NCBI GenBank assembly: GCA_027493945.1 | Contig: JAOSJU010000001.1 | Coordinates: 2,232,001 to 2,296,000, forward strand | Length of the DNA: 64,000 nt | Direction of reading: 5' to 3' | Origin: Burkholderiaceae bacterium | Lineage (GTDB): Bacteria; Pseudomonadota; Gammaproteobacteria; Burkholderiales; Burkholderiaceae_E | Shown: positions 1 to 64,000 of the stretch, one piece after another | How the letters are laid out: every line of letters begins with the position of its first letter | Numbering within the stretch: position 1 is the stretch's first letter | Notes under the pieces: generated by a model | What the model was told of the DNA's origin: nothing | Seen by the model: only the letters and a program-made list of their open reading frames with translations | Databases searched by the model: none | Made by a program: the position numbers and the translations under genes

Positions 1-267
1 CTCGTGCGGCCGATGCTCGGGTGCGACCCGTTCTCCGGCCAGGTGTTCGTGTTCATCGGGCGGCGGCGCGACCGCGTCAAGTGCCTGCTGTGGGATCGCA
101 CCGGGTTCTGGTGCCTGTACAAGCGCATCGAACGCGGCCGTCTTCCCGATCCGCAGGCGATCGCTCTTCGCGGCATCGCGATGGGCGAGCTCAGCGCGTG
201 GCTCGAAGGCATCGATACGCACCGCACTCGCACACTTGCAGAGGTGAAGGCGCGCCTTGTCGCATGA
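1..267 (+). CDS. tnpB: IS66 accessory protein TnpB, 5' end cut by window
   Basis: The visible 88 codons contain the TnpB core, including DPFSGQVFVFIGRRRD and an RIERGRLPDP segment, which match the conserved C-terminal two thirds of IS66 TnpB (Orf2). Family members are about 115 residues long, so roughly 25-30 N-terminal residues lie upstream of base 1. TnpB is needed for IS66 transposition but has no known catalytic site. It precedes tnpC by about 75 bp, the usual IS66 order. Confidence 0.85.
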   Translation, partial: LVRPMLGCDPFSGQVFVFIGRRRDRVKCLLWDRTGFWCLYKRIERGRLPDPQAIALRGIAMGELSAWLEGIDTHRTRTLAEVKARLVA

Positions 268-341
268 AGGAGAACACGTACCTCGACGATCGTCATCGCA
301 GTACAACGTGATGCGGTAAAGAGCTTCGTATTGCATGGAGG

Positions 342-1929
342 ATGCGATACGATTCGGGCATGCTTCTCGCGCTGCCCGATCGCTCCTCGCTGCCCGATGA
401 TGTCGAGGCGTTGAAGGACCTGCTGATCGAGACGGTGCAACGCGCGCAGGTCGCAGCGCTCGATGCCAGAGGCGCGATCGAACGACTCGAGCTGCAACTG
501 GTGACGCTGCGTCGCACGGTGTTCGGCGTACGCTCCGAGCGCATCGCGGGCCAGGCCGATCTGTTCGACGAGAAGGTCGCGCTGCCGCTACCCCCGGAGA
601 ACAATCTCACCATCACCTACGAGCGTCGCCACCGCGGCGGTGGCCGGCCTGCGTTGCCGGAGAATCTGCCGCGCGTTCGCATCGAGTACGAACTCTCGGA
701 AGTCGAGCGCGCGCAGTTCGCCCGCGTGCAGCCGATCGGCGAGGAGACGAGCGAGACGCTCGAATTCACCCCGGCACGCCTGGTCGTGCTCGAAGCACGC
801 CCGGCTGAAGTACCGCTGCGAGGACTTCGAAGGCGCGAGCACCGTGCGCACGGCCACGGCGCACCCGTCGCCCCTGCCGCGATCCAACGCCGGACCGGGG
901 CTGCTCGCGCACGTTCTCGTCTCCAAGTACGGCGACGGCCTGCCGCTGGCGCGCCAGGAGCGCATCTTCACCCGGCACGGCGCGGTGCTCTCGCGCAAGA
1001 CGCTGTGCGACTGGGTGCTGGCGGCCTGCGAGTTGCTCGGACGGCTGCGCGCACCGCTGCACCAGCACATCCTCGGGGCGCCCGTGGTGTTCAGCGACGA
1101 CACGACGCTCAAACTGCGTACCGAGGAGGTCCGGGGCCGCAGCGTGACGGCGCGCCTGTGGGGCTACGTCAGTGCAGGCTGGCAACGCAACGAATCGGAT
1201 GCCTGGGTCGACTACCCCAAGGCGGTGCTCTACGAGTTCACCGAGGATCGGCGCGGCGAGCATCCGCAGCGCTTTCTCGCCCGCTACCGCGGCTACCTGC
1301 AGGCCGACGACTACGCGGGCTACCACGGGTTGTTCCGCAGCAGGCGCGTCTATCACGCTGCATGCTGGGCGCATGCCCGGAGAGGGTTTTTCGACATCGC
1401 GCGCAAGGACGCAACGCCCGGACTGGCACAACAGGCGCTGGACTGGATCCGGCAGATCTACCGCGTCGAGCGCGAGATTCGAGGGCGTCCGCCCGACGAA
1501 CGACAACGCGAGCGTCAGCAACGCACCCGGCCGCTGCTGGATCGGTTCCGGCAGTGGCTCACCGGCATCGAGCGCGATCTGTTGCCCCGCGGGCCGATGG
1601 CGATCGCCGTGCGCTACGTGCTCTCGAACTGGCGCGCGCTGCTGCGTTTCACCCGCGTCGGAATGCTCGAGGCCGACTCCAACCTCGTCGAGCGTTGCAT
1701 GCGCCCGGTCGCGGTGGGTCGGAAGGCCTGGCTTTTTGCGGGATCGAAGCGCGGGGGCGAGGCGGCCGCAACGGCCCTGAGCCTGATCGAGAGTTGCAAG
1801 CTCAACGGTATCGATCCCTACGCGTACCTGCGCGACGTGCTGGCCCGCATCGGCGGGCATCGCACCGATCGGCTCGCGGAGCTGCTGCCGTTTCACTGGA
1901 CGCCGCTGCCTGCATCGCAGCCGGCGTAG
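342..1929 (+). pseudogene. tnpC: IS66 transposase TnpC, frameshifted
   Basis: The N-terminal part is read in one frame from 342 (or ATG at 360) to about 790 and has the coiled-coil and HTH region typical of TnpC, including LRRTVFGVRSERI. The rest continues in the next frame to 1929. It carries the DDE catalytic core: FSDDTTLK, QADDYAGY and the late NLVERCMRPVAVGRKAW segment. Removing one A from the GAAGC at about 792 restores a continuous protein of about 525 residues, the normal IS66 size. The break is not at a recognised programmed-frameshift heptamer. It is therefore decay or a sequencing error. Confidence 0.85.
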
Positions 1930-1935
1930 ACGCCG

Positions 1936-2343
1936 ATGGTGCGCGCGCGGCGCAAGGGCGCGCCGAAGCCTTGGGTCGGCACGAAGATCTCGAGTACCAT
2001 CGTTGAGTTCGGCCTGCCCTTGATCGCGCAGTTGCCGCCCGGACCCTCCCGGCAACTGTGCGAGCAGACCTTCGAGTTGATCATCCTGATCTGGAACGCG
2101 CACACGATGTCGCGCTTCTGGGGCGAGCCGCAGCATCTGGCCGCTCTCGAAGACACGATTCGGAATGCGCTCGCCGAAGGTGTCCTGCCGATCGACGCAC
2201 TCGAAGCGTTCGAGGCGCTCAGCGCGCGGCGTCAGCACTCGCCGTTCGCGGACGACCCCCGTGCCGTCGGGCACTGGGAGCTGCGCGAAACGGCAGCCGG
2301 GAAGTGGAACCTGCACTGCGATGCGCGCATGCCGCCGACGTAG
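1936..2343 (+). CDS. hypothetical protein inside the IS66 element
   Basis: This 135-residue ORF begins 7 bp after the tnpC stop and lies before the IS66 right end. I do not recognise a domain. It has a hydrophobic stretch (FELIILIWNAHTM) and an acidic middle that looks helical, with repeated Leu/Ala/Glu. Several IS66 elements carry an extra short ORF after tnpC, so it is probably an accessory or passenger gene of the IS. The start could also be an internal codon, since the ORF opens only a few bases from tnpC and no clear Shine-Dalgarno sequence was seen. Confidence 0.45.
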   Translation: MVRARRKGAPKPWVGTKISSTIVEFGLPLIAQLPPGPSRQLCEQTFELIILIWNAHTMSRFWGEPQHLAALEDTIRNALAEGVLPIDALEAFEALSARRQHSPFADDPRAVGHWELRETAAGKWNLHCDARMPPT

Positions 2344-2459
2344 TGCGCCGCACCTCGCATCGTGACGGCGCGACGCGATCTCGAAACTCGAAATCCACAT
2401 CCGCGAACTCTATGTCGAATCGACGACATCGAGCGCAACGGGGATTCCCGGACAATTAC

Positions 2460-2590
2460 ATGGCGAGCGTCTCGGGTTGGCCCATCTGTTCGAGCAGCCC
2501 CTCGGCGAAGCCGGTCAGTTTGAGCGTGCGCAGGTTGGCGACGGTGGCGTGATCGAGCATGGTCGGTGTCCTCGGTGGATTCGATGTCAT
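2460..2590 (-). pseudogene. istB: istB remnant (IS21 ATPase), N-terminus only
   Basis: The start codon at 2588-2590 overlaps the istA stop by the ATGA arrangement usual in IS21. The frame runs through LDHATVANLRTLKLTGFAEG, then QMGQPETLA, and ends at the IS66 border. IstB is normally about 250-260 residues, so only the N-terminal helical segment survives and the AAA+ ATPase core is absent from the window. The missing part may lie to the left of the IS66 copy. Confidence 0.8.
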
Positions 2591-4099
2591 TGGTAGTAGC
2601 CGGGGCCGCGCACGTGGGCGTGCAGCGGGCTCGTCCAGCCGGAGTCGGTGCCTTGGGGGTCGAGCCGGTCGCGGTTGTTCGCGAGCACGTCGCGCACGTG
2701 GCGGTACTTGAAGGCGCCCAGCGCCAGCGTGCGCTCGCAGGCCGCCTCGAGCCGCGCGTTGCCGTAGCGCTTGGCAAGCCCCAGCAGCCCCAGGCAGGCG
2801 CGGTAGCCGTGCTCGGGGTGCTTGTTGTGCGCGAGCAGCCGCGTGACGACCTCGCCGGTCGCCACGCCAATGCGCCGGCCCCACTCGATCAGGCGCTGCG
2901 GGGTCCACTCGAGGTGGGCGCGGTGCGCCGCCGGCATGTGCGCCTCGATGGTCGTGAAGCCGCCGCGGCGAGCCGAGCGCGCGTGGCTGGCCACGCGGTT
3001 GCCGCGCAGCAGCAGCTCCACGGCGCGCTGGGTCAGGCGGGCTTCCAGTTGCTGGCCCACGAGCGCGTGCGGCACGCTGTAGCGGTGGCCGTCGATCTCG
3101 ACGTGGTAGTCGATGTGCACCTTCACCGTCTTGAAGCGGGCGAGCTCATAGCGGGTGGGCGGCAGGGGCATGAGCGCCGGACGATCGAGCTCAGTGAACA
3201 CGCTCGCGCGCGAGCCGGGCAGCTTCTGGAACGGGCGATCGTTCAGCGACGGCAGCAGCGCCGCGATCGCCGCATCGGCCTGCGCGACGCTCTCGAAGCG
3301 CTCGTGGCGCAGGCGCGCAAGGATCCAGCGGGTCACCACCTGCACCGAGCTCTCCGCGGTGGCCTTGTCCCCTGGGCGAACGGGGCTGGCCGGCAGGACC
3401 GAGGTGCCGTAGTGGCGGGCAAGGTCGCGCACGGTGTCGGCAGCGCGTGGCTCGTAGCGGTTCGGATCGACGATGACCGCACGCGCGTTGTCGGGCACGA
3501 TCAGCTGCGGCACGCCGCCGTAGAAGGCGAGCGCGCGCACCATGCACTCGACCCAGTCCTCGAGCTTCTGCGCGCCCGTGGCGCAGGCGAAGGTGTAGCT
3601 CGAGGCGCCCAGCGCCGCGACGAACACCTGGGCACGCCCGCCGCCGTGCAGCGCAACGGTGGGGCCGGCGAAGTCGATGAACAGCTTCTCTCCGGCGCGC
3701 CGGTGCTGGCGCATCGAACGCTTCAGGCGCCGTGCGAACGCCTTGTAGTGCTCGCAGAACTGCGTGTAGCGCCACGTGCGCTCGTGCGGGTGGGCGGCAA
3801 CATACTCCTCCCACAGCAGCATCAGCGTCACGCCCTTGCGGTCGAGTTCGCGGTGCACCCGGCCCCAGTCGGGCTCGACGAAGGGCGAGGTGGCCGGCGC
3901 GCGCGGCAGCAGCCGCGCGGCGAGCTGGCGCTCGTCCCACTCGCGCACCGTCTCCCAGTCCAAAGCCGGCGGCGCTGGCCAACCCCATGTACTTGGCCAC
4001 CGCGCCCTTCGAGACGCCCAGCGCGGCGGCAATGCTCTCGTGGGAGAGCTGCGCCTCCCACTTCAATCGAATCACGTCCTTGATCATGCGTAGAGCCAT
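2587..4099 (-). pseudogene. istA: IS21 transposase IstA, frameshifted
   Basis: From the start at 4097-4099 the first about 45 codons give an HTH domain (LSHESIAAALGVSKGAVAKY). The remainder, from about 3965 to 2587, is in another frame and gives the integrase-like DDE core. This includes LFIDFAGPTVALH, the second Asp in LIVPDNARAVIVDPN, and a glutamate in KATAESSVQVVTRW. A single extra T in the TTT at about 3962-3964 accounts for the break; without it the two parts join as AAGLDWETVREWDE. The total of about 503 residues is normal for IstA. The gene ends in an ATGA overlap with istB. Confidence 0.85.
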
Positions 4100-4199
4100 C
4101 CGTGGTTTCGGCACCGTCTTCCTCCTGCGGGCAAAACCGCCGAGGGTACGGGCCAGGATCCAGATCTCTACGCAATGCCACAGCCGACGCCGAGGCACC

Positions 4200-4333
4200 G
4201 GTCACGATCGCCGAAACGTTCGGTCACGTTGCCGAAACGGCCGGTCACGATGCGCCGAAATGCGCGGTCACATTCGGCCGAAATGCGCGGTCACATTGCC
4301 GAAACGGGCGGTCACGATGGGCCGAAATACGCA
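4200..4333. repeat. IS21 terminal multiple repeats (transposase-binding sites)
   Basis: Six copies of a GGTCAC...GCCGAAA unit occur at about 20-23 bp spacing, with GGTCAC starting near 4200, 4222, 4243, 4266, 4289 and 4310. IS21-family elements carry such multiple binding sites next to their ends. The last unit ends at the TG...CA tip at 4333. The spacing and location upstream of istA argue against a CRISPR. Confidence 0.75.
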
Positions 4334-5114
4334 TTCCGATGCTTTGAGCTCTTCTCGTGCCCTGCGAGCTTGGTGACGTCCTGATCGCCAACGACCAAGA
4401 TGGTTGTCTTCTTCGTCACACCAGAAGCAACCTGACATCCCACGCTGGCCGCAAGATCTGCCGCTTCACTCCTCGGCAGTTCGAGAGCCCCGGTAAAGAC
4501 GAGGACTTCCCCGTAGAGATCGCCTTCGGGATTTCCGTCTCTCTGTATTGCGGCGCCGGATGACGAGCTCTCGGGGTCGATGGGTTGATTTGCTCTGCGG
4601 CGCCAGTGATCGAGGTCTTGCTGTGACTCGCGCAGAGCAGCGAGCAACACAAAGCCCGCGGCCTTGGCATCTTCGAGGGCATCGTGGTGCCGGAACTCGT
4701 AGCCAATCCTGCTGCAAACGTTGGCGAGGCCGTAGCCCTTCCACGCGAGATCCTTCCAGTGCGGCGCACGACTCGGGCAGAGTCCAGCCAAGTAGTGGAG
4801 ATTGGGTTCAGGTTGTACTTGCCGTAGGCACGACCGAGCGCGATCCGGTCAAAGTGGGTATGGCAAACACTTACCGTGTTCTCCAGCGTCGCACGAAGTC
4901 TGTCCGCAATCTGGGGCAGCTTCGGTTGGCCCCTAACCATTCCCGGTTCGATGCCGTGAACGGAGATGTTCATCTCGTCGAAGTAGTCTTCGGGATCAAC
5001 GAGCGTGCACCATTCGTCGGCGAGACTCCCATCGACAAACCTCGCTAGGCCGATCTGGCAGATGGAGCCCATGTCCGCGTTGGCGGTCTCGACGTCAATG
5101 GCCACAAACTGCAT
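4334..5114 (-). pseudogene. DEDD exonuclease with BRCT domain, frameshifted and cut by IS21
   Basis: The N-terminus (MQFVAIDVETANADMGSICQ) is the ExoI motif of DnaQ-like 3'-5' exonucleases. HTHFDRIAL and the later HHDALEDAKAAG supply further metal-binding positions. After about residue 190 a BRCT domain follows, with LVFTGALELPRSEA and TTILVVGDQDVTKLAGHEKS. Two lesions are visible: a missing T near 4758 shifts the frame, and the IS21 element enters after the SSKHR codons and removes the last BRCT helix. This gene and the ORF at 5134 occupy the last visible integron cassette, with only 19 bp between them and no attC. Confidence 0.8.
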
Positions 5115-5133
5115 CGTTCGTGCTCCGAGCGGT

Positions 5134-5499
5134 CTACGCCTCGGCGTACTTTGCCATGTCGTTGGTGAAGACGACTGTCATTCCAGTAGCCGTGCAGTTC
5201 AGGGCAATCTCCTCGGATGAGTCAATGTCCAGGTCCTCACCTCGCAGGCCTTGCCACATGGCGAGGTAGAAGAGAGTTCCGTACTTCTGCTTCTTCTTTA
5301 TCGCCTTCTCAACGCCGCCCTTCCAGGGCAAAACGACAAGTTGCCCGTCAGCGGCCTGTGCGGCAAGTGTCGGGTCTTCAAGTCGCTTCTCGCGTCCGCG
5401 TTCCCAGCACGCAATGAGCCCGTCGTCGTCTGCTTTCCAGCGCTCGTCCCACTTCGCGTACTCGCGGATTGGTTCGGCGATTGACCTGTGAATCTTCAT
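5134..5499 (-). CDS. cassette-borne hypothetical protein
   Basis: A 121-residue soluble protein with no signal peptide or membrane segment. It is rich in Lys, Glu and Trp near the N-terminus (EYAKWDERWKADDDG) and ends in YAEA. I do not recognise a family. It is the first gene of the distal cassette, starting about 30 bp inside the attC-derived boundary at 5536. It precedes the exonuclease gene by 19 bp, so the two probably form a two-gene cassette. Two-gene cassettes that are not toxin-antitoxin pairs are unusual, and a joint role in nucleic-acid processing or defence is possible but not shown. Confidence 0.6.
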   Translation of the reverse strand: MKIHRSIAEPIREYAKWDERWKADDDGLIACWERGREKRLEDPTLAAQAADGQLVVLPWKGGVEKAIKKKQKYGTLFYLAMWQGLRGEDLDIDSSEEIALNCTATGMTVVFTNDMAKYAEA

Positions 5500-5530
5500 A
5501 CGGTGGGCCGGTGAGGATGATGGGTATGAG

Positions 5531-5627
5531 GTCTAACGTTGGAGCTCAGCGGCGGCTGACGCCGGCGGGTGCCTGCGGTAGAGGGCGCACGCCGGGGTCA
5601 GGCGTCCGCTGGAGCAACCGGTTAGGC
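5531..5627 (-). other. attC: attC recombination site (97 bp)
   Basis: It is bounded by GTCTAAC at 5531-5537 and GTTAGGC at 5621-5627. The interior is an imperfect palindrome around CTGACGCCGG and CCGGGGTCAGG. It closes the BrnTA cassette, and the brnA stop codon lies inside the right core site. Confidence 0.85.
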
Positions 5628-5933
5628 ATCAGCGCTGCTTCGTGCACGCTTTCGAGGCGTCTTGATGCGTGGCGTAGCCAGCTCTTCGCGTACAACTTGC
5701 CGAACCGCAGCGAGCATGGAGCGCTGCTGAATGTACGCGACCAATGCGTCATTGATCATGGTCTGGTAATTCCCGCCACCCGCCTCGTCCGCTGCGCCAC
5801 GGAAATAGTCCACGACCTTGGTATCCAGACGGATGGACAGCTTCGTCTTGCCGGATTCGGGCGGCACGACTCGCCCGCGTCGCGCCCGCGAGAAGTCGAT
5901 ATCCCGAACTGCCTCAGCGGCTACCTTTTTCAT
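5622..5933 (-). CDS. brnA: BrnA-type antitoxin
   Basis: A 103-residue antitoxin starting at MKKVAAEAVRD. The segment KTKLSIRLDTKVVDYFRGAA is the ribbon-helix-helix-like signature of BrnA (CopG/BrnA) antitoxins and is followed by the helical region GNYQTMINDALVAYIQQ. The start lies 20 bp inside the end of the upstream brnT gene, giving translational coupling. The stop codon falls within the attC core. BrnA binds and neutralises BrnT and represses its own promoter in characterised systems. The last about 25 residues (RIKTPRKRARS) are basic and lie outside the core fold. Confidence 0.85.
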   Translation of the reverse strand: MKKVAAEAVRDIDFSRARRGRVVPPESGKTKLSIRLDTKVVDYFRGAADEAGGGNYQTMINDALVAYIQQRSMLAAVRQVVREELATPRIKTPRKRARSSADA

Positions 5934-6192
5934 ACTGCTCTCTCTGACGCTTGTTCGCCTTCCAGGCCGAAATGATCCGGTAAGCATCCGGCTCTCGATG
6001 GGTATAGACGACCACCAGGAGCGCGCCTTCTGCGCTCATGCCCAGCGACACGAAACGTTGTTCTCCGGCGACGTCAGGATCCTCGCGTGTCAAGGCATTG
6101 TCGTCCTGCAAAACCGTCGCCGCCTCGGAGAATCGGACCTTGTGGGCCACCAGGTTGGCCGCTGCCTTCCCGGGATCCCATTCGAATCGCAT
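5914..6192 (-). CDS. brnT: BrnT-type ribonuclease toxin
   Basis: A 92-residue protein beginning MRFEWDPGKAAANLVAHKV, the usual BrnT opening (F-x-W-D-x-x-K-x-x-x-N). It continues with FSEAATVLQDDNAL, RFVSLGMSAEGALLVVVYTHRE and YRIISAWKANKREREQY-like residues, the RelE-like fold of BrnT. These toxins cleave RNA and stop growth until bound by BrnA, here encoded immediately downstream. The pair sits in its own integron cassette, and such toxin genes usually carry their own promoter. The upstream 50 bp up to the attC boundary leave just enough space for one. Confidence 0.9.
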   Translation of the reverse strand: MRFEWDPGKAAANLVAHKVRFSEAATVLQDDNALTREDPDVAGEQRFVSLGMSAEGALLVVVYTHREPDAYRIISAWKANKRQREQYEKGSR

Positions 6193-6241
6193 CGAGCTAG
6201 CGTATGGACAATTGTCGTCCGAGTCAAGTCGGGATTCTGAT

Positions 6242-6355
6242 GTCTAACGTTCGAGGTAAGCGGCCGCCAATGGCTTGGGCCGGCGGAACCACAATGACCA
6301 CTGGTGGTGTAGCCGGCCCAAGCCGTTGACGGTCCGCTTGACCGAGGGGTTAGAC
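6242..6355 (-). other. attC: attC recombination site (114 bp), HigBA type
   Basis: It is bounded by GTCTAAC at 6242-6248 and GTTAGAC at 6349-6355. It contains the perfect 13-bp inverted repeat GGCTTGGGCCGGC / GCCGGCCCAAGCC. The interior is the same as in the attC sites at 9307 and 10823. Confidence 0.9.
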
Positions 6356-6656
6356 CGCACTTTTCACCCCAGCCGGGGTGGCGTGGAGCTTCAGACCCAG
6401 AGCCGATACAACCTTCATGATGGTTGCGAACTCGGGATTGCCGGCCGGTGAAAGGGCTTTGTACAAGCTTTCCCGACCAAGGCCGGCCTCGCGCGCGACC
6501 TGAGTCATGCCCTTCGCACGTGCAATGTCGCCAAGTGCCGCGGCAACCGAGGGCCGGATCGCCGTCTTCGAGGGCGGCTTCCGGGTAGGCAGCCATGTCT
6601 TCCTCGGTGTCGAGGTGTTCTGCGGGATCCCACGGCGTAGTGACGGTCTTGGGCAT
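6350..6656 (-). pseudogene. higA: HigA-like antitoxin, frameshifted copy
   Basis: Compared with the 306-bp antitoxin genes at 9415 and 10931, this copy is 307 bp. One extra G near 6549 (ACCGAGGG for ACCAGGG) shifts the frame after GDPAL. The HTH region with KGMTQVAREAGLGRESLYKA then lies out of frame. A Leu-to-Pro change (AAYPEAALE) precedes the shift. As written, the product would lose the DNA-binding and probably the toxin-binding segment. Its toxin partner at 6667 remains open. Sequencing error is possible, but this lesion is not in a long homopolymer. Confidence 0.85.
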
Positions 6657-6666
6657 GTCTGAACTC

Positions 6667-6957
6667 CTATAGGTCGCGCGCCAGTTCCCTGGCGACCCGT
6701 ATGTCCCGATCCTGCGTGGACTTGTCCCCACCGGCGAGCAGGCCCACGAGCAGCTCGCCTTTCTGTAAGAAGTACACGCGGTAGCCAGGACCGTACGGGA
6801 CTCGAAGCTCGGAGACACCTTCCCCGACTGGCTTGACGTCGCCAGCGTTGCCAATGGAGAGGCGACGGATGCGGATGTCGATGCGCGTCTTGGCTTGCCG
6901 ATCTCTGAGGCCAGCGAACCACGCGGCGTAGACGGCCGTCTGGCGGACTTCGATCAT
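6667..6957 (-). CDS. higB: HigB/RelE-superfamily toxin, third copy
   Basis: A 96-residue protein matching the toxins at 9731 and 11247 except for one Val-to-Gly change (GELLVGLLAGGDKS). The fold signature VPYGPGYRVYFLQKGE and the conserved ending DKSTQDRDIRVARELARDL place it in the phage Gp49-like HigB group of RelE/ParE toxins, which act on ribosome-bound mRNA. The gene starts 10 bp from the operator-like repeat at 6967-6982 and is followed 10 bp later by the broken antitoxin. The buried Gly substitution may weaken the toxin, which would fit loss of its antitoxin. Confidence 0.88.
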   Translation of the reverse strand: MIEVRQTAVYAAWFAGLRDRQAKTRIDIRIRRLSIGNAGDVKPVGEGVSELRVPYGPGYRVYFLQKGELLVGLLAGGDKSTQDRDIRVARELARDL

Positions 6958-6966
6958 GCGCGCACT

Positions 6967-6982
6967 GTATCACATAGGATAC
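6967..6982 (-). promoter_or_regulatory. HigBA operator/promoter candidate
   Basis: GTATC and GATAC arms with a 6-bp spacer lie 10-25 bp upstream of the toxin start. The same 16 bp occur at the same place before all three HigBA toxin genes. The AT-rich centre could also serve as the -10 region of a cassette-borne promoter repressed by the antitoxin. The promoter role is inferred. Confidence 0.5.
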
Positions 6983-7010
6983 GGGCGAAGCAAGACGGGC
7001 GTTTGGTGCG

Positions 7011-7088
7011 GTCTAACGTTTGAGTTCACCCGCGTGCGGAGGCTGGCGAAGCCAGCCGTAGCACGTCGGGTGCAACGAAGGGTTAGAC
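7011..7088 (-). other. attC: attC recombination site (78 bp)
   Basis: It is bounded by GTCTAAC at 7011-7017 and GTTAGAC at 7082-7088, with the inner inverted repeat GGCTGGC / GCCAGCC. It belongs to the DVLGF-protein cassette, whose stop codon lies 2 bp beyond the right core. Confidence 0.85.
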
Positions 7089-7089
7089 C

Positions 7090-7957
7090 TCACGGCGACC
7101 TTCGCTCCCCCCGCCAGGCCGGTGAGTCAAGCTTGTTGATCACTTCGTCCGTCGTATTGCACGCTTCCAACTGGGAATCGAGCGCCGAAATGTAGTGCTT
7201 CGCCTTGGTCATCGCGCTGGCGTTGCCTGTATCGACAAAGGAAAGAACTCGCTCCTTCATGCGACCGATGATCACGCGAAGGTTCTGGTTCGATCCACGC
7301 TCTTCGGCCGCGTCAAACCTATGACCGTGCCCCCGCCACGATGAACGAATGGTGCAGCTGCTGGAACGGGAACAGAACAGTTACGGTGCCATCACTCTTG
7401 ACCATGCGACCGAACATCATCTTCACGCAGGCGTCAGGCTGGGACTCGATGTATTGGATGATCTCTGGATCGACCTCGACATAGGGCGTACCCCGCTCGT
7501 TGGCTTCACGACCAAAGGCGGACACCTGCGATTCGGCTGCGAATGCCGCCTGGTGGCCTGACCCGATAACGTTCCTATCAGTGTGGAAGACACTGCCGCG
7601 CTTGATGTAGCCGCGACACATGATGCCTTTGGCTAGAAGCTGAATCACTGCACCCCAACAGTGCGAGACAAGATTGATTACTCCGGCGGGGGACACCTCT
7701 GCGGAGACGATTGCGCAGTCGGATATCTGAGTGACGCGAAAGTCGAGATGTCGCTCGATGTATGGCGCTTCAGGACAGGTTGATGGTCCGTGCGCCTCAA
7801 AACGCGCTCGCTCCGTGCCTTTGCCGAGCAGCGAGAGAAGCTCGACAAGCTCGGTGAGAGACAAACCAGACCCGTCCTCGGCCGCAGCGACAAGGCTCTT
7901 GAAGCCGAGGACGTCAATGTACGCAATGAACTTGTCTGAGAACTGCGTCATGGGCAC
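7090..7957 (-). pseudogene. DVLGF-motif (nucleotide-cyclase-like) protein, frameshifted
   Basis: The first 212 codons start MPMTQFSDKFIAYIDVLGFK. The F-x-A-Y-x-D-V-L-G-F motif opens a group of uncharacterised proteins that resemble the nucleotide-cyclase/GGDEF palm fold. VTQISDCAIVSAEVS and a CRGYIKRGSVF segment follow. The frame stops at 7319. Deleting one G from the GGGGG at 7330-7334 joins it to a further about 75 residues containing RMKERVLSFVDTGN and KAKHYISALDSQLEAC. This gives a protein of about 288 residues, so one gene with a homopolymer error is the better reading. It forms a single-gene cassette. Function is unknown, and a defence or signalling role would be speculative. Confidence 0.6.
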
Positions 7958-7978
7958 GCCCTCGACGTGACTCGTGAG

Positions 7979-8104
7979 GTCTAACGTTTGAGTTGAGCGG
8001 CGCCCGCCGGCAAGGCACTTGGGCCGCGAGGCGGATGATGACGCTGGCCGCCTCGCGGCCCAAGTGCCTTGCCGGTAGGGGTCCGCTCGAGCGAAGGGTT
8101 AGGC
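7979..8104 (-). other. attC: attC recombination site (126 bp) with long hairpin
   Basis: It is bounded by GTCTAAC at 7979-7985 and GTTAGGC at 8098-8104. The interior holds a perfect 28-bp inverted repeat, 8007-8034 against 8048-8075, with a 13-bp loop. This is the most stable attC fold in the array. Confidence 0.88.
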
Positions 8105-8132
8105 CGCACTGTGCGCCGCTCGCGTATTGACT

Positions 8133-8585
8133 CTATTTCCGAGCCGCGTCGATTGACACCCATCGCCTAGAGTTCTGATCCAACATCTCCCAGAACTCCC
8201 ACCCGTTCGTGCTCGCTGCCTTACCAGTCGTTCCGACTGCGTTTTTCGCAGCGACGCCCGCAGACGATGGGTTGTCGTATGTCGTTTCGTTGAATCGGAT
8301 GCCGTCCTCGGTGACTTCCGCCTCAAAGAGATGCTTCAAGTACTTTGCGCGGAGCTTCGTTCCGACGAGAAGCTTCTCGCCTCGTGCTGAAGTCCAGTAG
8401 CGCGGAACCGTCGCCGGACGGGAAGTGGCTGCGACAGTCTCAGCGAAGCGCGACGACGGCTTTGCGTGTTCCCAGTGCGCGATGAGGCGCGCTATCACCG
8501 AACTGGCGTCATCGACTAACGGTTCAGCTAGCTGCTGCAGTTTCTCGAAGACATCCTTGCGGATTGGGACAGGGACGGTTTCCAT
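8133..8585 (-). CDS. RAMA-domain protein in integron cassette
   Basis: A 150-residue protein. The start at 8583-8585 is chosen over an upstream in-frame ATG because AAGGAG lies 7 bases before it. The N-terminal half (KDVFEKLQQLAEPLVDDA, VIARLIAHWE) is helical. The C-terminal half, residues about 85-145, looks like a RAMA domain, with LFEAEVTEDGIRFNE, a YDNPSSAGVAAKNAVG stretch and the hallmark NGWEFWEML. RAMA domains occur in restriction, methylation and other DNA-modification contexts and are thought to recognise modified DNA. It is a single-gene cassette. A defence or anti-restriction role is an inference. Confidence 0.7.
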   Translation of the reverse strand: METVPVPIRKDVFEKLQQLAEPLVDDASSVIARLIAHWEHAKPSSRFAETVAATSRPATVPRYWTSARGEKLLVGTKLRAKYLKHLFEAEVTEDGIRFNETTYDNPSSAGVAAKNAVGTTGKAASTNGWEFWEMLDQNSRRWVSIDAARK

Positions 8586-8679
8586 GGGCGCTCCTTGTTT
8601 TGCTGTGAAGCTACTGTACAGCAACTGTGGAGCAACTGCAAGCGGAAGCGCGGGCGTCGCGTCAATCGATGAATGTGCG

Positions 8680-8745
8680 GCCTAACGTCGGCGCTGAGCG
8701 GCGGCGCGCCGCAGGTGCGCTGTCCGCTTGAGCAACCTGTTATGC
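8680..8745 (-). other. attC: attC recombination site (66 bp)
   Basis: It is bounded by GCCTAAC at 8680-8686 and GTTATGC at 8739-8745, with GCTGAGCGG opposite CCGCTTGAGC. It is the shortest attC in the array and contains the brnA stop codon of its cassette. Confidence 0.85.
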
Positions 8746-9054
8746 CGATGCGTCACGGAATGCTCTCAACACCGCATTGATCCGCGTCTGGTACCCCGGT
8801 CCTTGCGCCTTGAACCACTCGATCACGTCCTCGTCCAATCGGAGCGAGATCAAAGTCTTCGAGGGAGCAGGCTTCAAGCCGCGACGAACGATGCCGCGTA
8901 CCACCTTTCCAAGGTCTGCCTCGGGATGCTCCGTCGTCGGCTTTGCCTTGTCCGAAGGATCGAACAGGCGAGACCAATCAGTCTCTGACTTCTTCGAAGT
9001 ACCGCTGCGCTTCACGCCTTGTCGCTTTGCGGAAGGAGATGATGTGGATTTCAT
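8740..9054 (-). CDS. brnA: BrnA-type antitoxin
   Basis: A 104-residue antitoxin taken from MKSTSSPSAKRQ. The conserved part TLISLRLDEDVIEWFKAQ followed by GYQTRINAVLRAFRDA is the BrnA C-terminal ribbon-helix-helix region. The start lies 77 bp inside the end of brnT, a longer overlap than in the other BrnTA cassette. An internal start further downstream cannot be excluded. The basic Ser/Lys-rich N-terminus has no clear fold. The stop lies in the attC core. Confidence 0.85.
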   Translation of the reverse strand: MKSTSSPSAKRQGVKRSGTSKKSETDWSRLFDPSDKAKPTTEHPEADLGKVVRGIVRRGLKPAPSKTLISLRLDEDVIEWFKAQGPGYQTRINAVLRAFRDASA

Positions 9055-9253
9055 GCTCGGTCTCGGTGTGAACAATCGACACCGGCACCCCTGCCAAGAG
9101 TCCCAGCGTGACGAAACGACGCTCACCGTACTCGAACCGATCGTCTTCGAACGTGAAGGTCAGTCCCTCGAAGACGCTCTCGGCATCGACGAAGTCCAAG
9201 CCATGCTCGCGCACGTTACTCGCACGCTTCGGTTCGTGCCAGGTGAACTCCAT
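8978..9253 (-). CDS. brnT: BrnT-type ribonuclease toxin
   Basis: A 91-residue protein opening MEFTWHEPKRASNVREHGLD, with the F-x-W-x-x-x-K-x-x-x-N pattern of BrnT. The later RRFVTLGLLAGVPVSIVHTE and IHIISFRKATRREAQRYFEE match the toxin's beta-sheet core and C-terminal helix. It is predicted to cleave RNA and to be neutralised by the overlapping brnA product. It differs strongly from the BrnT at 5914, so the two cassettes were acquired independently rather than duplicated. Confidence 0.9.
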   Translation of the reverse strand: MEFTWHEPKRASNVREHGLDFVDAESVFEGLTFTFEDDRFEYGERRFVTLGLLAGVPVSIVHTETEHEIHIISFRKATRREAQRYFEEVRD

Positions 9254-9306
9254 CTCGCATTGTAGCTACATTCTGTAGCTCGCACAAGAGGCTGCCAACT
9301 TCAGCG

Positions 9307-9420
9307 GCATAACGTTCGAGGTAAGCGGCCGCCAATGGCTTGGGCCGGCGGAACCACAATGACCACTGGTGGTGTAGCCGGCCCAAGCCGTTGACGGTCC
9401 GCTTGACCGAGGGGTTAGAC
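9307..9420 (-). other. attC: attC recombination site (114 bp), HigBA type
   Basis: It is bounded by GCATAAC at 9307-9313 and GTTAGAC at 9414-9420. The interior is the same as in the copies at 6242 and 10823; only the left core, which comes from recombination with the next cassette, differs. Confidence 0.9.
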
Positions 9421-9720
9421 CGCACTTTTCACCCCAGCTGGGGTGGCGTGGAGCTTCAGACCCAGAGCCGATACAACCTTCATGATGGTTGCGAACTCGG
9501 GATTGCCGGCCGGTGAAAGGGCTTTGTACAAGCTTTCCCGACCAAGGCCGGCCTCGCGCGCGACCTGAGTCATGCCCTTCGCACGTGCAATGTCGCCAAG
9601 TGCCGCGGCAACCAGGGCCGGATCGCCGTCTTCGAGGGCGGCATCCAGGTAGGCAGCCATGGCTGCCTCGGTGTCGAGGTGTTCTGCGGGATCCCACGTC
9701 GTAGTGACGGTCTTGGGCAT
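9415..9720 (-). CDS. higA: HigA-like antitoxin, second copy
   Basis: A 101-residue protein starting MPKTVTTTWDPAEHL. An N-terminal toxin-binding region is followed by an Xre-type HTH (LGDIARAKGMTQVAREAGL, then GRESLYKALSP). It belongs to the putative addiction-module antidote family. It differs from the copy at 10931 at only a few N-terminal codons (TTW for TPW, EAAMAAYLDAA for EEDMAAYLEAA). The gene follows its toxin by 10 bp, the HigB-before-HigA order. Its stop codon lies in the attC core. Confidence 0.9.
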   Translation of the reverse strand: MPKTVTTTWDPAEHLDTEAAMAAYLDAALEDGDPALVAAALGDIARAKGMTQVAREAGLGRESLYKALSPAGNPEFATIMKVVSALGLKLHATPAGVKSAV

Positions 9721-9730
9721 GTCTGAACTC

Positions 9731-10021
9731 CTATAGGTCGCGCGCCAGTTCCCTGGCGACCCGTATGTCCCGATCCTGCGTGGACTTGTCCCCACCGGCG
9801 AGCAGGACCACGAGCAGCTCGCCTTTCTGTAAGAAGTACACGCGGTAGCCAGGACCGTACGGGACTCGAAGCTCGGAGACACCTTCCCCGACTGGCTTGA
9901 CGTCGCCAGCGTTGCCAATGGAGAGGCGACGGATGCGGATGTCGATGCGCGTCTTGGCTTGCCGATCTCTGAGGCCAGCGAACCACGCGGCGTAGACGGC
10001 CGTCTGGCGGACTTCGATCAT
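9731..10021 (-). CDS. higB: HigB/RelE-superfamily toxin, second copy
   Basis: A 96-residue protein identical in sequence to the toxin at 11247. It begins MIEVRQTAVYAAWFAGLRDR and contains VPYGPGYRVYFLQKGELLVV and DKSTQDRDIRVARELARDL, the Gp49-like HigB signature. Family members are ribosome-dependent mRNA interferases. The operator-like repeat lies 10 bp upstream. The cassette is intact and encodes both partners. Confidence 0.9.
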   Translation of the reverse strand: MIEVRQTAVYAAWFAGLRDRQAKTRIDIRIRRLSIGNAGDVKPVGEGVSELRVPYGPGYRVYFLQKGELLVVLLAGGDKSTQDRDIRVARELARDL

Positions 10022-10030
10022 GCGCGCACT

Positions 10031-10046
10031 GTATCACATAGGATAC
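10031..10046 (-). promoter_or_regulatory. HigBA operator/promoter candidate
   Basis: The same GTATC-N6-GATAC repeat as at 6967 and 11547, 10 bp upstream of the second toxin gene. Confidence 0.5.
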
Positions 10047-10074
10047 GGGCGAAGCAAGACGGGCATTTGGTGCG

Positions 10075-10146
10075 GTCTAACGTTTGAGGTAACCGGCGCG
10101 CGCCGGCCGTAGGCTGGGGCGTGTCCGGTTCAGCGAAGGGTTATAC
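10075..10146 (-). other. attC: attC recombination site (72 bp)
   Basis: It is bounded by GTCTAAC at 10075-10081 and GTTATAC at 10140-10146, with AACCGG / CCGGTT arms inside. It closes the BrnT-like toxin-antitoxin cassette. Confidence 0.85.
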
Positions 10147-10497
10147 GTCGACCTTGCCCGCGCGGCGAGTCGCTGCCCTCTTTTGTTTCGGCCCTGCTGG
10201 CGAACGCTTGCCCCCTCGCTCAGAAAGCCGACCCGCAACATACTTGTGCAGAATGCTCGCGATGAGCGTCTGATAGGGCATGCCCTCTTCGAGCGCCTTG
10301 ACCTGGATGTCCTGTAGGTCACCGGACGACAAGCGGATGTTCACCCGTTTGTCCTTGATCGCAGTCGCACGTGCAGCCGCTTTGAACCTGGACAGCTCAG
10401 CCTTCGTCGCAACCGACTTCAACGCACCTTTCTCGAACGCAGATAGCAGTTCGGACTCGTAGGCGTCAATCCTCGGCATCTTGCTCACCCCTGCCAA
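10141..10497 (-). CDS. antitoxin of BrnT-like toxin, CopG/BrnA type
   Basis: A 118-residue protein; MPRIDAYESEL at 10479 is an alternative start. The segment KRVNIRLSSGDLQDIQVKAL followed by GMPYQTLIASILHKYVAGRL is a typical ribbon-helix-helix antitoxin core of the kind paired with BrnT-like toxins. The C-terminus is a basic tail (KRSPAGPKQKRAATRRAG). The start overlaps the toxin gene by 32 bp, so the pair is translationally coupled. The stop falls in the attC core site. Confidence 0.8.
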   Translation of the reverse strand: MAGVSKMPRIDAYESELLSAFEKGALKSVATKAELSRFKAAARATAIKDKRVNIRLSSGDLQDIQVKALEEGMPYQTLIASILHKYVAGRLSERGGKRSPAGPKQKRAATRRAGKVDV

Positions 10498-10759
10498 GAT
10501 AGTCTCGTGTGGCCTTGCGGCTCGGAATCACCGTCTTGAGGAAAAAATGATCCTTTTCCTCGACGAACGGCACCAGATACACATATCCGTCGCTGGCCAC
10601 TACGAGAACGCGCTGCCCAGGGTATCGAGCGGGGTTCGGGTGCGTCAGAATGTCCAACAAGCCATCTGCTTCGACCGCGACCACCACCGACTCGAAAGAA
10701 ACGCCACGTTCGAGCTTAAGCTGCTCGTTCTTCTCTGGGCTCCAGCGGAACGGCTTCAT
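10466..10759 (-). CDS. BrnT-like toxin
   Basis: A 97-residue protein starting MKPFRWSPEKNEQLKLERGV, a BrnT-like opening, with FESVVVAVEADGLLDIL, RYPGQRVLVVASDGYVYLVP and FFLKTVIPSRKATRDYLG. This group of small toxins resembles BrnT in fold and in order (toxin first) but is more divergent than the two BrnT proteins in this array. RNA cleavage is expected from the family and was not shown for this sequence. Cassette 2 counted from attI. Confidence 0.75.
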   Translation of the reverse strand: MKPFRWSPEKNEQLKLERGVSFESVVVAVEADGLLDILTHPNPARYPGQRVLVVASDGYVYLVPFVEEKDHFFLKTVIPSRKATRDYLGRGEQDAED

Positions 10760-10822
10760 CTTGACAGTCTAACGCAGCGTGTGCCGTTTGTCATCGCAAG
10801 CACCGGGCTCTACCCCCCGGGC

Positions 10823-10936
10823 GTATAACGTTCGAGGTAAGCGGCCGCCAATGGCTTGGGCCGGCGGAACCACAATGACCACTGGTGGTGTAGCCGGCCC
10901 AAGCCGTTGACGGTCCGCTTGACCGAGGGGTTAGAC
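10823..10936 (-). other. attC: attC recombination site (114 bp), HigBA type
   Basis: It is bounded by GTATAAC at 10823-10829 and GTTAGAC at 10930-10936. It carries the same 13-bp perfect inverted repeat as the attC sites at 6242 and 9307. Confidence 0.9.
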
Positions 10937-11236
10937 CGCACTTTTCACCCCAGCCGGGGTGGCGTGGAGCTTCAGACCCAGAGCCGATACAACCTTCATG
11001 ATGGTTGCGAACTCGGGATTGCCGGCCGGTGAAAGGGCTTTGTACAAGCTTTCCCGACCAAGGCCGGCCTCGCGCGCGACCTGAGTCATGCCCTTCGCAC
11101 GTGCAATGTCGCCAAGTGCCGCGGCAACCAGGGCCGGATCGCCGTCTTCGAGGGCGGCTTCCAGGTAGGCAGCCATGTCTTCCTCGGTGTCGAGGTGTTC
11201 TGCGGGATCCCACGGCGTAGTGACGGTCTTGGGCAT
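10931..11236 (-). CDS. higA: HigA-like antitoxin, first copy
   Basis: A 101-residue antidote protein beginning MPKTVTTPWDPAEHL. Residues about 44-75 form an Xre-type HTH (DIARAKGMTQVAREAGLG). The C-terminus IMKVVSALGLKLHATPAG matches the family of HigA-like antidote proteins. It follows its toxin by 10 bp. As the first cassette behind attI it is the one best placed for transcription from an integron promoter, besides its own operator-linked promoter. Confidence 0.9.
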   Translation of the reverse strand: MPKTVTTPWDPAEHLDTEEDMAAYLEAALEDGDPALVAAALGDIARAKGMTQVAREAGLGRESLYKALSPAGNPEFATIMKVVSALGLKLHATPAGVKSAV

Positions 11237-11246
11237 GTCTGAACTC

Positions 11247-11537
11247 CTATAGGTCGCGCGCCAGTTCCCTGGCGACCCGTATGTCCCGATCCTGCGTGGA
11301 CTTGTCCCCACCGGCGAGCAGGACCACGAGCAGCTCGCCTTTCTGTAAGAAGTACACGCGGTAGCCAGGACCGTACGGGACTCGAAGCTCGGAGACACCT
11401 TCCCCGACTGGCTTGACGTCGCCAGCGTTGCCAATGGAGAGGCGACGGATGCGGATGTCGATGCGCGTCTTGGCTTGCCGATCTCTGAGGCCAGCGAACC
11501 ACGCGGCGTAGACGGCCGTCTGGCGGACTTCGATCAT
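11247..11537 (-). CDS. higB: HigB/RelE-superfamily toxin, first copy
   Basis: A 96-residue toxin identical to the one at 9731. The core VPYGPGYRVYFLQKGELLVV and the ending DKSTQDRDIRVARELARDL define the Gp49-like HigB group, expected to inhibit translation by mRNA cleavage. The gene lies about 60 bp from the attI junction, preceded by the 16-bp operator candidate. Confidence 0.9.
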   Translation of the reverse strand: MIEVRQTAVYAAWFAGLRDRQAKTRIDIRIRRLSIGNAGDVKPVGEGVSELRVPYGPGYRVYFLQKGELLVVLLAGGDKSTQDRDIRVARELARDL

Positions 11538-11546
11538 GCGCGCACT

Positions 11547-11562
11547 GTATCACATAGGATAC
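11547..11562 (-). promoter_or_regulatory. HigBA operator/promoter candidate
   Basis: GTATC-N6-GATAC, 10 bp upstream of the first toxin gene and present at the same place in all three HigBA cassettes. Confidence 0.5.
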
Positions 11563-11590
11563 GGGCGAAGCAAGACGGGCGTTTGGTGCG

Positions 11591-11979
11591 GTCTAACGTG
11601 TTTTGGTTTGCAGCGCGCAGCCGGATAAATCTGGACCCACCGGCGTAACCCGTCCACACCCGCGCCGGTATGCGCTTGTCGCGACAGGTCTTTTCTCCAC
11701 CACCACCCCTCCGCGTCAGACGTAACGCCAGGGCAATCTCGGCTCCGTAGCGCTACCGGCGCTCCCCGATTCCGCGCCCCTCGTTTGCGGGCCGAAATAA
11801 TCCAGGGCCCCGCCGGATAACCTGGACACCCACCCCCGTGCGACGCGCGGCGATCGCGGCCGCCGGGGACTTTCGGCTTTCGAATCGACCTATAAACGGC
11901 CAGCAAAGGACGCAAGCCAGCCCGGATTTAATCCATTTTGCATAGTTCTTCGGCATGTGACCAGTAGTACCGCCCGACG
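11591..11979 (-). other. attI: attI-like junction and intI leader region
   Basis: GTCTAAC at 11591-11597 marks the junction between the first cassette and the platform; the flank beyond it is unrelated to attC, as expected for attI. The next about 380 bp carry no convincing gene. A near-direct repeat, GCCGGATAAATCTGGACC at 11620 and GCCGGATAACCTGGACAC at 11812, may be integrase-binding repeats or the trace of another element. Promoters for intI and the cassettes are expected here. I saw no clear -35/-10 pair and no proper LexA box. Confidence 0.65.
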
Positions 11980-13173
11980 ATGCGCGAAGGCCGGATGCTG
12001 TGTAGATATATGGACACCATGCGCCCCATTGCCTGCAGTCCACCGACTTCGTCCCCACCTTCCTCGGGCAGCGGTCCGGGATCCCGCGGGCTGTTCGCCC
12101 GTCTGCGCGAGCGCATCCGCTACCTGCACTACAGCCTTCGCACCGAACAGGCGTACGTCCACTGGGCTCGGGCCTTCGTCAGGTATCACGGCATGCGCCA
12201 CCCGCGCGACCTCGGGCAGGGCGAGGTCGAGCGATTCCTCGCCCACCTCGCCAACGAACGGCACGTTTCGGTCTCGACTCACAAGCAGGCCTTGTGCGCG
12301 CTGCTATTTCTCTATCGGGAAGTTCTGGGCCAGGAGCTGCCCTGGATGCAGGAGTTGGGTCGTCCGAAGTCCAGGGTACGTGTACCCACGGTACTGTCGC
12401 GCGAGGAGGTCGCGCGCCTGTTGGCCGCGATCGACGGCGCCCATGGAGTGATCGCGCGCACCCTGTACGGCACGGGCATGCGCCTGCTCGAATGCCTTCG
12501 GCTACGGACCAAGGACGTCGACTTCGACCGATCGGTGATCGTGGTTCGCGAGGGAAAGGGTGGCAAGGATCGCGTGGTGATGCTGCCCGAAGCGTTGCGC
12601 GCATCGTTGAAGCTGCAACTCGCCGATGCCCGGAAGCTCTGGGAGCGCGACCGCATCGCGGGAGCGCCCGGCGTGGATCTGCCCGGCGCGCTCGCGATCA
12701 AGTATCCGCGCGCGCCCGAGTCATGGAACTGGTTCTGGGTATGGCCGGCCGCCGCGCCGTCGACGGATCCGCGAAGCCGGATTCGCCGTCGTCACCATCT
12801 GTATCCGGAGACGATCGGCCGCGCGATCGCGCGCGCCGCAGGTGCTGCAGACATCGGCAAGCGTGTGACCGCGCATACGCTTCGCCACTCGTTCGCGACG
12901 CACCTGCTGGAATCCGGCGTCGATATCCGGCGGGTGCAGGAGCTGCTCGGGCACAGCGACGTCAGCACGACGATGATCTACACGCACGTGCTCGAGTCCG
13001 GTGCGGCGGGCACGCCCAGTCCGCTCGACGGGTTGGTTCTCGGCGCGGCATCGCACGCGGCCGAGACCGACGCCCCCGCGGGCGCCGATTCGGCTCGCCG
13101 TCAGCCGCCCCCGATCCCCGCCCGCACCACCGCCGACCGATCCCACAGGTTCGGCACCACCTCCGACGAATAG
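11980..13173 (+). CDS. intI: integron integrase IntI
   Basis: A tyrosine recombinase of 397 residues that inserts and excises cassettes at attI and attC. Catalytic residues counted from the first ATG are Arg168 ([10 protein letters not shown]), His299 and Arg302 ([13 protein letters not shown]), His325 (ELLGHSDV) and Tyr334 (TMIYTHVL). The additional integron-specific segment [20 protein letters not shown] is present, which separates IntI from XerC/D. ATG at 11995 has AAGG just upstream and may be the real start. The roughly 50-residue tail after SPLDGL is unusual; IntI proteins normally end near there. The tail overlaps the convergent dioxygenase gene by 73 bp. Confidence 0.93.
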
Positions 13174-13727
13174 CCCGACACGAAGTCCTTCGCCTCGCCT
13201 GTCTGCGGATCGAACACGTGCCGCCGCACCGCCCCGATGTTGCCGCCGTAGACATGAATGCTGATCGACGGCTCGTCGGCCAGCGCGTTGGCCACGACGT
13301 GGACGTCGCCGATCGTCGGCGACACCGCGTCGACCTCGCCGGGCTGCAGGATCTCCTCGCCGCCGTGCGCCACGAGGCGGCCGTCGTCGGCACGCCGGTA
13401 GCGCTGGCAGCGCTCGGCGCCGCGCAGCATGCCGATCAGTCCCCAGACCGTGTGGTCGTGGATCGGCGTGTGCTGGCCCGGTCCCCAGACGAAGCTCATC
13501 ACCGAGAACCGTTCGAGCGGGTCGGCGTGCAGCAGGAACTGCCGGTAGAACTGCGGGTCGGGGCGGGTGAACGGTTCGGGCAGCCAGTCGTCGCGCGCGA
13601 CCAGTTGCGCGAGCAGGCGCCGGCCCTCGACGATCAGTGTCGCCTCGTCGGCACTGGTTTCGACGAGCCGCGTCATTGCGACGACGAAGTCGCGCAGCGG
13701 CGCGATCGGGTCCTGGGGTGCACTCAT
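13101..13727 (-). CDS. cysteine dioxygenase-family thiol dioxygenase
   Basis: A 208-residue cupin. [20 protein letters not shown] supplies the metal ligands His-x-His and DVHVVAN the third His. The family oxidises thiols (cysteine or 3-mercaptopropionate) to sulfinates with Fe(II) and O2. I cannot separate Cdo from 3-mercaptopropionate dioxygenase by eye. The start overlaps the end of the CoA-transferase gene by 4 bp (ATGA), so it is the last gene of a four-gene leftward operon. Its 3' end overlaps the intI tail. A thiol substrate would fit the Cys-containing reductase-like gene in the same operon. Confidence 0.8.
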
Positions 13728-14923
13728 CGGTCGTCCTCCTCGATGTGGGCCCGTTTGCCGGCGGCGCCCGCGACCTGCCGCGCGCGCTCGCGCAACTCGC
13801 GATCGTGCTCGCCGAGTGCCGGCGCGCGCGTGTCCACCGGCACTGCGGCGCCGTCGATGCGCACCGGGCAGACCACGGTGCGCGTGTCGGTGCCGCCCGG
13901 CATCGTCATCGGCTGCACGAGAGCGAGGTGCTGCGCCTGCGGGTCGGCCAGCGCCTCGGCGTAGCCGTTGATCGGCGCGCCCGGTACGCCGGCCTTCGCG
14001 AAGCGCGCCAGCCAGTCGGCGGCATCCGCGTCGGCGAAGCGCGCCTCGAGCAGGTCCTTCAATTCGGCCTGGTGCACTGCGCGCAGCGTCGTCGACGCGA
14101 ATCGCTCGTCGGCGAGCAGCTCGGGCATAGCCACCACCTCGCACACCGCGCGCCACAGGCGGTCGTTGCCGGCGGCGATCGCGAACCAGCCGTCGCGCGC
14201 GCGGTAGGGCTGGTAGGGTGCGTTGCGCGGATGCGCGGAACCCAGCTTGCGCGGATTGCGGCCGGTGCCGAAGTACTCGCTCGTCTGCAGCGCGGCGATC
14301 GCCAGCGTGGTCGCGAACATCGGCACGTCGAGCTGGCCGCCGGGGCCGCCGGCGCGCACGCGCGCGATCATGGCGGCGATCGAGAACGCGCCGTACAGGC
14401 CCGCGGTGAAGTCGGCCAGCGGCACGCCACACTTCACCGGCGCCCCATCGGGCTCGCCGGTCACGCTCATCACGCCGGCGGCGGCCTGGATCGTGAGGTC
14501 GAAGCCGCCCTCGCCCGCGCGCGGGCCGCTCTGGCCGTAGGCCGAGATCGAGCAATAGACGAGGCCCGGCTTGCGCGGGCCGAACCAGTCCCAGCCCAGG
14601 CCCAGCCGCTGCATCACGCCCGGCCGGTTGTTCTCGACCAGCACGTCGGCGTCGAGCACCAGCGCGCGGGCCACGTCGCGGTCGGCGGGGTCCTTCAGGT
14701 CGAGCACCAGCGAGCGCTTGCCGCGATTGAGCGACGCGAAGTTCTCGGAGAAGCCGTTGCGGATCGGCGGCCACTGGCGCAGCCCGTCGCCGTCGCGCGG
14801 CTCGACCTTGATCACTTCGGCGCCGAAGTCGGCCAGCAGCATTCCGCAGAACGGGCCGGCGGCGACCTGGCAGAACTCGACCGCGCGCACGCCGGCCAGC
14901 GGCAGCGATTCGCGGGCGTTCAT
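13724..14923 (-). CDS. CaiB/BaiF-type (family III) CoA-transferase
   Basis: A 399-residue cytosolic protein with the family III opening LPLAGVRAVEFCQVAAGPFC. Other landmarks are GAEVIKVEPRDGDGLRQWPP, NRGKRSLVLDLKDP, VLVENNRPGVMQRLGL with the region around the catalytic acid, and FDLTIQAAAGVMSVTGEPDG. These enzymes move CoA between organic acids. The gene is coupled by 4-bp overlaps to the reductase-like gene before it and the dioxygenase after it. This suggests that a carboxylic thiol or sulfinate is activated as a CoA thioester. The exact substrate is unknown. Confidence 0.88.
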   Translation of the reverse strand: MNARESLPLAGVRAVEFCQVAAGPFCGMLLADFGAEVIKVEPRDGDGLRQWPPIRNGFSENFASLNRGKRSLVLDLKDPADRDVARALVLDADVLVENNRPGVMQRLGLGWDWFGPRKPGLVYCSISAYGQSGPRAGEGGFDLTIQAAAGVMSVTGEPDGAPVKCGVPLADFTAGLYGAFSIAAMIARVRAGGPGGQLDVPMFATTLAIAALQTSEYFGTGRNPRKLGSAHPRNAPYQPYRARDGWFAIAAGNDRLWRAVCEVVAMPELLADERFASTTLRAVHQAELKDLLEARFADADAADWLARFAKAGVPGAPINGYAEALADPQAQHLALVQPMTMPGGTDTRTVVCPVRIDGAAVPVDTRAPALGEHDRELRERARQVAGAAGKRAHIEEDDR

Positions 14924-15891
14924 CGCGCGTCCTCCGCCCCCAGCGCCGCGTCGCGCAGCGCCTGCGCGATTTCCTTCTCGCGGTCGTTCTCGGCGCGCAG
15001 CCGCGCGAGGTCTTCCGGGGTCAGCCCTTCGAGGTTGCGGTAGTCGCGCTTCCAGCTCGCGTCGGTGCGCCAGCGCAACGGCGACTGCATCGTGGTACGC
15101 GGCCCCGGCGCCGATTCGAGCAGCCTCAGCGCGAACTCGAGCGTGGCGGCCTGCGACTGCCGGTCGTGCGGCCGCCCGGCCGCGTTGCCGAGCGGGAAGT
15201 CGCTGAACAGGAAGCGCGGCACGCCGCAGTGCTCGACGATGTCCTTCGCGGCCCCCATCACGACGGTGGCGATGCCGTTGCGTTCGAGGTGCCGCGCCAC
15301 CAGCGACAGCGTCTGGTGGCACACCGGGCAGTTCGGCACCAGGATCGCGGCGTCGACGCCGTCCTCCCTGCAGCGCGCGAGGATCTCCGGCGCATCGATG
15401 TCGATCGTGTGGCGCTGGCTTCGGTTCGTGGGCGCGCCGTGAAAGCGCGCTGCCAGCGCTCCCACGCGCCCGGCGCGCGCTGCATCGCGCAGCGCAGGCA
15501 GCGGGAACCACGCGCCCGGGTCGTCCATGTCGGCGTGCCTGCGGTCGATGCCGACGTGCGCGATGCGCAGGTCATGGTCGCGTGACGTGTCGCCGGAATA
15601 GACCCGATAGAACTTCGCCGCGGCGTTGTACGGCGCGCCGTTGCCCTGCGGCCCCTTGTCGGGCTGGAAGGGTGCGGCGGTCGTCACGATCGTCACGCGG
15701 CCTTGTGCCAGCGACTTGCGAAGCGGCTGGAACGGCACGTCGAGGTAGTGCGCGTAGACGTAGGGATTGTCGTAGCCGAGCGCGAGGTACCAGTCGCGCG
15801 TGCGCCGGATGTAGTCGATCGGGCAATCGTCGGGCGAGGCGAAATCGAGGTCGTCGCGGCCGACGGGGCCCGCGCTTTCGGACTGGGGCAT
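14920..15891 (-). CDS. glycine/betaine reductase B (GrdB)-like protein
   Basis: A 323-residue protein. The segment VDAAILVPNCPVCHQTLSLV resembles the redox site of GrdB-type reductase subunits, with Cys-x-x-Cys and no in-frame UGA for selenocysteine. DFASPDDCPIDYIRRTRDWY and VTIVTTAAPFQPDKGPQGN are typical of aerobic-proteobacterial GrdB-like proteins. Such proteins are uncharacterised outside the anaerobic glycine/sarcosine/betaine/proline reductases. It is coupled to the CoA-transferase gene by a 4-bp overlap. A C-S or C-N bond-cleaving role is inferred only from the family. Confidence 0.72.
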   Translation of the reverse strand: MPQSESAGPVGRDDLDFASPDDCPIDYIRRTRDWYLALGYDNPYVYAHYLDVPFQPLRKSLAQGRVTIVTTAAPFQPDKGPQGNGAPYNAAAKFYRVYSGDTSRDHDLRIAHVGIDRRHADMDDPGAWFPLPALRDAARAGRVGALAARFHGAPTNRSQRHTIDIDAPEILARCREDGVDAAILVPNCPVCHQTLSLVARHLERNGIATVVMGAAKDIVEHCGVPRFLFSDFPLGNAAGRPHDRQSQAATLEFALRLLESAPGPRTTMQSPLRWRTDASWKRDYRNLEGLTPEDLARLRAENDREKEIAQALRDAALGAEDAR

Positions 15892-15907
15892 CGGTTCTCC
15901 GCTTCGG

Positions 15908-17135
15908 CTACGCCTTGCCGAGTGTCCCGAAATCCGGCCTTTCCAGCAGCCACGACACCGGGCAGCCCGCGACCAGCCCCCAGAATGCGGCGCCCACGTT
16001 CAGGATCGCGATGTCGGCCACCGTGACCGGGGAAGGTCACCAGTGCCCCCAGCGTGAAGCGCCCGCCGAAGGAGGCGACGAACGCGGTCTGCAGCACGCG
16101 CAGCATCGCCAGGCCCGCCAGCGTCGCGATGAACGCGGGCGGCGTCGCGAGCATCAGCCGCGTGAAGAACGGCGACAGCAGCCCGAACGCCAGCGCCAGC
16201 GCGCCGACGACCAAGCCGCCGGTGTAGTGCCGCTCGCGCTCGCCGGAGGCGGAGATGATCGCGTTGGTCGGGCCGGTGAGGCAGGTGGACACGGTGCCGA
16301 CGAACGCGGTCGCGATCGACGCGACGCCGCAGGCCACGGTGGCCGCGTTGATCGGCGCCTCGTGGCCGACCGCCTTGAGCACCGCGACGCCCTGCCCGTT
16401 CTGCACCACCAGCACCGTGATCGCCAGCGGCAGCACCAGTTCGATCATCGCCTGCAACGACCATTCCGGCAGGTACAGGTTCGGACGCGCGAGCACGCTG
16501 GCCGCCGAAAGTTCGGGCGCGAAGCGCCCCGACAGCCCCACCGCGATCGCGCCGATCAGCAATGCGCCCAGCATCGGCGGCACGCGCCGCCCTGCCGCAT
16601 GCCAGGCGTTGAGCAGCAGGAAGGCGAGCACCATCGGCACCGCGATCACCGCATCCTCGTGCAGCGCGCGCACCAGGTCGAGCCCGAAGCGCAGGAACAC
16701 GCCGGCCACCATGCCCATCACGATCGGCATCGGCACCATGGCCATCGCGCGCCGCACCCAGCCGCTCAGCCCGAGCAGCAGCATCAGCACGCCGGTGGCG
16801 ACGAACGCGCCGATCACCTGCGGGAAACTCAGGTGCCCAAGCGCCGGGCCCACCAGCACCGTGCCCGGAATCGTCCAGAAGAACGCCAGCGGCTGCCGGT
16901 ACAGCCAGCAGAACAGCAGCGTGACCAGGCCGTTGAGGAAGAAGGAGCCGAAGATCCACGACGCGAGGTCGGATTCGGACAGCCCCCCGCGCGTGCCGAC
17001 CGCGAGGATCACCGCCACCGGACCGGTGGCGGCGAAGATGAAACCGATCAGGCCGTTGACCGAATAGACCGTGCCCGCATCGCGCAGCACGGTGCGCCAC
17101 CGGGTCGGCGGCCGGATCGGGGATTCGATCGACAT
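15908..17135 (-). pseudogene. benE: BenE-type membrane transporter, frameshifted near 3' end
   Basis: An integral inner-membrane protein of about 408 residues with 10-12 hydrophobic segments. The benzoate-transporter signature is present (FVGTVSTCLTGPTNAIISAS, then GERERHYTGGLVVGALALAF). An extra C in the CCCC at about 16028 shifts the frame after GALVTFP. Without it the protein continues VTVADIAILNVGAAFWGL and ends at 15908. It is first in the operon with the GrdB-like, CoA-transferase and dioxygenase genes and probably imports their organic-acid substrate. The homopolymer position suggests a sequencing error. Confidence 0.8.
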
Positions 17136-17225
17136 GGCGCTGCGATCTTACGCGATGCGCGCGGCCGGGCCGGGCCCCCCGGCGGATGCGGCCCGGTTAC
17201 CCGGCGCGACGCACGCCCGCGCCGC

Positions 17226-18233
17226 TCAGGACGCCAGCTCGGCCAGGAACTCGAACTCGGCCAGGCGCGTCGTGGTCTGCCGCGCCACCAGCGCGATCGT
17301 GCGCGTGGGCGCCGGCGGCGCGAAGCGCTGCGGCAACACCGACGCGCGCTCCAGGAAGCCGGAGCCGATCGCCATCTGCGGCAGCAGCGCATCGCCGAGG
17401 CCCGATTCGACCATCTGCACCAGCGTCACCAGGCTGGTGGCCTCGATGCCCGACGGGTTGGCGCGCTCGGCGAGCCCGCACGCCTCGAGCGTGTGCTCGC
17501 GCAGGCAATGGCCTTCCTCGAGCAGCAGCAGGCGATCGGTATCGAGCCCGCTGATCTTCAGCCGCCGCGGCGTGTGGGGGCGCTCGGGCATCCGCGTGAT
17601 CAGCCACAGCTCCTCGACGAAGAGCTCGCGCACCAGCAGGCCCGAGGTGTCGTACGGCAGCGCGATCAGCGCGAAGTCGAGTTCGGCGGCGCGCAGCCGT
17701 TCGAGCAGCGTGGCGGTGCGGTCTTCGCGCAGCGCGAGCTTCAGGTCCGGGTGGCGGACGCGCGCCTCGCGCACCAGCTGCGGCAGCATGAACGGCGCGA
17801 TCGTCGGGATCGCGCCCAGCCTCACCATCCCGGTCATCGGCGCGGCGGCGGCGCGCACGATGGCAACCAGGTCGCGCGCCGAGCCCAGCAGTTCGCGGCT
17901 GCGCTCGACCACCTTGCGGCCGAGCGGCGTGAGCAGCACGTGCTGGCGGTCGCGCTCGACCAGCGCCGCGCCCAGCGTGCGCTCGAGCTCCTTCAGGCCC
18001 GACGACAGCGTCGACTGCGTGACGAAGCAGTCTTGCGCCGCCTGCGTGAAGTTCAGCCGCTCGGCGACGGCGACCAGGTACGACAGCTGGCGCAGCGAGG
18101 GCAGTGCGCTGGCCGACGCGAACGGTGCGCGCGCAGCGGAGCGCGGCGCGGCGCGCGTCCGGGCGGGGCGGACAGCCGCGGCCCCGGCCGCCGCCGGCAT
18201 TCGCCTGGGCGGATTATCGCTTTTCTCGATCAT
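17226..18233 (-). CDS. oxyR: OxyR-type LysR regulator
   Basis: A 335-residue LysR-type protein. The winged HTH is SYLVAVAERLNFTQAAQDCF followed by TQSTLSSGLKELERTLG. The effector domain carries the redox pair of OxyR in EEGHCLREHTLEACGL, two cysteines nine residues apart as in the E. coli protein. Peroxide would oxidise this pair and switch on the divergent rubrerythrin operon. The first about 45 residues (Ala/Arg-rich) exceed the normal OxyR start, and the binding site at 18216-18252 overlaps the annotated start codon. A later start is therefore likely. Confidence 0.88.
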   Translation of the reverse strand: MIEKSDNPPRRMPAAAGAAAVRPARTRAAPRSAARAPFASASALPSLRQLSYLVAVAERLNFTQAAQDCFVTQSTLSSGLKELERTLGAALVERDRQHVLLTPLGRKVVERSRELLGSARDLVAIVRAAAAPMTGMVRLGAIPTIAPFMLPQLVREARVRHPDLKLALREDRTATLLERLRAAELDFALIALPYDTSGLLVRELFVEELWLITRMPERPHTPRRLKISGLDTDRLLLLEEGHCLREHTLEACGLAERANPSGIEATSLVTLVQMVESGLGDALLPQMAIGSGFLERASVLPQRFAPPAPTRTIALVARQTTTRLAEFEFLAELAS

Positions 18234-18252
18234 ACTGATTATTTTAATTCGT
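18216..18252 (+). promoter_or_regulatory. OxyR operator candidate
   Basis: Four tetramers with strict 7-bp spacing, ATCG-N7-CGAT-N7-ATTA-N7-TCGT, lie between oxyR and the rubrerythrin gene. OxyR binds four elements with this 4-7-4-7-4-7-4 geometry. The first pair is a perfect palindrome and the second is weak. Position and spacing support it; the sequence deviates from the E. coli ATAG consensus. Confidence 0.45.
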
Positions 18253-18315
18253 TGGACCGATTTTAGCCCTACCGGCACACTGCGTCCATCGTCAACCGCA
18301 ACCAGGAGCTGCGAC

Positions 18316-18804
<489 letters not shown>

Positions 18805-18861
18805 CTCGCCACAATGGCGCCGAACACGAACCGACCAGTTTCAACACACGGAGAAAAGGAC

Positions 18862-19041
18862 ATGAGCGACATGAAGGCTTACCAGTGCATCGTCTGCGGG
18901 TTCATCTACGAAGAGGCCAAGGGCCTGCCCGAGGACGGCATCGCCCCCGGCACCCGCTGGGAGGACATTCCGGCGGACTGGGCGTGCCCCGACTGCGGAG
19001 TGGCGAAAGCCGACTTCGAGATGGTCGAGATCACGGCCTGA
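18862..19041 (+). CDS. rubredoxin
   Basis: A 59-residue protein with two iron-binding knuckles, CIVCG near the N-terminus and CPDCG near the C-terminus, and the conserved [16 protein letters not shown] stretch. A GGAG Shine-Dalgarno sequence precedes the ATG. It carries electrons from the reductase at 19057 to the rubrerythrin at 18316. The three genes are closely spaced and form one + strand operon. Confidence 0.95.
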
Positions 19042-19056
19042 GCGACGGCACGGCCC

Positions 19057-20208
19057 ATGGCACCGATCGTGATTCTCGGCAGCGGACTCGCGGGCTACAC
19101 GGTGGCCCGCGAGTTCCGCAAGCTCGACGCCGCGACGCCGCTCGTCGTCGTCACTCGTGACGACGGCGCGGTCTATTCGAAGCCTATGCTGTCGAACGCG
19201 CTCGCGGGCAACCGCAGCGCCGCCGCGCTGGCCAGCGCCGACGCCGCAGGCGCGGCCGCCCAGCTGAACGCGACGGTGCTCGCGCATCGCGAGGTCGCGT
19301 CGATCGACACCGCCGCGCGCGCGGTCGTGCTGGCCGACGGCGAGCGGCTCGAATACTCGCAGCTCGTGCTCGCGCTCGGCGCCGACCCGATCCGGGTGCC
19401 GCTCGAAGGCGACGCCGCCGACACGGTGATGCAGGTGAACGACCTCGGCGATTACGCGCGCTTTCGCGACGCGATCGAGAACGCCGCGCACGTGACGATC
19501 CTCGGCGCCGGCCTGATCGGCTGCGAGTTCGCCAACGACCTGCTCGCCAGCGGCCGCCGGGTCGACGTGATCGATCCGGCCCCGTGGCCGCTGGGCCGGC
19601 TGGTGCCCGAGCGCGTCGGCCGTGCGATGGCGGCGAAGCTGGGCGCAGCGGGGGTGAACCTGCGCCTGGGCACGACCGCCACCGCGGTCGAACGACGCGA
19701 CGGCAGCCTGCGCGTGAAGCTCGCCGACGGCAACACGCTTGACACCGACGCGGTGCTCTCGGCGATCGGGCTGCGCCCGCGCACCCAACTCGCGCAGGCC
19801 GCGGGGCTGGCGACGAATCGCGGCATCGTGGTCGACCGCCAGCTGCGCGCGAGCGCGCCCCACGTCTACGCGCTCGGCGACTGCGCCGAGGTCGAAGGCC
19901 AGGTGCTGCCGTTCGTGATGCCGCTGATGAATGCGGCGCGCGCACTGGCGAAGACGCTGGCGGGCGAACCGACCGACGTGCGCTATCCGGCGATGCCGGT
20001 GGTGGTGAAGACGCCGGCCGCGCCGCTCACCGTCTCGCCGCCGGCCGCAGCAGCCGAGGGCAGCTGGCGCTTCGACGAAGGCGCCGACGGCAGCCTGGAG
20101 GCCACCTTCGTCGACGCGGGCGGGAACCTGCTCGGCTTCGCGCTGCTGGGCGGCGCCCCCGCGACGCGCCAGGCGCTCACGCGGCGGCTGCCGGCGGTGC
20201 TCGGCTGA
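19057..20208 (+). CDS. rubredoxin-NAD(+) reductase
   Basis: A 383-residue FAD- and NAD(P)H-binding protein. It opens with the first dinucleotide fold (IVILGSGLAGYTVAREFRKL), has a second fold at VTILGAGLIGCEFANDLLAS, and an FAD contact in HVYALGDCAEVEGQVL. The architecture is that of rubredoxin reductase, which passes electrons from NADH to rubredoxin. It lies 15 bp after the rubredoxin gene, completing a self-contained peroxide-reducing chain. The C-terminal domain is the usual reductase dimerisation domain. Confidence 0.92.
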   Translation: MAPIVILGSGLAGYTVAREFRKLDAATPLVVVTRDDGAVYSKPMLSNALAGNRSAAALASADAAGAAAQLNATVLAHREVASIDTAARAVVLADGERLEYSQLVLALGADPIRVPLEGDAADTVMQVNDLGDYARFRDAIENAAHVTILGAGLIGCEFANDLLASGRRVDVIDPAPWPLGRLVPERVGRAMAAKLGAAGVNLRLGTTATAVERRDGSLRVKLADGNTLDTDAVLSAIGLRPRTQLAQAAGLATNRGIVVDRQLRASAPHVYALGDCAEVEGQVLPFVMPLMNAARALAKTLAGEPTDVRYPAMPVVVKTPAAPLTVSPPAAAAEGSWRFDEGADGSLEATFVDAGGNLLGFALLGGAPATRQALTRRLPAVLG

Positions 20209-20230
20209 AGCCTCGGGCCCGCTTCCGGCG

Positions 20231-21628
20231 CTACTCCTCGATGCCGTAGCGCTTGACCTTGCGCCACAGCGTCGACTTGTCGATGCCGAGGATCTCCGCG
20301 GCCAGGCCGCGGTCGCCCTTGGTCTCGCGCAGCGTCTTGGCGATGAAATACGCCTCCATCTCGTCGAGGCTGCGCGGCGAGAGCAGGTCGAGCGCGCGCG
20401 CCTGCGCGCCGCTGCCTTCCGAGAGCCGCGGAGGCACGACTTCGGTCCCGATCGGGTCGGTCTCGCTGAGGATGATCATCCGCTGCACGACGTTTTCCAA
20501 CTCGCGCACGTTGCCCGGCCAGTCGTAGCGCATCAGCGCGCCCAGCACCGCGGTCTTGAAGCCGGCGACGGGCTTGCCCAGGCGCACCGAGTGCTTGTTC
20601 AGGAAGTAGTACGCCAGCAGCGGGATGTCCTCTCGGCGCTCGCGAAGCGGCGGGATCGGAATCTCGATTACCGAGAGCCGGTAGAAAAGGTCCTCGCGAA
20701 ACCGGCCCTGCGCGACCAGATCGCCGATCGGCTGGTTGGTCGCGGCGACCAGGCGCACGTCGACGCCGACCGGCTCGGTGGCGCCGACCGGGTAGAAGAC
20801 GCCGTCCTGCGCCACGCGCAACAGCTTCGCCTGCAGCGCCATCGACGCGTTGTTGACTTCGTCGAGGAACAGCGTGCCGCCGTCGGCGGCCTCGAACAGG
20901 CCGATCTTGTTGCGCTCGGCGCCGGTGAACGCACCCTTGCGGTAGCCGAACAGTTCGCTTTCGACCAGCGTCTCGGGTATCGCCGCGCAATTGATGACCA
21001 CGAAGGGCCGGGCCTTGCGGGCGCTGCGCAGGTGGATCTGGCGCGCCACGAGTTCCTTGCCGCTGCCGCTCGGGCCGCTCACCAGCACGCTCGAGTCGTA
21101 GGCGGCCGCCGCCGTGATCAGGCGCTCGATCTGCTCCCGGGCCTGCGATGCGCCGATGATCTCGCCGCCCTGCTCGAAGTTGCGCTGCTGCTGGCGCAGG
21201 CGCTCGTTTTCGGTGGCCAGCAGGTAGTGACGCAGCGCGTTCTCGACGACGCAACGCAGCTTCACCGTGTCGAACGGCTTCTCGACGTAGTCGTAGGCGC
21301 CCTCCTTGAGCGCGGCGACCGCCGATTCGACGGTGCCGTGGCCGGTCACCAGCACGACCTGCGTTTGCGGATCGCGTTGCCGGACGAACTTCAGCAGGTC
21401 GAGGCCGCCAGCGCCCGGCATTCGCAGGTCGGTGACCACGACCGCCGCGTGATCGGCCTCGAAGAGGTCCATCGCCTCGTGCGCGTCGGCCGCGGTGACG
21501 ATCTCGACCTTCGTCTCGATCTCGTCCAGCACGGCAACGATCAGCTCGCGCATGCGCCGGTCGTCCTCGGCGACGAGAATTCTCGGCGTGGCGGCCGTCG
21601 CCGCCGGCGCTGCGCCTTGCCCGGTCAT
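20231..21628 (-). CDS. sigma-54-dependent response regulator (NtrC family)
   Basis: A 465-residue protein. A receiver domain (phospho-acceptor Asp67 in [12 protein letters not shown], Lys in YVEKPFD) is followed by an AAA+ domain with Walker A GPSGSGKE, the sigma-54 contact loop [10 protein letters not shown], Walker [13 protein letters not shown] and the sensor [21 protein letters not shown] Fis-type HTH lies at the C-terminus ([20 protein letters not shown]). It activates RNA polymerase with sigma-54. It is encoded by the last gene of the leftward cluster, overlapping the kinase gene by 4 bp. The sigma-54 promoter at 30966 is its likely target. Confidence 0.93.
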
Positions 21629-23088
21629 GCGCCGGCGCGACCGAGATCGACCGCGGGCAGCGTCACGACGAAGCGGGCGCCGCCCGCATGGTCGCCGTCA
21701 TAAGCAATGAAGCCGCCGCGCCGCGTGACGATCGCGTTGGAGATCGGCAGCCCCAGCCCCGTGCCCTGTCCGACGGTCTTCGTCGTGAAGAACGGATCGA
21801 AGAGCCGGCTGCGCAGCTCGGAGGGCACGCCGGGTCCGTTGTCGGAAACGCTGATGCACACGTTCGAAGCGTCCCTCCAGGTGCGCACCACGATCCGCGG
21901 ATCGGGCACTTTGTCGAGCGCGTGGATGGCGTTGACGATCAGGTTGGTGAGAACGATGTCGAGCTGGCCGCACCCTCCCTCCGCGACCAGTTCGCCGGGG
22001 GCGAGATCCGTGCGAGCCTCGATCTGGTAGCGCCTGAGGCGGCACTCGACGAAGGTCTCGACCAGTTCGCGCACCAGCTGGTTGACGTCGCAGGTCTCGT
22101 CGCTGCATCCGTCCTTGCGCGCGTAGCCGAGCAGTTCATGCACCACCCGCGAGCAGCGGCGGGTCTCCTCGGCGATGATGCGCGCGTACTCGGCCAGCCG
22201 GGGCTGGCCTTCGGCACCGCGTTCGAGCAGCTGCGCATAGCCGAGCACGTTGCCCAGCGGCGTGTTGAGCTCGTGCGCGACGCCGGCAGCCAGCTGCCCC
22301 ATCGCGACCAGCTTCTCGCGCATCGTCACGGTTTCCATCAGCGCCCGGTGCTCGGTGATGTCCTGCAGCGTCAGCACGCTGCCCATGTCGTTGTCGAGAT
22401 CGCTGTAGAACGCGAGGTTCAGCGCGATGTAGCGTGTCTTGTCGCCCAGCCTGAGCCCCACCTCATGGTTGCGCACCACGTACTTGTAGAGGAAGGCGTC
22501 GCGCAGCACCGCCCGGTCGCGCTCGGGCAGGTCGAGCAGGTCGAACAGGTTCTCCCCGACCAGCTGCCCGGTCTCGACGCCGAACAGTGCATCGGCCTGG
22601 CGGTTGGCGACGCTGACGCGCAGGTCGTCGCCGATGCTCAGCAGACCGACCGGCAGGCTCTGCAGGATCGTGTTGATGCGGTTGCGCTCGTCGAGAAAGC
22701 GCCCCTGACACTCGACCACACTCTGGAACGTGAGCCCGACTCTCGACACCGTCGTGTTGTACTCGGGGATGAGCCTGCCCGTGAGGGTGCCCGCGTGGGG
22801 CCCGATCGGCAGGGGCTCGAAGCGGCCCTCGGAGGCGAGACGGATGCCGCGCCCCAATTCCCTGACCGCGGCCAGTTCGGCCGCAACCCACGCCAGAAGC
22901 CAGCCCGCCGCGGCCGCGAGCGCCGTGCCGATCGCCCACGCGGAGCGGTCGTCGTGCCAGAACGCACCGACGACCGCATAGGCGAGCGAGGACAGTGCCG
23001 CCCCGGCGAACGGCCTCCAGCGGCCGCGAAGCGCGAGAAACGCAGGCGCCGTCCCACCGGATGCGCCCGCGATCGGCAGCGATGCCAT
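21625..23088 (-). CDS. PAS-domain sensor histidine kinase
   Basis: A 487-residue membrane kinase. Two N-terminal hydrophobic segments (about 27-43 and 50-72) are followed by a PAS domain (about 135-245), a HisKA domain with the phospho-acceptor His272 in GQLAAGVAHELNTPLGNVLG, and an ATPase domain (IVLTNLIVNAIHAL, SDNGPGVP, GQGTGLGLPISNAI). The short periplasmic loop leaves little room for an external sensor, so the PAS domain probably senses the signal. It is encoded 67 bp after the porin and is its response regulator's cognate partner by overlap. Confidence 0.92.
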   Translation of the reverse strand: MASLPIAGASGGTAPAFLALRGRWRPFAGAALSSLAYAVVGAFWHDDRSAWAIGTALAAAAGWLLAWVAAELAAVRELGRGIRLASEGRFEPLPIGPHAGTLTGRLIPEYNTTVSRVGLTFQSVVECQGRFLDERNRINTILQSLPVGLLSIGDDLRVSVANRQADALFGVETGQLVGENLFDLLDLPERDRAVLRDAFLYKYVVRNHEVGLRLGDKTRYIALNLAFYSDLDNDMGSVLTLQDITEHRALMETVTMREKLVAMGQLAAGVAHELNTPLGNVLGYAQLLERGAEGQPRLAEYARIIAEETRRCSRVVHELLGYARKDGCSDETCDVNQLVRELVETFVECRLRRYQIEARTDLAPGELVAEGGCGQLDIVLTNLIVNAIHALDKVPDPRIVVRTWRDASNVCISVSDNGPGVPSELRSRLFDPFFTTKTVGQGTGLGLPISNAIVTRRGGFIAYDGDHAGGARFVVTLPAVDLGRAGA

Positions 23089-23155
23089 GCCGACCCCTCG
23101 CGACCCGATTCCGGCCGGCGCAGGGGCGGCGAGCGCCCCCGGGCAGGATCGGAAA

Positions 23156-24335
23156 TCAGAAGATGAACTGCAACCCCAAAGTCAGCTGATTATAGTCGCG
23201 CAGCGAGCGGTTCGAGGGGTCGGGAGTGTCGAACTTCACCTTGGCATACTCGAGGCTCACCTTGAGTTTCTGCCCGTCGAGATACCAGTTCGCGCCGATG
23301 CTGTTCCACTTCTGGTCGTAGTACTCGGCGTTGCCGACCTTGACTCCGTAATCGGAGTTCTCGTGACGCGCGAAGAACTGCAGACGGCCCGGACCGACCT
23401 TGCCGGGCAGCATGTAGCCGCCCTTCAGGTAGAAGCCCTTCAGGTCGCTGTTGACCGGCAGATCGGGATCGGGCGACTGGTTGTATGCGTCGCCGGTGTC
23501 GTACTTGAACGCGGCTCCCGACAAGGTGTAGACGCCGCTGCGCGCCGGGTACTCCATGAACGCATCGACCGTCCAGGCCTTGTAGTCCTTGATGTCGCGG
23601 CGTAGCAGCCAGTCGCCGTAGGCGACGCTCGACTGCGTGTCGTAGGCGGCGCCGATCGTCAGCACCTTCGCGGTGCCCAGATAGGTGCCGAGGTAGCCGT
23701 AGTTCCGACTCCGGGTCCCAGAAGCTGTAATGGACGCGCGCGGTCAGCCGCGGGTCTTTCTTCGGCACGTACGTGCCCTCGCGACCGTCGGCCACCATGA
23801 AGCGGTACTGCAGGCGGGCGTCGAGCAGGTTGCCCCAGATCGCGAGCCCGGTGTCGCGGCTGCCGCCGAAGGGCGTGTACGACAGCACCTCGGCCCGGTC
23901 CATCGTGAGCGGCTCGAGACAGGCCTCGAGGTTCTCGCGCGAGAACGTGTTCTTGAACCGGCCGACGATGAAGCGCAGGTCGTCCCGGTAGTCGAGAGTG
24001 ACGTAGGCGTCGCGATAGTAGACGCTCTTGTTGTCCTGGCCGTAGCGGCTGTCGTTGCCGGCTTCCAGTTGCGCATAGAAGCCGACGTAGTCGTTGTACT
24101 GGCCGGAGAAGGTGAGCCGGTTGCGGCGCAGGAACGCATCGGTGGACGAACCCGTGTTCGTGTCCGACGTGAAGCTGCGGTGCTGCATCCAGCCCTGCAG
24201 CGCATAGCTGATCGTGAGCGACCCCTGGTCGCCGAACTGGATCGTGGGGCCGGCGAGAGCCGACAGCGGCAGTGCGCCGGCGACGAGCGCGGCGCAGCAC
24301 GCGCCGCGGACGGACATCCTGGTGGATTTCTTCAT
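23156..24335 (-). pseudogene. extI: outer-membrane porin, ExtI-like, frameshifted
   Basis: A protein of about 392 residues with a signal peptide (MKKSTRMSVRGACCAALVAG, cleavage after ALA) and alternating aromatic beta-strands such as YVGFYAQLEAGNDSRYGQ and LKGFYLKGGYMLPGKVG, ending in the outer-membrane Phe (LGLQFIF). One extra G near 23705 shifts the frame; without it the two parts join as WDPESNYGYLGTYLG. Length, neighbours and order match the porin of Geobacter ext clusters, which takes up selenite or forms the barrel of a cytochrome conduit. The exact family call is from context. Confidence 0.72.
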
Positions 24336-24336
24336 C

Positions 24337-24837
24337 TCACTTCGCTCCGGCAGTTGCGGCGTAGGCGCCTTGGACCTTCGACAGGTCGCTGGCATGGCAG
24401 CCGGCGCACGAGCCGGCGGTGTCGTCGCGCGGTTTGGCGACCATCTTCGCGTGCGCGATGTCCTCTTTCATGATCCTGGGGTTGCCCTTGTGACAGCCGG
24501 CGCACGAGTTGTTCACCTTCGAGTGCTGCGCGTGCCAGGGCGACTTCTTCGCATCCATGTCGGGCGCTTTCGCGCGCGTGCCGTTGTGGCACTTGAAGCA
24601 GCTCGATGCACCCAGGCCGCACGCGTTGGCCAGCGGAATCGGCGACACCTTCGAGGCGCTGTCGGCCAGCGCCGATACGGCCTCGGCGCCCCAGCCGGCG
24701 GACGCGCGCGCATCCGCTTCGTCGAGGTTTCCGGTGCCCGGGCCGGCCAGCAGCGCCATGCCGATCGCCAGCGCGGACAGCAGCCCGCTGCGCCAGGCCC
24801 ATGTTCTCCAGCCTGCCTTGTCGTGCGCGTGTCTCAT
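24337..24837 (-). CDS. periplasmic triheme c-type cytochrome (ExtM-like)
   Basis: A 166-residue protein with an N-terminal membrane or signal segment (SGLLSALAIGMALLAGPGTG) and three CxxCH haem motifs: SCFKCHNG, SCAGCHKGN and SCAGCHAS. Scattered His residues (WHAQHSK, EDIAHAKMV) may supply distal ligands, as in cytochrome c3-like proteins. Its stop lies 1 bp from the porin start, so the two are coupled. It would carry electrons in the periplasm to the porin-cytochrome complex. The Ext name is by position and size. Confidence 0.78.
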   Translation of the reverse strand: MRHAHDKAGWRTWAWRSGLLSALAIGMALLAGPGTGNLDEADARASAGWGAEAVSALADSASKVSPIPLANACGLGASSCFKCHNGTRAKAPDMDAKKSPWHAQHSKVNNSCAGCHKGNPRIMKEDIAHAKMVAKPRDDTAGSCAGCHASDLSKVQGAYAATAGAK

Positions 24838-25112
24838 TTGCCCTCCTCCCTCTGTTGATCCTGTCGTTCGGCGCCCGGCTTCGCCGTGGCGGATTCGCCG
24901 CCCGGCGCGGGCTTGTCGGCCGCCTGCTGCTGCGATCCGGATCCGAAGCGCGCTTCCCACGCCTTGCGGATCTCGTTCTCGCCCAGGCCCGATTCGCAGG
25001 CGCAAACGGGCCCGCGCGAGCGGTATTTCAGGCGCGGCGGATCGGCAGCCGCCTGGGCAACCGCCGCCGTGAGCAGCCACGCGAGCACGAACGAGACTCG
25101 AATCGAAGTCAT
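24834..25112 (-). CDS. small exported protein (ExtJ-like)
   Basis: A 92-residue protein with a signal peptide (MTSIRVSFVLAWLLTAAVAQ, cleavage near AQA-AAD). The mature part begins with RGPVCACESGLGENEIRKAW, including a CxC pair, and ends in a charged Gln/Glu/Lys-rich tail. It overlaps the triheme cytochrome gene by 4 bp. A short periplasmic protein at this place is also present in ext operons (ExtJ). The vicinal cysteines could bind or reduce selenium, tellurium or sulfur species, which is speculation. Confidence 0.6.
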   Translation of the reverse strand: MTSIRVSFVLAWLLTAAVAQAAADPPRLKYRSRGPVCACESGLGENEIRKAWEARFGSGSQQQAADKPAPGGESATAKPGAERQDQQREEGK

Positions 25113-25254
25113 GGTTCCGCAATGCACGAAGCGCCGTGCCGATCCTGTTGAACGCACACACCGTGCCAGGATCGGGCTCTCGTCAAATCAATGGCTTATC
25201 GGACGCTGCGGCCGCGCGCCGAATTGCAGCGCGCGGGTTGGCCGAAGCAATCTT

Positions 25255-26505
25255 TCAATTTGCAATCGATGCAGCGACGGGCGCGGCGGCCGGCGGTGCA
25301 GCGACGATGCGGGTCAGGTCGTACTCGGCCGACAGCACGTCGGCGAGCGCCTGGCGAAGATGCGAAACAGCCTGTGCAGGCAACTGCGCGTCGCGCGCGA
25401 GATGTTCGCGATACATCCGCTCGTAGTGTTCGCCGGGCTTCACGCGCACCACGAGTTCGACTTTCCAGCCCCCGGCGCGGGGAGCCGTGAACGGCACTGC
25501 GAACTCGCGCGACTCGCCCGCGGGAATGCGCGTGTCCTCGATCTCGCGAGTGAGCTGCGTGTCGACCGTCCAGCCGATCACCTGGCGCCCGAGCGTCCGT
25601 GTCGAACCGTCGGGATCGCGACGCAGGAACTCGAGCTCGACCTTCGGCACCATGTACGTCGGAAAGTGGTGGCCCGCGCCGACGTTGCGCACCCGGGCGC
25701 GCGCTTCGTAGCGGCCCTCGCCCGGCGCAACCACTTCGAGGCCGAGGTCGAGCGCGCTGCGCGTGGTGTCCGGGTCGTGAATGCCGCGCCACGAATGCTG
25801 TCGCTCCGGCATGTGGCACGACTGGCAGGTACGGTTCGGTGCCATCGGGCTCGCGGCCCACTGGTTCCAGGTGTCCTCGAAGAGCTTGCCCTCGACGCGC
25901 GGGCCGTCCGGCGGGAACTGGTGGCAATGCGCGCAGAAGCTGCTGTCCTGGAATGCCGCCGACGCGGTGAAGCCGCCGTGCGCGGTACCGCTTTGCACAT
26001 CCGGCCGGGCCGGTGGGCCGAAGCGCCGGTGGTCGCGCACATGGCAGGCCGCGCAGACCAGGCCCTGATGACCGAGATCCGCTTCGACGTAGCCGGGTGG
26101 CGGCAACAGCGGCGCAGCCTGCCATTCGTGCTCGATCGCAAGAAGCGCTTTCTGTTCGGCCAATGGGGCGTGGCAGCGAAAGCATCGATTCGCCTGCGCC
26201 TGGTCCATGAGCCTGAGCTGCCAGAGCAGGCCCGGACCGACGCTGCGGCTGTGCAGGCTGCTGCGCCACGCTTCGTATTGCTGCTCGTGACACTGGCCGC
26301 AGGCCCGGGGCGACAGCGACGCTTCGAGGGCCGAAAAGCCGGCGGGCGGAGGCCCCTGTGGAGGAAGGGGCTCCGCCCAGTGCCGGTCGAGGAAGAGCTC
26401 GACCGGTGGCGGCGCCGCTGGCCGCTGGTCACAGCCGGCCGACAGCGCGGCTGCGACGAGCAACAGCGACAGCGCGCCGCGCCGCACGCGGGCCGGGCGC
26501 CTCAC
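25255..26505 (-). CDS. pentaheme c-type cytochrome lipoprotein (ExtKL-like)
   Basis: A 416-residue lipoprotein from a GTG start at 26505, with lipobox LSAGC at Cys25. Five CxxCH motifs are visible: ACGQCHEQ, CFRCHAPL, CAACHVRD, FCAHCHQF and CQSCHMPE. The C-terminal third has no haem and looks like a beta-rich domain (GAGHHFPTYMVPKVELEFLR). Five haems plus lipid anchor plus this soluble domain match the multiheme lipoprotein of Geobacter extHIJKL. A role in electron transfer across the outer membrane with the porin is inferred. It follows the rhodanese gene by 19 bp. Confidence 0.82.
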   Translation of the reverse strand: MRRPARVRRGALSLLLVAAALSAGCDQRPAAPPPVELFLDRHWAEPLPPQGPPPAGFSALEASLSPRACGQCHEQQYEAWRSSLHSRSVGPGLLWQLRLMDQAQANRCFRCHAPLAEQKALLAIEHEWQAAPLLPPPGYVEADLGHQGLVCAACHVRDHRRFGPPARPDVQSGTAHGGFTASAAFQDSSFCAHCHQFPPDGPRVEGKLFEDTWNQWAASPMAPNRTCQSCHMPERQHSWRGIHDPDTTRSALDLGLEVVAPGEGRYEARARVRNVGAGHHFPTYMVPKVELEFLRRDPDGSTRTLGRQVIGWTVDTQLTREIEDTRIPAGESREFAVPFTAPRAGGWKVELVVRVKPGEHYERMYREHLARDAQLPAQAVSHLRQALADVLSAEYDLTRIVAAPPAAAPVAASIAN

Positions 26506-26524
26506 TGCGACCGGCCGGCGCGCG

Positions 26525-28015
26525 TCAGCCGCCGCAAGGGTTCGTCGGGCTGCCCGACCCGCCCGGGCGCCCGGCGACCGGCGACTCGCCCGTCTTGTAG
26601 GCCGAGTCGGCTCGCACGATCGCATCGGCCGACCGGGCATAGGCGTTGGTGATGGTGCGCGGTGCCACCAGCGAACTGTCGCTCGCTGCGCGGGAGAACG
26701 ACCGGACGTCGGTGCGCCATGGCGAGTCGGCCGGCAACAGGGAGGTGCCGTTGCGATCCTTGATGTACGAGAGAGAGTTCCATTCGACCATGGCGCCGTC
26801 GTAGAAGCGCGTCGGCAGGCCGAGAACCGCGGCGGTGGCAACGCCGGTGATCATCGCGCGGAAGGTGGTCTCGCAATAGGTGTAGATCGTATCACCGGGC
26901 TGGTAGGCGCTGCCCTGGCCGACGAGCCGGTAGCTTCCGTCGATGAATCCGTAGCCGTTCGCGTCCGTCTCGCCGTTGAGGTAGGCCTTCAGCACGGCCT
27001 TCGGCTTCCAGCTGTTCCCCTTCGTGCTGTCGAGCAGGTTGGTGTAGTTCAGCTGCAGCGAACCCCACGGATGCCCCTGGCGCGAGCCGCTGTTCTGGAA
27101 CTTCGACATGTAGTTGAACGACACGTTCGCTGAGCAATACGGCACGCCTGTGGTGAGCGAGGTGCAATTCGCGTCCTTGACGTCGCCGCCTTCGAGGAAC
27201 TCGCCGGCGCTGAACTGACCGGCATCGCGCGCGTCCCAGATGAAGACGCCATCGGCACGCTGGTTCAGGTCGCTGGCCGGCAGGATCTTCAGCATGTCGG
27301 CGAAGGTGGCCTGCAGCTGGGTGTTGTCCACCGGCAGCTGCTTCACCGAGATCGTGCCGCTGTTTGGCGCGGTGCCCGCGGCCGCCCGGAAGTAGCTGGC
27401 GGCGGGCAGCAGCGCGCCGCCGGTGCCGTTCCACTGGTTGCTGCCGTTGAGCAGTGCCAGGTTCGCCTTGTCGACACCCCCAGTAGCGCAGCGTGTACCA
27501 GCAGCGGCCCTGGGTCATCACGTTGCTCGGGCTCGATGCGCCCTGGGCACAGACGATCATGTCGTTGCGCGGGTCGATGTTGTATTTCTTCAGCAATGCA
27601 TCCACGCCCGGTCCGTCGAGCACCATCTGGATCGTCTCGATCACGCCGTTGTTGCGTACCGGGTCCAACCCCCCTCGAGGTAGGTGAACACGTTCTTGCC
27701 GTCGGACTTCAGGTACTCGTAGCCGGCCGGGCCCGCCGTGACCTGCAGGATCACCAGCTTGCCGGTGAGGCCCGCCGGCCGATTCGCGGGCCAGTCGTCG
27801 ATCCAGCGCTTCAGCGTCGCGCCCGAGATCACGCCATTGACGTTGTCGTCGTAGCTGTCGGCGGACTCCTGCGCAATCTGCGCCGGCGAGTTGACCGTCA
27901 GCTTGGTCGCCACGGCGCTCGTGTCCTCGCCACCACCGCCACCGCATCCCTGCAGGCCCAGCACGAGGCCCAGCACGGCCGCCCCGCCCAGCTTCGTCAT
28001 CGTTCGCGTCCTCAT
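26525..28015 (-). pseudogene. extH: rhodanese-like lipoprotein, ExtH-like, two frameshifts
   Basis: A lipoprotein of about 495 residues beginning at 28015 after a GAGGAGG Shine-Dalgarno sequence, with lipobox LQGC at Cys24 followed by a Gly run. Rhodanese features include DNVNGVISGATLKRWIDDWP and, late, an active-site-like Cys in TYCETTFRAMITGVATAAVL. Two homopolymer indels break it: a missing G in the G-run at about 27668 and an extra G at about 27477. With both corrected the protein is continuous. ExtH heads the ext operon of Geobacter and is a rhodanese family lipoprotein. Sulfane or selenane handling at the outer membrane is inferred. Confidence 0.78.
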
Positions 28016-28070
28016 CCGGAGTCCCTCCTCGTAGTTCGTCCGTCGGCCGTCCGCCCCCGGGGCCGATCGA

Positions 28071-28268
28071 TCAGCCATCTGCCGGCGCCTTGAGCACGAC
28101 CGGCATGAATCCTTCTTCCAGCGCATCGAGCAGCGCTGCGCAATCGCCCGAGGGCGCGAGCTCGAACTCGCGCACCTGCGCCCCGGCATCGCGCAGGGCG
28201 GCGGCGAGACCGTCGACCGCGGGCACGCCCGCCGGCCTGACCAGAAGCACCCGTTTCGCCGCGTTCAT
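28071..28268 (-). CDS. small protein of the DsrE/TusA gene block
   Basis: A 65-residue protein with a Rossmann-like opening (KRVLLVRPAGVPAVDGLAAA) and a single Cys in SGDCAALLDALEEG. No family can be named by eye. It overlaps the preceding DsrE-like gene by 4 bp and precedes the rhodanese lipoprotein by 55 bp. Size and location suggest a sulfur-relay helper of the DsrE/F/H or TusBCD type, but this is inference. Confidence 0.5.
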   Translation of the reverse strand: MNAAKRVLLVRPAGVPAVDGLAAALRDAGAQVREFELAPSGDCAALLDALEEGFMPVVLKAPADG

Positions 28269-28522
28269 ACCCAGTACACCACGTCGCTGTCGAGAATCCG
28301 CGCGGCGAGCTGCGCCACGCGGTCGGCCTCGTTCAGGGCGGCGACGGGCACGTCGGCGAAGTCGAGTGCCTGCATCTGTTCGTCGATCGCAGGGCCGATC
28401 GGCATCGCGCCCCAGACGGCCACTTCGATGCGGTCGTCCAGCAGCGTGAGGCCGGCAGCCATTCGCATGGCCTCGCCCTTGTTGTGGGCCGCGACCATCA
28501 GGATGCGTTTCGGATCCGTCAT
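28265..28522 (-). CDS. DsrE-like small protein
   Basis: An 85-residue protein. KRILMVAAHNKGEAMRMAAG followed by RIEVAVWGAMPIGPAIDE resembles the alpha/beta core of DsrE/DsrF proteins, which carry sulfur as persulfides or help such carriers. It has no cysteine, so it would be a non-catalytic partner. It starts 10 bp after the Cys-containing DsrE-like gene and overlaps the next ORF by 4 bp. Confidence 0.6.
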   Translation of the reverse strand: MTDPKRILMVAAHNKGEAMRMAAGLTLLDDRIEVAVWGAMPIGPAIDEQMQALDFADVPVAALNEADRVAQLAARILDSDVVYWV

Positions 28523-28532
28523 GAGCCGCCCT

Positions 28533-28844
28533 TCAGAGAACCAGCACCTGGTCGCAGACGTGCGCGAGCTGCGCGTTCTGATACTGCCCACCGAACACGA
28601 CGGGGCCCGCGAGCCCTTCGCGTCCGAAGCGCCCCGCCGCGTGGAGCTCGACGCTGTGCTCGCAGACCGTGACCGTGTCCGGGTGTGCGCGCGCGCGTCC
28701 CAGGAACCCGGCGTCGGCAAGCAGGTTCACGCCGGTGTCGGTGAGGAAGCACTGCACCTGCCAGCCGCGCGCGAATGCGGCGTCGAGCAGCCCGCTCGCG
28801 TGCGCCGCAAACGCCTCGTCGGTAATCACGATTCCGAGCCGCAT
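28533..28844 (-). CDS. DsrE-family protein with candidate catalytic Cys
   Basis: A 103-residue cytoplasmic protein with the DsrE-like fold: MRLGIVITDEAFAAHASGLL, WQVQCFLTDTGVNLLAD and DTVTVCEHSVELHAAG. The cysteine in VTVCEHS lies where DsrE-like sulfurtransferases carry the persulfide. It follows the TusA-like gene by 3 bp, and TusA to DsrE transfer is known from sulfur oxidisers. It may accept sulfur or selenium from TusA. Confidence 0.7.
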   Translation of the reverse strand: MRLGIVITDEAFAAHASGLLDAAFARGWQVQCFLTDTGVNLLADAGFLGRARAHPDTVTVCEHSVELHAAGRFGREGLAGPVVFGGQYQNAQLAHVCDQVLVL

Positions 28845-28847
28845 CGA

Positions 28848-29099
28848 TCAGGCCTTGCGGATCTTCCACGCGAACGAACCGCCTTCTTCGCGGCGCTCGA
28901 ACAGCTCGTCGCCGTCGGTCTCGCACATCGCCATGATCGACTCGCCCGACGATGGGTTGTCGAACAGCACCGTGAGGACGTCGCCGCTCGCCATCTTCTG
29001 CAGGGCCTTCTTCGTGTACATCTGCGGGTGCGGACAGGTGTAGCCGCAGACGTCGAGCTTCCACTCATGCTCGCCGACCCGGTCGAAAGTCATTGCCAT
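28848..29099 (-). CDS. TusA-family sulfur carrier
   Basis: An 83-residue protein with the TusA motif in LDVCGYTCPHPQMYTKKALQ, where the second Cys (C-P-x-P-like CPHP) is the persulfide carrier. The remainder (GDVLTVLFDNPSSGESIMAM) matches the two-layer TusA fold. It lies between the YeeE/YedE gene and the DsrE block, so it probably receives sulfane sulfur or selenium moved by the channel. An AGGGAG sequence precedes the ATG at a usable distance. Confidence 0.88.
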   Translation of the reverse strand: MAMTFDRVGEHEWKLDVCGYTCPHPQMYTKKALQKMASGDVLTVLFDNPSSGESIMAMCETDGDELFERREEGGSFAWKIRKA

Positions 29100-29135
29100 C
29101 GCCGATCTCCCTTTTCGTTCAGCAGCCGCGCGGCG

Positions 29136-30557
29136 TCAGAGCGCCGACGCCTCGTTGCGGGCCGCGCTCCATTCCATCCACCAGGTAAACGCCTTGACCC
29201 CGACCCAGGCGCCGGCGGCCATGCCGAGCAGGAACACCCAGCCGCTCGGGTCGCCGTTGGTGACCGTGGCGAAGAAGGCGCCGATGTTGCAGCCCATGCC
29301 GATCCGCGCGCCGATACCCATCAGCGTGCCGCCGACCAGCGCGAAGATCGCCGACTCGAGGTTCGGGAATTTCCACTTGAATTCGCGCCGCGCGAGCGCC
29401 ATGGCCGCGGCCCCCAGGATGATGCCGATCGACATGAACCCGGGCGCGTTCAGAAGCGGATTGGGCAAGCCGTTGTCGAGGCCGAAGTAGATGTTGTCCG
29501 TGCCCATCAGGCCGAGCTCGTTCAGCAGCCAGCCGCCCCATTGCGCTTCCTGCGTGGTGATGTACCAATAGCCGGGGTCGAACACCGTTTCCTGAATCGA
29601 CAGGCCGTTGGTGTAGCCCATCGCCGCGAGCAGCTCGCCAAAGTTGAAGATGCCGTAGTGGTTGCGCAGCGCGCCGGTGACCCACATGTGAAGGCCGGCG
29701 AGCACGCCCAGCCCGATGCCCGCGATCGCGGTGTTCTTCGACGAGGTGAACATCGACCAGAGGCCGGCCAGTTCGTCGGCGAACGACGGCGCGGTTCTTT
29801 TCGCGCGTCGCATGTAGCCCTTGCGGTAGTAGCGCAGGTAGAGCGCGAGCAGAATCACGGTCACCGGGATGAACGCGGTCAACAGCATGTTGGCCAGCAG
29901 GATGCCGGCCGGCGTGCCCCCGACGCCCAGCGCGTCGGCGGTGGTCGTGCCCTTCAGGTCCCAGATGTGGCCCGCGGTGAAGAGGTCGAACCAGCCGCGG
30001 GTCACGCTCAGTTCCGCCGGCATGTCCTTCGCGGCGGCCGACGCCACCCACGAAGACGGCACCAGCGCGTCCCACCACCCGCTCGCGCTCACCACGATCG
30101 CCTGCGAGAACGAGATCGCGACGATCACGAGCATCGCGTTCATGTTGCCTTCGCCGGCCTTGTACAGCGACCCGGACGCGCAACCCCCGGTGAAGACGAT
30201 CCCGAAGCCGAAGATCGCGCCGCCGACAAGCACGTGCCAGCCGAGCACGTTCGGATGGAAGGTGCTGAACCCGCTGAGCGTCACGATCGCCGCGACCGTC
30301 GCGTACAGCGCGACCGCGATCATCATTCCGACGGCCATCCGCGGCACGCCGACCGCGAACAGGTCGCGCACCGCCGAGGCCATGCAGAAGCGCCCGTACT
30401 GGAGCAGCGCCCCGTAGGCGAGGCCGAACCACGCGTAAACGAGCAGGTAGACGAAGCGCGTGTCGACCGACAATGCCCACACCGAGCCGAGCACCACCAG
30501 CGCCACCACCCCGAGCGCCCGCCGATTCGCGCTGCGGCGGACCGCCTCCGTCTGCAT
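29136..30557 (-). CDS. YeeE/YedE-family membrane transporter
   Basis: A 473-residue polytopic membrane protein with two YeeE/YedE halves. Conserved cysteines stand in QYGRFCMASAVRDLF, FTGGCASGSLYKAGEG and GIGARIGMGCNIGAFF, the positions that relay thiosulfate in characterised YeeE. Start at 30557 with GGAG upstream. YeeE takes up thiosulfate, and the related YedE is linked with selenium metabolism. It is flanked on both sides by TusA-like genes, the usual partners of this family, and belongs to the sigma-54-controlled cluster. Confidence 0.9.
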   Translation of the reverse strand: MQTEAVRRSANRRALGVVALVVLGSVWALSVDTRFVYLLVYAWFGLAYGALLQYGRFCMASAVRDLFAVGVPRMAVGMMIAVALYATVAAIVTLSGFSTFHPNVLGWHVLVGGAIFGFGIVFTGGCASGSLYKAGEGNMNAMLVIVAISFSQAIVVSASGWWDALVPSSWVASAAAKDMPAELSVTRGWFDLFTAGHIWDLKGTTTADALGVGGTPAGILLANMLLTAFIPVTVILLALYLRYYRKGYMRRAKRTAPSFADELAGLWSMFTSSKNTAIAGIGLGVLAGLHMWVTGALRNHYGIFNFGELLAAMGYTNGLSIQETVFDPGYWYITTQEAQWGGWLLNELGLMGTDNIYFGLDNGLPNPLLNAPGFMSIGIILGAAAMALARREFKWKFPNLESAIFALVGGTLMGIGARIGMGCNIGAFFATVTNGDPSGWVFLLGMAAGAWVGVKAFTWWMEWSAARNEASAL

Positions 30558-30606
30558 GTTCACTCCGCCCTCTCCCAGTGCATGTGCATGCCGCGCCCGT
30601 CCGCGC

Positions 30607-30924
30607 TCAGGTGCCACGGCGCAGGTAGATGCGCCAGTGCCCGGTCTCGCGAACAGTCGCCCGGTGCTCGCAGTCGAGCTTCATCGCAAGCGCCGGAAAG
30701 CCCTCGGCGGCCGCCGCGTTGTCAGTGAGCACCTCGATGACCTCCCCCACACCACTCTCGTCGACGACCTTCACCGTCAGCAGTTGCGGGCGCGGGCACA
30801 TCTCGCCCAGACAGTCGATCGACCGCGCGACGGCCACGACGCCCCGGCCCGGCAGTTCGACCATCCGCAACACGGAAACCGGGGGACTGCGCCGCCTCCA
30901 CAGGAGGCGGTCAAACCAGCCCAT
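30607..30924 (-). CDS. TusA-family protein with N-terminal extension
   Basis: A 105-residue protein. Residues about 30-100 are a TusA domain with the carrier motif in SIDCLGEMCPRPQLLTVKVV. The first about 30 residues (WFDRLLWRRRSPPVS) are basic and amphipathic and not part of the fold; they may bind the membrane. It is the first gene after the sigma-54 promoter candidate and precedes the YeeE/YedE gene by 49 bp. It would deliver or receive sulfane sulfur or selenium at the channel. Confidence 0.82.
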   Translation of the reverse strand: MGWFDRLLWRRRSPPVSVLRMVELPGRGVVAVARSIDCLGEMCPRPQLLTVKVVDESGVGEVIEVLTDNAAAAEGFPALAMKLDCEHRATVRETGHWRIYLRRGT

Positions 30925-30965
30925 GGCTCATCCCTTCGCTTTCCGCAATTCGACGAAAGTCAACA

Positions 30966-30981
30966 AGCAGGCAACGTGCCA
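30966..30981 (-). promoter_or_regulatory. sigma-54 promoter candidate
   Basis: On the minus strand TGGCACG-N4-CTGCT matches the -24/-12 consensus TGGCACG-N4-TTGCW with one change. It points at the TusA-YeeE-ext cluster, with the first gene starting about 40 bp downstream. A CTTGCCG / CGGCAAG inverted repeat at 31010-31016 and 31034-31040 lies at a distance suited to an enhancer-binding activator. The cluster ends with a sigma-54 activator gene, which supports autoregulation. Confidence 0.7.
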
Positions 30982-31109
30982 GCATGGAAACCCCCTTGAG
31001 AAACAATCGCTTGCCGAAGAGTGCCCGGTCGGGCGGCAAGTGAAAAATGCAATCCGCCACCGACGGCGGTGAATTACGCAACGGCTGGCGGCAGCGCCCG
31101 GCGCCGGCG

Positions 31110-31400
31110 TCAGCCGAAGCCTGCCGCCTTCTGGTGACGCACCGCCAGTACATCGACACGGTCGGGCACGCGCCGGTGACGATAGAGGGCGACGTAGCCG
31201 CTTCTGCCATGGCCGATGACCAACTCGCGCAGCGCCGCGTCGACCGGCCGACCGATCTGCGGGTGGCGCTCGAGCACGGCCAGCGCGTCGAGAATCGCTT
31301 CCAGCGCCGCATCGGCGTCGCCGGATGGCGCCTCGCGCAGGAAGTCGACGATGCGCTCCAGATCGGCGAGCGCGCGAGCGCTCATCACGACCAGTGCCAT
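31110..31400 (-). CDS. ParE/RelE-family toxin
   Basis: A 96-residue protein taken from ATG at 31400. VVMSARALADLERIVDFLRE, VLERHPQIGRPVDAALRELV and SGYVALYRHRRVPDRVDVLAVRHQKAAGF are typical of ParE/RelE toxins. The long frame upstream is continuous with the antitoxin, so a fusion of 212 residues is read if no frameshift is assumed. As separate genes, the toxin starts about 25 bp after the antitoxin stop at 31427. ParE acts on gyrase and RelE on mRNA; which applies here is unknown. Confidence 0.75.
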   Translation of the reverse strand: MALVVMSARALADLERIVDFLREAPSGDADAALEAILDALAVLERHPQIGRPVDAALRELVIGHGRSGYVALYRHRRVPDRVDVLAVRHQKAAGFG

Positions 31401-31426
31401 GGGGGCAGTGCCGAATGAGCCCCGGA

Positions 31427-31748
31427 TCAGCCTCGCGGCTGCCGTGTACGCTTGCCGGGTTTCGCGGCCGCTTCGGACACCGGCGCAGGACGCTTCGTCC
31501 GGCGGCCGGCAAGGCTCGAAGCGCAGATACGCGGCGACCTCGTCCATGGCGAAGACGGGGCCGCCGGTGTCGATGTCTGCCGCGCTACCGCGCGCTTCGC
31601 CGATGAATGCCTGCCGCAGGTCGGCCAGCGTCACCTGCGCCTGCAAGGCCTCGACCATCCACGCGTGCGGCGTCTTGCCCGCCGCGGCAGCAAGCGGAGC
31701 AATCCGCGCCTTGAGATCGGCCGGAAGTTTCAGCGTGGTGGTGGACAT
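31427..31748 (-). pseudogene. ribbon-helix-helix antitoxin, apparent frameshift
   Basis: MSTTTLKLPADLKARIAPLA and KTPHAWMVEALQAQ form a CopG/MetJ-like DNA-binding domain, followed by a toxin-binding acidic stretch (VFAMDEVAAYLR). After AYLR the printed frame runs on into the toxin. Shifting by one base at about 31515 gives the usual basic antitoxin tail (AGRRTKRPAPVSEAAAKPGK) and a stop at 31427. I prefer the two-gene reading because the intervening residues of the fused frame look like noise. Confidence 0.65.
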
Positions 31749-31805
31749 GACGCACGAGACCGTCGCAACGAGGTGTCAATAAGGTAACACCCGAGTAGGC
31801 AGCGG

Positions 31806-32381
31806 TCAAAACGGTCGCACGCCGATCAGCGGGCCATGCAGGTACAGCGCGAACACGAACCAGGCGACCGCTCCGCCCACCACCGAAGTGAGGTCGTTGC
31901 CGAGTGCACCGGCGCCGCGCTTCGTGCCGGCCGCGCGGTCGCGCCGCCGCAGCGCCGCATAGGCGACGACCGACCAGGCGAGGAAGGCGCCGAAGAGCAC
32001 CACGTCGGCCAGCCGGCCGTTGGACAGCAGGTGCGCGAACGCCCACAGCTTCACGCCCGCGACCATCGGGTGCCCGACCAGCGCGCGGATGCGGCTGCGC
32101 GGCACGTAGGCGGCGACGATCAGCACGAACGACAGCAGCGTGAACAGCGACGCCGCATGGCGGCCCCAGGCCGGCGCTTGCCAGAGATCGACCGGCATCG
32201 CGCGGGCGAGCCCGAAACCCCAGACGATCAGCACGAGGCCGGCCAGCGACGCGAGCGAGTACAGGCCCTTCCAGGCGCCCTCGCCCATCGCAGCCACGCG
32301 CGCGTCGCGCCAGCCGCCTGCGACGATGCGCACCGAGTGGGTGCCGAGGAACAGGATCAAGCCGAGGATCAACATCGTCAT
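31806..32381 (-). CDS. NnrU-family membrane protein
   Basis: A 191-residue inner-membrane protein with five or six hydrophobic helices, starting MTMLILGLILFLGTHSVRIV. The conserved segments WKGLYSLASLAGLVLIVWGF, IRALVGHPMVAGVKLWAFAH and LLSNGRLADVVLFGAFLAWS are the NnrU signature. NnrU is linked to nitric-oxide and nitrite reduction in denitrifiers, and relatives occur widely without those genes. No denitrification gene is nearby. It ends 58 bp from the antitoxin gene. Confidence 0.88.
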   Translation of the reverse strand: MTMLILGLILFLGTHSVRIVAGGWRDARVAAMGEGAWKGLYSLASLAGLVLIVWGFGLARAMPVDLWQAPAWGRHAASLFTLLSFVLIVAAYVPRSRIRALVGHPMVAGVKLWAFAHLLSNGRLADVVLFGAFLAWSVVAYAALRRRDRAAGTKRGAGALGNDLTSVVGGAVAWFVFALYLHGPLIGVRPF

Positions 32382-32397
32382 CGCCCGATTCTCCGCG

Positions 32398-33333
32398 TCA
32401 GAGTGCGCGCGTGTACTCGCGCAGGAACGAGAGCGTCCGCTTCGGGGTGAACGAAGGGATCGTACATCCCGGCGACAGGATCAGGCGATCCCTGCCGGCC
32501 TGCGCGATCGCGTCGTCGATCTCCGCAGCCACCAGGGGCAGTGAGTGCTCCTGCACCCGGGTTTCGTCGATACCGCCCATCAGGCAACGATCGGTGAATG
32601 CGCGCAAGTCGCGCAACGACGGATTGCCCGACAGACGGTCCGAAACGCTGAGCACCTCATACGGATAGCCGTCGATGCGCGCGAGGTCGAGCCCGGTGCC
32701 GTGCACGTGCAGTACCCGCACCATGCCTTCGGCTGCACGCAGGACCTCGAGATCGTAGGGCCGCTGAAGCCGCGCGTGCACGTCGTCGCTCGCACCGCGC
32801 GGGAAGCCTTCGCGGATCGCGCCATTGATCGAGAAGAAGAAGCCGTCGGCGCCGCGCACCTTCGCGGCGCGCACGTAGCTGCACAGGGTTTCGGTGATCG
32901 CCGCCAGCGCCCGATGCGCCTCGCGCTCGTGGCGCACCAGGTTGGCCGCCTGGTCAAAGCCGACGTTGCGCATGATCTGCTGAAAGGGGTCGAAGCCGGT
33001 TTCCAGCAGCGGCGTCTCCGGGCCGAGTTCGGCACGCAGCCTCTCCGGGCAGCGCAGCTGCTCGGCGAAGCACGGTTCGTCCAGTCCGAGCGGCTGCCGG
33101 GCCAGCAGGCTCGCGGGTTCGTCGAGCGTGCGCACGCCGGCCGGCACGGGGTACCGATAGTCGTTCATCACCTTGACGAAGTCCCAGTCGTACGCGCGAA
33201 CGAAGTCGAGGTGCAGCCGGGCGACGCGCTCTCCGTCGAGGTGATCGGACAGGAAATGAACCCAGGCGGTGACCGGTGGACGATCGACGATCCGTCCCTG
33301 CACCGCCGCCAGGAAGCGCTCCCGCTTGTTCAT
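32398..33333 (-). CDS. uroporphyrinogen decarboxylase-fold protein (methyltransferase-like)
   Basis: A 311-residue TIM-barrel protein opening MNKRERFLAAVQGRIVDRPP, the usual start of the URO-D superfamily. VRVLHVHGTGLDLARIDGY and the C-terminal LILSPGCTIPSFTPKRTLSF show the subgroup that includes corrinoid methyltransferases such as MtaA and CmuA, rather than HemE. PGCTIP carries a candidate zinc Cys. No corrinoid protein is encoded nearby, so the substrate is unknown. The gene lies 7 bp after the Bug-receptor gene and may be co-transcribed with it. Confidence 0.75.
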   Translation of the reverse strand: MNKRERFLAAVQGRIVDRPPVTAWVHFLSDHLDGERVARLHLDFVRAYDWDFVKVMNDYRYPVPAGVRTLDEPASLLARQPLGLDEPCFAEQLRCPERLRAELGPETPLLETGFDPFQQIMRNVGFDQAANLVRHEREAHRALAAITETLCSYVRAAKVRGADGFFFSINGAIREGFPRGASDDVHARLQRPYDLEVLRAAEGMVRVLHVHGTGLDLARIDGYPYEVLSVSDRLSGNPSLRDLRAFTDRCLMGGIDETRVQEHSLPLVAAEIDDAIAQAGRDRLILSPGCTIPSFTPKRTLSFLREYTRAL

Positions 33334-33340
33334 CGCGCGG

Positions 33341-34345
33341 TCACTGCGGCTCGATGCCGGCGTCGCGGATCAGCTTCTTCACGCGCTGCATCTCGGCGAG
33401 CATCGACTTGCGGAAGGCCGCCGGAGACTCGCTGGGCGAAACGAACATCGCACGCTGCGCGAACGCCTCCTTGACGTCGGGCTGCGCCAGCACCTTGACG
33501 ATCTCCGCGTGCAGGCGCTCGAGGATCGGCTGCGGCGTACGACCGGGAGCGGCGAAGCCGACGCGGGTCGCGAAGCGATAGGCCGGCACGCCCGCTTCCG
33601 CGGTGGTCGGGACGTCGGGCAGCATCGCCAGTCGCGATGCGCCGGTGACCGCAAGCGCGCGCAGGCGCCCGGCCTGGATGTGCGGAAGCGGCGTCTGCGG
33701 CAGGTCGAACATCGCCTGGATCTGCCCGCCGACGAGGTCGACCACCGCTTGCGAGGCACCCTTGTACGGCACGTGCGTGAGCTTCGTCCCGGTGGTTGAG
33801 GCGAACACCTCGCCGCCCAGGTGCAGCGTGTTGCCGATGCCGGCCGAGCCGTAGCGCACTTCGCCCGGGTGCGCCTTCGCGTATGCGACGAGCTCCTGCA
33901 GCGTCTTCGCGGGAACCGCGGGATTCACCACGACCACCAGCGGCGACTCGATCGCGTTGGTGACCGGCGCGAGATCCTCGACCGGATCGAACGGCAGCTG
34001 CTTGTTCAGCGCCGCTACCGACGAGTGCGTGAGCTCGCCGATGAGCATCAGCACATGGCCATCGGGCGCGGACTTCGCGACGTGGTCGGCGGCGATCACG
34101 GTGTTGCCGCCGGGACGGTTCTCGACGATCACCGACGCTTTCATGTTCTCGGCGAGCTTCGTCGCGACCGTGCGCGCGACGAAGTCCGACGAACCGCCGG
34201 CAGTGTACGGAACGACGATACGGATCGGACGATCGCCGGGGAAGTCCTGGGCATGGGCCGCAGGAAGGAGCGCAAGCGGCACGCCGATTGCGACCAGCGC
34301 GCGGAGCAGGCCGGTGACCAGGGACCGGCGGAACGAACGGAGCAT
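33341..34345 (-). CDS. Bug-type (TctC) tricarboxylate-binding receptor
   Basis: A 334-residue periplasmic receptor. A signal peptide (LLRALVAIGVPLALLPAAHA, cleaved before QDFPGD) is followed by IRIVVPYTAGGSSDFVART, ENRPGGNTVIAADHVAKSAP, THVPYKGASQAVVDLVGGQI and DVPTTAEAGVPAY, all hallmarks of Bug proteins, a large family in Burkholderiales. It binds carboxylic or amide ligands. No membrane TctAB genes are adjacent, as is common for orphan Bug proteins. The following URO-D-fold gene suggests a shared substrate. Confidence 0.92.
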   Translation of the reverse strand: MLRSFRRSLVTGLLRALVAIGVPLALLPAAHAQDFPGDRPIRIVVPYTAGGSSDFVARTVATKLAENMKASVIVENRPGGNTVIAADHVAKSAPDGHVLMLIGELTHSSVAALNKQLPFDPVEDLAPVTNAIESPLVVVVNPAVPAKTLQELVAYAKAHPGEVRYGSAGIGNTLHLGGEVFASTTGTKLTHVPYKGASQAVVDLVGGQIQAMFDLPQTPLPHIQAGRLRALAVTGASRLAMLPDVPTTAEAGVPAYRFATRVGFAAPGRTPQPILERLHAEIVKVLAQPDVKEAFAQRAMFVSPSESPAAFRKSMLAEMQRVKKLIRDAGIEPQ

Positions 34346-34494
34346 AATCGACCTCCCGAGGGAAACGTTCTGGAGCAGCGCGCCATTCTGGCCGATTCCC
34401 GCGTCGCGCGCAGCGATGCGGGCAATTTCGATATGATTATTCGCGCGCCGACACATCGACTGGGCCCGGCGAGCCCGGCACACCGGATACCGGC

Positions 34495-35139
34495 ATGCGC
34501 GTCCTCCAGCATCTCTTCGACAGCAACAAGGCCTGGTCCGAGCGGGTCCGCCGCGACGACCCCCGGTTCTTCGAGCGCCTGTCGCAACAGCAGTCGCCGC
34601 GCTACCTCTGGATCGGCTGTGCCGACAGTCGCGTGCCGGCCAACGAGATCATCGGGCTGCCGCCGGGCGAAGTGTTCGTGCATCGCAACGTCGCCAACGT
34701 GGTGGTGCACACCGACCTGAACTGCCTGTCGGTGATGCAGTTCGCGATCGACATGCTGAAGGTCGAGCACCTGATGGTCGTGGGCCACTACGGCTGCGGG
34801 GGCGTTCGCGTGGCGCTGCGCGGCGAGCGCATCGGGCTGGCCGACCACTGGATCGGCCACGTGAAGGACGTCTACGAGCGGCACGAGGCGCGCATCCGGC
34901 CGCTGTACCACGAGTCGCACCAGATCGACCGGCTGTGCGAGTTGAACGTGATCGAGCAGGTGCACAACGTCTGTCAGTCGACGATCGTGCGCGATGCCCG
35001 GGACCGCGGGCAGCCGCTGTCGGTGCACGGCTGGATCTACGGCCTGAACAACGGCCTGCTGCGCGACCTCGGCGTCACCGCGCAGAACCGCAAGGAAGCC
35101 GCCGAGCGCTACGAGGCGGCGATCCGGGCGCTCACATGA
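34495..35139 (+). CDS. can: beta-class carbonic anhydrase
   Basis: A 214-residue cytosolic zinc enzyme for CO2 hydration. The zinc ligands are in YLWIGCADSRVPANEIIGL (Cys, with the Asp-Arg dyad) and LMVVGHYGCGGVRVAL (His and Cys). HRNVANVVVHTDLNCLSVMQ and QVHNVCQSTIVRDA are further family segments. The length and the HGWIYGLNNGLLRDLGV ending match proteobacterial Can. It is transcribed rightward, divergent from the Bug receptor gene. Confidence 0.95.
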   Translation: MRVLQHLFDSNKAWSERVRRDDPRFFERLSQQQSPRYLWIGCADSRVPANEIIGLPPGEVFVHRNVANVVVHTDLNCLSVMQFAIDMLKVEHLMVVGHYGCGGVRVALRGERIGLADHWIGHVKDVYERHEARIRPLYHESHQIDRLCELNVIEQVHNVCQSTIVRDARDRGQPLSVHGWIYGLNNGLLRDLGVTAQNRKEAAERYEAAIRALT

Positions 35140-35203
35140 GCCGCCGCCGCGATCGCGTCCGCGCGACCGCGTCGATTCCGACCCAGTCTGCCGGATCGCC
35201 GCG

Positions 35204-36508
35204 ATGAAGGTCGCCGTGCTCGGCGCCGGCGTGGTCGGCGTCGCCAGCGCCTGGTTCCTGAACCGGCTCGGCTTCGAGGTGAGCGTCGTCGACCGGCAGA
35301 ACGAGCCGGCCGCCGAAACCAGCTTCGCCAACGGCGGCCAGATCTCGGTGAGCCACGCCGAGCCCTGGGCCAACCCGGCCGCGCCGATGAAGATCCTGCG
35401 CTGGCTCGGCCGACGCGACGCGCCGCTGCTGTTTCGCCTGCAGCCCGATCCCGCGCAATGGCGCTGGGGACTGGCGTTCCTGCGCGAATGCACGCGCGAG
35501 CGCGCGCGGCACAACATCGTGCAACTCGTGCGGCTCGGGCTGTACAGCCGCGAGACGCTGCAGGCACTGCGCCGCGAGACCGGCATCGCGTACGACGAGC
35601 GCACCCGCGGCATCCTGCACTTCTACACCAGCGCGGCCGAGTTCGAGGCCGCGCAGGCGCCTGCCCGGCTGATGAGCGAACTGGGCTGCTCGCGGCGCAT
35701 CGTCTCGGCCGACGAGGCGGTGGCGATCGAGCCGGCACTGCGCCAGGCGCGGCCGATGCTCGTGGGCGGCACCTATACCGAGGCCGACGAATCGGGCGAC
35801 GCCTGCCGGTTCACGCGCGAGCTCGCGGCGATGTGCCGCGCGCGCGGCGTGCGCTTCCTGATGGGGCACCAGGCGACCGCGCTGCGCGCGGCCGGCGGAC
35901 GCATCGAGCACGTCGAGGCGATCGACGCCGAGGGGCGCTACGTGCGGATCGAGGCTGATCGCTACGTGCTTGCGCTGGGCAGCCACAGCGCGCGGCTCGC
36001 GGCGCCGCTCGGGCTGCGGCTTGACATCTATCCGGCCAGGGGCTACTCGCTCACGATGCCGGTGCGCGACGCCGCGCTCGCGCACGAGGTCTCGCTGACC
36101 GACGACGAATACAAGCTCGTGTTCTCGCGGCTCGGCGAGCGGCTGCGCATCGCCGGCACGGCCGAGCTCGGCGGCTACGGGCGCGCGCTCGATCGCACGC
36201 GCTGCGCGGCGATCCTGCGTCGCGTCGAGCAGTTGTTCCCGGGCGCAGGAGACGCATCGCGGGTGGAGTACTGGAGCGGGCTGCGGCCCGCGACACCCTC
36301 GAACCTGCCCTACGTCGGCGCGACCCGCTTCGGAAACCTGTTCCTGAACACCGGCCACGGAACGCTCGGATGGACGCAGGCCTGCGGCAGCGGCCGGGCG
36401 CTGGCCGACCTGATCGCCGAACGGCGTCCGGAAGTCGACTTCGCGTTCTGCGGCGCGCCCGTCGCGCAGTCGCCGGCGATGGCCGGCCGTGAGAACATGT
36501 CCGCATGA
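35204..36508 (+). CDS. dadA: D-amino acid dehydrogenase (DadA family)
   Basis: A 434-residue FAD enzyme. The N-terminal dinucleotide fold is MKVAVLGAGVVGVASAWFLN, then VVDRQNEPAAETSFANGGQI, the DadA-type motif. The middle WRWGLAFLRECTRERARHN and the C-terminal NTGHGTLGWTQACGSGRALA also match. It oxidises D-amino acids, feeding electrons to the respiratory chain. Divergence from the E. coli protein is moderate, so the substrate may be another amine or D-amino acid. It ends overlapping the metallo-hydrolase start by 4 bp. Confidence 0.88.
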   Translation: MKVAVLGAGVVGVASAWFLNRLGFEVSVVDRQNEPAAETSFANGGQISVSHAEPWANPAAPMKILRWLGRRDAPLLFRLQPDPAQWRWGLAFLRECTRERARHNIVQLVRLGLYSRETLQALRRETGIAYDERTRGILHFYTSAAEFEAAQAPARLMSELGCSRRIVSADEAVAIEPALRQARPMLVGGTYTEADESGDACRFTRELAAMCRARGVRFLMGHQATALRAAGGRIEHVEAIDAEGRYVRIEADRYVLALGSHSARLAAPLGLRLDIYPARGYSLTMPVRDAALAHEVSLTDDEYKLVFSRLGERLRIAGTAELGGYGRALDRTRCAAILRRVEQLFPGAGDASRVEYWSGLRPATPSNLPYVGATRFGNLFLNTGHGTLGWTQACGSGRALADLIAERRPEVDFAFCGAPVAQSPAMAGRENMSA

Positions 36509-37612
36509 AAGCGCCCCACCCTGCGCGCGGCCGCGAGCCGGGCTCCCGCGACGGCGCGGCTTCGCCCGCGGCGACGCGCCCACCGGCGTCGGCGTACCCG
36601 TTCGAAGGCGTTCCCGACACCGGCACCGTGCGCGAGATCCGTCCGGGCGTGCTGTGGATGCGCATGCCGCTGCCGTTCGCGCTGAACCACATCAACCTGT
36701 ATGCGCTGCAGGACGGCGACGGCTGGACGATCGTCGACACCGGCGTGCGCACCGAGGCGACGCTGGCGGCCTGGCAGCAGCTGCTCGGCGGCGCGCTCGG
36801 CGCTCGCCCCATCCGGCGCGTGCTGGTCACCCACATGCACCCCGACCACGTCGGCATGGCCGGCTGGCTCACGCGCAAGTTCGATTGCCGGCTCTGGATG
36901 ACCCGCCTCGAGTACCTCACCTGCCGCGTGCTGGTGGCCGACACCGGCCACGAGGCGCCCGAAGACGGCGTCGAGTTCTATCGCCGCGCCGGCTGGGACG
37001 ACGCCGCGCTTCGAGCAATACCGCGCGCGCTTCGGCGCTTTCGGCAAGGGCGTCTACCGGCTGCCCGACAGCTATCGCCGGATCGTCGACGGCGAGACGA
37101 TCCGCATCGGCGGCCACGACTGGACCGTCGTCGTCGGCCACGGCCATTCGCCGGAGCACGCCTGCCTGCACTGCCCGGCGCTGAAGCTGCTGGTCTCGGG
37201 CGACCAGGTTCTGCCGCGCATCTCGTCGAACGTCTCGGTGTTCCCCACCGAGCCCGATGGCGATCCGCTCGGCGACTGGATCGATTCGCTCGCAAAGCTC
37301 GAACAACTGCTGCCCGACGACGTGCTGGTGCTGCCGTCGCACAACGAGCCGTTCGTGGGCCTGCACTCGCGGTTGCAGTCGCTCGCCAACGGGCATCAGC
37401 GCGGGCTCGACCGGCTGCGCAAGTCGCTCGCGCAGCCGAAGCGCGTGGTCGACCTGTTCGGCGCGCTGTTCGCGCGCGACGTGCGCACCGACCCGCACCT
37501 GCTCGGCATGGCCACCGGCGAATGCATCGCGCACCTGAACTACCTGCGGGCACGCCGCGAGGCGGTGGTCGAAACCGATGCGAATCGCATCGACTGGTAC
37601 CGCAAGGCCTGA
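36505..37612 (+). pseudogene. metallo-beta-lactamase-fold hydrolase, frameshifted
   Basis: The N-terminal half has WTIVDTGVRTEATLAAWQQL and the metal motif VLVTHMHPDHVGMAGWL (H-x-H-x-D-H). Near 37010 one extra base shifts the frame. The next frame gives FEQYRARFGAFGKGVYRLPD, then HDWTVVVGHGHSPEHACLHC and LLVSGDQVLPRI, the later metal ligands. The gene ends at 37612 after CIAHLNYLRARREAV. The restored length is about 369 residues. The first about 35 residues (Ala/Arg-rich) may not be translated. It is coupled to dadA by ATGA and lies 2 bp from the flavoprotein gene. Confidence 0.82.
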
Positions 37613-37614
37613 CG

Positions 37615-38283
37615 ATGTACTACGAACCCGGCGTCAACCCCCACGGCCTGCCGCACGACCCGTTCAAGTCGTGCGTGATCCCGCGCCCGATCGGCTGGAT
37701 CTCCACCGTCGATACTCAGGGGCGGCACAACCTGGCGCCGTTCAGCCAGTTCCAGAACGTGACCTTCAATCCGCCGATCGTGATGTTCTCGGCGAACCAG
37801 GGCACGGGTGGCCAACGCAAGGACTCGGTGCGCAACGCCGAGGAGACCGGCGAGTTCGTCTGGAACATGGCGACCTACGCGCTGCGCGAGGCGGTGAACA
37901 TCACCGCGGAGGAGTTGCCGCACGGCGTGGACGAGTTCGAGCGCGCGGGGCTCGCGAAACTGCCGTCGCGCAAGGTGAAGCCGGCGCGCGTGGCCGGCTC
38001 GCCGATCCACTTCGAGTGCGTGTACCTGAACACGCTGCGCTTTCCCGGCGTGCCGCCGATGGGCACGGCCGACGTCGTGTTCGGCCGCGTGGTGGCGGTG
38101 CACATCGACGACGCGGTGATCGATGCCCACGGGCTGGTCGACGTGCTGAAGATCCAGCCGCTCGCGCGGATGGGGTACTACGACTACACGTTCGTGGACA
38201 ACAGGTTCTCGATGGTGATTCCGGGGAACAGCCGCAAGCTGCTGGCGGGCCTGGAAGGCTCGCCGGACAATGCCGGTGACTGA
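37615..38283 (+). CDS. flavin reductase-like FMN-binding protein
   Basis: A 222-residue protein with the split-barrel flavin reductase domain: PFKSCVIPRPIGWISTVDTQ, NLAPFSQFQNVTFNPPIVMF, KDSVRNAEETGEFVWNMATY and ALREAVNITAEELPHGVDEF. This subgroup (DIM6/NTAB-like) binds FMN and may act as reductase or oxidoreductase. The segment PPMGTADVVFGRVVAVHID is also typical. It starts 2 bp after the metallo-hydrolase stop and closes the dadA operon. Confidence 0.9.
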   Translation: MYYEPGVNPHGLPHDPFKSCVIPRPIGWISTVDTQGRHNLAPFSQFQNVTFNPPIVMFSANQGTGGQRKDSVRNAEETGEFVWNMATYALREAVNITAEELPHGVDEFERAGLAKLPSRKVKPARVAGSPIHFECVYLNTLRFPGVPPMGTADVVFGRVVAVHIDDAVIDAHGLVDVLKIQPLARMGYYDYTFVDNRFSMVIPGNSRKLLAGLEGSPDNAGD

Positions 38284-38284
38284 A

Positions 38285-38665
38285 TCAGCGGGATACGCGC
38301 CGGACGTACCGCACCCCGTCCAGCCCCTCGAAGTCGGCGTCCTGCGTCCATAGCGTGGCGCCGTGCGCTCGCGCGGTCGCGAGCATCACCGAGTCGGCGA
38401 GCGGCAACTTGTGCAGCAACCCGAGATTCGCCGCCTGCAGCGCGAGGTCGGCGTCGAGATCCACGACGCGCCCCTGTCGCATCTGGGCGATCACCTGGAG
38501 CGCCGCATTCTCGCCGCGCTGCTGAAGCACCCGCTTGAACACCTCGAGCAGGCTGATCGTCGGCACTACGAGGCGGTCGACATCGGAGACTGCCGCCGAG
38601 AAGAAAGCCGCGTTCGGCCCGTCGGCGAAGAATTCGAGCCAGCCGGACGAATCGACGACGTTCAA
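38285..38665 (-). CDS. vapC: VapC-type PIN-domain toxin
   Basis: A 126-residue PIN ribonuclease. The acidic residues are in MNVVDSSGWLEFFADGP, VPTISLLEVFKRVLQQ, LPLADSVMLATARAHGA and LWTQDADFEGLDGVRY. VapC toxins cleave tRNA or rRNA. It overlaps the AbrB-type antitoxin gene upstream by 4 bp, giving a vapBC module that reads against the flavin-reductase operon. Confidence 0.93.
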   Translation of the reverse strand: MNVVDSSGWLEFFADGPNAAFFSAAVSDVDRLVVPTISLLEVFKRVLQQRGENAALQVIAQMRQGRVVDLDADLALQAANLGLLHKLPLADSVMLATARAHGATLWTQDADFEGLDGVRYVRRVSR

Positions 38666-38868
38666 ACGCGGTCCTTGTCGCGCGGCACGCGAGTGTCGAT
38701 GCCGCGCAGGAAGCCGCGCATCGTCTTCATTTCGTGAACGGGCACCAATTCGGCGCGCCCCTCGTGCACGATCACTTCGAGCTTCTGGCCGGGCCGGATC
38801 GCGAGTGTTTCGCGAACGCTTTTCGGGATCACGACCTGGAATTTCTCCGAAACGGTTACTGTTGTCAT
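38662..38868 (-). CDS. vapB: AbrB/SpoVT-type VapB antitoxin
   Basis: A 68-residue protein whose first 45 residues form the swapped-hairpin AbrB fold: VTVSEKFQVVIPKSVRETLA, then IRPGQKLEVIVHEG. The C-terminus (MKTMRGFLRGIDTRVPRDKD) is the usual toxin-binding tail. It overlaps vapC by 4 bp and presumably represses its own promoter together with VapC. Confidence 0.93.
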   Translation of the reverse strand: MTTVTVSEKFQVVIPKSVRETLAIRPGQKLEVIVHEGRAELVPVHEMKTMRGFLRGIDTRVPRDKDRV

Positions 38869-39793
38869 ACGAATTCCTTATCGATCAGTGAATCGTATGA
38901 CAGCCAGTCCGCCTGGTCAACCGCGACCGAGGGCCTTCACATGCCCGCGCGCCGCCGGTGAGAGGACTTCGAAAACCTTGGACCCGCTGCGGCGGCGGAA
39001 TGAATTTCGCATGGCCGACTATGGAGCGGCGCATGCGCCGCGCCGCCATCGGCGCCTTCAAGCCGATGGCCGACTTCGACTCGGCGCTTGACCATGCCCA
39101 GGCCGGGCTCACTCTGAGTGTTCTCCGCCGTTACGGTGTCCACCTTCAAGACGATGGACACCCCGTCGGCGACCACCACTCAGAGATCCTCGCGCTTCAA
39201 CTCGCCGCCGTCGACAACGGTACGAACCGGACGGTTACGGCGAGTCCTATCGGCTCAAGGAAGCCAGGGAGCGCGCCGCCCGTCAGCAACGGCGACGCTC
39301 GGGCAAGAAGCGATGAGGCGACGAGCGCCTGCCTGCAGCCTCGGGTCGCTGAACCTGACTCCCGAGCAGGCACTGGCCGTGTTCGAGTTCCTCGATGCGC
39401 TGCGCGACGAGGATCTGGCAGCTCCACCGCAACGACATCCAGGCCGCGCTGCGCGAGCAGGCCCTCCGTCACGATCCACGGCAACTGCGGCTGGATCACA
39501 TCGACACCGAGTCGCAGTTCTGAAATCCGGCCTTGCTCAGATCAGCGCGCTACTCCGCGGCAGATATCCGCGCTTCCTCGCAGCCACTAACATGGAGAAA
39601 GAACCTCCCGTGAAAACAATCGCACCCGTTGGCTTGAGCGCTGACACGCAGTAATGGGGATCCGCGATGGCCTCGCAAAGCAGGTTCGGCTCATGCTCGC
39701 GAATTCATGATATCCGACTGAACCGGTGAGCTGATGAATCCGTCGAATTGTGGCCGACCCACCCAAGGGACCCTGGTTGGGCCAGCCGGATTC
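38869..39793. other. region without intact gene, probable mobile-element debris
   Basis: No convincing complete gene is seen. On the + strand a frame near 39232-39317 ends YRLKEARERAARQQRRSGKK and stop. Directly after it (about 39313-39523) a small protein with LTPEQALAVFEFLDALRDE continues, after a one-base shift near 39415, as IWQLHRNDIQAALREQ. Such short ORFs are common inside insertion sequences, but no IS family can be named and no inverted repeats were found. It separates the vapBC module from the catabolic cluster and may mark the edge of an inserted segment. Confidence 0.4.
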
Positions 39794-40536
39794 TCAAAGC
39801 CCCACAAACCGCGGCGTACGTTTCTCGCGACGCGCTGCGGCTCCCTCCCTGATATCAGCGCTTTCGCGAACTACGCTGAGTGCCCGCTGAGTACGTCCCA
39901 TTGTCTCGGATGGCCCCTGCCTGAGGATCGACTCCGTGACGAAACTCTTGATCGTTCGGAGCACAAGCGGCGCCATCGCTGTGAGTTCCCGGGCCATCTC
40001 TAGCGCCGCTTCCACTTGCTGACCCTTCGGAACAACCTGATTAGCGAAGCCGATCGAATATGCGCGCTCGGCATCGACGACCCGGCCGAGTAGCATGATT
40101 TCCATGGCAACCTTGTGGGGGAATCCGGCCAGCCAGCCCGGCGATCATTCCGCCAGTGAAACCGAGCCCTGCCTCGGGGTACGAGAACTTTGCGTTGTCA
40201 GCGGCAATCATCAGGTCGCACATCATTGCGATGACCAGTGCCCCCGACACACCAGCCGCCGACCGCACTGATAATTGGCTTATCCGTGACGATCCCTACG
40301 GTAGGCACACAACGCCAGAGTTCCGGGAGGTTCGTCACGTCGGCGCCAGCCGAAAAAGATTCGTCACCAGTGCCAGTGAGCACCGCTACCCGCTGTTGAT
40401 CGGAGCGATCGAACGCTGCAAAGACCTGTTGCAGTTCGATCGCTGTCTGTGCACAGATGGCATTACGACGGTCCGGACGATTGATTGCGATCAGCGTGAC
40501 GCCGTCATCGAAATTTCTAACCGTAATTTTTTCCAT
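39794..40536 (-). pseudogene. enoyl-CoA hydratase/isomerase (crotonase), two frameshifts
   Basis: Starts at 40536 with MEKITVRNFDDGVTLIAINR, followed by DRRNAICAQTAIELQQVFAA and the oxyanion-hole segment SFSAGADVTNLPEL. Near 40250 a one-base indel moves to the frame with GALVIAMMCDLMIAADNAKF and YPEAGLGFTGGMIAG. Near 40130 a second indel leads to MEIMLLGRVVDAERAYSIGF and LTAMAPLVLRTIKSFVTES. The restored length is about 247 residues, normal for the family. GAGGAG lies 12 bases before the ATG. It is the last gene of the leftward catabolic cluster. Confidence 0.8.
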
Positions 40537-40544
40537 GGCTGGTT

Positions 40545-41393
40545 TCGTCTCCTCGGAGGACGGAAATTGCGCAACCGGCATCAGGCTCGCCCGATACGTC
40601 GTTTCTCGAGTCGAGTGGATAGGCACCGCAAACTGTCGGTTGCGATACGTGAGAAGGCGGTCCTTGAGACCGGGGGCCGCCGAGCGCACAAGCGCAGCCG
40701 AGTCTTTGTCGGCGCCCTCGTAGCCGGCAGCGCTACGTAGCACTACCAGAGTGTGTCGCTCGACCGCTGGCGAGGCCAAGGCGTCCAGTATGGCGGTTGC
40801 CTCTGCTGCAGTCGTGAACTGATCGTTGGGAACGTCGCCTTCGAGGACCGCGCTAGTCAGACCCGCAGCGAGCGCGGCACAGGCATCGATCGTCGCCGCT
40901 TCGGACACCCAGCGTAGAGCGATTGTCGGGCCGACACACATTGCCAGCCTACGTGTACCCAACACGATACCGAAGGCTACACCGGAAACCGAAACTGCGC
41001 ACCAAGTGCAAGCAATCGGCAGTCACAGGCGGCGAAAAGATCGGCGCCGGCGCCAATCGCGCGCTCTTGCGCAATTGCGACGGTGCGCAAAGGCGCGCGC
41101 CATAGCGAATCGAGCACCACCTCAATGCGAACAAAGCGATGCAGCAAGACGGCGTCGGTCTGCCCCTCGAGGTCGAAAAGGTCGAAGCCCGTACAGAAGT
41201 CTCGTCCCCCCCTGTGCCTGCAGGACGAGCGTGTAAACCGTAGCGTTTTCGCACGCACGCTGGATCACATCGAAGAGTTCGTCGACGAAGTCCGCCGAAA
41301 GCGCGTTGCCGCGACCGGGTCGGTCGAGCACAATCTGGGCGAATCCGTCGGAAACGTCCCGTTTTTAGGATTACTTTTGACAGTTGCGACCAT
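40545..41393 (-). pseudogene. enoyl-CoA hydratase-like protein, several frameshifts
   Basis: Three frames together give a crotonase. These are VLDRPGRGNALSADFVDELF (about 41335), then GRDFCTGFDLFDLEGQTD with VAIAQERAIGAGADLFAACD, then RLAMCVGPTIALRWVSEAAT running to 40545. The conserved GxGADLFAACD stretch marks the active-site loop. Indels fall near 41350, 41205 and 40975. The last frame is continuous with the following crotonase start, so its true stop is uncertain. The protein is more divergent than its neighbour and its substrate is unknown. Confidence 0.65.
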
Positions 41394-41419
41394 ACGAAGG
41401 TCCTGTCGCCCGAGCACCC

Positions 41420-41521
41420 CTACGCTATCGCCGCTCCGGGCAGCAGTCCCGACCCGGCCAAGCCCACATAGACCCCTGCGCCGCCCAGCAGTCTGAGCTT
41501 GCCGCGATGGCTGATCTTCAT
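41420..41521 (-). CDS. 33-residue ORF with strong ribosome-binding site
   Basis: An ATG at 41521 is preceded by AAGGAGG seven bases upstream, the best Shine-Dalgarno sequence in this cluster. The 33-residue product begins MKISHRGKLRLLGG and then has a hydrophobic stretch (GAGVYVGLAGSGLLPGAAIA). It lies between the CoA-transferase B gene and the crotonase gene. It could be a small membrane peptide, a translational leader, or the start of a longer gene cut by another indel. I do not recognise it. Confidence 0.4.
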   Translation of the reverse strand: MKISHRGKLRLLGGAGVYVGLAGSGLLPGAAIA

Positions 41522-41690
41522 GTCATCCTCCTTCATTCTGAAGTCCCACTAATAAGAGGCTCACGGCCAAGCGGACGTTCACGTCGGCGTCGCCGGACCC
41601 CATGGATTCGTCTATACTGGTTGCGTTAGTAATGGTTCATATTTCCTGACGCAACACGGATATCGATCGAGCGCTCCGAGCAGGGTTCAA

Positions 41691-42449
41691 CTATCCGAAC
41701 TCCGTGGCACGGATGTTGTCGGGATCCATCGATGCGATCAGGCGAAGCACGTTCGGGCCCGGCATAGGGGTCTCGCAGACGTCGGCTGCCACCTCGAGTT
41801 CGAAGCCGGTGTTCTTTCGGATCTCGTCGATACTGTGACCGGGGTGATATGACTGGATCTGCATGACGCGTTCGGCGTTGCGGAAATTCATCACTCCGAG
41901 ATCCGAGACGATGGTCATCTCGTTCTTCATCTGATCGGGAGACCTATGGTCATAGCCCCGGCCTGTCACGAAGTCGACCTCGCCAACGAAGGTGCGCGTC
42001 GTGTGGCGTGTCGTCCAGATGATCACCTTCGGCGTGATCGGCATGAGGAAGGCCGACGCGGCGCCGCCAGGGAGTTGCACCTTCGGATTCTCGACGCTGC
42101 CTATGACGCTCAGGTTCGTGTTCCCGCGACGATCGATCTGGGCTGCGCCGAGAAACATGACGTGGAGTTCTCCGCGCTGTGCGAGGTCGAACACTTCATG
42201 CAGCCCGAAGTAGCCTACGGCACCCCGGTTCTGCCTCGGGTCGAATGACGAAGCGTAGATGCGCTCGACCTGCGGATCGACGCCTTCGGCGCCCGACAGG
42301 AACGCCATCTCGGGCGCATGAGTCTTGCGTGCCGGGCTCATCGCCAGGATGGGGAGTGGCGACGAAACGCCATGCAGTACGTTGTCGTGATTGCCGATCT
42401 CGCGCGCCATCGCGTAGATCATCAGGTCAGCTCTGGCAGTGCGACTCAT
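41691..42449 (-). CDS. CoA-transferase family I, beta subunit
   Basis: A 252-residue subunit. ADLMIYAMAREIGNHDNVLH, LGAAQIDRRGNTNLSVIGSV and MTIVSDLGVMNFRNAERVMQ match the beta subunits of glutaconate/IpdAB-like CoA-transferases. The catalytic Glu of the classical SCOT SENG motif is not evident, so the IpdB group, which acts as a ring-opening hydrolase on steroid or other CoA esters, is a serious alternative. It overlaps the alpha-subunit gene by 4 bp. Confidence 0.85.
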   Translation of the reverse strand: MSRTARADLMIYAMAREIGNHDNVLHGVSSPLPILAMSPARKTHAPEMAFLSGAEGVDPQVERIYASSFDPRQNRGAVGYFGLHEVFDLAQRGELHVMFLGAAQIDRRGNTNLSVIGSVENPKVQLPGGAASAFLMPITPKVIIWTTRHTTRTFVGEVDFVTGRGYDHRSPDQMKNEMTIVSDLGVMNFRNAERVMQIQSYHPGHSIDEIRKNTGFELEVAADVCETPMPGPNVLRLIASMDPDNIRATEFG

Positions 42450-43267
42450 CCCGAAACCCTCCCGTAAACATGCTGATCCAGGTACTCTCCGAAGCGCTCG
42501 TTGTTGGCGGCATCGATGTACACGCGGACGTGGTCATAGTCTGCGTCGTAACGGCCATGGCACGAGCAAGGGTAGGCACCTCGCGGGCATTCGACGACCG
42601 CGTCGACGAGAAAGTGCGGGATCGTCGTTTCTCCGGGACGTTTCTGGAACTCTTCGGTAGGAACGATCTTCTCGGCGCTGACGACTACCTTCCTGGCGGC
42701 CTTCGCCTTGATCACGTCTTCGTAGTGGGGGCCTTCGATGCGGCAATTCCCGTAGGCGTCCGCCTCGTGGACATGAAGAATCGCGACGTCCGGCTCGATC
42801 GCACGAACCGCGATCAGCTTCTCGCCGGTGAACGGATCTTCGACTTCGCGCTGGCTCCCCAGCATCTCGCTGATGCCGAGCAGGTCTGAACCAAGCATGC
42901 CACGCACCGTAAGCGACGGGACTCCCATGGCGGCGGCTCGGAATCCGGCCATGATGGGTTGGCACGCACCCTCCTTGGTGACGATCTCGCGCGCCTGGGA
43001 TTTCTTGCGGAAGTTGGGCGCAAAGCCCAGGAGTTCGAAGGCCAGCAATCCCGCACGAACCTTGGCGACGCATCCAGCGCCAATGAGGATGTCGAAATCG
43101 ATCGCCGGTTCACGGTCGACCAGAACGAGCTCCTTACGCCCCTGGCGTATCAGTTCCCGCAGCATCTCCATGGGTGCGCGATGGAATGTCGCACCACCGG
43201 TAGTGATGACGTCACCATCCTTCACCAATCGTGCAGCCTCCCCGAGGCTCGTCAGTACTCTTCGCAT
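42446..43267 (-). CDS. CoA-transferase family I, alpha subunit
   Basis: A 273-residue subunit. DVITTGGATFHRAPMEMLRE has the Gly-rich CoA-binding loop position, and VAILHVHEADAYGNCRIEGP and AARKVVVSAEKIVPTEEFQK are typical of GctA/IpdA proteins. Together with the beta subunit it would transfer CoA to, or cleave, an acyl-CoA intermediate. It is coupled to the beta-subunit gene by a 4-bp overlap and follows the acyl-CoA synthetase gene by 45 bp. Confidence 0.87.
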   Translation of the reverse strand: MRRVLTSLGEAARLVKDGDVITTGGATFHRAPMEMLRELIRQGRKELVLVDREPAIDFDILIGAGCVAKVRAGLLAFELLGFAPNFRKKSQAREIVTKEGACQPIMAGFRAAAMGVPSLTVRGMLGSDLLGISEMLGSQREVEDPFTGEKLIAVRAIEPDVAILHVHEADAYGNCRIEGPHYEDVIKAKAARKVVVSAEKIVPTEEFQKRPGETTIPHFLVDAVVECPRGAYPCSCHGRYDADYDHVRVYIDAANNERFGEYLDQHVYGRVSG

Positions 43268-43312
43268 GGATCTTCCTTGTCGTCTTTAATGGTTGAGACG
43301 CGACTCGACACG

Positions 43313-44962
43313 TCACGTCTGGCCTGGGCTGGTTCGTTCCCTTTCGCGCAGCAGGAACTTCTGGACCTTGCCTGCGGAGGTGCGCGGAATCACGCCAAAC
43401 TCGACCTCTTTCGGACACTTGAAGTGGGCCATGCTCTGCCGACAGAAGGCGATGATCTCCTCGCTGGTCGGGGACGTGCCGGGCTTCGGATCCACCAGAC
43501 ATTTCACCACCTCGCCCCACTTCGCATCGGGTTTGCCAAAGCAAACCACCTCGTTCACGTCGGGGTGCTGGTAGATGACGTTCTCGACTTCAAGGCCGAT
43601 CACGTTCTCCCCCCGCTGATGATCACATCCTTGAACCGATCCTTGACCTCGACGTAGCCGTCCGGATGGATGACTCCGCCGTCGCCTGAGTGAAACCAGC
43701 CATCGCGGAAGGCCCCGGCGTTCTCCTCGGGTGCCTGGTAGTAGCCACGGACCACGTCGTTGCCGCGCATCACGATCTCACCAATGGTCTTGCCGTCACG
43801 CGGAACGTCCCTTCCCTCGGCATCGATGACGCGGACCTGACCGGCCGTGATGTTCGGAATGCCTTGTCGCATTTTCATCACGAGCCGTTCTTCCGGGCTC
43901 AGGCGATCCCAATCCGGGTTCCACTCACATATCGTGAACGGGCCGTACGTCTCGGTGAGCCCGTAAGCGTGGCGGATCTCACCACCCCTCTCCTCCATCG
44001 ATCGCAGAACAGTCGCCGGAGGGTGCAGCGGCGACGTTCATAATCACTTTTTGCGGAAAGCGGCGGATGCCACGCTCGTCCATGTATTGGCCGAGACGGT
44101 GGAATACGATCGGAGCCCCTGCCATGTGAGTGACGCCGTGGCGCTCGATCGCCTGCCAGATCAGGTCCGGCTCGGGCGCGGGCAGGCACACATTGGTGGC
44201 TCCCATGCCGGCAGTCACCCAGGTCCAGCACCATCCGTTGCAGTGGAACATCGGCAACGTCCAGAGGTAGACCGACCGTGCGTCCACGGAATGCTCGATC
44301 ATCTTGGCGAGCGCATGCAGATAGGCGCTGCGATGCGAGTAGATGCATCCTTTGGGCTTACCCGTCGTACCGCTGGTGTAGTCGATCGCAATGACGTCAT
44401 TTTCGTCTGCGAGATCGAGCGGCACGTAGGTGTCGGGGGCGGCGGAGATGAACGCCTCGTAGTCGATGCAGTCAAAAGCGACGCTCGGTGCCTCGCCATG
44501 GGTATCGCGGGCATCGAACAGGCCGACGTACAACTCGACGCCCGGCATGAGAGACCGGTCCACGCGTTCGGCGAGCCCGGCATCGACGAACAGAATGCGT
44601 GCGCCACACAGGTTCACGATTGTGGCTATTTCGTGGGCGTTAAGCCGGTAGTTGATCGCCACGATCGCCCCCGTGAGAGGGATTCCATAGTGCGCTTCAA
44701 GGAGCGGCGGAAAATTGCGCGACAGGAACGCAACGTTCTCGCCCCTACCCACGCCTCTGGCCTTGAGCGCGTTGCTCAGGCGGTTGACCCGACCGAAGAA
44801 CTCACCCCAATTCCAGCGTCTGGATCCGTCGATCACCGCCACCCTTTCGGGCATCGCGGACGCAATTCGCTCGAGAAAGCTCAGTGGAGTCAGAGGGTCG
44901 TACCACGCTTTCAGTTCGTTCGCCACTTCTTCCTCCCCTCTGTACCCATAAGAGTCTGTCAA
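43313..44962 (-). pseudogene. AMP-forming acyl-CoA synthetase, two frameshifts
   Basis: The N-terminal 320 residues contain the AMP-binding motif DYTSGTTGKPKGCIYSHR and LPMFHCNGWCWTWVTAGMG. After an indel near 43995 the frame with HAYGLTETYGPFTICEWNPD and DGWFHSGDGGVIHPDGYVEV follows. At the GGGGGG run near 43603 a second indel leads to IGLEVENVIYQHPDVNEVVC and RTSAGKVQKFLL, the C-terminal catalytic Lys region. The restored length is about 548 residues, as expected. It activates a carboxylic acid to its CoA ester; the substrate cannot be read from sequence. Confidence 0.88.
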
Positions 44963-45137
44963 AGCATCCAGCCTGGCTGGATTCTGGTGCTCAAAATGGG
45001 AGTCCTGAGCAATTCAGGCCCGCATCTGGACCCGGTGTTCCGTAAGAAAAATCAATGACTTACAGAACGTTTTCTTGAGAGCATCCCGATCGGAAGCTGG
45101 GACGGCATTACGTTCCGTTATTTGCGGGTTGATGTAC
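44963..45137. other. short intergenic stretch upstream of acyl-CoA synthetase
   Basis: About 175 bp of lower GC without ORF. It holds the putative leader of the acyl-CoA synthetase gene and borders the IS630 left end. No clear promoter was identified. Confidence 0.3.
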
Positions 45138-46304
45138 TAGTGTAGTGTTCGATTCTTGACAAAGCTTAAGGGATTGTGCTGATGCTCATGCTCTACTGCT
45201 GCAACCACAGGAGTCAGAGCGTGCGAGTTGCCCCGGCGATCGAGTTGAATGCGCAAGAGCAGGCCGAACTGACCCGCCTGTCGCGCGCGAAGACGACCAG
45301 CGTGCGATTGGCCGAGCGTGCGCGCATCGTCTTGCTGGCCGCGCAGGGGCTGCAGAACCGCGAGATCGCCGAGCAGTTGGGCATCGACCGCATGACCGCC
45401 GGGCGCTGGCGCCAGCGCTACCGGCGTCGGGGCTCGAGGGGATCGAGCGCGACTTGCCGCGCGGCGCGCCGCCCGTGAAGGTGGATGCGGCGCGACTGGT
45501 CGAGCTGACCACGCAGACGACGCCCGAGGCGGCCACGCACTGGAGCACGCGCAAGATGGCCGCGGTGCTCGGCGTGGCCCCCAGCACGGTGATGCGCCAC
45601 TGGCAGGCCCATGGCCTGAAGCCGCACCTGGTGCGCGGATTCAAGATCTCGCGCGACCCGCAGTTCGTCGAGAAGCTCGAAGACATCGTCGGCCTGTACA
45701 TGTCCCCGCCCGAGCACGCGATCGTGCTGTGCTGCGACGAGAAGAGCCAGGTCCAGGCGCTCGATCGCACGCAGCCCGGGCTGCCGATGAAGAAGGGCCG
45801 CGCGCAGACGATGACGCACGACTACAAGCGTCACGGCACGACGACGCTGTTCGCCGCGCTCAACGTGCTCGATGGAAAGGTGATCGGCCAGTGCCACGAG
45901 CGACACACCCACGCCGAATGGCTGAAGTTCCTGCGCAGGATCGAGCGCGAGACACCCAAGGACAAGACCTTGCATCTGATTGCCGACAACTACGCCACCC
46001 ATAAGCACCCGGCCGTGCAGCAGTGGCTCGCCCGGCATCCGCGCATCGCCATGCACTTCACGCCGACCTCGGCGTCGTGGCTGAACATGGTCGAGCGGTT
46101 CTTCCGCGACCTGACCACCGAACGGCTGCGCCGAGGCGTGTTCACCAGCGTGCCGGAGTTGGTGGACGCGATCGACGGGTACGTTGCGCATCACAACACC
46201 GACCCCAAGCCGTTTATCTGGACGAAGAACGCGCGAGACATCCTGCAGAAGGTCATTCGGGCGAACTCGCGCTTAAGCGGCAAACAGAACGCAACACTGC
46301 ACTA
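45138..46304 (+). mobile_element. IS630-family insertion sequence
   Basis: The ends carry matching inverted repeats, TAGTGTAGTGTTCGATTC on the left and, read inward on the other strand, TAGTGCAGTGTTGCGTTC on the right. TA lies at both tips, the IS630 target duplication. One transposase gene fills the 1.17 kb. It is inserted between the leftward genes for a CoA-transferase III and an acyl-CoA synthetase and reads against them, so it probably splits a former operon. Confidence 0.88.
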
Positions 46305-46305
46305 G
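45221..46305 (+). pseudogene. IS630 transposase, frameshifted
   Basis: The N-terminal HTH part (NREIAEQLGIDRMTAGRWRQ) is in one frame, with GTG at 45221 after AGGAG. The DDE part is in another, from about 45430 on. One missing G in the GGGG near 45428 explains the break and restores RRRGLEGIERDLPRGAP. The catalytic residues are in AIVLCCDEKSQVQALDRTQP, LHLIADNYATHKHPAVQQW and TSASWLNMVERFFRDLTTER. The total of about 361 residues is normal. The stop codon lies in the right inverted repeat. Confidence 0.87.
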
Positions 46306-46326
46306 GCGCTTTCAGGCTTGCCCCTG

Positions 46327-47576
46327 TCAGATCACGCCTTGCTCGCGCAGATCCTGCAATTCGGCCGGATCAATCCCGAGCCACTCCCCGTAGACTTCGT
46401 CGCAGTGCTCGCCCAGGCGTGGACTCGGTGTGGTCACGGGCACCTCGGTACCGTGGATGCGCAACGGGCTGTTGGGAAGAATCGCCTCACCCATTTCTGG
46501 GTGAATGACCTGTTCGAGCATGCCCCGTTCGTGCATTCCCCTGTCGTTTCGGACTTCGGCCAAGGTCCGCACGGGTGCCGCGGGAAAGCGAAACTTCCTG
46601 GCCAGATCGACGATCCGCTCTCGCGTCTGGGTGCGCGCCCACTGTTCGACGATACGGTCCAGCACGTCCATGTGTCGGCAACGATCGGCGTTGCTCAGGA
46701 ATCGGGGATCGGCACTGGAGTCCCGGTTGCTCCATCGCCAAGGTCAGCTGGTGCCAATGGTCTTCCTTGACGCAAACGATGGCCACGTGACCATCGCCGG
46801 CCTCGTAGACGGACCACGGCGCGACCGACAATCCGCTGTGGTGATTGCCAGTGCGGGTCGATGCCGAGTCGTTGCCGTGAATCAGGCCCGAGGCTCGAGG
46901 CCAAGGCCGGGTAGACGGCCTCCTGCATCGCCACTTCCACCATTCGCCCCTTGCCGGTTCGATTGCGCTCGTAAAGGGCAGTGAGGATGGCGGCATACAG
47001 ATGGGTTCCGCCTAGAAAATCAGCGACGGCGATCCCCGCCTTCACCGGCCGGCTGCCGGGGAATCCGGTTACGCTCATCACGCCCGAGTAGGCTTGAACG
47101 ATGACGTCCATCGCCAACCGGTCGCGATCCGGCCCGGTCAAGCCGAACCCGGTTCCCGAGGCGTAGACCAGACGCGGATTCTCCTTCTGCAGCGTTTCCC
47201 AGCCAACGCCCAGTCGATCCATGACGCCAGGTGCGAAGTTCTCGATCAGCACATCGGCACGCTTGGCCATCTCGATCAATAGAGCCCGGCCCCTGTCGGT
47301 CTTGAGGTTGAGCGTGACGCCTCGCTTGTTCGCGTTGAGCATCGCGTATGGCAGCAACGCTCCCTGCCGAACCTTCGCCCTCTGACGGGTCGAATCGCCG
47401 TGAAGCGGCTCCACACGAACGACATCGGCTCCCGCCTTGGCCATCAAGAATCCGGCATAAGGCCCCTGATATGCCTGGCCGAGATCAATGACCGTCAATC
47501 CACCCAACGGTCTGCTCGCCGTTCCTGCGCCGCCGGAAGATGGCAGAGTTGGAGCCACGTCAACACCCCCTTCCAT
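46327..47576 (-). pseudogene. CaiB/BaiF-type CoA-transferase, two frameshifts
   Basis: From ATG 47576 the frame gives LGGLTVIDLGQAYQGPYAGF, GADVVRVEPLHGDSTRQRAK, NANKRGVTLNLKTDRGRALL and ADVLIENFAPGVMDRLGVGW, all family III hallmarks. Indels near 46860 and 46715 then move through VYEAGDGHVAIVCVKEDHWH into RFPAAPVRTLAEVRNDRGMH and the end at 46327. The restored length is about 415 residues. The start overlaps the crotonase gene by about 80 bp, so the true start may be downstream. It lies next to the right end of IS630. Confidence 0.85.
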
Positions 47577-48331
47577 TGCGGGGCGCGCTTCTCGGCAAAG
47601 GCCTTCGGTCCCTCGCGCGCGTCGTGGCTCTGGTGCACGCGCAGGCGCACCTCTTCCTGCGTCTTGAATGCGGTTTCGAGAGAAGGTATTGCCAACCCTC
47701 TCACGACCTCCGACTTCGTTACCCGAAGCGAGTTGGGCGATGCCGCCATGATTCTCCCCGCCCACCGTCGCGCTGCCGGGATCACCTCACCCTTTGGAAC
47801 GACTTCATTGACGAAGCCAAGCTGCAACCCTTCGGCCGCCGACACCCTGCGACCTGTCAACAGGATGTCCATGGCCTGCTTCAGCGGGATCTGGCGCGGA
47901 AGCCGATGAATACCGCCGCCAAGCGCCACGAGCCCACGCAATGGCTCCGGAAGCGCGAACACCGCATCCTCGGCCGCGACGATCAGGTCGCATGCCAACG
48001 CCAGTTCGAAGCCGCCACCCATGGCAACCCCGTTGACCGCCGCGATAATCGGCTTGTCGATATCGAATCGACCCGCCAGTCCGCCAAACCCCTCTGCGAC
48101 GTGCTCGCGCGGAACGCCGGCGGCAAGGCGCTTGAGGTCATTGCCTGCGCAGAAGGCGCGCTCACCCGCCCCCGTGAGGATCGCAGCCCAGAGATCATCG
48201 TCCTCCTGAAAGCTGCTCCAGACGCCGGCCAGCTCCCGATGGGCGTCGGCGTAAAGCGCATTCATCACTTCGGGGCGATCGATCGTGACGATCAACAAAT
48301 GCCCGTCCCTCTCCACCCTGCAGAAATTCAT
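47495..48331 (-). CDS. enoyl-CoA hydratase/isomerase (crotonase)
   Basis: A 278-residue crotonase. LLIVTIDRPEVMNALYADAH, the first oxyanion-hole segment ERAFCAGNDLKRLAAG and the second AAVNGVAMGGGFELALACDL are present, as is LPEPLRGLVALGGGIHRLPR. The residues at the hydratase Glu positions suggest activity, with Glu in ALPEPLRG. It acts on acyl-CoA intermediates of the cluster. The last about 25 residues read on past the normal crotonase end into the overlapping CoA-transferase gene. Confidence 0.9.
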   Translation of the reverse strand: MNFCRVERDGHLLIVTIDRPEVMNALYADAHRELAGVWSSFQEDDDLWAAILTGAGERAFCAGNDLKRLAAGVPREHVAEGFGGLAGRFDIDKPIIAAVNGVAMGGGFELALACDLIVAAEDAVFALPEPLRGLVALGGGIHRLPRQIPLKQAMDILLTGRRVSAAEGLQLGFVNEVVPKGEVIPAARRWAGRIMAASPNSLRVTKSEVVRGLAIPSLETAFKTQEEVRLRVHQSHDAREGPKAFAEKRAPQWKGVLTWLQLCHLPAAQERRADRWVD

Positions 48332-48431
48332 TTTGGCCGTCCTGCTCCCATGCACAGGTACACACGCACGCGGCGCGCCGGTCGCTTGCGCATTCGGCGC
48401 GCGGCACCACGACTGCTCGCTCCGAGGCGTG

Positions 48432-49124
48432 TCATCGACTCTCGCCGCCCAGCAGGCCTGCCACTTCCGAGGAGTCAACGACCGGGCCGAAATACCAGCG
48501 ATGTTGTTCGAGCGTTTCTTCGTGGAATCCGTTGTCGCGCGTATCGCAGGCGTCGCCGATCACTATCGTTCCATAGCCCTTGTCGTACGATGTGCGGGCC
48601 GTATTCGCGACGCAGAAGTCGGTGAGGTAGCCGCAAATCAGCAAGTCTTGCACTCCGAGTTGCCGCAGGTACTTGTCGAGGTTGGTACCCTCGAAGCAAC
48701 CTGATGCAGACTTGTCGAGAACATAGTCCTCCTGTCGCATCACGGCCTTGAGTTCGTCGACGATCTCGACGTCCCATGAGCCGTCCTTGAATATGTCCGG
48801 AATGCGTTTGCGCAACTCGATGGTGCGTGCCGACGCCATTGTTCCCGGGAAGACGTCCTTGCCGTCGGACGGCCTGAGAAAGCGGATCCAGAAAACCGGT
48901 ACGGAGGCTTCATGCGCCGCTTTCACCGCCCGGATGATTGCGGATACGCTGCGATCGACGCGTTTCCACACGCCGTAGTAGCTCATGTTGCCGTTCTCCT
49001 TCAGGATATCGTTCTGCGCGTCGATAACCAGAAGAGCCGATCTGCGCGGTTTGAAATTTCGCCGCCAGTCGACCATCTGCCACATGGGTCTCTGACCGAT
49101 TTCCATCGCCGCTGCATTGCTCAC
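48432..49124 (-). CDS. isochorismatase-family cysteine hydrolase
   Basis: A 230-residue hydrolase. The catalytic triad is visible: Asp in RRSALLVIDAQNDILKENGN, Lys in EDYVLDKSASGCFEGTNLD, and Cys in LLICGYLTDFCVANTARTSY. The family splits C-N bonds of carbamoyl, amide or ureido groups, among others. The ABC transporter genes directly upstream and the aminotransferase and aldehyde dehydrogenase further upstream suggest that an amide or ureido compound is imported and broken down. Confidence 0.9.
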   Translation of the reverse strand: MSNAAAMEIGQRPMWQMVDWRRNFKPRRSALLVIDAQNDILKENGNMSYYGVWKRVDRSVSAIIRAVKAAHEASVPVFWIRFLRPSDGKDVFPGTMASARTIELRKRIPDIFKDGSWDVEIVDELKAVMRQEDYVLDKSASGCFEGTNLDKYLRQLGVQDLLICGYLTDFCVANTARTSYDKGYGTIVIGDACDTRDNGFHEETLEQHRWYFGPVVDSSEVAGLLGGESR

Positions 49125-49174
49125 TTTCAGTTCTCCGTTTGATTTCGTTTCTTGAACGAGGCCTGCGGTTTCAT

Positions 49175-50002
49175 TCAGATTGCCGGGCCGTAATGATGTG
49201 CGAACCGGGTGATCAGGAAGCGGAACACCCGATCAGCGAGAACCCCCAATGCGCCGAGGCAAATGATTCCCACGAAGATGTGGTCGGTTGCCATCCACAG
49301 GCGCGAGTTGTAGATCAGGAATCCGAGTCCGCTGTCTGCGGCGATCATCTCCGCGGAAACCACGGTTGCGAACGAATTTCCCATCGCGAGCCTCATGCCC
49401 GTCAAGACGAACGGAACGGTCGCAGGCCAGATCACATGTACGAAGGTCTTGAACGGAGTGGCCCCCAGGCTTGCTGCGGCGCGAAGCTTGTTCGGCGAGA
49501 TGTTGGCAACGCCCACCACTGTGTTGATGAGAACGATGAACACGGTGGTGTAGATGATGATCAGCACCTTGGAGATCTCTCCGATGCCGAACCAGAGAAC
49601 GACAGGTGTCAACCAGGCGATGGCCGGGACGAAGCGGAAGAACTCGGAGTAGGGATCGAGCATCGCGCGTACGAAGCGATTCGAGCCCATCAGAAGGCCC
49701 ACAGGGATCGCGATTGCGCTACCGAGAAGAAACCCGGCGGCGATGCGTGCCATGCTGCTCGAGACGTGTTGACCGAGCTCGCCGCTCGCGATGAGCTCGA
49801 GTGCGGCCTCCAGAACAGCGAGCGGGCCGGGGAAGAATGCCGGCTCGAAGTAGCGGGTCGCGACGAAGTGCCACAACGACAGTGAACCGATGATCGAGGC
49901 GAAATAGACGAGACGCGTAGGCTTCAAACGCCGCAACACACGCATGGCGCCGCTCCCTCCCGCCACCGCACCACCGGGAAGCTCGTGGGCACGCCCGGTC
50001 AT
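49175..50002 (-). CDS. ABC transporter permease (SsuC/TauC type)
   Basis: A 275-residue inner-membrane permease with about six helices. The loop contacting the ATPase is recognisable in KLRAAASLGATPFKTFVHVI, and TGMRLAMGNSFATVVSAEMI is typical of the nitrate/sulfonate/taurine permeases. The first codons overlap the ATPase gene by 4 bp. MRVLRRLKPT at 49945 is an alternative start closer to the usual N-terminus. It forms an importer with the neighbouring ATPase and binding protein. Confidence 0.92.
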   Translation of the reverse strand: MTGRAHELPGGAVAGGSGAMRVLRRLKPTRLVYFASIIGSLSLWHFVATRYFEPAFFPGPLAVLEAALELIASGELGQHVSSSMARIAAGFLLGSAIAIPVGLLMGSNRFVRAMLDPYSEFFRFVPAIAWLTPVVLWFGIGEISKVLIIIYTTVFIVLINTVVGVANISPNKLRAAASLGATPFKTFVHVIWPATVPFVLTGMRLAMGNSFATVVSAEMIAADSGLGFLIYNSRLWMATDHIFVGIICLGALGVLADRVFRFLITRFAHHYGPAI

Positions 50003-50827
50003 GCGCGCACCTCTTCGCCCTCGATCAACTCGCTGATCGTCTCCCAGATTTGCCCAAATCTCGGGTCACCGCGTCTGCGTGGTCGTTCCAGGTCAACGTC
50101 GACCACATGCGATACGCGCGACCCGGGTCCCTTGCTCAGCAACACGATGCGGTCGCTCAACATGATCGCCTCGGCAATGTCATGCGTGATGAAGATGATG
50201 GTCTTGCGCGTCTTCATCCAGATCTCGACGAGGTCGTCCTGAAGCTTGCTTCGCGTCTGTGCGTCGAGCGCGCCGAAGGGCTCGTCCATTAGCAAGACCT
50301 TTGGTTCGTTCGCGAGCACCCGGGCGATCTGAATGCGCTGCTTCATGCCGCCGGACATCTCACCCGGATACTTGTCGGCGTGCGCACTCAAGTGGACCAG
50401 GTTCAGATAGTGGTCGACGATGGTCTCGCGCCGGGGCGCCTGGACGCCCCGCATCTTCAGGCCGAAAGCCACGTTGTCCTTGCCGTTCAACCAGGGGAAC
50501 AACGCATCGTCGCCCTGAAAAACAACGCCCCGGTCAGCACTCGCACCGGTGATCGGCGAACCGTCGAGGCTGATCCGTCCCCGCGACGGTAGCTGGAAAC
50601 CTGCGACCAGATTGAGCAAGGAGGTCTTGCCGCAGCCGCTCGGACCGAGGATGCAGATGAACTCGCCGTCGTCGACCCTCCAGATTCACTCCGGCGAGAA
50701 CCGGCGGAGACTGCAGGCCGCGGGCACGAGGATATGAATATTCGACCTCCGACAGGACGAGGAGGCGGCGCCGATCGGTGGCCGGAAGTGCCGATCGGGT
50801 GCGAGGCGTCACGGCGTTCATCACCAC
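49999..50827 (-). pseudogene. ABC transporter ATPase (SsuB/TauB type), frameshifted
   Basis: The start at 50827 gives LLVLSEVEYSYPRARGLQ and PPVLAGVNLE. Near 50685 an indel shifts to the frame encoding the Walker A (GPSGCGKTSLLNLVAG) region. Then come the Q-loop GVVFQGDDALFPWLNG, signature MSGGMKQRIQIARVLANEPK, Walker B VLLMDEPFGALD and the switch His in IIFITHDIAEAIMLSDRI. The restored length is about 275 residues. It energises uptake with the permease and receptor encoded on either side. Confidence 0.88.
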
Positions 50828-51812
50828 CCGGCGGCCAAAGTCGGATCTATCTTCTTGATGAACTCCGGACGGATGATCGTGGTTGCCGGCGGAACCGATT
50901 TCACCCGCCCGATCTCGAGTGCGAATTCGCCAAGTGTTTCATAGTCGTGCATCACGCGCGCACGTGCGAAATTCATGCTGTAGTCGAGGTTGTTGACCTG
51001 ATTCGCGGCGTCCGCCTGCGGAAGGCGCAACGCCTTGGAGACAATCCGGATGGTTTGCTCCTTGTTGGCTTCCATGAAGCGACTGGCCTCGCGCATCACC
51101 GGAGGATTGCCAGAAGCTTCGGCTCGTCGTTGATGAGCGACGGTCCGACGCATAGCCAGTTCACCACATTGATATTGTCTTCACCCAGATTCGCGAGTTT
51201 GTGCGCCCCTTGAACCAGGTTGAGGGCCCGCGATGGCCACGGCTCCCAGAGAAGGAATGCGTCGATGTCGCCGCGAGTCAGGGCAGCAACGGATTCGGGG
51301 GCCGGGACGTTTTTCTGCTTGATCTGATCAAGCGGAAGTCGCCGCTTGGTCACATATTGATTGAATAGGTAGTGCGCGATCGTGCCTCGTGGGTAGGCAA
51401 CGGTCTTTCCGACCAGATCTTCCGGCTTCTTGACCTCGGGTCGTGCGACGATGCTGAAGAGCGTGCCGCTCGAGGCAACGGCCGCGACGGCATAGAGCTT
51501 GATGCCCTTGTCGACACGCTGAAGCATCGAGTACATCGTGGCCGATGCCATGTCGGCGTTGCCGGTAGCGATCGCGTCGTATCCGAGCGACCCGTCGTCG
51601 AACTGGCGGTAGCTGAAGTCGATGCCCGCCTTGCTCCAGAGACCCAGTTCCTTCGCGACGATGTAGGTCGCGTAGTACGAATCGAGGCCGATCCCGGCGA
51701 CGACCTTCGCTTCCGACGCACGCACAGAGGCGGGCAGGCCGCCGAGAAGGGCCAGCGCACCCGCGGCGCCGATCAGTGCACGCCGGTGCGGATCATTGAT
51801 TGCAGACGTCAT
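50821..51812 (-). pseudogene. ABC transporter substrate-binding protein (SsuA/TauA type), frameshifted
   Basis: A periplasmic receptor starting at 51812. It has a Tat/Sec-like signal (HRRALIGAAGALALLGGLPA) and then KVVAGIGLDSYYATYIVAKE, GYDAIATGNADMASATMYSM and KTVAYPRGTIAHYLFNQYV, the NMT1/SsuA fold. After PKLLAILR an indel near 51105 shifts the frame to MREASRFMEANKEQTIRIVS, ending at 50821. The restored length is about 329 residues. Its ligand decides what the cluster degrades; it resembles sulfonate, taurine or pyrimidine receptors. Confidence 0.85.
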
Positions 51813-51858
51813 CTTCCTGTCTCCTGTCGTTTGTCGGTGTAGGGGCTCGGGGGGCCTG

Positions 51859-53244
51859 TCACGAAAGCAAGCGCCGCTGGCGCGCATGTGCAAGGGCTGC
51901 GTCGAGCCCGTGCCGGATGCCGTCGAACAGTTCGTCGATCTGATCGGCGGTAACGATCAAAGGCGGGCAGATTGCCAGCGCGTTACGGATACCTCGAACT
52001 AGGACGCCGCGCTCGGCCGCCGCCATCTGAGCAACCTTTGCGATGTCGTCGAGCGCACTGGAACGGTTCCTTTCGAGCCTTGTCCCTGGCGATTTCGAGG
52101 GCGCCGATCAGTCCTCTGCCGCGCGCTTGGCCAACCAACGGGTGGCTCTCGAGTGCGTGCAGCCGTTCCTGGAATTGCGGCGCGACCTTGCGCACCTCCT
52201 CCACGATGCCGCGCTCTTGGTAGATGTTCAGGGTCTCGAGCGCGACGGCTGCACAGACAGGATGGCCCGAATAGGTGACGCCGTGAGCGAAGACGCCTTT
52301 TCCACTTGTCTGTTCGACAACGGCCTCGTAGATCTCGGAGCTGACGAGGGTGGCCGAGATTGGCAGGTAGGAAGACGACAGCGCCTTCGCCACGGTCATG
52401 ATGTCTGGCCGGAGGTCAAAGGTCTGCGAGCCAAACATGTTCCCGGTTCGACCGAATCCACAGATGATTTCGTCGACGATGAACAGGATGTCGTATTTGG
52501 CAAGGAGCGCCTGGATCTGCGCGAAGTAGTTGGCCGGGGGAACGATGACACCGCCCGCGCCGTTGATCGGCTCGGCGATGAACGCAGCAATCGTGTCGGG
52601 CCCCTCGCGCAGGATCATCTGCTCCAGGTTGTCGACGATCCGGCGGGTGAAGGCCTCCTCGGTTTCCCCATCGAGGGCACCGTGGTAGTGGCTCGGACAG
52701 TCTGTGTGAAGGACCCGATCGATCGGCAGATCGAAGTTGGCATGATTGGCCGGCAAGCCGGTAAGACTGGCCGTGGCAATCGTCACGCCGTGGTAGGCGC
52801 GCATCCGCGAGATGATCTTCTTCTTCCGGGGCCTGCCCTTCGCATTGTTGTACGACCATACCAGCTTCACCGCAGCGTCGTTGGCTTCCGATCCCGAGTT
52901 TGCGAACAGCACCTTGCCCAGCTTGCTTGGCGCAATCTCCAGCAGCCTCGTCGCGAGCTCGATCGCCGGCTGCGTGGACCGGGAATTGAAGAGGTGGTAG
53001 TAAGGCAGCCTCTCGAATTGCCGGGCAGCCGCCATTGCCAGTCTGGGCTCCGAGAAGCCGAGCGAAACACTCCACAGGCCCGACATGCCCTCCGGTAGCG
53101 GCGACCCCTATCGTCGAAGACATACACCCCCTCGCCTCTTTCGATGATGAGGGGGCCGTTCGTCGCATGCGCGGCAAGGTCCGTGTATGGGTGGAACACG
53201 CTGGAAATGTCGCGCAAGGCTTGTTGTCGGTGCGAGTCGGTCAT
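51859..53244 (-). pseudogene. class III aminotransferase, two frameshifts
   Basis: A PLP enzyme of about 460 residues. It opens with SVFHPYTDLAAHATNGPLII, then after an indel near 53100 GLWSVSLGFSEPRLAMAAAR, FANSGSEANDAAVKLVWSYN and ILFIVDEIICGFGRTGNMFG, where the Asp contacts PLP. The Lys is in MTVAKALSSSYLPISATLVS. A second indel near 52062 leads into AAAERGVLVRGIRNALAICP and the end at 51859. It belongs to the omega-aminotransferase group acting on amines, beta-alanine, taurine or GABA-like substrates, matching the aldehyde dehydrogenase upstream. Confidence 0.87.
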
Positions 53245-53494
53245 GCGCTGCCCTCTGCCTGCGGAGCCGGATTCGGTCTACAGCAGGCTGCAAGAGATTC
53301 TGTCAAATGGAACAGGTAATCTATAAAATGCGAGCTGATGGATTTTTACCACCGGCGAGAGCCAGAAGTCAACAAGATTTCGTGGGACAGTGGGCGCCCT
53401 TGTACCGGAGACTCGCGAGTCCGCCGGAGCTGACGCCTACCTTGCGCAAAGGTGGCCGTTCAACAATCGACCGTTGCTGCGCTTACGACGGCGG
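53245..53494. other. intergenic stretch between aldehyde dehydrogenase and aminotransferase genes
   Basis: About 250 bp without a supported gene. The part near 53310-53350 is AT-rich and could hold a promoter for the aminotransferase and ABC genes. No specific element was recognised. Confidence 0.3.
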
Positions 53495-54927
53495 TTAGTC
53501 GAGTTGCGTCACGAACTTGGTGACCAGGTAGCCGTCGAATGTTTCGATTCCACCCTCGCTGCCGATTCCACTCTCCTTGACGCCACCGAATGGAGTCTCG
53601 GGCAGGCCGTGTCCTACGTGGTTGATATTCACCATTCCCGCCTGCAATCCGTTCTGCAGCGCCAGCGCCTTTTTCGTGGAGTGGGTGAAGGCATACGAAG
53701 CCAGACCGTACGGGAGACTGTTTGCACGACGTATCGCGTCATCCAGATCGGTGAAACGCACACACGGCGCGATCGGGCCAAAGGGCTCGTTGGTCATCAC
53801 CAGACTGTCCTCGGGCACTTCGGTCAAGATGGTCGGGGCGTAGAAGAAACCCCGGTCGCCGATGCGCCGTCCACCTGCCTCGACCCGGGCGCCGCGCGCG
53901 TCGGCATCGGCTACGAGGGACTCCATGGCAGTGAGGCGGCGCGCATGAGCCAGCGGTCCCATTCGGGTTTCCGGCTCAAGGCCCGGGCCGACCGTTATCT
54001 TTCCGACGTTTTCGAGCAGGCGCGCGATGAACCGCTCGTAAGCCTTCTCATGCACGAAGATGCGGTTGGGCGAAACGCAGACCTGGCCGGCGTTGACGAA
54101 CTTCAGCGCCGATAGTATGTCAGCCGCCCGGTCGATGTCGGCGTCGTCGCAAACAATCGCCGGCGAATGCCCCCCAGTTCCATCGTGACGCGTTTCATGT
54201 GAGCACCTGCAAGCGCAGCAAGCTGCTTGCCTACCGGAACCGATCCCGTGAAAGACACCTTCCGAACGATCGGCGCCTGGATCAGGTGCGATGACACCTC
54301 TGCGGGGACGCCCCAGATGACGTTGAGTACGCCCGGTGGAAGGCCAGCCTCGTGAAACATCCGCGCAATGGCCACGACTGCGCTGGGCGTATCCTCAGGA
54401 CCCTTCAGAATGATCGAGCATCCGGCCCCGATTGCCGCGGCAATCTTCCGAATCGCCTGGTTGAACGGGAAGTTCCGGGGCGTGAACGCGACACACACCC
54501 CCACCGGTTCGCGAAGGACCATCTGGCGTACATTGGGTAGTCGCGCCGGGATCACGCGCCCGTAGATTCGGCGACATTCCTCGGCATGCCAGTCGCAGTG
54601 GTCTGCGCAGCGCAGAACTTCCCCGACCGCCTCCGCGAGCGGCTTGCCCTGATCCAGCGTGATGTTGCGCCCGATTGATTGCGCGCGCTCGCGAGCCATC
54701 TCGCCGACCCTTCGCAAGATCTGGCTACGCTGCATGGGTGAAACCACTCGCCAACTCTCGAATGCGCGCCCGGCCGCCGACAACGCCCGGTCGAGATCTT
54801 CGGCGCGGGCCAATGGCAGCATGCCGATTTCTTGTCCCGAAGCGGGATCTACCACCGGTCGCACCTGACGCCCATCTCCGGAAAGAAATTGTCCGTCGAT
54901 ATAGAGGCTCAGCTCTTCGTAATTCAT
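53495..54927 (-). pseudogene. NAD(P)-dependent aldehyde dehydrogenase, frameshifted
   Basis: From 54927 the frame gives [60 protein letters not shown] and [21 protein letters not shown] missing G in the GGGGGG near 54170 shifts the frame. Restored, it continues [20 protein letters not shown] with the catalytic Cys in NAGQVCVSPNRIF, then NEPFGPIAPCVRF and TPFGGVKESGIGSEGG. The total is about 478 residues, as in the succinate-semialdehyde dehydrogenase group. It oxidises the aldehyde made by the aminotransferase. First gene of the cluster, divergent from iclR. Confidence 0.9.
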
Positions 54928-55037
54928 CTCGGTCCTTCAGTGAAAGTAGACTACTCCAATACAATCTCCGGCCATGCGCCTTGGTCGAAGTCTGCGCCAG
55001 GCTCGGTCGAACTCGCATTGCCGGGACTCATCCACCA

Positions 55038-55811
55038 ATGAACAACACCCTCGTCAAGGGTATCGCCCTGCTCGAAGCACTTGCCCACTCCGATCGCCCG
55101 CTCGGCGTCACGACGCTCGCGAATCAACTGGCGATCGGCAAGAGCAACGTTCATCGGCTGCTCCAGGCGTTAGTGGAGCTTGGTTACGTGCGCCATGATC
55201 CTGCATCCCACAGCTATACCGCGTCGATCCGTCTCTGGGAGTTGGGCTCCGCCGTGCTCGCCAACCTCGATCTGCGGCGCCTTGCGGAAGCGCCGATGCA
55301 GCACCTGCTCGAACGGACACGCGAGAACGTCCTGCTTGCGGTCTTGGATGGCGACGAGATCGTCTATGTGCACAAGTTTGATAGTCCCCAGCCGGTTCGG
55401 ACGTTCAGCCGCATAGGCGGCAGGGCACCGGCCTACGCCGTCGCGACCGGAAAGGCAATCCTGGCATGGCAGAATCAGGCGCACCTTGAGTCCGTTTCGC
55501 GGAGGTTGCAGCGGCATACGTCGACGACAATCGCCGACCAGCAGGAATTCCTGCGCGAAATGGCGAAAATCCGCCTGCAGGGTTTCGCGACCAGCGCCGG
55601 TTCATGGCGCGAGGGCGTTCGAGGACTCGCAGCGCCGATCTTCGAACCGCACGGTACGGTCATTGCTTCGATCGGCATTTCAGGGCCGAGTGAGCGACTG
55701 CGCGCGGCACAGCTCAACGCATTGGCCCCGGCTGTCATCGAAGCGGCGGCGGCCGTGACGGCCGAACTCGCGAGCGACAAGCCATCGGCGGAGCACTCTT
55801 CGGCACGCTGA
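55038..55811 (+). CDS. IclR-family transcriptional regulator
   Basis: A 257-residue regulator. The N-terminal winged HTH is LGVTTLANQLAIGKSNVHRL followed by LQALVELGYVRHD. The C-terminal effector domain shows LLAVLDGDEIVYVHKFDS, APAYAVATGKAILAWQNQ and GVRGLAAPIFEPHGTVIASI, the usual IclR ligand-pocket segments. It is transcribed divergently from the aldehyde dehydrogenase gene, with 110 bp between. It therefore probably controls the catabolic cluster in response to a pathway intermediate. Confidence 0.94.
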   Translation: MNNTLVKGIALLEALAHSDRPLGVTTLANQLAIGKSNVHRLLQALVELGYVRHDPASHSYTASIRLWELGSAVLANLDLRRLAEAPMQHLLERTRENVLLAVLDGDEIVYVHKFDSPQPVRTFSRIGGRAPAYAVATGKAILAWQNQAHLESVSRRLQRHTSTTIADQQEFLREMAKIRLQGFATSAGSWREGVRGLAAPIFEPHGTVIASIGISGPSERLRAAQLNALAPAVIEAAAAVTAELASDKPSAEHSSAR

Positions 55812-56290
55812 CAACACCGACTCCGTCATCAGGGCACGCGCCCTGCTGTTCGGTTGATCATCGCCAAGGGGAACCTACCGGCCGCAAGCAGTGAGCAGCT
55901 GCGACCCAATATCTCGTTTATGGAATATATGTTCTGCAAATTAGAATTTTTATCGATCATCGAGGCGATGTCAAGATATCCGCACGCTTAGATGCCCGCA
56001 TGATTAGCCGGTGACGGGCAAAGGCCCATTCGCGTTTGCGCCGACTCTGGTTACCACGCCGGCACGACGGGGGACGGCCGCATGGCCGCCGCACGGGAGG
56101 ATGTGGACGATCAAGGCAGAAGATTGCCGGCTCTCGTTGCGAGCGGGGAATCTGGCGAGTCGAAGAGCATGGCCACGGCCGGCCAAGTCGTCCTTTGGAG
56201 TCCGCCAGAACCGCCAGCTACCCGCCGCCGCAGCTCCCCACTCCACGATCGCAGCCTCTCGGAACCACGCCGCCGGATGGTCCGCGCAAC
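55812..56290. other. intergenic region between iclR and gyrB
   Basis: About 480 bp with no supported gene. The left half, around 55915-55985, is AT-rich with TATGGAATATATG and TTAGAATTTTTATCG. The right half is GC-rich. The genes on both sides end here, so terminators are expected, but no clear hairpin followed by a T-run was seen. Confidence 0.35.
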
Positions 56291-59907
<3,617 letters not shown>

Positions 59908-60135
59908 TGCTTCAGATTCCTGTTGCTGTTGTTGGATGTACGAGGCGCAACCCTGTGGACAACGCGCCCCGCCCCGCGCCGGTGCTGGCTGTGCGGCGGT
60001 TCGGGGCCTGTGGAAGACGCGCACCTCGGCCTGTGGACCCGGTGGAACAACCTGCGGCTGCCCGGAAACGAGGCAGCTTGTTCACAATCGGTCCCGGAGT
60101 TGTCCAGCCCTTGCCCACGCCGCGCATCTCGCTCC
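59908..60135. other. oriC: candidate replication origin with DnaA boxes
   Basis: The 228 bp between dnaA and dnaN hold several DnaA-box-like nonamers: TGTGGACAA (59954-59962), TGTGGAAGA (60009), TGTGGACCC (60032), TTGTTCACA (60078-60086) and TTGTCCAGC (60100). Two of these differ from TTATCCACA by one or two bases. Location between dnaA and dnaN and next to rpmH is a common origin site in proteobacteria. No clear AT-rich unwinding element is visible, which limits confidence. Confidence 0.6.
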
Positions 60136-61566
60136 TCATCCGCGCAGCGTCTGGTCGAGAACGTGCAGCTGGCGGTTCCACTCCTGGTCGTGCTGGCGCA
60201 GTTCGGCGATGCGCTTGACCGCGTGCATGACGGTGGTGTGGTCGCGGCCGCCGAAGGCCTCGCCGATCTCGGGAAAGCTCTTCTGCGTGAGCTCCTTGGC
60301 GAAGTACATCGCCACCTGGCGCGCGCGTGCGATGTGGGCGGGCCGGCGCTTGCTGTACATGTCGGCGACCTTGATCTTGAAGAAGTCGGCGACGGTCTTC
60401 TGGATCGACTCGATCGAGATCGGCGGCCGGTTCAGCTCGAGCAGGTCTTTCAGTGCCTCCTTGGCGAGGTCGGCGGTGACGGCCCTGCTTCGGAAGCGGG
60501 CGAAGGCGATGACGCGCAGCAGCGCCCCTTCGAGTTCGCGCACGTTCGAGCGCAGGTTCTTCGCGACGAAGAACGCGACTTCTTCGGGCAGCTTTTCGCC
60601 CGACTGCTCGGCCTTCTTGAGCAGGATGGCTACGCGCATCTCGAGTTCGGGCGGCTCGATCTCGACGATCAGGCCCGAGCCGAAACGCGACACCGGGCGG
60701 TCTTCGAACGCGGAGAGCTCCTTCGGATAGGTGTCGCTGGTGATGATCAGCTGCTTGCGCGCGGTGAGCAGCGCCTCGAAGGTGTAGAAGAACTCTTCCT
60801 GGGTGCGTTCCTTGCCGCCCAGGAACTGGATGTCGTCGATCAGCAGCAGGTCGAGCGACTGGTATTTCTTCTTGAACTCGTGCAGCGACTTGCGCTGGAT
60901 GCCGCGCACCATCTCGTCGAAGTAGTCTTGCGCGTGGATGTAGCGCACGCGCGAGTCGGGCTTGCGCTCGCGGATGGCGTTGCCCACCGCGTGCAGCAGG
61001 TGCGTCTTGCCCAGCCCGACGCCGCCGTAGAGGAACAGCGGGTTGTAGGCGGTGCCCGGCCGCTCGACCACCTGCAGGGCCGCCGACCAGGCGATCTGGT
61101 TGGCCTTGCCGTGGACGAAGGTGTCGAAGGTGAGTTCCGGGCGCAGCCGTGTCTGGGCATCGGGCGCGGCCTGCGCGGCCGGCGGCGGCGGCGCGGCACC
61201 GGCATCGATCGCGTCGAAGCCGATCGCGTCGAGTTCGCCCTCCGAAGCCTGACCGGCGAGTGCGCGCGCCGCAGGGCCGGCCGGGCGCGAGCCCTCGGGC
61301 GAGGCGGCGTCGTTCGCGGCGGCGCGGTGGATCTCGAAGCTCACGCGCAGGTCGGGTTCGATCGTCTCGCGGGCGATCGACTCGATGCGCGACTCGAACT
61401 GCGACTTGACCCAGTTCAGCTTGAAGTGGTTGGGCACGCCGAGGCGCAGCAAGCGTTCGCCTTCGTCGTAGCCGAGGAAGACGAGCGGCTTGATCCAGGG
61501 CTTGAATTGCTGGGCGGGGATCTCGCTTTCGAGCCGAGCAACGCAGGCGAGCCAACGGTCCAGCAT
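60136..61566 (-). CDS. dnaA: chromosomal replication initiator DnaA
   Basis: A 476-residue initiator. Domain I begins MLDRWLACVARLESEIPAQQ. Domain II is a Pro/Ala-rich linker. The AAA+ domain has LFLYGGVGLGKTHLLHAVGN, LLLIDDIQFLGGKERTQEEF and RFGSGLIVEIEPPELEMRVA. Domain IV shows the DnaA-box-binding signature GGRDHTTVMHAVKRI. The start at 61566 is preferred over upstream ATGs because it gives the normal N-terminus. It is divergent from rpmH. Confidence 0.98.
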   Translation of the reverse strand: MLDRWLACVARLESEIPAQQFKPWIKPLVFLGYDEGERLLRLGVPNHFKLNWVKSQFESRIESIARETIEPDLRVSFEIHRAAANDAASPEGSRPAGPAARALAGQASEGELDAIGFDAIDAGAAPPPPAAQAAPDAQTRLRPELTFDTFVHGKANQIAWSAALQVVERPGTAYNPLFLYGGVGLGKTHLLHAVGNAIRERKPDSRVRYIHAQDYFDEMVRGIQRKSLHEFKKKYQSLDLLLIDDIQFLGGKERTQEEFFYTFEALLTARKQLIITSDTYPKELSAFEDRPVSRFGSGLIVEIEPPELEMRVAILLKKAEQSGEKLPEEVAFFVAKNLRSNVRELEGALLRVIAFARFRSRAVTADLAKEALKDLLELNRPPISIESIQKTVADFFKIKVADMYSKRRPAHIARARQVAMYFAKELTQKSFPEIGEAFGGRDHTTVMHAVKRIAELRQHDQEWNRQLHVLDQTLRG

Positions 61567-61711
61567 GGTGTCGATCGGGTGGTTCAGGACGAGGCACGAA
61601 ACCGTGCATTTTACCCCTTGATCGACCTCCCGCGCCATCCCGAAATTGACAGATGGCCCGCTAATACGCTGTAATGAAAGGCTTTTCCCTCCCTGGCCGA
61701 GGATTTCCCCG
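61567..61711. promoter_or_regulatory. dnaA-rpmH divergent promoter region
   Basis: This 145-bp spacer separates the divergent starts of dnaA and rpmH and must hold both promoters. AATTGACAG near 61644 with TAATACGCT about 17 bp later (61662) gives a plausible TTGACA/TAATAC pair for rpmH. No DnaA-box cluster is visible here. Confidence 0.5.
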
Positions 61712-61846
61712 ATGAAACGCACCTATCAACCCTCCGTCGTGCGTCGAAAGCGCACGCACGGCTTTCTTGCACGCATGAAGACCCGTGGCGGTCGCGACGT
61801 GATCCGCGCGCGGCGCGCCAAGGGCCGCAAGCGTCTTTCCGTCTGA
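61712..61846 (+). CDS. rpmH: 50S ribosomal protein L34
   Basis: A 44-residue, very basic protein, [20 protein letters not shown] followed by [20 protein letters not shown], the invariant L34 sequence. It lies at the head of the rpmH-rnpA-yidD-yidC operon. The start is fixed by comparison with the family, although the frame is open upstream. Confidence 0.99.
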
Positions 61847-61859
61847 CGAGCAGCCGCGC

Positions 61860-62252
61860 TTGGCGCGCGGTGAGGCACCTTCGCGGCCGGCGCCCGGCCA
61901 ACGCTCCCCGCCGCGGTTGCCGCGGGCCAGCGTCGCGGCGCTGCTGCGCACCCGGCCCGGTGTCCGCGGCGGGCATTTCAGCCTCCACTGGAGGATGCTC
62001 GCGGCGCCTCCGGGCGTATTGTTCATGGCAATCCCCAAACGTCTGCTGGCCGGGGCGGTCGATCGCAACGCCGTCCGACGCGTGGCACGGGAGGCCTGGC
62101 GTGCCGCAGGCGTCGGCGAGGCGCCGGTGGCCGTGATGCTGCGCATGACCGCGCTGCCGGCGGCGCGCGGCGCTCGGCACCTCAAGGCGCTGGTGCGGGC
62201 CGAACTCGACGCGGCATTCAGGGCCATGAGCGGGCGCCTGGCCGGCCGTTGA
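61860..62252 (+). CDS. rnpA: ribonuclease P protein component
   Basis: A 130-residue protein from a TTG start 13 bp after rpm[21 protein letters not shown] and the RNA-binding helix [18 protein letters not shown], the RNR-like motif, identify RnpA, which helps the RNase P RNA process tRNA 5' ends. The first about 20 residues are Pro/Arg-rich and may not all be translated. Its end overlaps the open frame of yidD. Confidence 0.93.
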
Positions 62253-62269
62253 ACACAGGAGGAACGTTG

Positions 62270-62548
62270 GTGAAGCGGGTGCTGTCGGCGTTGATCCGTT
62301 TCTATCGGCTGGCGATCAGCCCGATGATGACGCCGCGCTGCCGTTTCCTGCCCACCTGTTCCGACTACGCGCTGCAGGCGATCGAGCGCCACGGCGCGCT
62401 TGGCGGTGGCTGGCTGGCGATCAGGCGGGTCGCGCGCTGCCATCCCTTCAATCCGGGCGGCCTGGACGAAGTGCCGGACCGCATCCCCAGGCTCTGCAAC
62501 TGCCGCTGGCCGGCGGCGCTGCGCAGCGACGAATCCACCGAACGATAG
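62270..62548 (+). CDS. yidD: membrane protein insertion efficiency factor YidD
   Basis: A 92-residue protein. GTG at 62270 is preferred because AGGAGG lies at 62258-62263; an upstream TTG in the same frame overlaps rnp[36 protein letters not shown] and [13 protein letters not shown] are the YidD signature with its conserved cysteines. It assists YidC-dependent membrane insertion. It precedes yidC by 3 bp. Confidence 0.95.
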
Positions 62549-62551
62549 ATC

Positions 62552-64000
62552 ATGCAGACCCAGCGAATGATCCTCTGGATCGTGTTCTCCATGTCGTTGC
62601 TGTTCCTCTGGGATGCATGGCAGAAGCACCAGGGCCATCCGTCGCTGTTCGGGGGAGCGGTGCCGCAGGCGACCGCGCCGGCGGCCTCCGGGAACGGCGA
62701 GCCGCGCACCGACGCCAGCATCCCGCCATCGAGCGTCGCGACGCCCGAGGCCGGGCGCGCGGCCTCCGCGGCCGGACAGCCGGTGCCGGGCACTGCCGAG
62801 CCGGCCGCCGCGGGTTCCGGACAGTCGATCCGCCTGGCCAACGACGTGCTCGCGCTCGACGTGAGCGTGGTGGGCGGGCAGATCGAGCGCGCCGAACTGC
62901 TGTCCTATCGCGACCTGAACGATCGCGAGCACAACCTCACGTTGCTGAAGAACCAGCCGGGCGCGCGGTACCTCGCGCAAAGCGGGCTGGTCGGCGCCCC
63001 CAATGGCGCCGCTTACCCGAACCACCGCACGCCGATGACGCCGGTCGACGGCGGCACGGCGCCGCACGTGCTCGCGCAGGGCAGCGACGCGGCAACGCTT
63101 TCGCTCGCCGCCGAAAGCGGCGGGGTGCGGCTGGTGCGCACCTACACGCTGGCGCGCGGCGCCTACGTGGTGCAGGTGAAGGACGAGATCACCAACGTCG
63201 GGACGACGCCGGCGCGGCCGGTGCTGTACATGCAGCTCACGCGCGACGGCAACTCGCCGCCCGGGGAGTCGAAGTTCTACAGCACCTACACCGGGCCGGT
63301 GGTCTACACCGACGCCGACAAGTTCCAGAAGGTGGCCTTCAGCGACATCGAGAAGGGCAAGGCGACGCATTCGGCCAGCGCCGACAACGGCTGGGTCGGA
63401 ATCATCCAGCACTACTTCGTCTCCGCCTGGATTCCGGCGGCGAAGGTGAACCGCGAGTTCTACACGCGCAAGGTCGACGCGAACCTGTACTCGGTCGGCA
63501 TCAAGGAGCCGCTGGCCGAACTGGCGCCGCAGGCCGGCACGACGGTCGAGTCGCGGCTGCTGGTGGGTCCGCAGGACCAGCGCATGCTCGAGAGCATCGC
63601 GCCCGGGCTCGACCTGACCGTCGACTACGGCTGGCTGACCGCGATCGCGCAGCCGATCCACTGGCTGCTGCAGAAGCTGCACGGGCTGGTGGGCAACTGG
63701 GGCTGGGCGATCGTGCTGCTGACGATCGTGGTCAAGACGATCTTCTTCCCGCTGCAGGCGGCGAGCTACCGGTCGATGGCGCGAATGAAGGCGGTCACGC
63801 CGCGGCTCACCGCGATGCGCGAGCGCTACGGCAACGATCGCGTGAGGATGAACCAGGCGATGATGGAGCTGTACAAGACCGAGAAGATCAATCCGCTCGG
63901 TGGTTGCCTGCCGATCGTGGTGCAGATTCCGGTGTTCATCGCGCTGTACTGGGTGCTGCTCGCGTCGGTGGAGATGCGCGACGCGCCGTGGATCGGCTGG
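62552..64000 (+). CDS. yidC: membrane protein insertase YidC, cut by window end
   Basis: The first 483 codons are visible. The N-terminal helix (MILWIVFSMSLLFLWDAW) is followed by a Pro/Ala linker, the large periplasmic beta-domain (about residues 85-350, with RLVRTYTLARGAYVVQVKDE) and the start of the conserved membrane core: GWAIVLLTIVVKTIFFPLQA, then a cytoplasmic helical hairpin and NPLGGCLPIVVQIPVFIALY. The Arg in the first core helix region and hydrophilic groove lie at the expected positions. About 75 residues are expected beyond base 64000. Confidence 0.97.
   Translation, partial: MQTQRMILWIVFSMSLLFLWDAWQKHQGHPSLFGGAVPQATAPAASGNGEPRTDASIPPSSVATPEAGRAASAAGQPVPGTAEPAAAGSGQSIRLANDVLALDVSVVGGQIERAELLSYRDLNDREHNLTLLKNQPGARYLAQSGLVGAPNGAAYPNHRTPMTPVDGGTAPHVLAQGSDAATLSLAAESGGVRLVRTYTLARGAYVVQVKDEITNVGTTPARPVLYMQLTRDGNSPPGESKFYSTYTGPVVYTDADKFQKVAFSDIEKGKATHSASADNGWVGIIQHYFVSAWIPAAKVNREFYTRKVDANLYSVGIKEPLAELAPQAGTTVESRLLVGPQDQRMLESIAPGLDLTVDYGWLTAIAQPIHWLLQKLHGLVGNWGWAIVLLTIVVKTIFFPLQAASYRSMARMKAVTPRLTAMRERYGNDRVRMNQAMMELYKTEKINPLGGCLPIVVQIPVFIALYWVLLASVEMRDAPWIGW

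Follow-up and report, generated by a model that had tools for sequence, protein, structure and literature searches.

Deletion of extI in the ext cluster of Geobacter has a clear phenotype, which is poor reduction of selenite and tellurite (PMC5877670). The YTD cluster has been published with the gene order yedE-tusA-dsrE-chp-chp (PMC9751629), and its role, for which a link to sulfur disproportionation has been considered, is described differently in two reports that are at odds with each other (PMC12998232, PMC13293266). In cable bacteria, DsrEFH type II has been published as handing sulfur to DsrC (PMC13293266). In Desulfurivibrio dismutans a porin gene is co-localised with genes for lipoprotein rhodanese-type sulfurtransferases and YeeE, and the authors suggest that this neighbourhood serves sulfur import (PMC12142623).

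The locus

The window is the whole stretch of DNA that was analysed, 64,000 nucleotides from a Burkholderiaceae bacterium. Its positions 20231-30924 hold 13 neighbouring genes, all on the minus strand. Open reading frames and domain searches recover each gene listed in a preliminary description of this DNA, on the strand, in the order and at the place claimed. The slot that it had given to "DsrE-like proteins" is filled by three small proteins of 103, 85 and 65 aa. The Pfam search finds TusA twice, Sulf_transp (YedE), five plus three CXXCH hemes and a PAS-HisKA-HATPase protein. The genes and two sigma-54-type sites are as follows:

30967..30981, minus strand: sigma-54-type site TGGCACGTTGCCTGC before the TusA1 start, 9/10 consensus positions
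30607..30924, minus strand: TusA1, sulfur carrier, 105 aa (PF01206, E 2.5e-15; Cys43 in 54/54 aligned)
29136..30617, minus strand: YedE/YeeE inner-membrane sulfur transporter, 493 aa (PF04143, E 1.3e-46)
28848..29099, minus strand: TusA2, sulfur carrier, 83 aa (PF01206, E 2.4e-19; Cys22 in 65/65)
28533..28844, minus strand: DsrE-class protein, 103 aa, proposed DsrE of DsrEFH type II (Cys61 in 57/57)
28265..28522, minus strand: small conserved protein, 85 aa, proposed by position as second DsrEFH type II subunit
28071..28268, minus strand: small protein, 65 aa, proposed by position as third DsrEFH type II subunit
26525..28015, minus strand: ExtH-like rhodanese lipoprotein, C-terminal NPCGG, frame broken (NF040901, two of three pieces)
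25255..26505, minus strand: pentaheme cytochrome, distantly ExtKL-like, 416 aa (NF040886, 46 bits; cut-off 250)
25154..25168, minus strand: second sigma-54-type site TGGCACGGTGTGTGC before the C-x-C gene, 9/10 consensus positions
24834..25112, minus strand: small exported C-x-C protein (both Cys in 45/45 detected)
24337..24837, minus strand: triheme cytochrome with an extra invariant Cys (ANACGLGASSCFKCH; three CXXCH in 74/74 loci)
23156..24335, minus strand: ExtI outer-membrane porin, frame broken at about 23697 (NF040900)
21625..23088, minus strand: PAS sensor histidine kinase (PAS, HisKA, HATPase_c; within conserved order)
20231..21628, minus strand: NtrC-type response regulator with GAFTGA (family match; within conserved order)

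The meaning of GAFTGA we take to be the one familiar from NtrC-type regulators. The start of the C-x-C gene is an ATG picked by eye, and the ORF tool begins the frame at 25157. Two breaks interrupt the rhodanese frame, at about 27660 and at about 27476, and a single one, at about 23697, interrupts the porin frame; G-runs lie close by. These three breaks are probably assembly errors, since both genes are unbroken in a relative and dsrB, which lies in another part of this assembly, also matches in two frames. A tRNA search of the window gave nothing of use.

Conservation and regulation

Many beta- and gammaproteobacteria, often sulfur oxidisers, preserve the 13-gene run. All 13 genes recur in the same order in a genome from another family; 12 of them are 56-76% identical to those of the window, and the C-x-C protein is 58% identical over 31 aligned residues. 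The run is not a product of chance, because its order recurs in other families. The neighbourhood survey covered 79 loci with ExtI, all taken from named records. YedE and/or TusA2 adjoin the ext genes in 67 of the 79, and the other 12 are uninformative since their contigs end too early to judge. The linked loci have four layouts: standard (55), interleaved (8), divergent (3) and one with the YTD genes downstream. Three loci appeared to have ext genes without sulfur carriers, and this layout was rejected when synteny on both strands found the carriers divergent and adjacent. Pairwise distances for six genes of the unit across 47 loci are correlated (r 0.60-0.90). Thus synteny, correlated distances and the promoter-like sites described below bear out the earlier claim that an ext-type module, a sulfane-carrier chain and a sigma-54 pair form one conserved unit.

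Cultured bearers of the unit include Thiohalobacter thiocyanaticus Hrh1, with the standard layout, and Rubrivivax gelatinosus IM 151, with a reduced one. Solimonas, Cellvibrio and Hydrocarboniphaga retain a reduced unit; we do not know any of these three as sulfur lithotrophs. Genome counts given here include related genomes and are not independent.

Sigma-54-like sites were sought upstream of the genes with a score of at least 8, and the expectation was taken from shuffles. They precede TusA1 in 46/53 stretches (4.4 expected) and the C-x-C gene in 37/40 (3.45 expected). The sites also exceed the shuffles before TusA2 (16/55, 6.15 expected) and ExtH (19/55, 4.6 expected), so either the scan is imperfectly specific or further sigma-54 sites exist. 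The layout that has no regulator has 0/8 sites before ExtH against 1.55 expected, a lack that is not significant.

The sulfur-carrier block

YedE has three invariant cysteines among the sequences covering each site: Cys78 (62/62), Cys146 (63/63) and Cys443 (64/64). The window protein fails the selenium-YedE models (NF033796, 152 bits with a cut-off of 350; TIGR04112, 63 with 200) and the thiosulfate TsuA models as well (NF052577, 98 with 400; NF041049, 81 with 645).

The window has the yedE-tusA-dsrE-chp-chp order of YTD and DsrEFH type II. AlphaFold models the DsrE-class protein with a pLDDT of 89. The six best Foldseek matches of this model are all DsrE-family proteins with probabilities of 0.96-1.00, and the best E value is only 2.2e-3. 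The 85-aa and 65-aa proteins match no Pfam or NCBIfam family. The former is kept in the unit across loci, the latter is detected in 38 loci, and neither has a conserved Cys. We propose by position that they are the second and third DsrEFH type II subunits. The trio then has one conserved Cys, Cys61 of the DsrE subunit, as DsrEFH type II does, and the DsrE subunit is the one that was modelled. The trio is similar to DsrEFH type II as published for the YTD cluster.

The outer-membrane module

The preliminary description had likened the porin, rhodanese and cytochromes to Ext proteins, and the models uphold this for the porin. Its two halves score 168 and 156 bits against ExtI (NF040900), each over the cut-off of 150; unbroken relatives score 334-382, and Porin_O_P matches both halves. 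The likeness is looser for the rhodanese. The window pieces of ExtH score 31 and 32 bits against NF040901 (cut-off 200) with no match for the third piece, three intact orthologues fail the same cut-off with 97, 110 and 118 bits, and the Pfam Rhodanese match is under its own cut-off. One orthologue, that of locus L034, has a two-domain rhodanese fold (match to 1e0c, E 6.5e-13). The C-terminal tail of ExtH ends in exactly PCGG in 61/68 loci. A selenocysteine at this end was considered and rejected: the codon after PCGG is TGA in 42 cases, TAA in 17 and TAG in 2.

The pentaheme protein also falls below its model, ExtKL/MccSep NF040886, with 46 bits in the window and 42-48 in three orthologues against a cut-off of 250. 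A 246-residue piece of MccSep itself scores 384 bits. A profile search with the pentaheme family does match the PDB entry of MccSep (E 9.5e-11), and the window copy has the lipobox LSAGC. The MccSep selenocysteine position, 325, was identified in an alignment; located by motif in 72 loci, it holds Met in 57, Leu in 11 and Val in 4; the window has Met. The triheme cytochrome keeps Cys73 in 75/75. The C-x-C protein matches no family in Pfam or NCBIfam. No protein of the unit passes the ExtM or ExtS models (19-27 bits for the triheme protein), and the genes for ExtM, N, O, P, Q and S were not found nearby, judging the unit by the ExtM/ExtS models and the flanks by eye. Searches of solved structures with the ExtI and ExtH profiles were uninformative, and so was a scan of viral contigs with ExtI.

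Co-occurrence with dsrA and selD

The genome of the window carries dsrA. Among the genomes tested, dsrA is over the cut-off in 29/36 with the standard layout versus 0/7 with the interleaved one (p 1e-4), which has lost the DsrE-type trio. Four of the 36 standard-layout genomes (L083, L103, L113, L131) have no dsrA above other sulfite-reductase-like matches. In a random sample of the class dsrA occurs in 112/369 genomes, in 6/9 with ExtI versus 106/360 without it (p 0.025), which is a weak link. Two of the three ExtI genomes without dsrA in this sample are 99-100% complete. An obligate tie of the unit to reverse Dsr is rejected on the standard-layout and class-sample counts. The DsrE subunit is over the cut-off in 9/9 class-sample genomes with ExtI versus at least 20/360 without it; up to 13 candidates were scored per genome, so 20 is a lower bound. 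Genome searches of nine family mates found no ExtI, no dsrA over the cut-off and no DsrE subunit. One genome (L134) has ExtI with dsrA, the DsrE subunit and selD all not over the cut-off.

A link to selenium use was considered through selD and rejected, as selD does not track the unit. It is over the cut-off in 25/36 standard and 1/7 interleaved genomes, and in 9/9 family mates that lack the unit. It is worth adding that selD informs on the use of selenium and not on its detoxification. Taken together, these patterns of occurrence point towards sulfane sulfur and the reverse Dsr pathway.

A proposed relay and its alternatives

On balance we favour a scenario in which the products of the 13 genes form a relay under a sigma-54 switch, carrying zero-valent (sulfane) sulfur on protein cysteines from the outside or outer membrane to the cytoplasm. 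ExtH, which we infer to sit at the surface, would load sulfur on its active-site Cys and pass it to the Cys of the flexible NPCGG tail. SoxY has a C-terminal GGCGG carrier arm, and the tail may act in the same way. ExtI would then let the sulfur through to the periplasm, and its acceptors there would be the C-x-C protein and the triheme cytochrome with its extra Cys. The three- and five-heme cytochromes may give or take electrons as S-S bonds open or form. YedE would move the sulfur across the inner membrane to TusA2, and DsrC and reverse Dsr would receive it from the DsrEFH type II trio. The two-component pair, PAS kinase and NtrC-type activator, would turn on both transcription units. Conserved cysteines are found along this path. 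The relay does leave unexplained why a sulfur importer needs eight hemes.

It is worth weighing what else these genes could do. The preliminary description had suggested import or reduction of selenium or tellurium oxyanions. ExtI would admit selenite or tellurite, the cytochromes would reduce it and the TusA/YedE chain would handle the products. In its favour, the porin passes the ExtI model, the pentaheme protein is distantly related to ExtKL/MccSep, and G. sulfurreducens without extI reduces selenite and tellurite poorly (PMC5877670). However, Met, Leu or Val replaces the ExtKL selenocysteine in 72/72 loci, no protein of the unit passes ExtM/ExtS, the ExtH and pentaheme orthologues are under their cut-offs, and neither selD nor the other co-occurrence data agree with it. 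The suggestion is not supported, and we regard it as distinctly unlikely. At the very least, an ExtI match alone should not be taken as evidence of selenite or tellurite reduction. Another possibility is extracellular electron transfer: porin and cytochromes would form a conduit that gives electrons to, or takes them from, minerals or sulfur outside the cell, and the sulfur genes would serve this conduit in an indirect way. The eight hemes and the Gallionella-type bearers (L085, L089) fit such a conduit, but the unit has no outer-surface multiheme cytochrome, and a chain of three hemes looks too short for the length of the barrel. The conserved sulfur carriers, the extra Cys and the Cys tail would also be unaccounted for, so this reading is unlikely.

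The anatomy of the unit is compatible with either direction, and the relay could run in reverse, exporting sulfane sulfur to form extracellular sulfur while the cytochromes draw off electrons. All YeeE proteins studied so far are, to our knowledge, importers, and we regard the reverse direction as very unlikely. Two unrelated operons that are neighbours by accident would explain why DsrE-YedE-TusA clusters without ExtI occur in other members of the class. This is scarcely credible given the linkage in four layouts, with every informative locus linked, and the sigma-54-like sites that precede both blocks.

We raise more tentatively a narrower form of the import relay, as a possibility, in which the unit is dedicated to importing zero-valent sulfur, in insoluble or polymeric form, across the entire envelope. 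It would combine a surface rhodanese arm, a persulfide crossing by porin, cytochrome and thiol, and delivery by YedE, TusA and DsrEFH type II under one sigma-54 switch. Elemental sulfur is insoluble and would have to cross the outer membrane to reach the cytoplasmic oxidation enzymes. If the dedicated importer is real, we know of no earlier worked-out route by which elemental sulfur enters through the outer membrane, and the relay, if true, may account for bacterial use of insoluble sulfur. The unit is a concrete candidate for such a route and is open to knock-outs; it places a sulfurtransferase lipoprotein, a porin, hemes and thiols of the periplasm, an inner-membrane transporter and cytosolic carriers under one switch.

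Comparison with known systems

ExtH and SoxY both end a flexible C-terminal tail with Cys-Gly-Gly. The tail of ExtH sits on a rhodanese, which is another fold, and its use as an arm is putative. The Geobacter extHIJKL(MNOPQS) clusters share the ExtI porin, the rhodanese lipoprotein, a small exported protein and an ExtKL-like pentaheme cytochrome with the window unit (PMC6148476, PMC5877670). Unlike them, the window unit has no ExtM-S among its proteins, fails the ExtH and ExtKL models and has Met, Leu or Val in place of selenocysteine. It also includes YedE, TusA, the three DsrE-type proteins and a two-component system of the sigma-54 kind, whereas most Geobacter-type ext clusters have a LysR regulator.

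The claim that the combination had not been described as one unit holds in part. The YedE-TusA-DsrE part matches the published YTD/DsrEFH type II cluster (PMC13293266), and D. dismutans provides a precedent for a porin beside a lipoprotein sulfurtransferase and YeeE, as in the window unit (PMC12142623). However, the text consulted of that report does not describe a conserved unit that includes cytochromes, a regulator or a promoter (PMC12142623). The YTD cluster has the same order of YedE, TusA, DsrE and two small proteins (PMC13293266, PMC9751629, PMC12998232), and DsrEFH type II likewise has a single functional Cys, in DsrE only, and a link to Dsr (PMC13293266). The window unit differs by its second TusA in front, its outer-membrane module and its regulator, and units of its type are found in beta- and gammaproteobacteria, mostly together with dsrA.

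Gene content and conservation of the unit

The gene set and order that the preliminary description read from this stretch are real. Domain and family searches of the open reading frames confirm 13 genes on the minus strand of the window; the pieces of broken frames were searched separately.

Minus strand, in order: TusA1, YedE, TusA2, three small proteins (103, 85 and 65 aa), rhodanese lipoprotein (ExtH), pentaheme cytochrome (Cyt5), small C-x-C protein (CxC), triheme cytochrome (Cyt3), porin (ExtI), PAS histidine kinase, NtrC-type activator
Window 26525-28015, minus strand: rhodanese gene, two frame breaks near G-runs
Window 23156-24335, minus strand: porin gene, one frame break near a G-run

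We take these breaks as assembly errors: a relative has both genes unbroken, and dsrB, which lies outside the unit in this assembly, likewise matches in two frames. That the three breaks lie close to G-runs, in genes conserved apart from them, suggests indel errors.

ExtI is over its cut-off in 2 of 300 Burkholderiales genomes, this one and one of another family. In this second genome all 13 genes are present and keep the same order, 12 of them at 56-76% identity and CxC at 58% over 31 residues. Across the class it is 9 of 369 genomes, this one counted, and the other eight all bear the unit with variations. There is a single distinct TusA at L058. L063 has one TusA, and its YedE has diverged (two pieces at 33-40%). 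Two genomes have the unit split over two contigs (L056 with L189; L059 with L190, where the kinase and regulator lie upstream). Scanning the named records yielded 79 ExtI loci, whose bearers include Thiobacillus, Thiohalobacter, Thiohalomonas, Thioalkalivibrio, Thiogranum and Gallionella, and also Rubrivivax, Lautropia, Solimonas, Cellvibrio and Hydrocarboniphaga.

Table. Layouts of the 79 ExtI loci
Standard: 55 loci; 48 span YedE through the regulator, 7 are cut by contig ends
Interleaved: 8 loci; ExtH, Cyt3, ExtI, YedE, TusA2, Cyt5, without the DsrE trio or regulators (in L139 TusA2 follows ExtH)
Divergent: 3 loci; L098, L102, L105
YTD genes downstream: 1 locus; L106
Uninformative on linkage: 12 loci; contig ends at most 3.4 kb upstream of ExtI

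The claim that an Ext-like conduit is merged with a TusA/DsrE/YeeE relay is supported, since the ext genes are linked to YedE/TusA in 67 of the 79 loci and the full order recurs in another family. The two blocks are very unlikely to be unrelated neighbours. An ext block without YedE/TusA was never seen where the contig is long enough to tell. The 65-aa and C-x-C genes were detected in 38 and 44 loci respectively, being often too diverged for the locus search. Pairwise distances of six genes correlate over 47 loci (r 0.60 to 0.90), though shared descent alone could yield much of this.

The carrier block is modular, because DsrE/YedE/TusA clusters occur without ExtI. Where ExtI is over cut-off, the class genomes all have the DsrE subunit (9/9). 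Of the 360 others at least 20 have it, a lower bound because the search scored at most 13 candidates per genome. Neighbourhoods were examined for ten of these 20. Six (L179-L184) have DsrE, YedE and TusA in a different layout or order without ExtI; in L182 and L183, the two examined closely, those genes are separated by one for a membrane protein of about 600 aa. L187 (3247-11059), named partly by eye, has no ExtI; there a kinase and an NtrC-type regulator accompany TusA, a YedE spread over two ORFs, exported rhodaneses and a DsrE-type trio. L188 resembles it. YedE was not seen at L185 or L186.

The surroundings of the unit in the window are as follows.

4400-13173: integron-like stretch
6667-6957, 9731-10021, 11247-11537: three near-identical RelE/ParE-family toxin genes in a lower-GC run beside the integrase, overlapping repeats of about 600 bp (98-100% identical)
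11980-13173, plus strand: integron integrase, over its curated cut-off
17071-20208, plus strand, adjoining the end of the unit: rubrerythrin-like ORF (by eye), rubredoxin and NorW-like reductase (both under NCBIfam cut-offs)
31110-31748, directly upstream of the unit: ORF resembling a DNA-binding start fused to a ParE-like toxin (by eye)
56291-58789: gyrB-like gene (by eye)
60949-61029: Rfam AsdA, antisense RNA of dnaA, above gathering score

Ext family membership

The unit is ext-like, but by family test the porin alone belongs to an Ext family. The two porin halves score 168 and 156 bits with the NCBIfam ExtI model, whose cut-off is 150, so this part of the Ext assignment stands. The rhodanese and pentaheme parts do not: three intact ExtH orthologues score 97-118 bits against a cut-off of 200, and the pentaheme protein scores 46 bits against the ExtKL model (42-48 in three orthologues; cut-off 250). 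Among solved structures, a profile built from 12 pentaheme proteins picks out the selenoprotein MccSep (E 9.5e-11). MccSep is ExtKL-type because a 246-residue piece of it scores 384 bits with that model. Relatives of the pentaheme protein (window gene 25255-26505) match the NCBIfam 'UshA-like (seleno)protein' NF041198 weakly, 10/12 at E 0.001.

A proposed cysteine path

In the alignments, the proposed path is lined by conserved cysteines. ExtH, predicted as a two-domain rhodanese by a structure model, has an active-site loop CETTFR in 42/68 sequences and variants in most others, with the Cys in all 67 covering sequences. Its C-terminal -PCGG is exact in 61/68, and the preceding stretch is Gly/Ser/Pro-rich and disordered in the model of the L034 orthologue. 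SoxY has a carrier arm, of which this tail may be reminiscent. C-x-C is kept in 45/45 CxC proteins, and the triheme protein has an extra Cys seven residues ahead of its first heme motif in 75/75. YedE has three conserved Cys, TusA1 and TusA2 one each, and DsrE has Cys61. Lipid anchoring of the pentaheme protein is not general since the lipobox Cys is present in 42/67 covering sequences.

Regulation

The sigma-54 consensus is TGGCAC-N5-TTGC. We scanned 250 bases before each gene match, requiring GG and GC and a score of at least 8 of 10, with expectations from shuffles. Sites precede TusA1 in 46/53 stretches (4.4 expected) and CxC in 37/40 (3.45 expected). The excess is lesser before ExtH (19/55 vs 4.6), TusA2 (16/55 vs 6.15) and Cyt3 (10/55 vs 3.5), and slight before Cyt5 (7/55 vs 4.1) and the regulator (6/50 vs 2.8). 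YedE, DsrE, ExtI and the kinase show no excess, their counts being equal to or lower than expected. Loci of the interleaved layout, which have neither kinase nor activator, give 0/8 before ExtH, which is no proof of absence because just 1.55 were expected. The consensus scan gives two candidates here.

Window 30967-30981: candidate sigma-54 site
Window 25154-25168: candidate sigma-54 site

The unit's own activator appears to target both blocks.

Sulfur or selenium

A role with selenium or tellurium oxyanions had been proposed alongside sulfur, and it is not supported, though it keeps a low probability. selD is over cut-off in 25/36 standard, 3/3 divergent and 1/7 interleaved genomes. It is also over cut-off in 9/9 family mates, none of which has the unit, and selenium use therefore does not track the unit. 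The position that aligns with the MccSep selenocysteine (residue 325), located across loci by motif, is Met in 57/72 loci, Leu in 11/72 and Val in 4/72.

This genome has dsrA over cut-off and none of nine family mates does (two of the same genus); ExtI and the DsrE subunit are missing from these mates too. For 49 of the 79 ExtI loci the genome was tested for dsrA. The gene is over cut-off in 29/36 with the standard layout, split or partial in three more (L070, L080, L099) and absent in four (L083, L103, L113, L131). The divergent layout has it in 3/3 and cut or rearranged loci in 2/3 (L134 is without). The interleaved genomes have neither dsrA (0/7; p 1e-4 against standard) nor the DsrE subunit (0/7), yet they retain YedE, TusA2 and the ext core. 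This is consistent with the trio serving reverse Dsr and the ext/YedE/TusA2 core being a more general sulfur entry. Within the class sample, where dsrA is over cut-off in 112/369, the link is weaker (6/9 ExtI genomes vs 106/360 without ExtI, p 0.025).

A reverse-Dsr operon is present elsewhere in this genome (L044 6968-9937 and L145 2339-14915; dsrA by model, dsrF, dsrH, dsrC, dsrM, dsrL and others by eye). Two DsrE-type relays may coexist there since a second YedE and a TusA lie near that operon. We argue that the unit most likely works as a switchable relay that carries sulfane sulfur from the outer membrane to sulfur oxidation in the cytoplasm.

Comparison with known systems

Among the matches listed in the literature searched, which left out most subscription journals, none describes the 13-gene unit. 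PMC6148476 reports that extHIJKL gives partial reduction of metal oxides. For Desulfurivibrio dismutans, PMC12142623 reports sulfurtransferase genes, one of them for a predicted lipoprotein, that share a neighbourhood with a porin gene and YeeE, and its authors suggest sulfur import. PMC12998232 places the YTD DsrE and its small proteins in three phyla only. PMC13293266 places some YTD-type proteins in Pseudomonadota, and the present unit agrees with this.

Neither Pfam (at E 0.01) nor NCBIfam has a match for any of the three small proteins, and one further domain search gave a single weak unrelated match. The predicted fold of the 103-aa protein (pLDDT 89) has DsrE-family proteins as its best six solved-structure matches, including DsrEFH 2hy5, at probability 0.96-1.00; the best E is 2.2e-3 and none reaches 0.001. 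Its Cys61 is invariant (57/57), and across loci the alignments of the 85- and 65-aa proteins have no conserved Cys. PMC13293266 calls such a trio beside yeeE/yedE and tusA DsrEFH type II, with the sole functional Cys in DsrE, and equates it with the YTD cluster, for which PMC9751629 gives the same gene order. The unit's trio is thus a candidate DsrEFH type II, judged by gene order, by the DsrE-type fold of the 103-aa protein and by the sole conserved Cys in that protein.
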